From IMG/VR virus record IMGVR_UViG_3300028581_000063, positions 1 to 49,645 of that record: a stretch of DNA of 49,645 nt. One strand, given 5' to 3'. This document shows positions 1 through 49,645 of the stretch, in pieces (positions within the stretch are counted from its first letter, which is position 1; the number at the start of each line of letters is the position of its first letter). The stretch comes from a virus. The notes below the pieces were generated by a model, which was not told where the DNA came from, searched no databases, and worked only from the letters and a program-made list of their open reading frames with translations. The position numbers were made by a program, and so were the translations under genes.

Positions 1-19
1 CTTTTTTTTTGCAAAAAAA

Positions 20-43
20 TAGGCTAGTTTTTTTTCTAGCCTA
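20..43. terminator. Terminator-like hairpin at window edge
   Basis: Perfect 8-bp stem TAGGCTAG / CTAGCCTA with a loop of eight T's. Read on the minus strand it is followed by a run of T's, as in an intrinsic terminator; on the plus strand it is preceded by A's. It probably separates a gene left of the window from the gene starting at 180. Confidence 0.5.
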
Positions 44-138
44 CTGTTACTTAGTTTTTATTTATTTTATCAATAAAAATTAACTTTTCTTTCCTAATGA
101 AATGAAAAGAGCCAAAATTTTTATTATTCAAAAAAATA

Positions 139-147
139 TGTTATAAT
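139..147 (+). promoter_or_regulatory. Putative extended -10 promoter of the gene at 180
   Basis: TGTTATAAT contains a consensus TATAAT (142-147) with a TG just upstream, 32 nt before the ATG at 180. No convincing -35 box is visible. Between 44 and 179 I see nothing else except AT-rich DNA. Confidence 0.4.
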
Positions 148-179
148 TCATAAAATATATTTTAATTTGTAATATTTTC

Positions 180-1661
180 ATGAAAAAAGATAATAATAAA
201 GAAAAAGAACCAATGTTTGAAAATCCTATTTTTGAGAGGATTGTTAGAATAATTAATTCGTCTATTACTGCTGGAGAAGTTCAAGCTCTTGAAAAAAAGC
301 TAGGTTTTAATAAAACCATACTAAAACTTTTAGAAACTGAAAATGAAAATAAACAGTTGGCATTATTATTGATTTCAGAAATTTCTGCTGATTATTTCAA
401 ACAATTTATTCATTTACAAAATGACAAAAGTATTGTAAAAACAGCTATTTTAAAAAATTATTTGATATATTATAGTATTTCTGATCAGTTAAAAAAAGAT
501 AAGGAAATATGAGAAACTGTTGTAGAATCAATGGTTCGTGACTGAAGAAATTTCTTTGAAATAGAAAAGTTTATAGAAGAAAATTTTTTAAAAGATAAAC
601 AAATATTATATAAAAAATATGAGCATACTTTAGAGTTATCTAACAGGGTTATTTTAAATGATCTAAGTAAACAAATATTAATATTAAAACAAACAAATAA
701 AGCTTTTTATGATATTCTTATTAAATTATGATTTGTTGTAAAAAATTTTAGTAAACTTGAAATAAGTAAATCCTTAGTTTTTGATATTACAAATAAAATA
801 TTATTAGATGAAGAATATATAAAACTACAAGAAAACGATAAGCTATTATATAAACAGAGTTATTTAGAAAAAATATTTAGAATAAGTATTAAATGAATAC
901 ATAAAGATATTAAATATATTTTTGATATTCTTCTAGAATTAATTCAAATTAATGAATCAAAAAGTAAATTAAAACACCAAGAAAAATTAGATAAAGAACA
1001 AGAAGCGAATGATGATGATACTAAAACTGAAAAAGATGAAGATTCAAAAATTGATCAAAAAGAACAAGAATTTAATGAATTATTAGAATATTCATATTTG
1101 GATTCTTATGTGCAAAAAGTAGACGGATGATATAATATAGATACTCTTGCATGAAAAAAATTATTTTTAGCAGATGAGCAAAAAGATAAATTTACTTCTA
1201 AATCTTTGACAAATTATGTTAAATTTTATAATACATTAACTTATTTATGATTAAATTTTTTATGGGATAAGCATTCTTATGATTTCACTATTCTATGCAA
1301 TAATAAATTTTGATTTAATCATATTTATTGAGCATGAATAACAGAAGTAAAGCTATTATCTGTTTTGAATCTAATATGAAAGAATGTATGAATTCCAGAA
1401 ACAGAATTTTATGTAGATGAAAATGAAAGTTTTTCAGAAGATTGACAGAAGATTCAAAAAAGAGAAAAAAAATTATCTTGTTTCAGAGATTTATGAGAAG
1501 CAAATCTAGCATTTTTAGATATAAAATCAACATGAAAAATAAATTCTGTAATGTATTCAGATAATTCTGCTTTTTGAAACTGAGCTATAGAAAATAAGCT
1601 TAGGGAAAACGATTGTATTGATAGAAAAAAGCATAATTTAAATATTACAGAGTGGAAATAA
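180..1661 (+). CDS. Hypothetical protein, 493 aa (host)
   Basis: Open for 494 codons only if TGA is Gly; the first TGA is at 510. I do not recognise a family. The N-terminal two thirds is charged and mostly helical. Around residues 260-300 there is a low-complexity acidic/lysine stretch, likely a linker. The C-terminal part, from about residue 310, is more globular and glycine-containing. No signal peptide or membrane segment is evident. It stands alone, with its own upstream -10-like box and a downstream hairpin terminator, and faces the convergent L,D-transpeptidase gene. It lies outside the prophage, so it is a chromosomal gene of the host. Confidence 0.8.
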
Positions 1662-1670
1662 ATATAAAAA

Positions 1671-1703
1671 AAACTACATAAATGAAATTTATGTAGTTTT
1701 TTA
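1671..1703. terminator. Bidirectional intrinsic terminator
   Basis: A 13-bp perfect stem (AAACTACATAAAT paired with ATTTATGTAGTTT, loop GAA) has A's on one side and T's on the other. It lies between the convergent stop codons at 1661 and 1713 and can serve both genes. Confidence 0.85.
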
Positions 1704-1712
1704 ATTGTTTAA

Positions 1713-2803
1713 TTAATATATATTTGTAGTATCTATTTTAACATTTTCTACTCATAACTCTACCATTAATTTAAAAATATGCTCCATAAAAAATGCTCAA
1801 ACTCTTATACATCAATTAGAACGAGGCCATCAATCAACAGATCAAGTGCTTACATGTATCCAAAGTGGACCTTTAATATGTACGGCATAAGGCATTACAG
1901 CTCATCACTTTTCTACTACCCTTCAATTTATATCTTTTATTTTAGGATATTCAGAAGAAGTATGTAGCATATCAGGATTTTTTATTCAGTAAGTTACTAG
2001 TATAGGAGTTTCATGTCAATCGGGTAATCATGGCATTCAGTCCTTTAATCAAGGAGAACAATATGTTGCTAATTCTAGTTTTCAATTTACATAAAATGCC
2101 AATGCAGTTTTTCAATCTACATTTTTAAATATAATTTCACTTTTACCACTATCATTAGATTCAGGAAATACACCTACAAGTTTTTCGTTAATATATGTTC
2201 AAGGTTTATTTATTCATATATCACTTCAATAAAAAGTTTTTATATTAAATACATTAAGACTTCAATTTAAAGCTCATTCTACTTGATTATATCATTTTAG
2301 ATTTTTATATATTTCGATTCTTTTTAATACCTCAGGACTTAATTCATCAGGATTATTCATATAATATTCTAAATATATTTTCTCCAATGTATTAGGTCAT
2401 AAAATTCCATCTTCGACCAATTCTAATTCTGATTGTAACTCAGTTACTTTTGCTACGAATTCTCATGAATCATTACAATCGCTTAAATTGAAAAAAGTAC
2501 AGAAATTGTCTATTTCTATTTTTCAAACAAATTTAGTTGAACTTTCAAATTTTATATTATTTGTATCTGGTATATCTTGAATAGTTCAAGAATTTTGAAC
2601 TTTGGGAATATTATAATTATTAGAACCATCATATTCATCAATAGGTACCCATTTTTTTTTCAAGCATTTTCAGTATCAAATACAGGTTTATTTACTACCT
2701 CTTCAACATAACCTGCAGTTCTATCAAGTACATATTCTACCGCATTAACTCATGGACTAATAGATAATATAGCTGCTGCTAACATAGTTTCAAATCTATT
2801 CAT
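1713..2803 (-). CDS. L,D-transpeptidase (YkuD fold), frame broken at an A9 run
   Basis: The C-terminal domain has the YkuD signature: a His-containing HIKGPLWIHVSTGS stretch followed by SNGCIR, with the catalytic Cys. These enzymes cross-link peptidoglycan outside the cell membrane. The start at 2801-2803 gives a signal peptide (MNRFETMLAAAILSISPGVNA) with a plausible Ala cleavage site. The span of 1091 nt is one base short of 364 codons. Residues 1 to about 50 are in one frame and the rest in the -1 frame. The switch falls at nine A's (2652-2660), read in the first frame as TGA-AAA-AAA-AAT. A -1 slip on A-AAA-AAA, or transcript slippage adding one A, would give the intact protein of about 363 aa. 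A sequencing indel is equally possible. The gene has its own strong promoter and is convergent with the gene at 180. Confidence 0.8.
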
Positions 2804-2833
2804 ATTTAATTGTTATTAGTTATTAATTGGTAT

Positions 2834-2862
2834 ATAATATATACAAAAAAGACAAATGTCAA
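2834..2862 (-). promoter_or_regulatory. Promoter of the L,D-transpeptidase gene
   Basis: On the minus strand a perfect -35 TTGACA (2857-2862) is followed after exactly 17 nt by TATTAT (2834-2839), upstream of the ATG at 2803. It is divergent from ssrA. Confidence 0.6.
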
Positions 2863-2873
2863 GTAAATTTATC

Positions 2874-2901
2874 TTTACTTTTTATATTAAATGAATATTA
2901 T
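2874..2901 (+). promoter_or_regulatory. Putative ssrA promoter
   Basis: TTTACT (2874-2879), 16 nt, then TATTAT (2896-2901), placed 8 nt before the predicted tmRNA 5' end at 2910. Confidence 0.45.
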
Positions 2902-2909
2902 ATGGATAC

Positions 2910-3373
2910 GGGGTTAATCTTGGTTTCTATCGAGAGAATCGCTCGGGTCATATGCTATCTGGGAGATGTTTGTGACTTCCATAATCAATTACAAACAAAC
3001 ATAAATGCAAACACTTTTGTAAGAGCAAAAGCTAGCCTAGCTAGATTTGCTACTGGTTTAAAAACTCCAGTAATGGTTGTTGCTTAATTTATATTAGCAT
3101 CAACTAGTAGCCTTCACTTAGTGATGAGCACCGATTGGTCTGCTACACAGTTTATAAAAATCCCCACTCTTGGAGAGATATAAACTTATTAAATAAGAGT
3201 TTTTTCTGAAACGGTTTTGATTTAATCTTGTTTTAGAAAAATATTAACAGATTAAATTTTCTCGTGTACTTTTTGTTTGTACTTCATACACGAGAATATA
3301 AATACAAACTATGATAGTAGATGTATTTCTTTGGCCTCTTGACACGTGGGTTCGAATCCCACTAGCTCCACCA
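2910..3373 (+). ncRNA. ssrA: tmRNA (trans-translation, ribosome rescue)
   Basis: The 5' end GGGGTTA pairs, with two G-U wobbles, with TAGCTCC just before ACCA at 3370-3373. The 3' end has a tRNA-like T arm, GTGGGTTCGAATCCCAC, closely like the tmRNA ending of other bacteria. The 5' end (GGGGTTAATCTTGG) matches the usual tmRNA start. A tag reading frame begins at a putative resume codon GCA (3007-3009) and ends with TAA (3085-3087). The tag is 26 aa, starts ANTFVRAK and ends TPVMVVA. At about 464 nt the RNA is longer than the usual 350-400. The encoded CCA and 3' end form the attachment site of the prophage, whose integrase gene overlaps the last 12 nt antisense. The native terminator now lies at the other end of the prophage. 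Confidence 0.92.
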
Positions 3374-4786
3374 TTTATGAACATTAAGCTTACGAAGGGC
3401 TTTGAAGAGTTGGTTTTCCACTATTCAAAGCCTTTTGTTGTTGTCAATTACGAGTTCGACGACCATAAAATTGATAACTCTCAACTTCTTTTCATAACTG
3501 TAGCTTTTCCGCTTGTCATAGAGCTCAACCAGAAGTTCGACGGTATTGTCTAAATTAGTTAAAAGAACATCATCTTTTTGATCTAATTTGTTTAATTCTT
3601 CATTTATATCCATTAATTCATTAACAATAGAATTTTTAGAATCATTTAATTCTTCACTGCTTATCTCTCCCATAGATCTCATTTTAATTAATGAGGTCTT
3701 TTCATTTTGTAATTTTTTTGATCTTTTTTCTAAACCAAGTCTTGTTTTTTGAGTTTTTTCAATTTCCTCTAAATGATACTCTTTAATTCATTCTTTAACT
3801 TCTTGTTTATATTCATCAGGAATACGATATAAGTGTAAATTTTCATCAAACACTTTTACTATTTCTTTTTGATTATACCACAAATTAAGTTTGGTATCAC
3901 TGTGTAAATGAAAATAAACATACTTTTTCTTACATAGTGATACTGTTAATTTTTTACCACTTTCTTTATGAAAAACTTTTCATTTAAGAGGAGATAAGTC
4001 CCTATCGTATACATAAGTAACCCCTCTAGATATTTTATTAACTTTCTCCCATAATTCTCTAGATATTAAAGCTTGATGTTTTCATTCATACAATTCTCCA
4101 GCATATTCTATAACTCAATAATAAAAAGGATTTTTAACCATTCTTTCCATTACTGTTTTTGTAACTTTTCATCATTTTCTAGTCCTGAAACCTTCTTCGA
4201 ATAAAATATCTACAATTTTTCTTAAAGGTACATTATCAGACCTTAATTCAAAAATTCTTTGAATATAGTGCATATTTCAATCATCTACATCAGCTCATCT
4301 TGTAATTCTATTATTTACATATCATAAAGGTACTGGTCAAACAATTCATCATCATTTAATTTTTGTTTCAATTCATTCCATAACTTTTTTTCTAAGATCA
4401 ACAATATATTGATTTGAAAATCAAAAATGAATAGAAAGCATTAAAACTTGATCTCAAGTAAAAATTCACTCCTTACAGTGAATTTGTTTTATTTTTCAAG
4501 ATTGTGCATACCATTTTAGAGTTCACTCATCAACAGCATTTCTTGTAAGCCTATCTAAATGCTGAGTAATGATTATATCAGCTGTTCATTTTTCAAACAT
4601 CATAATCATTTTATTGAATCATTCTCTTCAAGGTTGTTTTGCACTTTTTGCTTCCAAAATAGTTTCAATTACTGTATATTTATTTAATTTACAGTAATCA
4701 AGACACCATGAAAGCTGAGTATCAATAGATTGAACTTGCATATCATCTCTATCAGTTGATTTTCTACAATAAATTACTACTTTCAT
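3362..4786 (-). CDS. Large serine integrase, C-terminus altered by integration
   Basis: Site-specific recombinase for phage integration. The N-terminus MKVVIYCRKST carries the catalytic Ser10 of the resolvase domain (about 1-150). A recombinase domain follows (about 165-270, with a conserved PLGYVNN opening), then a long basic and coiled-coil region (about 350-450). Start at 4784-4786, 1 nt from the ImmA gene stop. In this integrated form the frame ends KWWS and stops at TAG (3362-3364), inside ssrA. The phage-side sequence at the right end (47344-47457) continues the same frame from KWW with 34 different residues, so the excised phage would encode about 507 aa. Codons for the last 70 residues are richer in G and C than the rest, probably because they also encode the terminator hairpin. 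Confidence 0.93.
3365..3376. other. attL core (GCTCCACCATTT)
   Basis: It overlaps the tmRNA 3' end (through CCA at 3373) and the last codons of the integrase gene on the minus strand (AAA TGG TGG AGC TAG). It matches the right-end core at 11 of 12 positions. Confidence 0.82.
3395..3436 (+). terminator. Phage-borne replacement terminator for ssrA
   Basis: GGCTTTGAA (3398-3406) pairs perfectly with TTCAAAGCC (3424-3432), extended by AA and a G-U pair, and is followed by TTTT. It starts 21 nt after the tmRNA CCA. It lies wholly inside the antisense coding region of the integrase, which is unusually GC-rich there. It would stop ssrA transcription once the native terminator has been moved away. 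Confidence 0.65.
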
Positions 4787-4787
4787 A

Positions 4788-5198
4788 TTATCAATAGATA
4801 TGTTTTAATTTTTTAAATATTAAAGATTCAGGAACAGCTAAACATTGTGCTACTGTTGGCACATTTTGATATTCTTCCCATAATTCTTTAAATTGTTTTG
4901 TTGGGCATAGTAAATTCATAGCAAATTCATCTGCCTTTTTTTCTTTTAGTTCCTTACATGCAAATATTCCACTAGAAGCTCAAATCTCTCAATCGATATA
5001 ATGTCATAATTCATGAGCTAAAGTAAATCTTTGTTCTGCTAAATTTAAAGAACTATTTATTACAATAGTAGTTCAACTTATAAATCCGTTTATTTTATCA
5101 AAACCAAAATAATCAATACTAAGTCAAACTTTTAAAACAATAGATTCAATATCTATAGGCAAATTATAGTTTTTATACTTGTCTAAAAATTCCTTCAT
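4788..5198 (-). CDS. ImmA/IrrE-family metallopeptidase
   Basis: 136 aa (COG2856 family) with the zinc motif HELGH at residues 62-66; the Gly is a TGA codon. A downstream KKADEFAMNLLCP stretch supplies the third ligand region. Enzymes of this family inactivate the neighbouring XRE repressor by proteolysis and so trigger induction, as ImmA does to ImmR in ICEBs1. The gene sits between repressor and integrase in one leftward operon, ending 1 nt before the integrase start. I infer the same job here; the substrate is not shown by sequence. Confidence 0.88.
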
Positions 5199-5271
5199 AA
5201 TCCAAATTTTAGTACATTTAAAATAGTGCTTTCTTAGAACACCTATAAGATCAAATTCAAAAAAACAATTA

Positions 5272-5727
5272 CTATTTATCTAATAGATCCTTTAAGAATT
5301 TAGAATTTCATTGTTCAATTTTAAATCTAGCATAAGCCATGATATCATTTAGAACATCTTCATCTTTTGTTCCAAATTCTCTAGATAATGCAAGTCTAAG
5401 ATCAGATAAGCTAAGATTTTTTAAAAAATCAGATGAGTTTGATAGAGTTTCTCAAGTAGTAACTTCATACTCATATTTTTTAGCTTTTTTTAGTAACTCA
5501 TCAAACTCAGATTCTCTCATTCATAAAGTAAGAGCCATTTTTTTATAAATATCCAAATTAGATGTATTTCTCTTCCCATTAAGTAAATCGCTAATATAAG
5601 GTTGAGATTTATTTAACTGATCTGCTAATCACATAACAGTCTGTTCTTTCTCTTCTAAATATCTATAAATTGCATTTCATAGATACTTACATATAGCATC
5701 TATATTTACTATTTTTTCTTTAAACAT
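5272..5727 (-). CDS. XRE-family phage repressor
   Basis: 151 aa. Residues 18-72 form a Cro/CI-type helix-turn-helix (VMGLADQLNKSQPYISDLLNG). The C-terminal half is helical and probably mediates dimerisation or recognition by ImmA. First gene of the leftward immunity operon (repressor, ImmA, integrase). It faces the divergent early genes across a 255-nt region with four copies of a TATAACC-type half-site, the likely operators. It lacks the self-cleaving LexA/CI peptidase domain, consistent with dependence on ImmA. Confidence 0.88.
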
Positions 5728-5982
5728 TTTTTATTATTAAGTAATATAACCATTATCGGTAATATAATATATTTATTAACTCAAAAGTCAATACTTTTTT
5801 AATAAAAACATTGCTGAAAGGTATAAAAAAGTTATAAAAAAATTTGCATTATACACAAATATGGTTATATTGATGTTACGGAAATGCCAGTGATCTTTAA
5901 CATAACCTGAATACAGACAATTAATATTTTTTTGAATTTAACTATAACCTAATTAAGTTATACTAGTAATAAATTTAAAAAG
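5728..5982. promoter_or_regulatory. Divergent immunity/early control region
   Basis: Gene-free region between repressor and early operon. An 11-bp inverted repeat is split across it: AATATAACCAT (5743-5753) and ATGGTTATATT (5861-5871). Further half-sites are CATAACC (5901-5907) and the palindrome TATAACCTAATTAAGTTATA (5943-5962). The palindrome overlaps a likely rightward promoter, TTTAAC (5937-5942), 16 nt, TATACT (5959-5964), so repressor bound there would block early transcription. Confidence 0.65.
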
Positions 5983-6138
5983 ATGAAAACTGAAGATAGA
6001 AAATGGAAGTGGATTAACTGTGCTTTTTATCTCGATGAACCTCTAGAAGAGAACGAAATAAGAAATGCTTTTAAAAATGAGTTTGTAAAAAGAGATCTAT
6101 TAAGATTAATAGAAATTTTAAAACAACCTGATACTTAA
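5983..6138 (+). CDS. Small early protein, 51 aa
   Basis: First gene of the rightward early operon, 19 nt after the putative -10 box. The product is charged, rich in Lys and Glu, with an aromatic N-terminus (WKWINCAFY). I recognise no family. Its place where many phages have Cro or an antirepressor hints at a regulatory role, but no helix-turn-helix is obvious. Confidence 0.65.
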   Translation: MKTEDRKWKWINCAFYLDEPLEENEIRNAFKNEFVKRDLLRLIEILKQPDT

Positions 6139-6157
6139 TACCACTTAACATTTATAT

Positions 6158-6394
6158 ATGAGATTAATTGAAAAGAAAATTCAAGATAAAACTTTAGTTG
6201 AATTACTCGCTAAAAAACTAAAGAAAAAACCTTATCTTATAAGATTCCACATTAGCAAATACACAAATCCTAGATGGAATACTAAATGGGAACTCACTAA
6301 AGCACTAAATGAAATAGAGTGAAAAACCGAAAAGAATAAGTATAGCATTTTAGATTTATTTGGTAATGAAGAAAATATATGAGAAAAAGGTTAA
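6158..6394 (+). CDS. Small early protein, 78 aa
   Basis: Starts 19 nt after the previous stop; two TGA codons are read through as Gly. A basic N-terminal half (KKLKKKPYLIRFHISKY) suggests nucleic-acid contact, but no domain is recognisable. Its end overlaps the start of the next gene by 16 nt in another frame, typical of a tight phage early operon. Confidence 0.65.
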
Positions 6395-6534
6395 AAGAAG
6401 ATCATTGCATCGTCTGGATACTAATATTGATAATACTAATTATCTGATTGGTATGACACTCTGATTACTGTGTTGAACAATTAGAGTATCAAGCTAATTT
6501 ATATTGTAACAATTGACTATGCAACACACCATAA
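6379..6534 (+). CDS. Small single-pass membrane protein, 51 aa
   Basis: A positively charged N-terminus (MRKRLKED) is followed by one hydrophobic helix at residues 11-26 and a Cys-containing tail. It overlaps both neighbours. Function unknown; early membrane peptides in prophages may affect superinfection, but nothing in the sequence proves that. Confidence 0.55.
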
Positions 6535-6749
6535 CAGTAGACCATGATAAATATGAGTCTATGAAAAGAGAACTTGAAGTTCTAAAAGCAATTGAAAATG
6601 ATAAATTTTGCAGGTTTGTAGAATTTGTAGATAGACTTTCTGATTCTAGAGCTAAGGTAAATACTAAGTATTGCATTAATACCTTTATTGAAATGGAATT
6701 AGAAAAGTATAAAGATTTACAATTTAAACTAGAACCATGAGAAATTTAG
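6519..6749 (+). CDS. Small coiled-coil early protein, 76 aa
   Basis: ATG at 6519 (MQHTITVDHDKYESMKREL); an in-frame TTG at 6513 is a less likely start. Rich in Glu and Lys with a helical, probably coiled-coil middle; ends EPGEI with one TGA Gly. It overlaps the next gene by 13 nt. No family recognised. Confidence 0.6.
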
Positions 6750-6901
6750 AGAAAAAAATAGAGCTTTTTAAAAAGCTTAGAAAAATTTATTACGAGCTTT
6801 CAAATGAAACTGAAATGAGTGATAAAGAATATTCAAAACTCCTAGAATTATGAGATAAGATCATAACAATGGAAAATGAGTATGGAATTACTGAGGAGTA
6901 A
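6737..6901 (+). CDS. Small early protein, 54 aa
   Basis: An entirely helical, charged 54-residue product (MRNLEKKIELFKKLRKIY and onward) with one TGA Gly. Overlaps the preceding gene and is followed by another small ORF 19 nt on. Function not recognised. Confidence 0.55.
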
Positions 6902-6920
6902 ACCTCAATAAAAACAATTT

Positions 6921-7031
6921 ATGTTAAATGCTAATTTTAAGGCTATGAAAAATGATTATAAGAAAAAGCCTCTTAAAAAAGAGACTCTTCCGTGAGAACT
7001 AATCAACTTTAAAAAGTCAATTAGCACTTAA
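6921..7031 (+). CDS. Possible micro-protein, 36 aa
   Basis: 36 codons with a lysine-rich middle and one TGA Gly, in an otherwise unfilled gap ahead of the Bet/RecT gene. Kept because early genes here are packed end to end, but at this length it could be chance. Confidence 0.4.
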
Positions 7032-7064
7032 CATCATACTAATTTATTTAATAAAATCAAACTT

Positions 7065-7874
7065 ATGAGTGATTTACAACTTTGGAAAGACCAAAATAAA
7101 CTAGATGAGGTTAAGAAATTGTTTGCACCAAAACTTACTGAAGATGAATTTAACACTTTTGTATGAATTGGAAAAGCAACTTCATTAAATCCATTTTTAA
7201 GAGAAATATGGGCTGTAAAATATCAATGACAACCTGCAAATATATTTATAGGTAGGGATTGATATAGAAAATCAGCTCAATCAAATAAAGAATATGATTA
7301 CCATACTGTAGATGCTGTATATTCAAATGATGTCTTTGAAGTAGAAAACTGAGAAGTAAAACATAAATATAACATTACAAATAGATGAGATTTAGCATGA
7401 GCATATTGTATTGTAAAAAGAAAATGATCATCAAAATCAATGTTTAATTTTGTAGACATAAAAGAATACAATACAAATCAAAGTGTATGGAAGCAAAAAC
7501 CTGCTACCATGATAAAAAAAGTAGCTGAAGCTCAATGATTAAGATGAACATTCCAGGAATTATTTGCATGAACTTATGATGAAAGTGAAGAGATTCCTGA
7601 AAATCAAAATACACCTAATGAACCAAAAACAAATAATGAAGATCAAGAAAAAAACTTCGAAGTGTATTATGATAAAATGATGGCTGTAAAAAATGAAGAT
7701 GAACTTAGAAAAGTTTTTATAGAACTAAACAAGGAAAGGAAAAAATCAAAGGATTATTTATCTGAAGATCAATTAAAAGAACTTGTAGGTCTAAAAGATG
7801 AAATTAAGCAAAAAATAAATGAAAATATAGTTGATGCTGAAATCATACCTGAAGAACCAAAGAAATCTAAATAA
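7065..7874 (+). CDS. Bet/RecT-type single-strand annealing protein
   Basis: 269 aa. The central block NPFLREIWAVKY, then IFIGRDGYRKSAQ, is the hallmark of the phage Bet (Red-beta/RecT) family, which anneals homologous single strands during phage recombination and repair. The N-terminus (FAPKLTEDEFNTFVGIGKATSLNP) also matches; the acidic C-terminal third from about residue 180 is variable. It is followed by a PD-(D/E)XK nuclease that can supply the partner exonuclease activity, giving a Red-like pair. Confidence 0.9.
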
Positions 7875-7895
7875 TACCTCCTAACTATAAAAACC

Positions 7896-8945
7896 ATGTG
7901 AAAAATTAAAAGTTTAAGTTGGTCTAAGATAAATACTTTTGAAACATCTAGATCACAATTTATAAAAACATATTTTGAAGAAGAACCATTCTTCGAAACT
8001 AAAGAAATACTATTTTGAAAAATACTTTGAACTATTATAGAACTATGAAGTTTTGATGAAGATGAAATTATAAGAGCTATATCAAAAGATAGAAATTGAG
8101 AGATTCAAGAAGTTGAAGCTTGGAAAGTTAAAACATATAAAGAGATAATTTCTAGGATATCAGAAAATGAAGATTTTGTAGAAAAACTCCTAAACTTCCA
8201 ATTTGATCTCTTCCCAGTATATGAGCAAAAATTACAACAATTTATTGATGGAATATGCTGTCTTGGATTTATAGATAACTGTCCTGATATAGTAGATGAT
8301 TGACTCCATACTTTTAGAGAATTTAAAACATGAAAAAAGACTTGGGATCAAGATAGAGCTAATAACCACTGACAATTATATTTCTATGCACTTATGATAG
8401 AAGAGCAATCTTGAATCATACCAAAAACTGCATATCTTGATTGGATAGTAACGAGTGAAGATGAAAATGGTAATATAATACCAACTTGAGAAATTAAAAC
8501 ATTCAAAGTTGATATAGATCCAAAAGAAGTAAAAAAATGGAGAAAAAGGATTCCAAAAATCTTTAAAGATATGAATGATGAGTATGAAAAATGGTTAGAA
8601 TCTCAGGAATGACAACTTGAAATAGATACTTCAAAAATGAAAGAATATGCTGAACTTGAAAGACAAAAAAAGGATATTCTTGATAAACAAGCTATCTTAA
8701 AAGATGAAATTGATAAAGAGATGAAAGATAAAAAAGTTGATAGCTATAAACAAGATTGAATTTGAAGTTTTTACTACATACAAAAGAAAAAATGGGATTA
8801 TCCTGAAGATATTATATCTAAAGAAGAAACTATTAATGAAAAATTTAAAGAAGAACTTCAAGAAATAGTTATTTTAAAACAAGAATTTGAGGAAAAAAAT
8901 GAACCTGAGGTGTCATCCACTCTCAGCTTTAGGCTATGAAAATAG
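7896..8945 (+). CDS. PD-(D/E)XK phage exonuclease (RecB/Cas4-like fold)
   Basis: 349 aa. Active-site motifs are GFIDN (D127), FREFKTGKK (E142, K144) and Q160 followed by YFYAL, the order of RecB-type nucleases. It probably makes the single strands used by the upstream annealing protein. A charged coiled-coil insertion occupies about 235-270, and the C-terminus is acidic. The start is ATG followed at once by TGA (Met-Gly). The end overlaps the next gene by 10 nt. Confidence 0.85.
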
Positions 8946-9313
8946 GTACTAATGAGGAACTTATAGAATATCTACAAACTGCAAGAAAAAGGCTTTACAA
9001 AGTAAAAGCCTTTTCTCGTTCCCGTTCAATTCCTCAAAACTCTTATTTACATTTAATTTTTGAATTTATCGCTGACTATTGAGATACATGACATACGGCT
9101 GAAGAATTAAAAGAAATTTTTAAAGCTAAGTTTTTGAGAAAGTATTCTTACAAGTTTAAAACTAACTATATAAAACCAACCAAAGAATTAGATAGTAAAG
9201 AGATGACTTCTTTTATTGAACAAATAAGAGTATGGGCTAGAGATTTCTTGAGTTTAGATATTCCTGATCCTGAAGAAAAAAGGATGCTCGAATATTACAA
9301 TAACAAGATCTAA
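8936..9313 (+). CDS. NinB/Orf-like recombination mediator
   Basis: 125 aa. The pattern IPQNSYLHLIFEFIADY, a gap with EELKEIFKAKFL, then KPTKELDSKEMTSF and a final IPDPEE resembles the NinB (lambda Orf) family, which helps load annealing proteins on single-stranded DNA. Position directly after the annealase and nuclease genes supports this. Family assignment is from motif memory, so moderately sure. Confidence 0.65.
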
Positions 9314-9314
9314 T

Positions 9315-10160
9315 ATGCTAAAAAATTGATATGCAATATGTGATAATGATTGGATTTTTGATAATAAAATAAAATCAGAGTTACCTTTGTTATTATATAT
9401 ATCGAGCTTAACTGCTGAAAAAGGTTATTGTTTTGCAGGTAATTTCCATCTAGCTTCCAAATTAAAAATACATGAAACTAGTGTAAGTAAAAAGATAAAA
9501 AAATTATCTAATTTATGATATATAAACTTAGAATATAAGTATAGATGATGTGAGATTATAGATAGAAAAATACGGTTAGCAAAAACACCAACCGTGGAAT
9601 TGCAAAAATGCCAATCGACCATTAGCAAAAACACCAAAGATAATATTACAAGTATTAATAATACAAGTAATAATAACTCTAAAGAGTTACAAAAAAAAGA
9701 AGTAGGTTCTGAATTGAATGAAATTTGAGATTATTGAGATACTGAAATTAATGCTGTTTTAACACTTTTATATAGATGAATTTGAATAGATGATTTTAAA
9801 GAATCTAAAAAATGGCAAAGAATCTATTGAAAACACTTTGTAAATTTTATAAAAACAAAATGAAAAGAAGAGTTTATAAAAAGATTAAAGCTCATTTTAG
9901 ATGATGATTTTAAAGTAAAAAACTGCAACAGTATTAAATATCTTTATTGAGAATTAAAAAGTTTTATTCATTCGCCAATTGTTTGAGTTAATAAAGAAAA
10001 AGTGATGATTGAAGATATGAGTAATGAATTAAATTCAGATCAAAAAAGAAAATTAAGAGAGATAGTTTGATGATGGAAAGAGAAAAACAAACATAAAGAA
10101 CTTACTCCATGAATTTTAACAAATATGATTAATAGTATTTTATGAAAAAAATATGACTAA
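9315..10160 (+). CDS. Phage replication initiator with N-terminal winged helix
   Basis: 281 aa. Residues 20-75 look like a winged helix (FHLASKLKIHETSVSKKIKKL); a Ser/Asn/Thr-rich linker follows (about 95-120); then a helical C-terminal domain. This layout is typical of phage replisome organisers that bind origin repeats within or near their own gene. It sits where a replication gene is expected, between recombination and terminase genes. The linker region (9600-9680) holds AT-rich repeats that could be origin sites, but I see no clear iterons. Confidence 0.65.
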
Positions 10161-11499
10161 TACCAACTTAAAAAAAGAGTTTATTGAATTACAACTCTCT
10201 GAGATTATTCCTTATGAGAATAATAATAAGATTCATACTGATAAAGATGTATGAGAAATCGTAAAATCGATACAAAAGGATTGATACATAGCTCCGATTG
10301 TAGTAGATGAAAATAATATAATCCTAGCATGACATTGAAGAGCTCTAGCACTTGAAAAAATTTGAATACAAAAGATAGAAGTAGTTAGAGTTTTTTGATT
10401 AAGTGAAGAGCAAAAAAAGGATTATAGGATTAGAGATAATACAACGAATTTACTAGCTGATTTTAATATTGAAAATCTTAAAATTGAGTTAGCGAGTTTA
10501 TGAGATTTTTCTATTGATTTAATAGATCATCTAGATTTTGATTTGAATTTTAATTTATTTGAATCTGAGGATTATAATGAAAATATTGAAGATGAAGTTC
10601 CATTTATTGATGAAACAAAAATCATAGTAAAGCTTTGAGATATATTTCAACTTTGAGAACATAGACTTATGTGCTGAGATTCTACTAAAATTGATGATGT
10701 TAAAAAGCTTATGAATAGCGAACAAGCTTTTATGATATTCACAGATCCTCCTTATAATGTAAATTATAAATGACAATGAAAAATCACCTGAACCAATAGA
10801 AAAATTGAGAATGATAACATGAGTGATGAGAATTTTCTAGATTTTCTAAATGATACTTTTGATGTTTACAAACAAATTTGCATAAAGGAAGCTTGAGTCT
10901 ATGTCTTCCATTCTACTTCCACAGCTTCTATCTTCGAAAAAGCATTAAAACATAATTGATTTGATATAAAAAATCAGCTTATATGGAATAAACCAAGTTC
11001 AGCACTTTGATGGTGAGATTACAGATGGAAACATGAACCATTTTTTTATTGCTCTGTAAAATGAAGTAAAACAAATTTTTATTGAGATAGAACTCATTCA
11101 ACTGTAATTGAAACCTTAGAATGAAAAACAGATAAAGAGCTTTTAAATATTTTAAAAAGAGCTCGTGATGCTGAAGCTGAATGAAAAGTAACAATTTGGA
11201 GTATGAGAAGAGCAAATGTAAATGAATATGTACATCCTACTCAAAAACCAGTTGAGCTGATAGAATATGCTTTGAATAATTCTAGTAAAATTTGAGATAA
11301 TGTTGTTGATTTGTTTTGATGAAGTGGATCTACTCTTGTAGCTTGTGAAAAAAGAAAAAGAACTTGCTATACAATGGAGTTAGATCCTGTATTTGTTCAA
11401 ACTATAATCAAAAGATATCATGAAGTGACAAACTGAAAAAAGAAAATTCTATCTCTCACAAGAGATTTAGATATTAACAATATTTTAAATGAGTACTAA
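10153..11499 (+). CDS. ParB-like domain fused to a DNA methyltransferase
   Basis: 448 aa. Residues 1-100 form a ParB/Srx-type domain (SEIIPYENN, then ILAGHGRALALEKIG). The rest is an SAM-dependent DNA methylase with DPPY at 198-201 before the SAM motif DLFGGSGS at 386-393, the order of the beta class. Such fusions are common in phage genomes and modify phage DNA, mostly adenine N6. It overlaps the replication gene by 8 nt and the small terminase by 11 nt. It may protect phage DNA from the host type I system encoded just outside attR; target sequence unknown. Confidence 0.88.
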
Positions 11500-11992
11500 A
11501 AAGCTCAAGAAAAAACTTTCTCAAGTTACCTTAAAACAAAAAGAATCAGTAGTAGAAGATATCTCAAAAAATCTACCAACAAAAGAAGAAAAAAATAAAC
11601 AAATTTGAGCATGAAGACCTCCAATTATGACAGATGTGACACTCCAAAAATTAAAGCTATGTTTTGCAGTAGGTATGACAGACGAACAAGCCTGTTACTT
11701 TAGCCAAATATCGCCTAGTAAATTATACCAACATCAGCAAGAAAATCCTGAATTTTTGGAGGAAAAAGAGATACTTAAAAATAGTATTTCTCTACAGGCT
11801 AGATTGAATATTTGAGCTAATATAAAAAAATGAGATTCTGCTGATTCTAAATGGTGGCTTACCATGAGAGATAAAGATTTTACAAACAAACTTCAACTTC
11901 AATGATGAAGTCCACTTACATTATCTGATGAAGATAAAGTTATTTATGAAAAAATATTAAAAAATAATATTAGTTGAGATGAAAAGAAATAA
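11489..11992 (+). CDS. Terminase small subunit
   Basis: 167 aa, basic N-terminus and a helix-turn-helix-like core (MTDEQACYFSQISPSKLYQHQQENP) that would recognise the packaging site. Immediately overlaps the large terminase gene by 14 nt, the standard order. Four TGA codons are Gly, including a GGS loop near the end. Confidence 0.82.
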
Positions 11993-13454
11993 AGAATTAC
12001 TCCATTATCTTTTCACAAATCCTGATAAAATATTTTTAAGAAAGGAATATTTTAAAAATGATTTTCTTTCTTTTTGTCTGTATTATTTCCCAAATGAGTT
12101 TACACATCCGTTAGCTTTGTTTCATCATGAATACATTGATGATTTACAAGCTATGAAAAACATATTTTTTGTTTGATTTAGAGAATGTGCAAAAACAATG
12201 TTTTTAACTTATTACTATGTTTACTGCATAGTTTATAAAAGAAAAAAGTACATAATGCACTACAACTCTGAAATAGAACAAGCTAAGTCAATACTACTTG
12301 ATTTGATAATAATACTTCAAACCAATGAGTTATTGATACACGATTTTTGACACCTATATATTCCACCTGAATGAAGAAAGCAAAATGAACCAACTAAAAA
12401 AACTATTTGAGAATTTATGATTGATTGAAATATAAAAGTTCAGGCTATGAGTATCTGAAAAAGTCCTAGATGAAAGAAATTCCTCTGAAGAGATTGAAGA
12501 ACTCATAGACCTGACCTTGTTTGATTTGATGACATAGATACTCATAAAAACACAAAAAATCCTGAACTGATAGAATCAGATATAAGATTTTTAACTTGAG
12601 AAGTGTTTGGTTGATTAAATGCTTTTGCTCAAAAGATATTTTTGTGAAATGTTATTAATGAAGATGGTAGAGTTCCTAGACTTAAAAAATTTTTTGAGTG
12701 AAATAAAGATTTTAAAATATTTTGGATTCCAATAAGAATAAAATGAAAAATAACATGGGATAGATTTGTTGCTACTGATGAAGAAGCAATGATAAAAAAT
12801 AAATGAATAACTGATGATGCTTATAAGTTTATATCACTTCAAACTAAAAGAAGAGATGGTTCTATTTGATATAATCAAAACTTTAATTTGATAGCATATA
12901 AAAACTGACAAAGAATTATTAAAAGATCAGATATTAAATATTTTTATACTCTCCCAAAAGTTTATAGAGTTGTATTCGGTATAGATCCAGCTTTTTCTGA
13001 AAAAACTTGAACTGATGCAATGTGATTAACAATAACAGCTCAAGAAAAATATGCCTGAGAAATCCATAAATATATTTTAGAATCAGTAGCTTTTGAAGAT
13101 GAAGACAAGGATGAAGATAGATTTTGCAATAAGGTTGTGGATTTATATAGAAAATATAAGTGTAGCTTGATTTATATAGAGCAAAACAATGGATGACTAA
13201 TACTTGCTAGAATGCTTAAAAAAAGATGATTAGCAGTAATGGTTTTAAACTCAGAAAAGGATAAGGTTACTAGACTAAGAGAATATCAGTGAGAGTTTGA
13301 AAGATGATTAATAAAATTTAACTCTGATAGTGATAAAGTATCTAAGCTAGAAAATCAATTACTTGCATTTCCGAATGATGAACATGATGATCTGGTTGAT
13401 AGTATGGTTTTTAGTTTCAAACCATTTTCATGATGAGAAATTAGAACTTTTTAA
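11979..13454 (+). CDS. Terminase large subunit (packaging ATPase/nuclease)
   Basis: 491 aa, the expected length. Walker-A-like GFRECAKT at 66-73, Walker B with DDID at 184-187, and a C-terminal RNase H-like nuclease: GIDPAFSEKTGTDAM, IYIEQNN, and HDDLVDSM. It cuts concatemeric DNA and drives it into the procapsid. Its first TGA at 12174 is the Walker glycine, direct support for the recoded table. Confidence 0.93.
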
Positions 13455-13463
13455 TATAAACTT

Positions 13464-13943
13464 ATGAGTTTAATACAACAAAAGATAACTGAGTTTTTAA
13501 ATGTTAATACAATAAAAAAACTCAGAGAAGATACTTGAATATGATGTAAGGCAATTTACTCAATCAAGAATTGATATAAAAATAAGAAGTATACCAAACA
13601 AACTCTTGATACTTTGTATGATTATTTTGAAGTAAAACGAGATGAATTTTATGAAGAAAATATGAAGAAATGGTTAAAGAGTGATGAAAGTATACTTTGA
13701 AATTTATTCAAGAAAAAAAGAGAAAGCAAATTACTTTCAAAAAAAGAAGTTGCTAAGATTATAAAGTGAACTGAAAGAGAAATAACAAGAATAGAATCTT
13801 GAGATGTAGCTCCTAAGTTTAATTCATACTACCTAAGAGAACTTTTAAAACTATATGAATTTAGTGAAAGTGAATCAAACCAAATAAGATGGTATGTTGC
13901 AAGTCTGCATGATATCATAGAACTAAACAGGAATATAAAATAA
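13464..13943 (+). CDS. Protein with one or two XRE-like helix-turn-helix domains
   Basis: 159 aa. Residues about 95-150 (LLSKKEVAKIIKGTEREITRIESGDVAP) resemble an XRE helix-turn-helix, and residues 8-55 look like a second, weaker one. It lies between the terminase and portal genes, where a regulator is unexpected. It could control late transcription or assist packaging. The gene ends 2 nt before the first GACCTTGAGGGGAAA element. Confidence 0.6.
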
Positions 13944-13945
13944 AA

Positions 13946-13999
13946 GACCTTGAGGGGAAAGGTAAAGACTAGATACTAATGCTAGTCTTTATTTTTTTA
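13946..13999 (+). terminator. GACCTTGAGGGGAAA element 1 with terminator hairpin
   Basis: Conserved 15-mer at 13946-13960, then a 9-bp stem AAAGACTAG (13964-13972) / CTAGTCTTT (13982-13990) and seven T's. Portal ATG follows 48 nt after the motif. Confidence 0.75.
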
Positions 14000-14008
14000 T
14001 CAAAAAAC

Positions 14009-15289
14009 ATGTCAGATAAAAATAAAATAATTTTGTTTAAAACTTGAACTTCAAAACAAGTAGATGATAAGTCAGATGAACTTTTTAGTAGCAATGATTG
14101 AGTAATAGAACCTGAAGTATGATTTGAAGAACTTTTATATGCTTACGATAATTGCTCTATTATATCTTGAATCGTGAAAAAGATAGCTTCAAAAGTTGAT
14201 GCTTGATTTATTAAAACAGATAATGAAGAACTTGATAACATGCTTAAAAATCTTGATATAGATATTATAGCTCAAAATCTATTAACTTTTTGAAATTCTT
14301 TCTCTGAAAGACTTAAAAACTGAAAAACTGAGAATCTATTGGAATTTGAAGTTATACTTACTCCTAGCATCAGAAAAGCATCAAAAAACACCAAAGATAT
14401 TACTTATTACCAAAGAAGTAAAAAATGAATAAAGAAAGTTCCATTTTCTAGTAATGAAGTTTTATTTTTTAAAAGATGATCACTTGGAGATAAACATTAT
14501 TGAGATAGTTTATTCAATTCTTGTATTGATGAAGTAGTTCTACTTGCTTTCATCACTAAGTATTATAAAAACTTTTTTGCTGGAGGTAATATAGAACCAA
14601 ATATTCTGTATGATGAACTTTGAAATCTAACTGATGAGCAAATAGAAAAAATAGAAGAAATGATAAAAACAAAAATATCATGAATAGATAATTCTCATAA
14701 TACTCTTTTTGTTACCTGAAAAATATGAAAAATAGATCTATCAACAAAGATTGATCCTGACAAATTTATAGCACTAAAAAGAGAATTAAAAGAAGATATA
14801 GCAATATCAACAAATATTCCATTTGATTTGTTATCTTCTAAAAATTCTAATAGAGCTAACTCTGAAGTTGCACTTGAAACTCTTTATGCTGATATAATAC
14901 TTCCACTTCAATCTAAGATACTAAGACAATTAAAAACTCAACTACTTTCTTGGAAAAGAAGTGATGAAAAAGATATATTTTTATCAAAAATATCTGAAGA
15001 AGAAATAAATGAAATAGAGTTTAATAAAGTAGATTTAAAAAATTGAGTCGATGAAATGAGAATTGCTGTTTGATACAAAAAAGCTTGAATCACTACAGCT
15101 AATGAAGAAAGAATTAAACTGTGATTTGAAGAAATTATTTGATGAGATGAACTTCAAACTTCATGATGAAGTGAATTCTCTAATAAAGAAGATTCAGAAC
15201 TTGCAAGTATTGAAAAAGAACTAGAAGAAACTTACACAAGTAAGTGGTGAAATTTTTTATCAAAAATATGACTATGAAAAAACAACTAA
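14009..15289 (+). CDS. Phage portal protein
   Basis: 426 aa. The N-terminal half with YDNCSIISGIVKKIASKVDAG, the FAGGN segment, and helical clips with IDPDKFIALKRELKEDI and SNRANSEVALETLYADII fit an HK97/SPP1-type portal. The dodecameric portal forms the DNA gate at one capsid vertex. It follows the terminase and overlaps the MuF gene by 22 nt. Glycine at many turns is TGA. Confidence 0.85.
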
Positions 15290-16038
15290 AACTAGTAAAG
15301 AAAATCGTAGATGATTTTGAAAAAGTAAAATCAAAAGAATTTATGAAATTGTTTTATGATTTTATAAAATTTTTTAATAAATACTTTGATGATGAAGCTA
15401 AGAAATACATAAATGAGCTAAAAGATAATAAAGATATAAAAAAATCTAATAACTCAAAAATAACTGAGAAACTTATAGAAAAACTATCAGTAATAGTCTT
15501 ACTTTGACAACTAGAACAGGAATCAAAATCAAAAAAAGAATTAGAAAGTATTTGAGTTACTCTAGATATTTGAATAAGCAATGAGTATCAGTTAGAATAT
15601 GCAAAAACTAGAGCTTGAGAACTTATAAGTGAAGTAGATGAAACTACACAAAAAGAAATCTCAAAAATAATTGAGTATTGAATCTCAAAATGAAATACTT
15701 TGCAAGAAATTGCTAAGAAAATTGATGAAAAATTTTTAAAGTATTCAACTTATAGATCAAGTTTAATTGCAGTGATGGAAGTATGAAATGCCTACGAATC
15801 TTGATCAAGAAAACAACATGATGAATATACAAAGCATTTTTGAGTAACTTGATACAAAAGAAGTATTACTCAGTGAGATAGTAATGCTAGAGAAACTCAT
15901 ATAATCAATGAGGAAGCTTGATGGATTCCAAAAGATGAATTATTTCCAGGAACAGGGACAGACCATGCTCCACATTGATTTAATTGTAGGTGCTATACTG
16001 ATTATAGTATTGTGAATCCTGAGAGTTGAATTATTTAA
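15268..16038 (+). CDS. MuF-like minor head protein
   Basis: 256 aa. The C-terminal signature HAPHGFNCRCYT is that of the Mu gpF/SPP1 gp7 head morphogenesis family; an EEAGWIPKDELFPGTGTDH segment precedes it. The N-terminal 85 residues are lysine-rich and helical. The start chosen is ATG at 15268; an in-frame GTG at 15244 is possible. Located between portal and capsid genes as in SPP1 and Mu-like phages. Confidence 0.83.
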
Positions 16039-16081
16039 ATTTTTTAGTATATTAATTCTAAATAATACTTAAATATTTTTT

Positions 16082-16870
16082 ATGAATAAAGACTGAATTA
16101 TTGCTACTATTGATAAATTTTGAAATCCAGCTTTGACTACAATAATAATGCCTTTAATTACTGTAAATCCATACTGGCAATTAGCTATTATAAGTGCAAT
16201 TTGATTATTTTGAGTTTATTTACAATATAACCAAGATAAATTAAATGAATTTATAAAATTTATACAAGATAATCCTGAAGCATTTACTGAAGAAATAGTT
16301 CAAACTGAAGCATTTAAAGATGGATTTTTGATAGTTTTTGAATCTTATATTAAAGAAAGAAATAAAGAAAAAAGAAACTATATAAAAAATATTTTTTTAT
16401 GATTTACACAGATTAAAGATGAAGATAAAAATGAATTTGAGCTTGAAAAAATATTGCATATATTGAAAATTTGTACACTTGAAGAAATAGAATTTTTAAA
16501 GTTTTTGAAATTAAATATAGAACCACTATTTAACAAAAAACTTGATGATGAATTAAATAGATTTAAAGAGCTCCGTAAAGAATGAAAATTTACATGAACA
16601 GAATGAAATGATATTCCACATATTACATGACATAATCCATTAACTAATTTTATAAATATATATTTAAAGGAAAAATTTTCCGATGATAAAGAATTTGCAA
16701 TAAAGAGTGATTATTATCATCAATTAAAAAAGCAAGTAAGTAATTTGGGTATTTTTTCATATCATATACAAATGTCATGATGATGAATTGGTTCTTGATG
16801 AATTACTACAAGAGATGAATATAATTTAAATTCTATTTGAAAAAAATTTATAGAATATATTCTTAACTAA
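16082..16870 (+). CDS. Hypothetical membrane-anchored protein, possible moron
   Basis: 262 aa. Hydrophobic segments at about 17-29 and 32-49 suggest membrane insertion; the rest is charged and soluble, with a glycine-rich turn near the end (MSGGGIGSGGITTR). It interrupts the head gene order between MuF and the XkdF protease and is flanked downstream by the diverged copy of the 15-nt element. That pattern suits a moron gene, perhaps for superinfection exclusion, but no family is recognised. Confidence 0.65.
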
Positions 16871-16872
16871 AA

Positions 16873-16920
16873 GACCTTTCAGGGAACTTAAACACTACTA
16901 AAATACAAGTAGTGTTTTTT
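16873..16920 (+). terminator. Diverged element 2 with terminator hairpin
   Basis: GACCTTTCAGGGAAC at 16873-16887 differs from the consensus at four positions. A 9-bp stem AACACTACT (16891-16899) / AGTAGTGTT (16908-16916) and a T run follow. The XkdF-like gene starts 51 nt after the motif. Confidence 0.7.
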
Positions 16921-16938
16921 ATTTCCTAAAAATCTGTA

Positions 16939-17307
16939 ATGATAAAACTATTAAAAACTGATGATAAACATAAAACTGTGAGTTTTTGTGTTTTAACTCC
17001 TGATATTGAGGATAGAAATTGAGATGTTATTACTTCTGAAGAAATAATCAAAACAGCTCACGATTTTGGTGCTAATATGCAAAATAAATTTTTAAACATA
17101 GATCATGAAGATAATACTCATATAGAAAAGGCTAAATATCAATTTGTAGAAAATTTCATAGCTCCAAATGATATAATAGTTTGAGATACTATCGTTAAAA
17201 AATGAAGTTGGTATGTATGAATCAAATTCTTGGAGGAATCACTCTATAAAAGTGTAAAAGCTTGAGATTTTGTCTGAGTATCAATGGAATGATATTTTAT
17301 AGTTTAA
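16939..17307 (+). CDS. XkdF-like prohead protease
   Basis: 122 aa. The run SFCVLTPDIEDRNGDVITSEE, then AHDF, NIDHED, FIAPNDI and DFVGVSMEG matches the XkdF family (PBSX-type putative prohead serine protease). It would mature the capsid around a scaffold. The two genes that follow encode its likely partners. Shorter than many relatives because the trailing part is a separate ORF (17318). Confidence 0.8.
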
Positions 17308-17317
17308 CAAAATAAAA

Positions 17318-17500
17318 ATGCCTAGAGATATAAAAAATGTATTTGTAGATTGAATAAGTCTAGTAAGCAAAAATAATACTCCAGCAGTAGAACAGGCTGA
17401 GAATAAATTTGCACTTTTCAAAACCGTAAAAAAGGATTTGAAAAAAGAAAAACTTGAAAAAATACTCAAGAATTTGAAATGACCTTGAGGGGAAAGATAA
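17318..17500 (+). CDS. Small protein, probable C-terminal part of the protease module
   Basis: 60 aa, starting 10 nt after the protease stop. VFVDGISLVSKNNTPAVE resembles the segment (SLV-KG/A-N) found after the protease core in fused XkdF proteins, then a lysine-rich tail. The last codons run through element 3, giving LKGPGGER; if TGA were stop, the protein would end exactly at the motif. This overlap suggests the motif was inserted over an older stop. Confidence 0.6.
17481..17495 (+). promoter_or_regulatory. GACCTTGAGGGGAAA element 3
   Basis: Exact 15-mer, with the nine preceding bases nearly identical to those of element 4 (TGAAAT before GACC). Unlike the other copies it has no strong hairpin after it, only weak AT pairing. 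The scaffold-like gene starts 46 nt after the motif. Confidence 0.7.
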
Positions 17501-17541
17501 AGAAACTAGTCTATAAATGTTTAATTTTTAATTTTTTACTT

Positions 17542-17952
17542 ATGAAAGAACTACTTGAAAAATTTTTTTGAGTGTTTGCTGATGGTATATCTTTATTAAA
17601 AGAAGATAAATCAGATGAAGCAATAAAGAAATTTGAGGAAGCTTCAGAAATGAAAACCTCAATTACAAAAGAAGTATCAAATGATAATACTTCAGAGGAA
17701 AGTATTTCAAAATACTTTGAAACTGATAGCTGAAAAGAAGCTATTAAAAAATATGTAGATATGTATTTATCATCAAATGATGTATCTTCATTTATGGATC
17801 AGATAAAACAAATTACCTGAGATATAGAAAAGATAAAAAAAGAAAAAGAAAATGATGATAAAACAATATCTGATGCTCTTGATACAACTATAGATAGAGT
17901 TGAAAGTATAGAAAAAGTTTTAACAGATCAAAGGATCTCAAAAATAGATTAA
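17542..17952 (+). CDS. Putative scaffolding protein
   Basis: 136 aa, acidic and almost wholly helical or coiled-coil (SDEAIKKFEEASEMKTS and onward), directly before the capsid gene. Position, size and composition are those of phage scaffolding proteins, which are poorly conserved. No motif proves it. Confidence 0.65.
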
Positions 17953-17976
17953 TTTATTATTTAATATTTTAGAAAA

Positions 17977-19191
17977 ATGCCTATACAACTTAAAAAAAGA
18001 ACTCATAAAACTGAAGATCTAAAAAAGGCTTTTACATTAGATTGAAACTGAGTTCCTGTAAATTTTCATTGGAAAAATGATGAAGCTAAAGAGTTTATTG
18101 ATTTTGTAAAAGATGAATCAGAATGACTTTTAAAGAAATTTAGAGTTATCACGATGACATGACCTACAAAAGAAATTGCAAAACTTATAGCTGATGGAAA
18201 ATTCCTTATGCCTTGAGGTGCTTGAAAAAGAACTTATGGTCAAACAGGTAAACAATGATACAAAGTCAAAACTGATTCAATATTCTTAAGCTCTAAAAAA
18301 GTTGAATGATTCTTTTATTTATCTGATGATGAAATAGATGATAACATTGAGTGAAAAAGTTTTGAGGAACATTTGAAAAGAATTATTGCAAAAAAGATAG
18401 CAAATGAACTAGTAGAAACTGCTATTTATGGTAGAAAAGTAGAAGATCCATCGGCTGAAAATTGAATATTAAATGTTTTTGATGGTATAAAATACCAAAT
18501 TGAGAAATATGGTAATGTACTTGATGCTTCAGATTCTTTAATATTTCCAAATAGAGATATTACAAGAAAAAAATATGTTCAAGCTAAAAAATCTTTAGCT
18601 AACAAATATAAAACAGATTTTGAGTTCTTCCATGATCCTGACACTCAAATTGACTTAGATGAATTATATAATGATCCAAACGGTAATAGATGAGATTGAG
18701 AAACTAAGAAAAATAGGATTGCTGGAACTAATATCAATGAAGTATCACTGATGATGAATGAAAATCCTGTAAAAGTTACTTGAGTTACAGCTTCAATTAC
18801 TTCCCCAGCAGATGCATGAACGAATTGAATATTTATAGATACAGATTTGAGATCAAATATTTCTCCTGGAGATACAATAGCTGTTGATTATGGTAATTCT
18901 AAAGAATTACTTTATACAATTGCTTCTATAGATGCAAGTTCAATTTCAACTACTACTCCACTTTTATATGATTTAGAAGTATGAGTGAAAGTTGATAAAG
19001 TAAGCTTGGATGGTGCTGATATTATAGGAACGAATCCTAAAAATATAATCATCTGAATTCAAACTGATTTAAAACTAGAACCTGAAAGAGTTGCTCCTGA
19101 TTGATACAACTTCTGGTATAAAATGAAGCTTGATATTTTGATAGAAAATCCTGAAGCTACAGTGCTTGTAAAAAACAACAAAACTACTTAA
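17977..19191 (+). CDS. Major capsid protein
   Basis: 404 aa following protease and scaffold genes. It has an N-terminal arm, an E-loop-like glycine-rich stretch (FLMPGGAGKRTYGQTGKQG) and long helices, consistent with the HK97 fold. Residues about 265-350 are Ser/Thr/Gly-rich and beta-like (VTGVTASITSPADAGTNG), probably a surface insertion domain. Identified mainly by position, length and layout; it is in the class of the PBSX capsid XkdG. Confidence 0.75.
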
Positions 19192-19210
19192 TTTTTAATA
19201 TAAATTTAAT

Positions 19211-19624
19211 ATGGTTAGAGTTATAAACAATAGAAATAGAATTTACAACTGAGCTAAAAAGTGACAAATTCTAGAAGTTGATGAATCAAAGCTAGATGAT
19301 TATATAAGAGCTTGATTCTCAGTTGTAAAAGAAAAAATTGAAAAGAAAAATATAGTTTTAGAACCTCAAACTCTCAAAACTGCAAAAGAGTGTAAAGATA
19401 TACTAGATCATGCGGGAATTGAATATGATAAAAAACTAAAAGTTGCTGAATTGAATAAACTTGTTGATAAAATAGAATCTGAGAAGACAAATGAAGATGA
19501 AACTAAAGACAATGTAAATTACTGAGAACTTTTAGTTGATGAATGAATACTTGATGAATCAGAGCTTGAATGAAAATCTGATAAAGAACTAAAACAACTA
19601 GCTATCGATAACTGATTAATATAA
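19211..19624 (+). CDS. Hypothetical head protein, 137 aa
   Basis: Follows the capsid gene. The N-terminus is beta-like and basic (VRVINNRNRIYNGAKKGQ), as in short head decoration or connector-adjacent proteins. The rest holds two small helical repeats: one with LKVAELNKLVDKIES, one with SDKELKQLAIDNG. These resemble HeH/SAP-like DNA-binding helical modules. It ends one base into the next start region. Exact role unknown. Confidence 0.6.
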
Positions 19625-19631
19625 TGAAATT

Positions 19632-20225
19632 ATGAATTATACTACTCTTGGTAGCTTAAAAGATAAGCTTTGAATTACAGATACATGTAGTGATTCAAAG
19701 CTTCTTTTAATTATTGAAAAAGCTACAAAACTAATAGACTCAAAAATTTGATATAACCTAGAAAAAAAAGAAGTTCTAAAAAGAATAGATGGAACATGAA
19801 CTAATAAATTATTTTTAGATCATAAACCAAATGAAATCATCTATATAAAAAACAAAAATTCTACTTATTTTTATACTTTGGATTACATAGATAATTATAT
19901 AGTCTATGTTGAAGAAAAATCACAGAAATGAAGTAAAAATATAGAAATAAGCTATTCAATTTGATTTGATATAGTTCCTTCAGATATCGAGAATATTTGC
20001 ATGGAATTAGCAGTAGCTTTGAGTCTTGATTTATGAATTAAATGAACTAATAGTGAGAAATTTGAGAGTAAAAATATAAAGAATCAAAAGCTTTGAAGCC
20101 TTTCTGTAACATACTTCTCAAATGATGAAAAAGATTCTTACATTAAAGATAGATTTAATCTAGCTATTAAAGAAAATTTCGATATGATAATCTCAAAGTA
20201 TAAGTCTTTTAAATGATTAATCTAA
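19632..20225 (+). CDS. Head-tail connector (gp6/gp15-like)
   Basis: 197 aa. The N-terminal helix LGSLKDKLGITDTCSDSKLL, the DSKIGYNL segment and an all-helical fold are typical of the connector that binds under the portal (HK97 gp6, SPP1 gp15, YqbG). Gene order, immediately after the capsid block and before head-closure and tail-completion genes, supports this. Confidence 0.7.
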
Positions 20226-20231
20226 AAACTT

Positions 20232-20582
20232 ATGGCTTTTATAGACAATTTTAGCTTTGCCTTTCAAGAGATAATTCTTGAGAGTTATGTTAAAAGTGCA
20301 AACAAATACTGAGAAGATGTAAGGTCATCATCATCTCAAGTAAGTTTTAAATGAATAATTTTAGAAAAATGACTTAATATTTGAGATAATTTTTTAGATT
20401 CTGCAAAACTTCTAGGTTTTACATCAAAAGATTATGAGCTTTTTAGTAGTAAAGATTTACTCCCTAAAAAATGAGATAGAGTCATTTTAGATGATAATAT
20501 TTTTGAGGTTGTATTTGGGGGGAAAGTTTACATGAATAAAGAACATGATCATAATAAAAGTATTTTAAGATTTATAAACTAG
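20232..20582 (+). CDS. Putative head-closure protein
   Basis: 116 aa, small beta-rich product in the usual position of SPP1 gp16/YqbH-like head-tail joining proteins. LLPKKGDRVILDDNIFEV resembles the barrel segment of that family. A run of six G's in the coding sequence (20517-20522) is unusual for this AT-rich genome. Confidence 0.55.
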
Positions 20583-20585
20583 AAT

Positions 20586-21041
20586 ATGGCAGAATTTAGC
20601 TTAGATACTTTGGCAATAGAAAAAAGTATTGATGAATCACTCTTGATAACATCAAATTTACTTGTTGCAAAAGTAAGAGAAAATACTCCTAGAGATAAAA
20701 AGAGATTACCAAAAAATACTATTGATAGAAAAGATGGTAAGAAACCTTTTAGAAGTTCTCATTATAAACCAGTTCAAATAAACTGAAATTGGTATGAATG
20801 AGTCACTTGAAATCTAAAAAGAAGTATATCTATGGAGAAACTCTCAAATACAAATTATGCAGTAGGAATTATTGCTTGACCTACTGAAGAATACTGAAAG
20901 CATCTTGAGTTTTGAACTGATTCAATGGAAGAAAGGAGTTTTTTAAGAAAATGAATTGTTGATAATGAAAAAGAGCTTATATCAGTATTGAAAACTAATT
21001 TTAATATTTTATTAAAGAAGAATTCTCATGATACCAACTAG
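20586..21041 (+). CDS. HK97 gp10-like tail-completion protein
   Basis: 151 aa. The N-terminus, with a helix then VRENTPRDKKRLP, and the middle GNLKRSISMEKL followed by YGKHLEFGTDSMEERSFLRKG are hallmarks of the HK97 gp10 family. It caps the tail during joining. The end overlaps the next gene by 14 nt. Confidence 0.8.
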
Positions 21042-21438
21042 TGAGCTATGATTTATAAATATCAGAGAATATATTTATAATAGGATGAAAAATTTTGTAA
21101 ATTTAACTCAAAAGATTTGATGATCAGAAAATATTAAATGTAGAGATATTGAATCTATTAAATGACTAGATAAACCTTTTATAAGCTATAGTGAAATTTG
21201 ATGAAATACCACTAATTTATGAATAAGGAAATCAGTTTATCAGATAGATATTTGGGCTACAAATATGGAAGAAATGGAAGAAATAAAAGATCTGCTAGTT
21301 TGATTATTTAATAGATCCAATGAAGATTGAGTAAAATCAAAGCTCATGAGTTTATGACCTGATTTGTGAAATCCTGAAAAAAACTACATACATAAACCTT
21401 TAACTTTTAGCTTTGTATTTAAAGATCAAAAGTTTTAA
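21028..21438 (+). CDS. Tail terminator protein
   Basis: 136 aa. A conserved order of segments, with VYQIDIWATNMEEMEEIKDLL and a final beta strand LTFSFVFKD, matches tail terminators (HK97 gp11/lambda gpU-like), which fix tail length at the top. It sits between the gp10-like gene and the tube gene, as usual. TGA Gly codons include two GG pairs. Confidence 0.68.
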
Positions 21439-21448
21439 ATTCTGAAAT

Positions 21449-21498
21449 GACCTTGAGGGGAAAAATAATACTTGTAATCTATGCAAGTATTATTTTTT
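21449..21498 (+). terminator. GACCTTGAGGGGAAA element 4 with terminator hairpin
   Basis: Exact 15-mer at 21449-21463, then an 11-bp stem AATAATACTTG (21464-21474) / CAAGTATTATT (21484-21494) and T's. The tail tube ATG follows 46 nt after the motif. Confidence 0.78.
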
Positions 21499-21509
21499 AA
21501 TTATTTCTT

Positions 21510-22274
21510 ATGCAAACTCCAGTTGTAAAATCTGAGTCAATCAGAATGTGAAATGGTGTTTTGAAAATAGATTGAGTAAATATCTGAGCATTAAAATGAG
21601 CCTGACTTGAAGTATCATTTTTATTAGCTCAGTTAAAATTTGCCAATTCAAAACTACCACCTAGAAAAAAACTTGATCAAGTAAAATTCAATGCAGAAAT
21701 TGTAGAATTATACTTAGATAATCTTGCAAAAATTGATGGTATTTGAGATTTAACAAATACACCATGAACTATTCAGACAAAAACTGATGAAAGTTACTGA
21801 GAAGTATGAACTGCTTATACTCCTATAAAATTAAAGAATAAAAACTGAAATAATTCTATAATTACAATAACAAGTGTAAAAGCTTGATGAACTACAGTAG
21901 GAGCTACCTCATATACAACTTACTTGTGAAACTGAATAAATGGAGAAATTTGATATACTTACTTGATTTTTAAATCTGTTCAGACTTGAGATATACAAAT
22001 TACTTATGATTTTACTCCAAATGCAAAAAAAACTTTAACTTATGAGGAATTATTAAAAGCATTAAATTTGTATGAGTTAGTATTTGAAAATACTGATGAA
22101 AATGGTAAAAAGTTTTGAATAAAAATTTATAAATGATATTCAACTAGTAATCTTGCTTTTGATTTCCCTGAAGATGATGACCTTGAATCAGTAGCAAGTA
22201 TTCCTGTAGAATTTATCTGATATCCTGATCAGTATAATAAAGTATTTGAAATATTTGATGAACAATCTGTATAA
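21510..22274 (+). CDS. Major tail tube protein
   Basis: 254 aa, beta-rich with strands such as VLKIDGVNIGALKG and VSFLLAQLKFANSK. A Ser/Thr/Gly-rich region (about 90-170) could be an added Ig-like domain. It lies between the terminator protein and the assembly chaperones. There is no sheath gene next to it, so the tail is non-contractile. It shares one base with the next start (TAATG). Confidence 0.7.
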
Positions 22275-22537
22275 TGGAAACTATAAACCTAGATATTTAT
22301 AAAAAAGAAAGTGTAGATACTTTTACACTTGGTGGATTGGAGTATAATTATTCTCTCAAACAAGAAGATAAAATCCTATTTTTTGAAACTATGAAAAATA
22401 TAGATAAGAATCAAAACATTATTGAGATTTTAAAATGATTATTTAAAAAGATTTTATCAAAACAAAATGAAATAGTTGCGATAATAAAAGAAGATATACT
22501 TGGGCTTTTGCATTATTTTACTTATAAATTTTTGTAA
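22274..22537 (+). CDS. Tail assembly chaperone, first ORF
   Basis: 87 aa, acidic N-terminus then helices, translationally coupled to the tube gene. In long-tailed phages two small ORFs between tube and tape measure encode the chaperones gpG and gpGT, often linked by frameshift. Here the two are separated by element 5, so I see no frameshift; assignment is by position. Confidence 0.55.
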
Positions 22538-22544
22538 AATAAAA

Positions 22545-22599
22545 GACCTTGAGGGGAAGTAAAAAAGATTTAGTCTTATAGCAAGATTAGATCTTTTTT
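22545..22599 (+). terminator. GACCTTGAGGGGAAG element 5 with terminator hairpin
   Basis: Motif at 22545-22559 (last base G instead of A). A 17-bp stem, 22561-22577 with 22583-22599, contains two G-U/C-A type changes and ends in six T's. The next gene starts 47 nt after the motif. Confidence 0.78.
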
Positions 22600-22606
22600 A
22601 TTAGCC

Positions 22607-23059
22607 ATGAGAAAAAAAATTAAAGTAAAAATTTGAAATAAAACCTACAAAATCTGAGAACTAACTCTTGGATGATATTATCTGGCTTTATCTGATATAG
22701 AGCAGTTTATAGAAGATATTTTTTTAGAGTTCAATAAAGATATCCCCACTCTCAATGAAGATCAAACAAGAGTAATTATTGAAAAATTATTTAACATAGA
22801 AGATTTAGAAATTAAAACACTTTTTGAAAAGAAAAAAGATAATACTGAATCTCTAAAAGATTTTCATATTAAAGTATGATTTTTTATGAAGTTTTTTTGA
22901 AATAGTTACTCGCAAACGATGGAAACACCTCTTGGAATCTTTAATAGTTTACTTGAAGATATAAAAATAATTGCATGAGAAGAAAAGTATGATCCAAAAA
23001 GAAATGATAGTAAAGCTGAAAAAAGAAAATTAAAAAATTTACTCAGTAATTTTAATTAA
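22607..23059 (+). CDS. Putative tail assembly chaperone, second ORF
   Basis: 150 aa, starts RKKIKVKIGNKTYKIGELTLGGY, like the opening of several phage tail chaperone or DUF-type proteins before the tape measure. The remainder is helical and acidic. Positioned 1 nt before the tape measure ATG. Confidence 0.55.
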
Positions 23060-23060
23060 A

Positions 23061-25961
23061 ATGTCGAATTTATGAGAACTTAGAGTTTGATTATCAGTTG
23101 ATGAAAATACAATAAAATCTTCAACATTAAAAATAAAAAGTGAGTTTGAAAAAGCAGGAACTAGTATAGAAAAAAGTTTATGAAACTCTTGAACTAAATG
23201 ACTTAAAGATATAAAACAAGAATCAGAAAAAGCTGTAAAAACCATTGGTTGATTAAATGAAAAAATTAAAAGTTTAAATAATGAACTAAACCAAACTCAA
23301 ATATGAAGCAAAAGATTTAAAGAACTTCAAAATGAAATCAAAAAAACTGAAACTGAGCTTGGTAAAGTTTCAAATAATACATCAAAAATATGATGATTTT
23401 TTAAATGAATTTGATGAGCTATTACTGGGGCTTTTAGTGTTTATGCAATATGAGATTTTATAAAAAAAATAAGTGTTTTATGAGCTCAAGTTGAGCAATC
23501 AAAAATAAGTTTTGAAACTTTGCTTGGATCGGAAGAAAAGGCACTTGCAATGTTAAGAGATATAGATGAGTTAGCTTCGAAAACTCCATTTAATAAACTT
23601 TGACTTACAAATTCAATACAGCAACTTATATGATTTTGATTTGAATGAGAAAAAGCTCTTGCTACTGTAAAAGTTTTATGAGATTCAATAAGTGCAGTTG
23701 GTAGATGACAAGATGATTTAAACTGAGTTATTTTAGCATTATGACAAATTGAAGCTAAATGAAAACTATCTACTGAAGAAGTTCTACAGATGGCTGAAAG
23801 AGGTCTGCCAATATTTAAGATCCTAGAAGAACAGTTATGATTAACAAAAAAACAACTTTGAGATTTATGAAATCAATGAATTAGTTCTTCAACTGCTATA
23901 AATGCTATACTTACAGGATTAAATGAAAAGTTTGCTTGAAGTATGGAAAAACAAAGTAAAACTTTAAGCTGAATGTGGAGTAATTTAGTAGATAATGTGC
24001 AAATTGCATGAGCTAAAATGTGAATGTGAATATCAGATTCTCTAAAATGAATTATTTGAAGTATAAACTGATTTTTACAAAATAATATGTCTTCAATAGT
24101 TGATTTTTGAAGTGATATAGCAACTAATGTAATCAATATTTGAAAAGCTATTGCTGGAATATTTATGAGTGTTTTTGAAATAATCACTGAAGCATTTTGA
24201 ATTTTAACCTGAGAAAACAAAAAACAGGCTCAAGATAATTTCAAAATATTTAAGTTTTTAGCAATGGCAATATCAAATGGATTTCAAGCTATTTATATAA
24301 TCATAAACACAGTTTTATGAAGTATATTCTGAGCTATAAAAACACTTGGAACATGACTTTGAAACTTTTTCTGAGCAAGTTTGAATATAGTAAAATTAGC
24401 TTGAAAATCAGCTGTAAATTATGTTATTTGAATAATAAACTCAGCAATAGATAAAGTAAATGTAGTTTTACAAATTTTATGAAGAAAAACCATAGATCAA
24501 ATAAAAGAAGTAAATACTGAAATGGAAAAACTAGTGTTAGAAAACTGACAATGACTTGAAAATACTAAAAAGGCTTGGACTGATAGTTGGGATAAAATAA
24601 AAACAAATAATTCAAAGGCTTTTGATAGAATGCTAGAAAATATTGATAATTATGAAAATGATTTAAAAGATACTTGAAAAACTAGCACTTGAGTATTTGA
24701 TAAAATAAATTCAACTATTGAGTGACTTTGAAATACTTATGATAAAACAGGATGAAAATCAAAAGAAATGTGAAAGTCATGAGCTCAAGCATCTGACGAG
24801 ATAAAAGAAAGTATTAACTGATTAGAAAATAGTTTTAAAACTTATAATGATTTAATAAAAGAATCAGATAAATTAAATGAAAATTTAGCAAAAAATACTA
24901 AAAAATACAATGATGAAATTGAAGAGTGACTCAGAAAAATAAATAATCAACTAGAAGAAAGTAATAAAAAATATAGAGAAAAAATAGATTTAATTGTAAA
25001 AGAAAGAAATGAGAAACTTTGAGAAAATGATACTGATACTCAAGAAAAATTAGCAAAAAGACTTTTAGAAATTGAAAAAGAAAAAAAAGAAATTGAAGTT
25101 GAACTTGCTTCTCTTGATATTAGCTATGAAGAAAAACTTAATAAACAAGAAAAAATAAACTTATTATTAAAAGAAGAACTTGAAGCTCAACAAATAATAG
25201 ATCAAAAAATATTTGAAAGAGTAAAAAATTATGAACAGGCTTCTGAAATTTGAAAAATACTTATAGATCAAGAAAGAGAAAAACAAAAAATAATATCTGA
25301 ATCAAATGAAAAAACTATAGGAGCTGAATCAGAACTAGGAAAAGAAAAAGAACTACTTGAAAGAAAACAAAGATTTTATGAATTTTTTTCTGAGAAAAAA
25401 AGAGTAACTGAAGAAGAAATAGAAAAAATTTTAAAAGATGAAAGATTTTTAAGATTATCTGAAGAAGAACAGGCTCTTATACTTAAATTAGCTAGAGAAA
25501 AAGAGGAACTTACTAGACAAAAAGATGAAGCAATAAATCTGCAAACAGAGATAAATCAAAAAACTAGAGAACTATCAGCTATAACAACTCAAATTTTAAA
25601 AGATAATGTTTCGAGTTTATCTACTTCATATTCTACTTTAATAAACCAAATAAATAATGCTATATCTGCTCAAAAGAGATTAAATGCATTAAAATCTAGC
25701 TCTTCAAATGGATTTGCTGATTGAGGTTATACATGAGATGGATGAAAAAATGAAGTAGCTTGAGTCGTTCATAAATGAGAATATGTATTAAGCCAAGAAA
25801 TGCTTAAAAAAATGCCAAATATAGTTCCTGATTTAGAAATGATTAGACAGTGAAAAACAGTTAATAATAACTATTCAAAAAAGATAGATGTATGAAGTGT
25901 AAGTGTTTCAAGTAGTGTAGATTTAGAAACTTTCTTTGATAAATTAAAATTTAGAATGTAA
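23061..25961 (+). CDS. Tail tape measure protein
   Basis: 966 aa, the longest structural protein. It has an N-terminal coiled coil and a conserved block with SFETLLGSEEKALAMLRDIDELASKTPF (residues about 150-180) that is characteristic of siphovirus tape measures. Glycine/alanine-rich membrane-like helices follow at about 320-470, then a long coiled coil (about 600-850). The end (GYTGDGGKNEVAGVVHKGEYVL) is the typical tape measure C-terminal motif. Its length sets the tail length. Confidence 0.9.
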
Positions 25962-25970
25962 CAAGAATTT

Positions 25971-26843
25971 ATGGATTTTAAACAAGCAAAAATAAACTGA
26001 CAAGATATTTTAAAAGATAGTAATTCCTGAATTTTCTATACTTTTAAAGATTGGAGAAAACTATCTACAACTGACAATTCAGAAAACATTGATTGAGTGC
26101 ATGGTAGAAATGTAAGTCCTACTTATGCAAGAACTAGAATCATAACTTTTGAATGAATAAGTGATAGAATATGAAATCCTTCAAAAGATCAGGAACAGAT
26201 AGAATATTTACAAAAAATATTTGCTCTGCAATGAGATTTATCAAAACTTGATGAAAAACAGTTATACATAAAGGATTTATATGATAATGAGTGGATTTTA
26301 AATATAAAAATAAAAGAACCTATTGAAATAATAGAATGAGATGAAGATTTTGTATGAAGTCATTGGAAATGGAGAATAGTTTTAGAAAGTACAAAAGAAC
26401 CTATTTATAAAAGCTTAAATGAATTGATAAAAACATCTACTGAATGACATTATTGAGGTTTTAAATTGTGATTAAAACTATCTAATCCATTTAATAAAAT
26501 AGATAATATTATTGAGTGTAATACTTCTTGAAATATAGAAACTTCAGCTCGTATAGAGATAACTGCTAATTGAGAAATAAATAGACCTTTGATGATAAAG
26601 GATTTAACTAAAAATACTTTTTTCTGACTTGATATTGATGCTGTTTCTTGAGATAAAATAATTATTGATTCTTGAAAGTATACTGTCACAAAAAATTGAG
26701 AAAATATTTTATATTCTAGAATTCCAGGAAGTATGTGGACTAGAATCTGAGAATCAACAAAACTGCTCATTGAAGATAAAGATGGTAATATTCCTTTTAA
26801 TGATTTTAGTGTAAATATTTATTTTCGTAATGCACTTTTATAA
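25971..26843 (+). CDS. Distal tail protein (Dit-like)
   Basis: 290 aa directly after the tape measure. N-terminal VHGRNVSPTYARTRIITFEG matches the Dit N-domain (SPP1 gp19.1-like), and the C-terminal beta domain carries the usual TKLLIEDKDGN end. It forms the hub at the tail tip. Overlaps the next start by one base (TAATG). Confidence 0.75.
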
Positions 26844-27871
26844 TGTTTGTAATTTATATAAATAATATTTTATGAGATAATATATCTCAGATTTTTGAAG
26901 TAAATAATCTTGAAGTAAAACTGAAATTAAATGATATTTCAACTGCTAGTTTTGAAGTATCCAATCTCTATGTTGAAAACAATTATGTAAATTTTAAAGA
27001 ATTCAATGAAGTAACTATCTATAAAATAGAAAATAATTTAGAAAAACTAATGTTTTCTTGAATTATTAGATCCGTTGAAGCTGACTTATTTAAAACAAAA
27101 GTGATACTAAATGATAAAATTTTTTTACTAAAAAATAAGCTTTTATATTCAGATAAAACATATGAAAATATTTCTATAAATTCAATACTTACTGAAATTT
27201 TAAATGAAATAAATTCCAGGTATTATTTTTGAATTATTTTAGAAACTAATGCAACTGAGTTAGTTACAAAAAGCTATAGAAAATGACAAACATATTTTGA
27301 TATATTGAAAGATTTGGCTCTTAACTCATATGAGTTTGAAGTAAAAGATAATAAGCTATATTTTAAAGAATCAATTTGAATAGATAGAACTTCTTGAGTG
27401 AATTTTGTTGAATTTTCATATGATATAAAGTTCCCATGAAGTAGAACTATTGATACAGCAAAAATGGAATATGATAGTGATAATATTGCCTGAGTAATAC
27501 TACAAAAAGATACTTGAGAATCAGTAAGTGTTGAAAGTATCCTAGAGTTTTGAAGAAATGAAAAATATTTTACTTCCTGAGATAAAGATACATTGCTTGT
27601 AGAGAGAAAAAGTTCAGTAAAAGAGTATGAGATCACACCTATAGCTCATGATTTTTTTGTAGCAAATCTGTGAGATACTGTAAAAGTTTTTATTGATGCT
27701 TGAAATGATATAATTTATTTTAATGGATGACTAAAAGTTATTGAAAAAAATTATAAATCTTGAGAACTCGATAAGGTTTCAATAAGGCTTAGTACTTGAG
27801 TAGTAAAAACTCTAAATTTAATAGAAACTATACAAGATTTAAGAAATAGAACTAGAAACCTTGAGATATAA
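26843..27871 (+). CDS. Tail-tip protein (Tal/prophage endopeptidase-like N-domain)
   Basis: 342 aa. Follows Dit; beta-rich with KFKEFNEVTIYKI-type strands, a GIIRSVEADLFK segment and a YFDILKDLALNSYEFEV helix, as in gp27-like hub domains. No lytic domain is appended. The last codons lie 2 nt before element 6. Confidence 0.65.
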
Positions 27872-27873
27872 AA

Positions 27874-27922
27874 GACCTTGAGGGGAAACAAAGTAGCTGT
27901 AATATTTTTACAGTTATTTTTT
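27874..27922 (+). terminator. GACCTTGAGGGGAAA element 6 with terminator hairpin
   Basis: Exact 15-mer at 27874-27888, then TAGCTGTAA (27894-27902) / TTACAGTTA (27908-27916) with one G-U pair, and six T's. The adhesin ATG follows 45 nt after the motif. Confidence 0.78.
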
Positions 27923-27933
27923 ATTTTCAAAAT

Positions 27934-30144
27934 ATGCAAAGAGTTGCTTTAATAAACTGAGAAAATATAAATCAAGATTATGATTTATTAAAAATATTTC
28001 AAGCTCTAGCAACTTCATGAGTGGCTGAGTGATTAGAAGTACAAAATGGAATAGTTACTCCATGATTTGCTTTTATTAACATAGTAAGAGATGGTATTGT
28101 ATTTCCTGTTTTATTCCAAAATACCTCAAACTTAACTATTGATACAACTTGAACTAAAAAAGTTTTTATAGAGTTAAATCAAGTGGAAATTGATGATGGA
28201 TCAGAAAATAATTCTGATGGAACTTGAATATGAGAAATAAAAACTTGAAGTGATTATCCAAGTATCAATTTTTTGAAATTAGCTTTTATTGATTCTTGAA
28301 ATATTACAGATGAAAGAGATTTTATAACAACAAAAGAATACTTAAATATAACAAAAATGTGAAATGTTTTTAACTGAGCGAATCAGCTTATAAAAACAGA
28401 TTCACAGTGAAAAATACCAGTTTTAGATTGAAGTAATATTATTTGAATAAAAGCTGAAGTTAATAGTTCAAGCTTAAAATATATGTTATGAACTGAATGA
28501 ATAGTATGAAAAGCCTACAGTGTTATAGATTATGCACAAATTAACTGACAAAATACTCATTGAATGTGACAACCAGGTCAACAAATAATTGCTCAAAGTT
28601 TCTTCTGACAAAAAGTTCCTATAACAAATATTATTTTATTTTTATCAAAATTTAATACACCAAGTGATACCGTATTTATAGAAATTAGAGCTGATAACCT
28701 TTGAAATCCAGGATCTCAAGTTTTGGCAACTTCAGAATCTATTTCATATGACAACATATCTACTACAGCATCAGAAAAAGATTTTATATTTTTAACTCCT
28801 GTAGTTTTAGAACCTTTTCAAAAATATTGGATTAATGTAAAAAGAAGCTGATGAAATGATAATATAAATTATTACTGAGTTTGATATTTTAGTACATCAA
28901 CTTTTACATGAGAAACTAAAAAGTGGAATTGAACGAGTTGGATAAGTGATTCTTGAAATATTTATTTTAAAATATCTTGATATAAGTTAGCAATTAAATG
29001 ATGAGATAATTTCGTTTGAATATGCCAACAAACTTGAAATATTTGAGAAGAATCAATATTTAATCAATTTTATGATTGAAATCAACTAACATTAGTTACT
29101 TGAAATTATTACTGATACGATTCAAACTGAAATTTAATATGAGGATATGATTTTAGAGCAATTTCTGAAACTGAAATTTTATTTGATTCAAGTACTATGT
29201 GAACTGATAAATTTTTCTGAAACTGATCTAATTGAGATTTAATAATAACTTCTTGAACTTATAATCTAGCAGTTTGAGAATACAACTATTCAAATGTAAT
29301 AATAAAAGAGTGAGCTACATTAAATATCACTTGAACATGAACTACACTTATAAAAGTAAATAATCTTTTTGAAAATAATGGTACTTTAAAAGCTGATTGA
29401 ATTTGAAACACTTGAAGTTTTACACTTCCCAACTGAACAGTTTTGTATCCTGGATCTCCTGGAAAATGATGAAACTGATGAGCAGGATGAAATGCATCAA
29501 TAAACTGAATTGCATATTGATGAGCTGGTTGAACTTGAAGTACTAGTTGATATGGTTGAGGAGGTTGAGGTTGAGCATCAGATAGTTATTGATGAGGAGT
29601 TTGATGAACTTGATGATTTCCAGGATGACTTTGATGAGCTGGTTGGTGATGAGGAGCATGATGAAATGCTTATTGAAATAGCTGACAATGAGCTAATTGG
29701 AATTGATGAAGTTTTGCACCACAAAATTGATGACTTTCGGGTTGAGGAGGTTGAAGTAAATCTAACTGATCTTGAGCTGGTTGATGAGCTGGTTGAATAA
29801 AATGATGAGATTGATGAATAATAGTAATTTATGCAAATAAAGTTTGATGAAGTTGAATCGTAACTCTTAAATGATTAAACTGATGAGTTTGATGAAATTG
29901 ATGAGCATGAAATAGTGATAGCTCATGACCAGGATGATGAGGTGGTTGATGAGGTGGTTGAGGTTGATGATGATTGTCTGTAATTGTTTATAACAGTGAT
30001 TACTCTTGATATAATTATCAATTAACAGCTTGAACTTGATGAGCTTGATGAACTGCTTGAGCATACTGATGAGCTGTAGCATGAACTGTTTGAGATCCTT
30101 GAAGTATCTGAAAACAATACAAAATATCTTTTAATTCAATTTAA
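27934..30144 (+). CDS. Tail fibre/adhesin with glycine-rich tip
   Basis: 736 aa, readable only with TGA as Gly. Residues 1-190 form a baseplate-attachment and shaft part. Residues about 190-340 look like a carbohydrate-binding or jelly-roll beta domain (FNTPSDTVFIEIRADN, EPFQKYWINVKR). Residues 340-500 are repeats ending in a beta-helix-like stretch. From about 510 to the end the sequence is extremely Gly-rich (runs such as GYGGGGGGAS and SSGPGGGGGGGGGG). By hand count nearly 80 of the last 225 codons are TGA. This resembles the polyglycine sandwich tips of T-even gp38-type adhesins, which bind host receptors. A tail chaperone-like gene follows. The open frame on the plus strand at 29510-29800 is a shadow of the TGA repeats. 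Confidence 0.85.
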
Positions 30145-30145
30145 A

Positions 30146-30568
30146 ATGACGAATGAAATTGATTTTAATACTCTTACATTAGAGCAACAAGAAATGTTAA
30201 ATGTAGGTTATATTTTTAAACTAGATGATTTTTGAAATTTACAAACTCTAGAACCTAAGAAAAAAACTAAAGAGTTTATTGAATATAAAAAGCAATTAAT
30301 TCAAAAAGAATTTGATTACCAATATTCAAAATTAATAAGTTGATATTCAGAGTGAGAAGTTTATAGCTGGAATCAAAAAGTTTTAGAAGCTGAAAAAGTT
30401 AAAAATTGAGAAAAGTCTGATTATTTAGAAAAATTATGTATTGAGTGAGAATCAGTAGATAACTTAGCTGAAGTTATATTACTAAAGCACAAAGAATTCG
30501 TTTTAACTTATTCTAAGATAGAGAAAAATAAAAGACTTGAATTACAAAAATTATTTGATAACCAATAA
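30146..30568 (+). CDS. Putative tail-fibre assembly protein
   Basis: 140 aa, starting 1 nt after the fibre stop. The layout LDDFGNLQTLEPKKKTKEFIEYKKQLI followed by helices and GYSEGEVYSWNQKVLEAEK fits small phage proteins found after fibres, thought to be fibre chaperones. Family not certain. Confidence 0.55.
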
Positions 30569-30574
30569 AAAAAT

Positions 30575-30787
30575 ATGTGAAATCACGATGATTTAATATT
30601 TGAGAAACTAGAAAAAATACTAGTTCAAACTACAAAAACAAACTGAAGAGTAAACAGGCTCGAAGAGGATGTTGATAAACACTGAAAAGAAATCTCAGCT
30701 ATTAATAAAAGAATTTATATAGCTATGGGATGACTAAGTGTTTTAACAATGTTTTGAGAAAAAATTTTAGAAGCTTTTACAAAATAA
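30575..30787 (+). CDS. Holin-like XhlA-type membrane protein
   Basis: 70 aa. The N-terminal half is a heptad-like coiled coil (VNRLEEDVDKHGKEISAINKR) and one hydrophobic helix at 47-61 reaches the C-terminus, as in haemolysin XhlA-like holin partners. ATG is followed by TGA (Met-Gly). It precedes the endolysin by one gene. Confidence 0.7.
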
Positions 30788-30788
30788 T

Positions 30789-31262
30789 ATGAGATATTCA
30801 CAAGCTATTTTAAATAAAAACTGATTACTTCAAAAGATCCCAGGAACTGATTATTGGGAAGTAAAAAAAGAATTTGTATGGTATGTAAATTATGAAACTA
30901 AACTGAGTTTTATAATAATACCTGAATGATTTAAAACTGACTTTTGAAGTATTCCGAAGTTTTTACAAAACATATTTTCTCCAACAAAATATGTCTGATA
31001 CATACTACATGATTATTTGTATTCAAAAGATTCAAAAATTTTGATTTTAAATACTTGAAATAGTTTTGATGAAGAAATATCAAAGCTAAGAGTTACATTT
31101 GATACAAGTAGTACAAATCAGTTATTTGCAACATCAAATAGATGTTTTGCAGATAAAACACTAAGAGAATCGATAAAAGTTGAATGATCGTGATTTTTAG
31201 AAAGAAATCTTGTTTATTTAGCTGTAAGATCATTTTGATTTTTATATTTTAAAAACAATTAA
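30789..31262 (+). CDS. DUF1353-family protein
   Basis: 157 aa. The segments GFKTDFGSIPKFLQNIF, HDYLYS and ADKTLRESIKVEG match DUF1353, a family of unknown function common next to phage lysis genes. It lies between holin-like and endolysin genes with 1-nt gaps, so it belongs to the lysis cassette. Confidence 0.82.
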
Positions 31263-31263
31263 C

Positions 31264-31785
31264 ATGCAACAAACATATAGATGACTAGATAAACTAAATC
31301 CTAGATTTAGAAAAAAAGTAGAATTATTTTTAAAAGAAGTTTGAAATAAAATTTTTATAACTGAAAGCTGGAGAAGTCAGGAAAGGCAAAATTATCTCTA
31401 CTCTTTATGAAGAAGTATTCCAGGAAAAACAGTAACATGGACTAAAGATTCTGAACATACAAAATGACTTGCAATTGATATTGCTTTTAACTGAAAAGAA
31501 CTTTATCCAAACGATATTTACTTATGGAAAGAAATATCTGAAATTGCTAAAAAATGTTGAATAGATTGGTGATATGATTTATGGAAAACAGATAAACCAC
31601 ACTTTCAGGATAATTGAAAAGAGCTGGTTGAAGAAAATAGTATTTTTTTAAAAGATTCTAAATTCGCAGGATTTATAAAAGATAATTTAGATAAATGATT
31701 TAAGTTTAATGATTATCTAGATGATAGACCAGCTACAATTGCTGATGTAAAAGAATTGATTACACTTTATAGTCAAAGGGAATAG
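31264..31785 (+). CDS. M15-type peptidoglycan endopeptidase (endolysin)
   Basis: 173 aa. Zinc-peptidase signatures are ESWRSQERQNYLY, SEHTKGLAIDIAF (metal ligands His and Asp) and WGYDLWKTDKPHFQ (catalytic and ligand residues), as in L-Ala-D-Glu/VanY-like endolysins. It cleaves cell-wall peptides at lysis. No signal peptide, so the holin-like gene upstream would provide access. Last gene of the virion/lysis operon. Confidence 0.9.
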
Positions 31786-31808
31786 GTAGAAATACCTATT
31801 TTTTATTT
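31781..31808 (+). terminator. Terminator after lysis cassette
   Basis: AATAGGTA / TACCTATT 8-bp stem with loop GAAA and a following T run, overlapping the endolysin stop codon. Confidence 0.8.
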
Positions 31809-31818
31809 TAATTTTAAC

Positions 31819-31846
31819 TTGATATTTTTATAAAAAAATATATTAT
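31819..31846 (+). promoter_or_regulatory. Putative promoter of the defence operon
   Basis: TTGATA (31819-31824), 16 nt, TATTAT (31841-31846), then an AT-rich leader to the XRE start at 31883. Marks the start of a new transcription unit inside the element. Confidence 0.45.
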
Positions 31847-31882
31847 AAAAGCACTATATACTATCACTATTTTGAAAGCAAT

Positions 31883-32107
31883 ATGAAAAAAGAAAAAGAG
31901 AAAAGTATACTATGAAGTAATATAAAAAAATATAGATTAGTTTTAGAATTAACACAAGAACAACTATCAAAAAAGGCAGATATTTCTTACACAAGTTTAA
32001 CGAAAATTGAAACTTGAGTTATTAAAGATCCGTCAGTTTATACTATTGCAAAAATTGCAAAAGTACTTGATGTGACTATTGAAAATTTATTAGATAACCA
32101 AAAGTAA
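31883..32107 (+). CDS. XRE-family controller of the restriction operon
   Basis: 74 aa, a stand-alone helix-turn-helix (LTQEQLSKKADISYTSLTKIETG) close to controller (C) proteins of restriction-modification systems. The gene lies 4 nt before hsdM, so it probably delays or limits expression of the restriction genes. Confidence 0.82.
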
Positions 32108-32111
32108 AAGA

Positions 32112-34520
32112 ATGGCAATTAAAAAATCTGAATTATACTCTTCTTTATGGAAAAGCTGTGATGAACTTAGAGGTTCAATGGATGCCTCTCAATACAAAGA
32201 CTATGTTCTAGTATTTTTATTTATAAAATATGTTTCAGATAAATATTACTGAAAAGATGATGCTTTGATTGTAATTCCTGATGGATGAAGTTTTAATGAT
32301 ATGGTTGCATTAAAATGAAAATCAGATATATGAGATCAAATAAATAAAATTATAGCTAAACTTGCTGATGAAAATGAGTTAAAATGAATTATTGATCAAA
32401 CAGATTTTAATGATGAGGAAAAACTATGAAAATGAAAAGAGATGGTAGATACTTTATCAAATTTAATTGCTGTATTTGAAAATCCAAAACTAGATTTTAA
32501 AAATAATAAAGCTGAATGAGATGATATCTTATGAGATGCATATGAATATCTTATGAGGCAATTTGCAACTGAAAGCTGAAAAAGTAAATGACAATTTTAT
32601 ACTCCAGCTGAAGTATCTAGAGTAATCTCAAAAGTTATATGAATAAATAAATCAACAAATCAAAATCAAACAGTATATGATCCAGCTTGTTGAAGTTGAT
32701 CACTATTATTAAAAGCTAGTGATGAAGCTCCAAATTGATTAACTATTTATTGACAAGAAAAAGATGGTCCTACATCAGCACTTGCTAAAATGAATATGAT
32801 TCTTCACTGAAATCCTACAGCTGAAATTCATAAAGATAATACTTTATCTAAACCATTTTATAAAGATAATTATGGAGTATTAAAAACTTTTGATTATATA
32901 GTAGCAAATCCACCATTTTCAACAAAATCATGGTCTAGCTGATTTGATCCTGCAAATGATGAATTTTCAAGATTTGATAATTGAATTCCACCTGATAAAA
33001 ATTGAGATTATGCATTTTTATTACATATAATTAAATCGCTAAAATCAACTTGAAAAGCATGAGTAATATTACCTCATGGTGTACTTTTTAGATGAAATGC
33101 TGAAGCTGATATAAGAAGAAATTTAATAAAAAAATGATATATAAAATGAATCATATGACTTCCTGCTAATTTATTTTATTGAACTTGAATCCCTGCTTGT
33201 ATAATCATAATAGATAAAGAAAATTCAATTGAAAGAAAATGAATTTTTATGATGGATGCAAGTAAATGATTTATGAAAGATGGAAATAAAAACAGATTAA
33301 GAGCTCAGGATCTTCATAAAATTGTAGATGTATTCAATAAATGACTTGAAATAGATAAATACTCTAGATTTGTAAGTCTATCAGAAATAGAAAAAAATGA
33401 GTACAATTTAAATATTCCTAGATATATTGATACTTCAGAACTTGAAGATTTACAAAATATAGAAGCTCATTTGAAATGATGAATCCCAAATTCTGATATA
33501 GAAAAAATGTCGGAATATTTTAATGTATTTAAAAATCTTAAATCTGAACTATTTGAAGATACTAGACCTTGATTTTCAAAAATTAAAATTGATGAAGAAA
33601 ATATAAAAGATGTTATATTTTCAAGTGAAGAATTTGTAAATTATAGAAGACAAACACAAAATAGATTTAATACATGGAAAGAAAAAACTACAAATATACT
33701 AAAAAATATAGATGTATGAGTTAAGCCGAAACAAATAATAGAAGATATATCAGAATGACTATTAATAACTTTTGAAAATGTTGAACTAATAAGTAAGTAT
33801 GATATGTATCAACACTTGATGGATTATTGGTCTGAAATCATGCAAGATGATATGTATATGGTCTGAATTGATTGATGGGTAGCTAAACCATATAGAATCC
33901 TAGAAAAAAATAAAAAATGAGTAGAAATAGATAAATGATGGACTTGTGATTTGATTCCAAAATCACTAATAGTGAACAGATATTTTAAAGATAAACAAGA
34001 TTACATAGATAGTTTAAATTCTGAATTAGAAGATATTACAAGACAAATTGAAGAATTAATTGAAGAAAATTCTTGAGATGAATGAATTATGGAAGAAGCT
34101 AGAAATGATGCTTGAAATATTTCAAAAACTACAGTGTTAGCAAGATTAAAACAATTGAACAAAAATACTGATAAAGAAGAATATGAAATATTACATGGTT
34201 TACTAGATTTATATTCAATTGAATCTCAAATAAATAAAGATATAAAAGAAAAATCAGATGAACTAGATAAATTAGCTTATAATAAATATGGCGATTTATC
34301 AATTAAAGAAATAAAAACAATTGTAGTAGATGATAAATGGATACATACATTAGAAGAAGCCTTAACTTGAGAACTTGATAAGGTAAGTCAAACTTTAACA
34401 GGTAGAATTACTGAATTAATAGAAAGATATAAAAATACTCTACCTGAATTAACAAATCAGGTAGAAACTTTTGAGTCAAAAGTAACAGATCATCTAAAAA
34501 AGATGGGATTTAGTATTTAA
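32112..34520 (+). CDS. hsdM: Type I restriction-modification methylase subunit (prophage)
   Basis: 802 aa. N6-adenine methylase with N-terminal HsdM helical domain (CDELRGSMDASQYKDYV), SAM motif DPACGSGS at 190-197, where both glycines are TGA, and catalytic NPPF at 266-269. Longer than the usual 500 aa because of a long C-terminal helical and coiled-coil region, typical of one HsdM subgroup. Works with HsdS to modify and with HsdR to cut DNA. Confidence 0.92.
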
Positions 34521-34533
34521 TAACTCCTTAAAT

Positions 34534-35739
34534 ATGCAAGAAATAAAAGTAAGACCTTGATATAAAATGACAGAATTAGGAGTTATTCCTGAAGATTGGG
34601 ATTTAGTTAGAGTTTGAGATTCATTTAAATTTAAAAACTGATTAAATAAAGAAAAAGAATTTTTTTGATACGGAACACCAATTATTAATTACATGGATGT
34701 ATATAATTTTTATTGAATTAAACAAGAAAATATTAAATGAAAAGTTTTTTTAACTAACAATGAATTAAAAAATTTCTCAATTCAAAAAGATGATGTTTTA
34801 TTTACTCGTACATCAGAAACAGTTGAAGAAATATGAATATCAACAGTCGTCACTTGAGATGTTAAAGACACTGTATTTAGCTGATTTGTTTTGAGAGCTA
34901 GACCTTTTAATTCTTTATTTTCAACTGAATTTAAAAAATATTGTTTCTGAACATCTTTAGCTAGAAATCAAATTATTTCTAAAAGTACATATACAACAAG
35001 AGCTCTTACAAACTGAAGAGTTTTATCAGATATAAAAATACCATTACCAAGAAATATTGATGAGCAAGATACTATAGCAAAATCTATAAATGACATATTA
35101 GATCTTATAAAATCACTTGATGAATTAATTGATAAAAAAGAAAATATTAAAGATTGAGCTATGCAAGAATTACTTACTTGAAAAAGAAGATTACCTTGAT
35201 TCAATTGAGAATGGGAAAAAAAGAAATTAGAGAAGACTTTCACAAATATTACAACTTGAAAATTAGATGCTAATGCTATGGTAAAAAATTGAAAGTTTAG
35301 ATTTTATACTTGTGCAAAAGAACATTATTATATAGATAATTATATTTATGATGAAGAAGTATTGTTAATATCAGGTAATTGAGAAAATGTATGATATGTC
35401 CATTATTTTAATGGAAAATTTAATGCTTACCAAAGAACTTATATTTTATTATGATTTAAAGATTATATATTTTTTATTAAATATTATTTGGATAAATATT
35501 TAAAAGATAGAATCTTTGTTGAAGCAAAACTTTGAAGTACTCCTTATATAACAAAAGATACATTAACTGATATGATAGTAAATGTTCCAACCGATATAGA
35601 AGAACAAAAAGCTATTGCTGAAGTTTTATCTGATATGGATAATGAAATTGAGGCTCTAAAAACTAAAAGAGATAAATATAAACAAATAAAAGATTGAATG
35701 ATGCAAGAATTACTTACTTGAAAAATTAGATTAGTATAA
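34534..35739 (+). CDS. hsdS: Type I specificity subunit
   Basis: 401 aa with two target-recognition domains (about 1-165 and 235-370). Each is followed by a conserved spacer helix with GxMQELLTGKxR, the second ending the protein as IRLV. The repeat is also a 25-nt identical DNA repeat (35161-35185 and 35701-35725), which could allow recombination of recognition domains. Targets cannot be read from sequence. Confidence 0.92.
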
Positions 35740-35755
35740 ATTATTTTATAAATTT
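35739..35755 (+). repeat. 17-bp direct repeat left of kwaAB
   Basis: AATTATTTTATAAATTT, identical to 37273-37289. It begins at the last base of the hsdS stop codon. Confidence 0.65.
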
Positions 35756-35763
35756 TATAAAAA

Positions 35764-36300
35764 ATGCTTTTAATAAAAATATGATCTTATTTATTATCCT
35801 TGTTTCCATTAATATTAATTTTATTATTACAACAAAATAAAGATTTTTTTATAAATAATAAAACATCTTTATTTGTAATTTTATGAATATACTTAATAAT
35901 TATTTTAATTTCTTTTTTAAGGTTATATCCAAAAATGAAAATAGTAGGAATTCCTGTTGAATTAAAAAGTATTAAAAAGAAAAATTGAGAACAATTAGCT
36001 TATTTTATGACTTATATAATTCCATTTATTACCCTAGATATAACAAAATCATGACAATTAATATCATTGTGATTAATAATATTATTTATTTGAATTTTGT
36101 ATATAAAAACTAATTTATATTTATCAAATCCAGTATTATCTTTAGTTGGATTTAATATTTATAATTGAAGTTTAAAAGTAGATGAAATTGAAGTTGAATC
36201 TATAATTCTTTCAAGAAAAGATTTTAAAGATATTTTAAAAACTAGATCTATAAAATGAAATTACATCTTAGAAGACGAGGCTGTATTTATTTCAAAATAA
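35764..36300 (+). CDS. kwaA: Kiwa defence membrane protein KwaA
   Basis: 178 aa with four hydrophobic helices (about 2-22, 34-55, 76-93, 99-116) and a cytosolic C-terminal domain starting SNPVLSLVGFNIYNG, a feature of KwaA. In Kiwa, KwaA sits in the membrane with the DNA-binding effector KwaB and detects phage attack. Slightly shorter than the known about 200 aa. Assignment rests largely on pairing with KwaB directly downstream. Confidence 0.72.
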
Positions 36301-36324
36301 TATTTTTTAACTTATATATTTATA

Positions 36325-37269
36325 ATGATAACAAGAGATAATTTATACACATTTCTAAATAATATTGATAGTTTAGAAAATAAAACATTAAATTTATATG
36401 CTATTATTAAAGATTGAGATAATAGTACTATAAAAAAAATAAATATAGATGTTACTACTTCTAATTGATTAACTGAAAAATATTCTACTTTAGCTAAATC
36501 ATATTTATGAGATGAAGTTGTATTTAAAAGTATTGATGAATATGACGATGAATCTAGTAATGTTTATTATTATTTTGAAAACTGTACACCTGAGATGGAA
36601 TTTATAAAAGATATCTGATGGTGAATTCAAGAAAATTTTTCTATTGATGAAATTAAAAATATAGAATGAATAATTGTAAAAATCTGAAATCAAAATGAAT
36701 TTTGTAATTTATATGTTCCATATTATCCAATTTATTTATTAGATAGAGAAAAATGGGCATTATTATTTTCAGATAATTCGCAATTTAAATCATTTGAATC
36801 TGATAAAGTACTTCGCTTTAATAATCAAATTACATTTTTATACTATAAAAAACAAGAAGAGGATATAGTTCTAAGTTTTGATTTTGAAAGAATAGAAAAA
36901 AATTTTTGATATGAAAAAGAATTTACTAAAAGAGCTAATACTAAAATAGAAGCAATTGAAAATTTGTGATTTATTTCAGATGTAGGTCAATTTAAATGAT
37001 ATATTGAAAGTAAAAAATGATTAAGAAATAAATTAATAAAAATACAACAAACTTCTGAAGTATTCAATAAATCAGTCCAAGAAATTAAAAATTTTGTTGA
37101 TAGTAAACCCTTTTTAGCTAGTAAAATTAATTTTGACACTGATGGTAAAATCACTATTACAAGTGAAGAAAAAGCAAGAATATTTTTAAAATTATTAGAT
37201 GATGATTATTTAAAATCTGATTTAACAGAATGAGAATATGAAACTGATAAGAAATCTAAAATATCTTAA
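36325..37269 (+). CDS. kwaB: Kiwa defence effector KwaB (DUF4868)
   Basis: 314 aa, the standard length. The C-terminal signature GKITITSEEKARIFLKLL then DDDYLKSDLT is that of DUF4868/KwaB. The middle carries a NQITFLYYKKQEEDIVLSF strand pair. KwaB binds DNA and blocks phage replication and transcription in the known system. The gene follows kwaA and lies between hsdS and hsdR. Confidence 0.8.
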
Positions 37270-37272
37270 AAG

Positions 37273-37289
37273 AATTATTTTATAAATTT
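37273..37289 (+). repeat. 17-bp direct repeat right of kwaAB
   Basis: Second copy of AATTATTTTATAAATTT, starting 3 nt after the kwaB stop and 13 nt before the hsdR start. With the left copy it frames kwaAB exactly. Confidence 0.65.
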
Positions 37290-37302
37290 AAGCCATATAA
37301 TT

Positions 37303-40300
37303 ATGAATCTAGAAAAAGTCTGACAAATTGAAAGAGCTACTCAAAATAGAGTAGTAAATTTCTTTCAAGCTTACTTATGATATGAATATCTTTGAAATTG
37401 GGAGGATTCAGAAAGAAAAAGTCCTGTAGAGCATGACTTACTTTTTAAAAATCTTGAAAAAAGATGATACTCTGAGAAAATCATAAATAAAGCAATAACA
37501 AAACTAGAAAAAGTAGCTCTTGATACTAGTAAGAGTCTTTATGATATCAATAAAGAAGTTTATTCTATGCTTCGTTATTGAGTAAAAGTAAAAGAAGATG
37601 TAAGTGAAAATAATCAAACTGTATGGCTTATTGATTGGAATAAACTTGAAAAAAATGATTTTGCTATTGCTGAAGAAGTAACTGTAAGAGGTCAAAATAC
37701 AAAAAGACCTGATGTAGTTATTTATATCAATGGTATTGCTTTATGAGTTATTGAACTTAAAAGAAGTAAAATATGAGTAAGTGAATGAATCAGACAAAAT
37801 CTAGATAATCAAAAAGAATTATTTATAAAAAATTTCTTTTCTACTATTCAATTTGTAATGGCTTGAAATGATACTGAATGATTAAGATATGGATCAATAG
37901 AAACTCCTGAAAAATATTATTTATCTTGGAAAGAAGAAAGTGATATTGATAATTTACTTGATAGACATATCTCTCAAGTTTGTAATAAAAATAGATTTTT
38001 AGAATTAATACATGATTTTATTGTTTTTGATAAATGAACTAAAAAACTTTGTCGTCAAAATCAATATTTTTGAGTAAAAGAAGCTCAAAATACTCTTAAA
38101 AAAAGAGAGTGATGAATCATATGGCATACTCAATGAAGTTGAAAAAGTCTTACTATGGTTTGGCTTACTAAATGGATTTTAGAAAACATAAATGATTCTA
38201 GAATCTTAATTATAACTGATAGAGAGGAATTAGATGATCAAATAGAAAAAGTATTCAAATGAGTAAATGAAGATATTTATAGAACTAAAAGTGGTAAAGA
38301 TCTTATAAAACAATTAAATGTAAAAGAAAAAAATCTTATATGTTCACTTGTTCATAAATTTTGAAATAAAACAAATTGAAATGATGACAGTGATTATGAT
38401 GGTTATATTGATGATTTAAAGTCTAGTCTTCCAAAAGATTTTGAAGCTAAATGAGATATTTATGTATTTGTAGATGAATGTCATAGAACCCAATCAGGTA
38501 GCCTTCATGATGCTATGAAAATGATTTTGCCAAATGCAATATTTGTTTGATTTACTTGAACACCATTATTGGCTCGTGACAAGCTAACATCATTAGAAAC
38601 TTTTGGTAAATATATTCATACATATAAATTCGATGAAGCTGTTAAAGATAAAGTAGTTTTAGATTTGAGATATGAAGCAAGAGATATAGATCAAAGAATT
38701 ACTTCTCAAGAAAAAATTGATCAATGGTTTGATGCAAAAACAAGAGGTTTAACTGAATATGCTCTAGTTCAATTAAAGAAAAAATGGTGAACACTTCAAA
38801 GAGTTTTAAGTTCTAAATCAAGATTAACTAAAATATTGTCAGATATATTACTTGATTTTGAAACTAAACCTCGTTTATATGATGGATCAGGAAATGCAAT
38901 GCTTGTTGCAGGTAGTATTTATGAAGCTTGTAAATACTATGAACTATTCCAGGATGCATGATTTAAAAAATGTGCAATAATATCATCTTATAATCCAACA
39001 GTAGCTAGTATTAAATGAGAAACTACTTGATGAGATGAAGAAACTGAGAATATTGAAAAGTATGAAACTTATAGAAAAATGCTTTCAAATTGGTTTTGAG
39101 TAAGTCAAGATGAGGCAATTAAAAAAATAGAAGATTTTGAAAAAGAAGTTAAAAAGAAATTTATAGATGAACCATGACAAATGAAATTGTTAATAGTTGT
39201 TGATAAGCTATTAACTTGATTTGATGCTCCGTCTGCTACATATCTTTATATCGATAAATCAATGAGAGATCATGGTCTTTTTCAGGCTATTACGAGAGTA
39301 AATAGATTAGATTGAGAAAGTAAAGAATATTGATACATTATTGATTATAAAGACTTATTTTGAAGAGTTGAAAAAGCTATTTGAGATTATACATCAGGAG
39401 CTTTTGATGCTTTTGAAAAAGAAGATGTTGCTTGATTATTAACTGATAGACTTGAAAAAGCAAAAGAAGATTTAGATGAAGCTTTAGAAACTGTAAAAGC
39501 ACTTTGTGAATGAGTTTGACCAAATAGAACTACAACTGATTTTATGCATTATTTTATTTGAAAAAATGCAAGTACTGAAGAATTAAAAGCAAATGAACAA
39601 AAAAGACATAATTTATACAAACATGTAGTAACTCTTATTAGATCATATGCAAATATTGCAAATGAAATGAAAGATGCTGGATACTCAGATTATGAAATAG
39701 AAAAAATTAAAAAGGATGTTAAATTTTATAATGATATTAGAGATGAAATAAAACTAGCAAGTTGAGATTACATTGATCTTAAAGCTTATGAACCAGCAAT
39801 GAGGCATTTAATTGATTCTTATATTGCATCTGAAGATAGTAAAAAAATATCAGCTTTTGATGATACAAGTTTACTTGATTTAGTTGTAACAAATATTGAT
39901 AAATTTAAAGAAGCTCTTCCTGAAAGAGTTAGAAAAGATAAAGAAGCTATGGCTGAAACTATTGAAAATAATATCCGTAAATTAATTATTGATGAACAGG
40001 AAGTAAATCCAAGATATTATGAACAAATGTCTAAATTACTTGATGAAATTATAAAACAAAGAAGAGAGGAAGCTTTAGAATATCAAGAATATTTAAGAAG
40101 AGTTGTTGAATTAGCTAAAAAAGTAAAAGAACCATTGAATAATTCAGATACTCCATCACTTATAAATACATCTGCTAAAAAGGCTCTATATGATAATCTT
40201 TGACTTGATATTGAACTAGCTTTATTAGTTCATAATACTATAATAAAAGAGAGAAAAGATTGATTTAGAGATAATAAAATTAAACAAAGAGAGTTGAAAA

Positions 40301-40380
40301 ATGCTTTATCTAAAGTAATACCTGCAACTGTAAATATAGATGATTTGTTTGAATTAATCAAGAATCAAAAAGAATACTAA
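37303..40380 (+). CDS. hsdR: Type I restriction endonuclease subunit
   Basis: 1025 aa. Nuclease motif D137 followed by E151-L-K153 (GVIELKR); SF2 translocase with Walker A GSGKS at 278-282, DECH box at 391-394, and later [15 protein letters not shown] and QAITRVNR helicase motifs; helical C-terminus for binding HsdM. Pumps DNA and cuts at a distance from unmethylated sites. Separated from hsdM/hsdS by kwaAB. Confidence 0.94.
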
Positions 40381-40394
40381 TATAATTATTTTTT

Positions 40395-41102
40395 ATGCAA
40401 CAAGTAATTACCATAAATGACATTAATGTGGAGATTTTCAAAAAGAATATTAAAAATATTCATCTTTGAGTTTATCCTCCATATTGAAGAGTAAGAGTAG
40501 CAACACCATCTCATACAGATGATGAAGTTATTCGTCTTTTGATAATTTCAAAATTGACTTGGATAAAAAAACAAATTAAGAAATTTTTATCTCAAGAAAG
40601 AGAAACTACGAGAGAATTTTTAAATTGAGAAAGTCATTATTTTTTATGAAAGAGGTATTTACTTAGAATTCATAAATCTGATAAATTAAAAGTTGAATTA
40701 AAAAATAAAAAATATATTGATTTATATGTAAAAGATCCTGATTCAAGTATTCAAAAAATGAATTTATTAGATAAATGGTATAGATTAGAATTTAAAAAAA
40801 TGCTAGATTTAATAACTCCAAAATTAGTAGAGATGACTTGAGTAGATTTAGCAGAATTTAGAATCAGAAATATGAAAACAAGATGGGGATCTTGTAATAT
40901 TCAAGCAAAAAGAATATGGCTAAATTTAGAATTGATAAAAAAGGATAAAAAACACATAGAATATGTTGTCTTACATGAACTTGTTCATTTACTTGAAAGA
41001 AAGCATAATGATAATTTTAAAGCATATATGGATAGATTTATGCCTAATTGGAGAGAGATAAGAGAAGATATGAAAAAATGAGTCTTAAGTGTTAGTTGTT
41101 AA
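40395..41102 (+). CDS. YgjP/DUF45-type metallopeptidase
   Basis: 235 aa. Zinc motif HELVH in YVVLHELVHLLERKHNDNF, preceded by MKTRWGSC. These are the signatures of the M48-like YgjP family, frequently encoded next to hsdR. Role in type I systems is unclear; it may control HsdR turnover. Intact active site. Confidence 0.88.
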
Positions 41103-41113
41103 TTTATAAAAAT

Positions 41114-41668
41114 ATGGAAATTTGGAATAAAGTTTTAAATGCTTTTTGATATTCACATCCTTGAAATAAAAAGACAATTCAAAATAATTTAGATAAATTT
41201 ATTGAATTGATAAGATATGATTCTGATATTCTTTTAAAAATTGTATCAGATTTTAGAACTGCACATATGAATATTATTGCATGAATGATTGCATTTTTAT
41301 GACTTATAAATAAAGATTGAATACAAAATGATATGCATTTTAAATATTGAGTAATATCATTGCTTATTTTTATTGCAATTAGTATTATAGCAATTCTTTT
41401 AAGCTTTTATTATGATGCTTTTACTATTAAATCACAGATGAAGTATTTGAGTAAATATGTGAAAATTTCAAAAGAACATAAAGATCAAGTAATAAAATTT
41501 GAATTTGATAAAGAAAAAGCTAATGATATGAATAAAAAACTTTCTGAATTTAAAGCTCCCACATATCCAATTATATGATTTATAGTAAATATTTTATATT
41601 TTATTACTTGGGTAATTCTTATTTATGGTTTATATAATATAATTTTATATTATATTTGAATGATTTAA
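41114..41668 (+). CDS. Membrane protein, first gene of putative three-gene defence system
   Basis: 184 aa. Hydrophobic stretches at about 53-65, 79-100 and 152-180, with a charged helical loop between the last two, suggesting a bitopic or three-pass protein. It lies 18 nt before the STAND gene, so probably co-transcribed. No family recognised. It could anchor the STAND complex or be a membrane effector. Confidence 0.6.
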
Positions 41669-41686
41669 TTTTTATATTTTTTGATA

Positions 41687-44600
41687 ATGTCATTAGGAAA
41701 AGCTCATACTTGATATGCATATCAAGATAGATTATCAGTTTATTTTATTTTAAAAGAAATTTTAAAAGGTAGTACTACTACCTTTATTTTTGATTATAAA
41801 GAATATAATAGTGATAAATTTGATGATCTTACAGTATCTAATGAGTTTTGAATATTTAAAAAACAAATTAAACATAGTGATTGATCAATTGAATTTCAAA
41901 AAGACTATTTAGCTAGAGATAGTGGATGATATGATTTATGACTGGATTCCTTATATGAATCATATAAAAATTATCCTGAAAAAGATAATCTATCTGAGCT
42001 TAGAATATGTACTACATGGACAAAACCAATAACTTGAAATAATATATTAAATTATATTACTGAATCTGATTCTATTGAAAAATCTTTCAGTGATTCATTA
42101 ATTTATAAAGTTAATATTGATAACTTATGGAATACTGAATCTTGAATAGATAGTTCATGGAGAATTTTCAAGAAATATATAGAAGAAAACAATATATCTA
42201 GGGGGGAATTAATATTATTTTTAGATAAATTAGTAATTGAAATTAATCTTCCTGAATTTTCAATGAATGTTGAAGATATGTGAAAATTAGAAAAAAATAT
42301 TGAAACATTATTGCAAAAATTATGAATCTGAGCATTTCCTAATGATAAAATAAATGAGAAAGAAACTTTATTAAAATTAGCTGAATTTGTAAATAATAAA
42401 AGATCTAGTTTAAATAAAAAAACATGAATTCAAATTAGTATTAATGAAATATTAAGACATATATGAATAAACCAAACATATTGATCTATTGAACAAAAAT
42501 TCCCAATAGAAGAATATAAGAATATTACTAATAATAATTTTTCAGAGGAAGTAATAAAAAAATTAGAATCTTCAAATAAAATCTTTGTAAAATGAGAACC
42601 ATGAGCATGAAAGTCTTGGTTTGTTGAAAATTTTCAAACTTTTTTATTAAGTAAATCTATTAAATTTGCTAAACATTATTGTTATATATCACTAGAGGAT
42701 TCTTTATCTTCTAATAGAATAAAAACTAATACTTTTTTTTGAAATTTAATAAATGATATTTTATTATCTTTTCCAGATTTAAAATTTCAAAAAGAAAAAT
42801 TATATGCTAGTGATTTAAATGAATTAAATATTTTAATTGATAATATAGATGAAGATTTTATTTTAATAATTGATTGATTAGATCATATAAATAGAATTGC
42901 AAAATTAGATAAAAATATCAGTAATGCTGAGGTTGATATAATAGAACACTTATCTAAATTAAAACTTAATAATAAAACAAAATTAATAGTCTTTTCACAG
43001 CCTCTTGAAAAAGATTTTGAATGATTCGAATATATTTCTTTACCAGTTTGGAATGAAGAGATAATTAAAGAATATTTACAAAAAATATCAATAGATTATG
43101 ATGAAAATTTTGTAAATTTATTATCTGAGAAATCTAAATGAAATGCTTTATATTTAAATTATCTTTTATCTGAATATAAAAAAGGTAGTGATATAAATTC
43201 TCTTCCACTTTATGATTGGAATTTAAAATCATATTATGAGTATTTGATTGATTGAAAAAAAATAAATGATAATGTTATTTATGCTCTTACATGACTTGAC
43301 TTTAGAGTAAATGAAAATGACTTGATTGAGATAACTAATGATTGAGATTATGTAAAAGAGACCTTACAAATATTTTCTCCTATATTAAATGAAGATTTTT
43401 CTAAAGGATGATTAATAATATATCATGAAAGCTTCAGAAGATTTATTATTGAATTACTAGAAATTAAGAAGATCATAGTTAATGAAAAAGTATACGATCC
43501 AATAATTAAATGGCTTGAAGAAAAGTGATTTTACACTTTTACAAAATCATATAGAAATTTATTAACTTTATATATAAAAACAGGAAAATATTTAAAATGA
43601 ATAGAGTTTGTAAATAAAGAATTTATTATTAATAGTTTATATAATTGATACAATATTACTTTAATAGAAAAGAATCATATATTATTATCTAAGTGTGTAG
43701 TAGAAGAAAAGAATTTAGAAAAACTGATTTATGTTTTAGAGAATTCAAGAATTCTTTCAACTGTTTTAAATGATGAATTTCATAATTTAAAATATATTGA
43801 GTCTTTATTGTATGTTAAATGATTCGAAAAAGTTAAAGAATATTTAGAATTTGAATGAGAATCTACTGTTTGATTTTTATTATGACTAGAAATATGTTAT
43901 TTATTAGATATTAATAAACAAAATGCCCCTTGGGAACTTTATTTAGATAAATCAAAATGATATCAATTTAATAATGATGAATACAAAAAATATATAAAAA
44001 CTTTGACTAGATATGCATTAGGTTCAGAAAATATCAAGTTATTATCTAGAATTGCTAAGAATATAATTAAAAATGAAGATTTAATAAGTGTTTTTAATAA
44101 TGAATTTCAATTTTATAAATTAGAATGTGAAAATAACTTAAATTTAGTTGAAAATATTTATAAAAATAAATTTCTAAGTAAAATTTTAGATTTTTCTAAT
44201 AATTTAACTACTAAAAATATAGATGAATTATTAATAGAAATATTAGAGAAAGATATTTTTTTTGAAAAAGATCTTTCTCTAATAAAAGATTTTTTCTGAA
44301 AAATTTATGAATTAGTAAGAATTGATGATAATCAAAAAATTAATGAAGTAGTTCAAAAATTAAGTTTGAAAAATTGGTTTTATAATTGGTGTACATATTT
44401 TATTAAAATTTTAATACTACAAAATACAGATTTTAATTTTAAAGAATTAAAAGAGGCTTTCTCTTATCTTATTTTAGATCTTGAACCTTTTAAGTGAAAA
44501 CCAAGAACCATGGATATTTATGGAATTGAACCATTTATAATTGAATCAATAGATAAATGATTAAAGCTTATTCAAGATAATCCTGAAGAATGGAAAGAAA

Positions 44601-46417
44601 TATTAGATATATTAGAAAAAGTAACAGAAAAAACTACTACTTATTTAACTAATATAGCTTGATGACCACTTACTCCATCAAAAAAATTAGACTTACTTAA
44701 AAAATATCTTAGTCCATTAAATAAAGATTTAATATTATCTAGTATTGAAGATGATGTAAAAGTTAATACAAAAATATATAGTGAGTTAGCAGAAAATTTT
44801 TTTGATTTATCAATATATTATGGAAAATCATGATTAAAAGAAAAATCAGATGAATATTTTTCAAAAGCACTCATTTATTCAATTTCAAATTGATATAGAA
44901 AAGACACAACATTACAAGAATTAATAAATCCTTTATCTAATATTTATAAAATAGATAATGTTAAATGATATTATTATACCAAGAAAGTGGAAAATTTAGC
45001 ATGGACTGTTATTAGTCATACAGAATGATGAAAATGAATAAAATGGTTGCCTTTAAATTGGTTTAAAGAGTATCTCAATATATCTTTAAATGATTCTATT
45101 TTATATTTATTAAATGAATTATTGAGTTCTAGTTATTGATATTATTGGATGTGAGAAGAAATGCTAGAAGAGTTATTAATAAAAATTAATTGAAATATAA
45201 ATCCATTTATAGAAATGTTTATAATAAAAACTTTTCTAAATTCTAAATTTTCAGAAAAGTTTTTAGATTATTCATTGAATGTTTTTGAAAAAGTAGTTGA
45301 AATTGACGAAAAGATTTGAATAGACTTTTTATCATTAATTATTGAGAAATCATATATTAAAGATTATTGAAATTCAAGAGATGATTCTAAAATTTTTATT
45401 GATAGATTAGTATTTTTATCTGAGAAGTTCAACCTAGTATATATTTATATTGATCAAAAAATCAGTCAAGATAATTATACTTCTCAGAATAAACCTATCT
45501 TATCTTGAATAATTAATTTAAACCTTTGAATATCAAATATTAATTCTAAAATGACAAATGATGAGTTAATATTTGATATAATTGAAAATGAATTTATCCC
45601 TGAATCAAAACTAATTAGCTTGTTCTTTATAATAAATCAAAGAAAATTTGATGACTCATTAAAAAATTTAATTAATACATTAGTATCAAGAAATTTTGAA
45701 AGATTTAATAAGTATGAAAAAAAATATAATAAACTAGATTTAGATAAATTATTTATTGAAAGATCAGAACAATATCTATATTATAAAATGTGTGTATTTA
45801 CAACTAAAACATGATGATGGTTTGAATGATTTATTGAAGTTGATAACTTTATTGAAGTTTGAAATATTGATTTTAACACAGCAATAGATTGTTTATTTAG
45901 TATTAATCAAGAAAAATATTATAACATATGAGTACCTCATGATATGGCATCAAATCTTATAATATCAATTTCACAAATTGCAAATAAGTCTGATTTAGCA
46001 TTAAAAATGTATGAGAATTTATATGATATTATTAGTTTTAGAATACCTGATTTAATTGAAGATAAATTTGATGATTCGCTGATAAATGAATTAAATTTGA
46101 ATATGGAAGAAATGTTAATATGTGTTTTAATGTCTAGATTAAGAATATGAGCTACAGAAATATCTAATATATCTATATCATGAGTTATATATTTACTTTA
46201 TAAAGATAAAGATTTATTAATTAAACCAATTAAATGGTTTTTTAAAAATAGTAGCAAATTTCTATATCTAAATAGACAAATATTATTTCAAGTTTTATTA
46301 GATTTCCATAATGAAGTAGATAATAAATATATTATAAATTTTAAGGATGAGATACTTGAATATTATCCAAGTTGAGAATATTCAATAGATTATATTATTA
46401 AACAATTTAATTTATAA
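41687..46417 (+). CDS. Giant STAND ATPase with N-terminal Cap4-like nuclease (Avs-like)
   Basis: 1576 aa. Residues 1-120 start GYAYQDRLSVYFILKE and carry D47 and Q60-I-K62, fitting the DUF4297/Cap4-type PD-(D/E)XK nuclease seen at the N-terminus of Avs2-like proteins. The STAND NTPase has Walker A GEPGAGKS at 303-310 (all three glycines TGA) and Walker B DFILIIDGLD at 390-399. The remaining about 1000 residues are helical repeats, the likely sensor. In Avs systems such proteins recognise a phage protein, form tetramers and degrade DNA. The nuclease assignment is by motif only and the exact Avs type is not clear. It shares its stop with the next start (TAATG). Confidence 0.82.
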
Positions 46418-47337
46418 TGGAAAAAGAATTAACACCAGAATTATATGATTTTTTAATTAATTTAAATTATAGACATAAAGTATTAGATGCTTTTGGTTTT
46501 TGATTTGATTTATATGATATTTTTCAAGAAAATTTGAATACAAAAAATCAGAAATATTGAAAAATTATATCTGAATTATTTTATGATATTCATTCAAAAA
46601 AAATTGTAAATCATATATATGATTCAAATGATTGGTTAGAATCTATAAATAAAGAACTTTATAATTATTTAAATATGTATTCATCTACAGATCAAGTAAA
46701 AATTTATAAAGATATAATGATAGATCATAAGATTCTTACAGCTCAAACAAATTCTTTAACATCTAGACCTCAAGATTTAAAATTTCCTATAGATTACAAA
46801 GAATCATGTTTTTCAGATATTAACGAAATAGAAAATAGATATTTTAGAATATGACACTACGAAAAACAATTATATTCAGAAGATAAATTTAGAGATTGAT
46901 ATAAACAAAAAACTGTTTATTGATGAGTAATTTTTGATAAAAATAAAGATTTTCCTTATTCTGATTATAAATTAAATACAAAAAACTTATATAATTATAA
47001 TGATAGTAAAAATATTATTCTAGAAGAAAATCCTATAGTTACATTTATTCAGACTTTTGATATGTTTGAAAATTATAAAATATTATGGTTTAAAAATGAA
47101 CTCATTAATTTATTATGATTAAAAATTGGAGATTTTAATAGGTGATTGTTTGCAGTAAATAATGAAGATGAGATTATATTAAAGTTTAATCAATGGAATA
47201 GTGAATATTTATGAAATGATATAAAATGAATGATACCGTCTTTTTCTTGAAGTGAATTACTAATTAGAAAAGATTATTTTGAAATATTAAAAACTATATA
47301 TTGAAAGGAATTATTTTATTTAAATAAAATAATTTAA
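46417..47337 (+). CDS. Unknown partner protein coupled to the STAND ATPase
   Basis: 306 aa. Starts within the STAND stop codon, so synthesis is coupled. Aromatic, Asn- and Lys-rich, without membrane segments or recognisable motifs; segments such as GVIFDKNKDFPYSDYKL look globular. The tight coupling suggests a dedicated subunit or regulator. It is the last gene before the prophage right end. Confidence 0.65.
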
Positions 47338-47343
47338 TAAAAA

Positions 47344-47475
47344 TTAATCATACATAACTTTCCTTAAAGAATCACATATTTTTAAAACTTCTGCTTGATT
47401 ATTTAACATATATTTATATAATTCTGTTCGACGGGCGACACGGTTGCCCCACCATTTGAGATAAAAAATTGGCAT
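47344..47475 (-). pseudogene. Detached 3' end of the integrase gene
   Basis: A 43-codon ORF on the minus strand (start at 47473-47475 in host DNA, stop 47344-47346). From the core leftward the codons AAA TGG TGG GGC continue as GNRVARRTELYKYMLNN to a final RKVMYD. At the left end the integrase reads AAA TGG TGG AGC TAG in the same frame. Joining the two at the core gives an integrase of about 507 aa in the circular phage. The GC-rich hairpin GGGCGA / TTGCCC (47433-47446 region) next to the core may be part of the attachment site. In the prophage this piece is probably not functional. Confidence 0.8.
47446..47457. other. attR core (GCCCCACCATTT)
   Basis: Matches the left core except one T/C change. 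Phage sequence lies to its left; to its right is the ssrA terminator, 15 nt from the core CCA. Confidence 0.82.
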
Positions 47476-47510
47476 TAGTAGAATTATCTCTATTTAATGC
47501 CATTTTTTAA
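47463..47510. terminator. Original ssrA terminator, displaced by integration
   Basis: TGGCATTA (47470-47477) pairs with TAATGCCA (47495-47502), followed by TTTTTT; A's precede it. It has no RNA gene ahead of it now, but would sit immediately after the tmRNA in the uninterrupted chromosome. It may also end rightward transcripts from the defence island. Confidence 0.75.
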
Positions 47511-47570
47511 ATATGTAATATATAGGTTTAAATCCTGAAAGGTGTAAAACTATTTTTTAAATCATAAATT

Positions 47571-49091
47571 ATGGCAAGTCCAAACCAAAATTTCGAAGCT
47601 GAGCTTTTTAAAGCAGCAGATAAATTAAGAAAATGAATAGATGCAGCAGAATACAAGCATATAGTTTTATGACTTGTTTTTTTAAAACATATTTCTGATA
47701 CTTTTTCTGAACTATATGATAAATTAGAAAAAGATGAATATTCAGATTCAGAAGATAGAGACGAATATATAGCTGAAAATATATTTTTTGTGCCCCAAAA
47801 ATCAAGATGGCAAAATATTCATGCTAGTGCTAAACTTCCAGAAATAGGGAAAATAATAGATGAAGCTATGTATGAAATAGAAAAAGAAAATAAAGAATTA
47901 AAAAATGTATTGCCAAAAGTTTTTGCTAAAGAAAATTTAGATAAAACATCACTTTGAGAATTAATTGATTTAATTTCAAATCTGGATTTAAAAAGAGAAA
48001 ATAAAAATTCAAAAGATCTTTTTGGCAGAGTATATGAATATTTTCTTTGAGAATTTGCAAATGCTGAATGAAAAAAATGAGGTCAATTCTATACTCCTAA
48101 GGCAATTGTTGAGCTTATGGTAAATATGATAGAACCTTATAAATGAAGAGTTTATGATCCTGCTTGTGGTTCTGGAGGTATGTTTGTAATGAGTGAAAAA
48201 TTTGTGGAAGATCACCAATGAAATATAAAAGATATTACAATTTATGGTCAAGAATCAAATCAAACAACCTGGAAATTATCAAAAATGAATCTTGCTATAA
48301 GAAATATAAATTCAAGTTTTGTAAAATGGAATACAGAATGAAGTTTTTTAAATGATACTCATCCTGATTTAAAAGCGGATTTTGTTCTTGCTAATCCTCC
48401 TTTTAATCAATCTGACTGGTGACAAGAAATTCTTAGAGATGATGGCAGATGGAAATGATATCCAGTTCCACCAAGTGGAAATGCAAATTATGGATGGATT
48501 TTACATATGCTTTACCATACAGCTCCAAATGGGGTAATTTCAACAGTTTTATCAAATGGATCATTAAGTTCAAATAGTTCTTGAGAAGGGGAAATTAGAA
48601 AAAAACTTATACAAAATGACTTAGTGGAATGTATAGTAGCACTACCAAAACAACTTTTTTATAATACTTGAATTCCTGCTTGTATATGGTTTTTGAGAAG
48701 AGAAAAACCGATTAAAAACAATGAAATTCTTTTTATTGATGCTTCTGAAATGGGATATATGAAAGATAGAGTACATAAAGATTTATCAAAAGAAGATATA
48801 AAAAAAATAGCTGATACTTATCATAATTGGAGAAAATCAAAATCTGCAACTTGAGAATATATAGATATTGTTTGATTTTGTAAATCAGCAAATATTAAAG
48901 ATTTAGAAAAACATGATTTTGTTTTAACTCCTGGTAGATATGTAGGAATCAAAGAACAAGAGGATGATTGAATACCGTTTGAAGATAAAATGAATGAATT
49001 AACAAAAAAACTTTCTGAACAAATGGCAAAAGAAGAAGAAATGAACAATGAAATAAAAAAGCAATTAGAAAAAATAGGGTTTAGAATATAA
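47571..49091 (+). CDS. hsdM: Type I methylase subunit (host chromosome)
   Basis: 506 aa, the classic HsdM length. [16 protein letters not shown] supplies the SAM motif, here with GGT/GGA glycines instead of TGA, and [12 protein letters not shown] is the catalytic motif IV. The C-terminus is a coiled coil. It lies outside the prophage, right of attR, and belongs to a different HsdM subgroup from the prophage copy. hsdS and hsdR would be expected beyond the window. Confidence 0.94.
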
Positions 49092-49103
49092 ACAAATAAA
49101 AAA

Positions 49104-49523
49104 ATGGAAAAAAATCAAAAATTATCAAATAATATTATTTATCATGCATCAAATTGAGCTATAGAAATAAAAGGTGATTTTGATAATGAAACTGTTTGGG
49201 CTAGTTTAGATCAAATTGCAAGTGTTTTTGATCGTGATAAATCAGTTATTTCAAGACATATAAAAAATATTTTAAAAGAACAAGAATTAGAAAAAAAATG
49301 AACTGTTGCATTTTTTGCAACAGTTCAAAAAGAATGAGAAAGATTAGTTGAAAGAAATATTGAATATTTTAATCCTGATATGATTATTTCCATTGGCTAT
49401 AGAGTAAATAGCAAAATTGCAACAAATTTTAGAAAATGGGCTACTCAAACATTAAAAGAACATATTACAAAATGATATACTATAAATAAAAATTTACTTG
49501 AAACAAAAGGAAATGAGCTGTAA
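49104..49523 (+). CDS. RhuM-family protein
   Basis: 139 aa. VWASLDQIASVFDRDKSVISRHIKNIL is a KilA-N/RhuM-like DNA-binding region; EYFNPDMIISIGYRVNSKIATNFRKWA is the RhuM signature. The family is often found within type I restriction operons. Relatives are commonly longer, so this may be the short or truncated form. 12 nt after hsdM and ended by a strong terminator. Confidence 0.8.
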
Positions 49524-49535
49524 CTACTCAGCAAC

Positions 49536-49572
49536 GAAAAAATCATACTAATTTTTAGTATGATTTTTTTAA
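49536..49572. terminator. Bidirectional terminator
   Basis: AATCATACTA / TAGTATGATT stem with A's before and seven T's after. It lies between RhuM and the convergent gene at the window edge. Confidence 0.85.
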
Positions 49573-49645
49573 TTTAAACAGAAATAAAACTTTCATTCAA
49601 TAGCTTGTTTTAATGATTTTAAAATATCTCTATTTTGTTTTTTCA
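49569..49645 (-). CDS. C-terminal end of a leftward gene, partial
   Basis: The last 24 codons are in view, encoding KKQNRDILKSLKQAIEG then KFYFCLN and TAA (49569-49571). Too short to identify. Its stop lies at the T run of the shared terminator, which supports a real gene. Confidence 0.45.

Follow-up and report, generated by a model that had tools for sequence, protein, structure and literature searches.

Nine adenines at the break of an L,D-transpeptidase gene beside a prophage, with a private slippage indel as the favoured explanation

Introduction

Several described systems combine a coding sequence with a homopolymer at which its length can change. In the endosymbionts Blochmannia and Buchnera, poly-A indels are found in otherwise clean genes of AT-rich genomes, and some of these breaks, such as that of dnaX, are common to more than one species (PMC3017870). 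The same report cites from earlier work a figure of 30% for full-length transcripts (PMC3017870), and a recoding review counts both endosymbionts among the cases of slippage (PMC5009743); in a transcriptome study, as far as its available text goes, the restored frame was not detected (PMC5574713). In Thermus thermophilus dnaX, nine A's lie inside the coding sequence, and the account of it used here describes a templated length that gives the full product and slippage that gives a useful shorter one (PMC1088944). Homopolymer phase-variable genes, known from Neisseria, Bordetella and others, have in the accounts consulted a mutable tract near the start.

The present work deals with an L,D-transpeptidase gene split at nine A's in a virus record of 49,645 bases and 24.6% GC, which is analysed over its whole length and is called the window here. 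The locus resembles the Blochmannia and Buchnera genes in its presumed poly-A indel, its otherwise clean gene and its AT-rich genome, whereas its break is found in none of nine aligned relatives. With T. thermophilus dnaX it has in common nine A's inside the coding sequence; however, the gene of the window is broken at its templated length, and a use for the short product is not evident. A mutable tract near the start and a protein that is probably exported recall the phase-variable genes, but the tract is not generally conserved and ON/OFF alleles are not in evidence.

The split gene and its surroundings

The features of the left part of the window, in window coordinates, are as follows.

180..1661, plus strand: gene for a 493-aa protein, convergent with the transpeptidase gene
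1713-2803, minus strand: L,D-transpeptidase gene, both frames together, from the reading frames
1713..2687, minus strand: catalytic frame, in the -1 register relative to the N-terminal frame and open to a stop at 1713
1767..2123, minus strand: YkuD catalytic domain (PF03734), from a profile match with coordinates converted by hand
2552..2803, minus strand: N-terminal frame, 83 aa under code 25, with an ATG at 2801-2803
2652..2660, minus strand: run of nine A's (T9 on the plus strand), site of the frame break, from the letters, codon usage and a run scan
2834..2862, minus strand: promoter-like TTGACA-17-TATTAT upstream of the ATG, a consensus match only
2910..3373, plus strand: tmRNA gene (67.4 bits), divergent neighbour of the transpeptidase gene, whose 3' end is the prophage junction
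3362..4786, minus strand: phage integrase of the large serine recombinase type, adjoining the tmRNA 3' end, start of the prophage

The window is read with code 25, in which TGA stands for glycine: TGA makes up 831 of the 1034 glycine codons of the 48 listed genes. Its left 3.4 kb, with the 493-aa gene, the transpeptidase gene and the tmRNA gene, looks like host chromosome, and beyond the integrase follows a tailed-phage genome with terminase, portal and tape measure. Because the integrase abuts the neighbouring tmRNA and the same gene order is kept in another genome, G122, the split gene probably belongs to the host and not to the phage. The transpeptidase gene of G122 is flanked on one side by the gene for a protein 49.9% identical to the 493-aa protein and on the opposite side by a divergent tmRNA; the spacing between the 493-aa gene and the transpeptidase is about 1.9 kb larger there than in the window. 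The transpeptidase was also considered as phage cargo and rejected, as it lies outside the integrase junction, has no PHROG match at 0.001 and belongs to the order conserved in G122. The host would be a code-25 organism of the Gracilibacteria type. With regard to the promoter-like site, 13 such sites were seen in the region against 11.5 expected.

The catalytic frame matches the YkuD profile at 30.6 bits, above the curated cut-off of 23.4, and the Cys of its S-N-G-C motif is encoded at about 1809-1811. We take S-x-G-C-x-R, with catalytic Cys and His, to be the L,D-transpeptidase motif, and the erfK gene of Blochmannia presumably belongs to the L,D-transpeptidase family as well. In the alignment the motif His, Ser, Gly, Cys and Arg are all present in the window protein, while next to the active site HVST stands in place of HGSD and SNGC in place of SHGC. 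A structure-sequence search gave a single weak match, 4lpq (E 0.048).

A preliminary description of this DNA had proposed that an L,D-transpeptidase gene is split at the nine A's of 2652-2660, and both the frames and the switch point of codon usage confirm this. The N-terminal frame, whose start resembles a signal peptide when read by eye, crosses the run and meets a stop about 32 codons further on, while the catalytic frame opens after a stop 36 nt upstream of the end of the run, and both are thus open around it. The reading frames likewise bear out the proposal that the start, which resembles a signal peptide, and the catalytic part, complete in its own frame, lie one base out of register, and the combined length of about 363 aa put forward for them agrees with the sum of the two frames, which is about 363 codons. 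The run is placed about 48 codons from the ATG, and the catalytic frame is otherwise clean across 316 codons.

Upstream of the run, the N-terminal frame has a codon score of +29 and the remaining frames score -49 and -54; in two stretches downstream, the YkuD frame scores +26 and +83 and the N-terminal frame -52 and -255. In a model trained on 40 other genes of the window, with one -1 switch assumed at most 400 nt from the ATG, the best switch point is 2650, and positions 2645-2662 are within 2 log units of it. The nine A's are the longest homopolymer, and the sole A/T run of at least nine, inside the listed genes. When the 60 A/T runs of at least seven in the window were scored, the frame changed at this run alone, and a separate scan of the runs of each strand gave 72 same-frame runs with the same run as the sole switch. 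By our own estimate, only about 27 of the 46,182 coding positions could have been taken as coinciding with it.

Internal initiation of the catalytic frame was considered and rejected: ATG is absent from the opening of that frame to 60 nt past the run, and the TTG found just before the run would, as a start, drop the export signal. The N-terminal piece on its own matched none of the Pfam families and had no homologue among the relative loci compared, so it is tied to the enzyme by codon usage, position and start, from which we infer that it is part of the enzyme gene.

Relatives of the transpeptidase

A code-25 pattern scan led to eight genome loci (five Gracilibacteria, two Patescibacteria group bacterium and one uncultured bacterium). 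Relatives of the enzyme were searched in those eight genomes and then in 353 genomes of the class to which the genome G008 belongs; 18 of the 353 had a match at E <= 0.001. The loci matched by tblastn numbered 20, and nine of them were aligned (L010, L011, L012, L014, L015, L016, L017, L018 and L019). The other 11 (L006 and L020 to L029), being partial, more distant or cut by contig ends, were left unaligned, and three of these (L020, L023 and L024) likewise have an open frame.

In all nine aligned relatives the frame is unbroken, and in eight of them the open frame is free of A/T runs of at least nine. The ninth, L018, is unbroken although its N-terminal part holds two A9 runs, so that such a run in this part of the gene is not unique to the window; it occurs in two of the ten family members (the window and L018). 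The second of these runs is about 44 codons from the first ATG of L018, compared with 48 in the window, in a stretch that is not confidently alignable, and the start used for L018 in the alignment differs from that first ATG. Export-like starts, judged by eye as lipoprotein-, Sec- or Tat-like, are found in frame with the catalytic domain in seven of the nine (L014, L017, L010, L015, L016, L011 and L019), whereas in the window the export signal is out of frame with it. No obvious export signal was seen in L012, nor in L018 from either candidate start.

The closest relative is L014, the G122 gene described above, with 49% identity. In the tree it groups with the window (support 97) on branches of almost the same length, 0.54 and 0.52, and relative-rate tests with five outgroups gave no acceleration (chi2 at most 1.61). 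Of the 65 columns that do not vary among the seven other close members (the start residue being excluded), the window protein differs at 10, more than any of those seven, which depart at 0-9 of 55-64 columns. The gene looks as though it was constrained until recently, with some doubt over 'recently' due to the 10 departures in 65, some of which are beside the active site. A class-wide YkuD search matched 176 of the 353 genomes and missed five of the nine genomes that hold an aligned relative (G004, G008, G103, G119 and G122); it therefore gives nothing firm on dispensability.

Protein-based scans of genome_contigs and viral_contigs returned no relatives, probably because near-identical peptides are needed, and DNA patterns for the gene and the tmRNA had zero matches in viral_contigs. 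A second copy of the locus was not found in the viral collection, which may omit records near that of the window.

A/T runs in open frames

For the window and for stretches of five TGA-coding relatives (L030-L109), the frequency of A/T runs was compared with shuffles of codon order (20 per set). Runs of at least nine in the open frames of the window number one, against 22.5 expected. The counts seen and expected in the five relatives are 8 and 152, 15 and 180, 13 and 114, 16 and 84, and 9 and 73, and across the window and these relatives the open frames thus contain such runs about 5 to 22 times less often than predicted. Runs of six and seven exceed the prediction in each of the six sets, and those of eight stand at 0.5 to 1.4 times prediction, so the sharp drop starts at nine. 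Baranov et al. 2005, in the text available, regard a threshold of this kind as the length at which slippage hurts (PMC1088944). From this reasoning and the scarcity of the runs, nine would be a slippage-prone length in this group, and A/T runs of at least nine are good places to seek slippage in it.

In the five relatives (1.38 Mb), the frame changes at 34 of 1651 A/T runs of at least seven with coding-like flanks, junction-like cases included. Start and stop distances are listed for 14 of the 34, and eight of these look like gene junctions, where the upstream frame ends before the run or at most 4 nt after it. The remaining six rows correspond to five places (L061, L073, L075, L095 and L098, the last with two rows). 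In G125, an A7 run divides the Flavodoxin_2 gene at L098 11400-11989, with profile positions 1-66 of PF02525 in the upstream frame and 70-196 in the downstream one; relatives of this gene were not found in the other five genomes searched. A different kind of break may exist in the window itself: the head maturation protease frame at 16939-17307 covers only positions 40-150 of the 402 of phrog_3017, a short frame in a different register follows directly at 17318-17500, and 16939-17500 is perhaps a second split gene, in this case with no homopolymer.

Explanations of the split

The explanation that we favour, with only modest confidence, is a private and recent one-base indel in a slippage-prone run of nine A's, resulting in a null or leaky allele of a host gene. 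DNA polymerase would have slipped on the run, whose length is avoided in the genes of this group, and would have changed it by one base just after the export signal of a chromosomal L,D-transpeptidase gene. Ribosomes on an unaltered message would cross the run out of frame and meet a stop about 32 codons further on, so that little or no exported enzyme would be made, and some enzyme may come from messages in which RNA polymerase mis-copied the run. As the tract is of slippage-prone length, a private indel in it is the kind of accident to be expected. This reading takes the base count to be a true variant of the DNA and the indel to be recent; leaky rescue, for its part, may occur.

The main rival is an error of sequencing or assembly, under which the real tract would differ in length and the gene would be unbroken. 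We hold this to be rather unlikely, although much speaks for it: the break is a singleton at the longest homopolymer of the listed genes, the aligned relatives are unbroken, and the otherwise clean catalytic frame is what an intact gene with one miscounted base would give. Moreover Antonov et al. 2013, in the part of their paper considered here, expect homology-validated singleton frameshifts to be sequencing errors and not real indels (PMC3711429). On the other hand, a true indel in nine A's arises easily too, and frame is kept at the other 59 scored A/T runs, which argues that the contig is not generally error-prone, though these runs are of 7-8 and the window lacks another coding A9 that could serve as a control of the same length. 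A leaky gene, in which RNA polymerase varies the length of the run so that part of the messages code for the whole enzyme, would suit the low GC content, the scarcity of runs of at least nine and the unaccelerated rates, and the poly-A frameshifted genes of Blochmannia and Buchnera, with erfK among those that have indels, offer a precedent (PMC3017870). It is nevertheless improbable as the standing state of the gene, as no aligned relative shares the split.

That absence also speaks against programmed -1 ribosomal frameshifting, which is the least credible of the explanations considered. The preliminary description had pointed to A-AAA-AAA as a possible slip site, and the heptamer is indeed present in the right phase; its distinctiveness did not survive, given that 24 out of 40 intact window genes contain it in frame, with 39 copies in total, and that any run of nine A's contains one in phase, so that its presence adds nothing. 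The downstream fold looks ordinary (z -1.1 over 112 nt, with 26 of 200 shuffles as good, pseudoknots being outside the model), and no Shine-Dalgarno-like stimulator was seen by eye. With a common heptamer, a fold that looks ordinary and a break missing in nine aligned relatives, programmed frameshifting is without support, and the comparison of orthologues is largely against the ribosomal slip once proposed, since all nine are unbroken and eight have no A/T run of at least nine. Phase variation, with the run as a contingency tract that toggles an exported wall enzyme on and off, also has points in its favour, namely a wall enzyme with an export-signal-like start, a break just after that start, the longest run of the listed genes and the A9 runs in the N-terminal part of L018. 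Against it, the gene lacks an A/T run of at least nine in eight of the nine aligned relatives, and there is thus no general sign of selection for a switch. That the run is a contingency tract in a code-25 Patescibacterium, with those of the window and L018 as a recurring switch, is accordingly very doubtful. If it were true, a wall-crosslinking enzyme flipped by slippage would give mixed cell surfaces in a prophage-carrying lineage; among the literature matches listed, a contingency tract of this kind is unreported for code-25 Patescibacteria.

As it stands, a single broken copy of a wall-enzyme gene is of little weight. A more general point is that an in-phase A AAA AAA in an AT-rich genome is not evidence of programmed frameshifting.

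Other observations on the prophage and its relatives

A nearly identical serine integrase (about 98% at the protein level) is found at window 3350-4786, L001 6001-7489 and L064 1-1585 (G122). It abuts the tmRNA 3' end in the window and a tRNA-Lys 3' end in L001, and in L064 it is followed by two tandem tRNA-end remnants and then by an intact tRNA-Lys. The integrase sites have the junction TGGTGG (CCACCA) in common; one integrase thus seems to act at the ends of different RNA genes, and the target apparently supplies its last codons. A second integrase fragment of 34 aa, 100% identical, is located at the contig start of L050 (1-320, G122) and runs into sequence that resembles, by eye, the end of the window peptidase gene at 31264-31785. 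A relative of the window prophage is apparently present in G122.

Within the window, the gene at 27934-30144 encodes a 736-aa phage protein with 131 TGA codons as glycine, the second half of which is glycine-rich. The right part holds restriction-modification-like stretches (32112-40380, 41681-47337 and 47571-49523), perhaps defence cargo, with type I-like genes recognised by eye only, and a protein of 1578 aa whose NTPase match is weak and below the threshold. Finally, ARAGORN reports a tRNA-SeC with anticodon TCA at L064 13311-13389 (G122), which may be the glycine tRNA that reads TGA in a code-25 genome.
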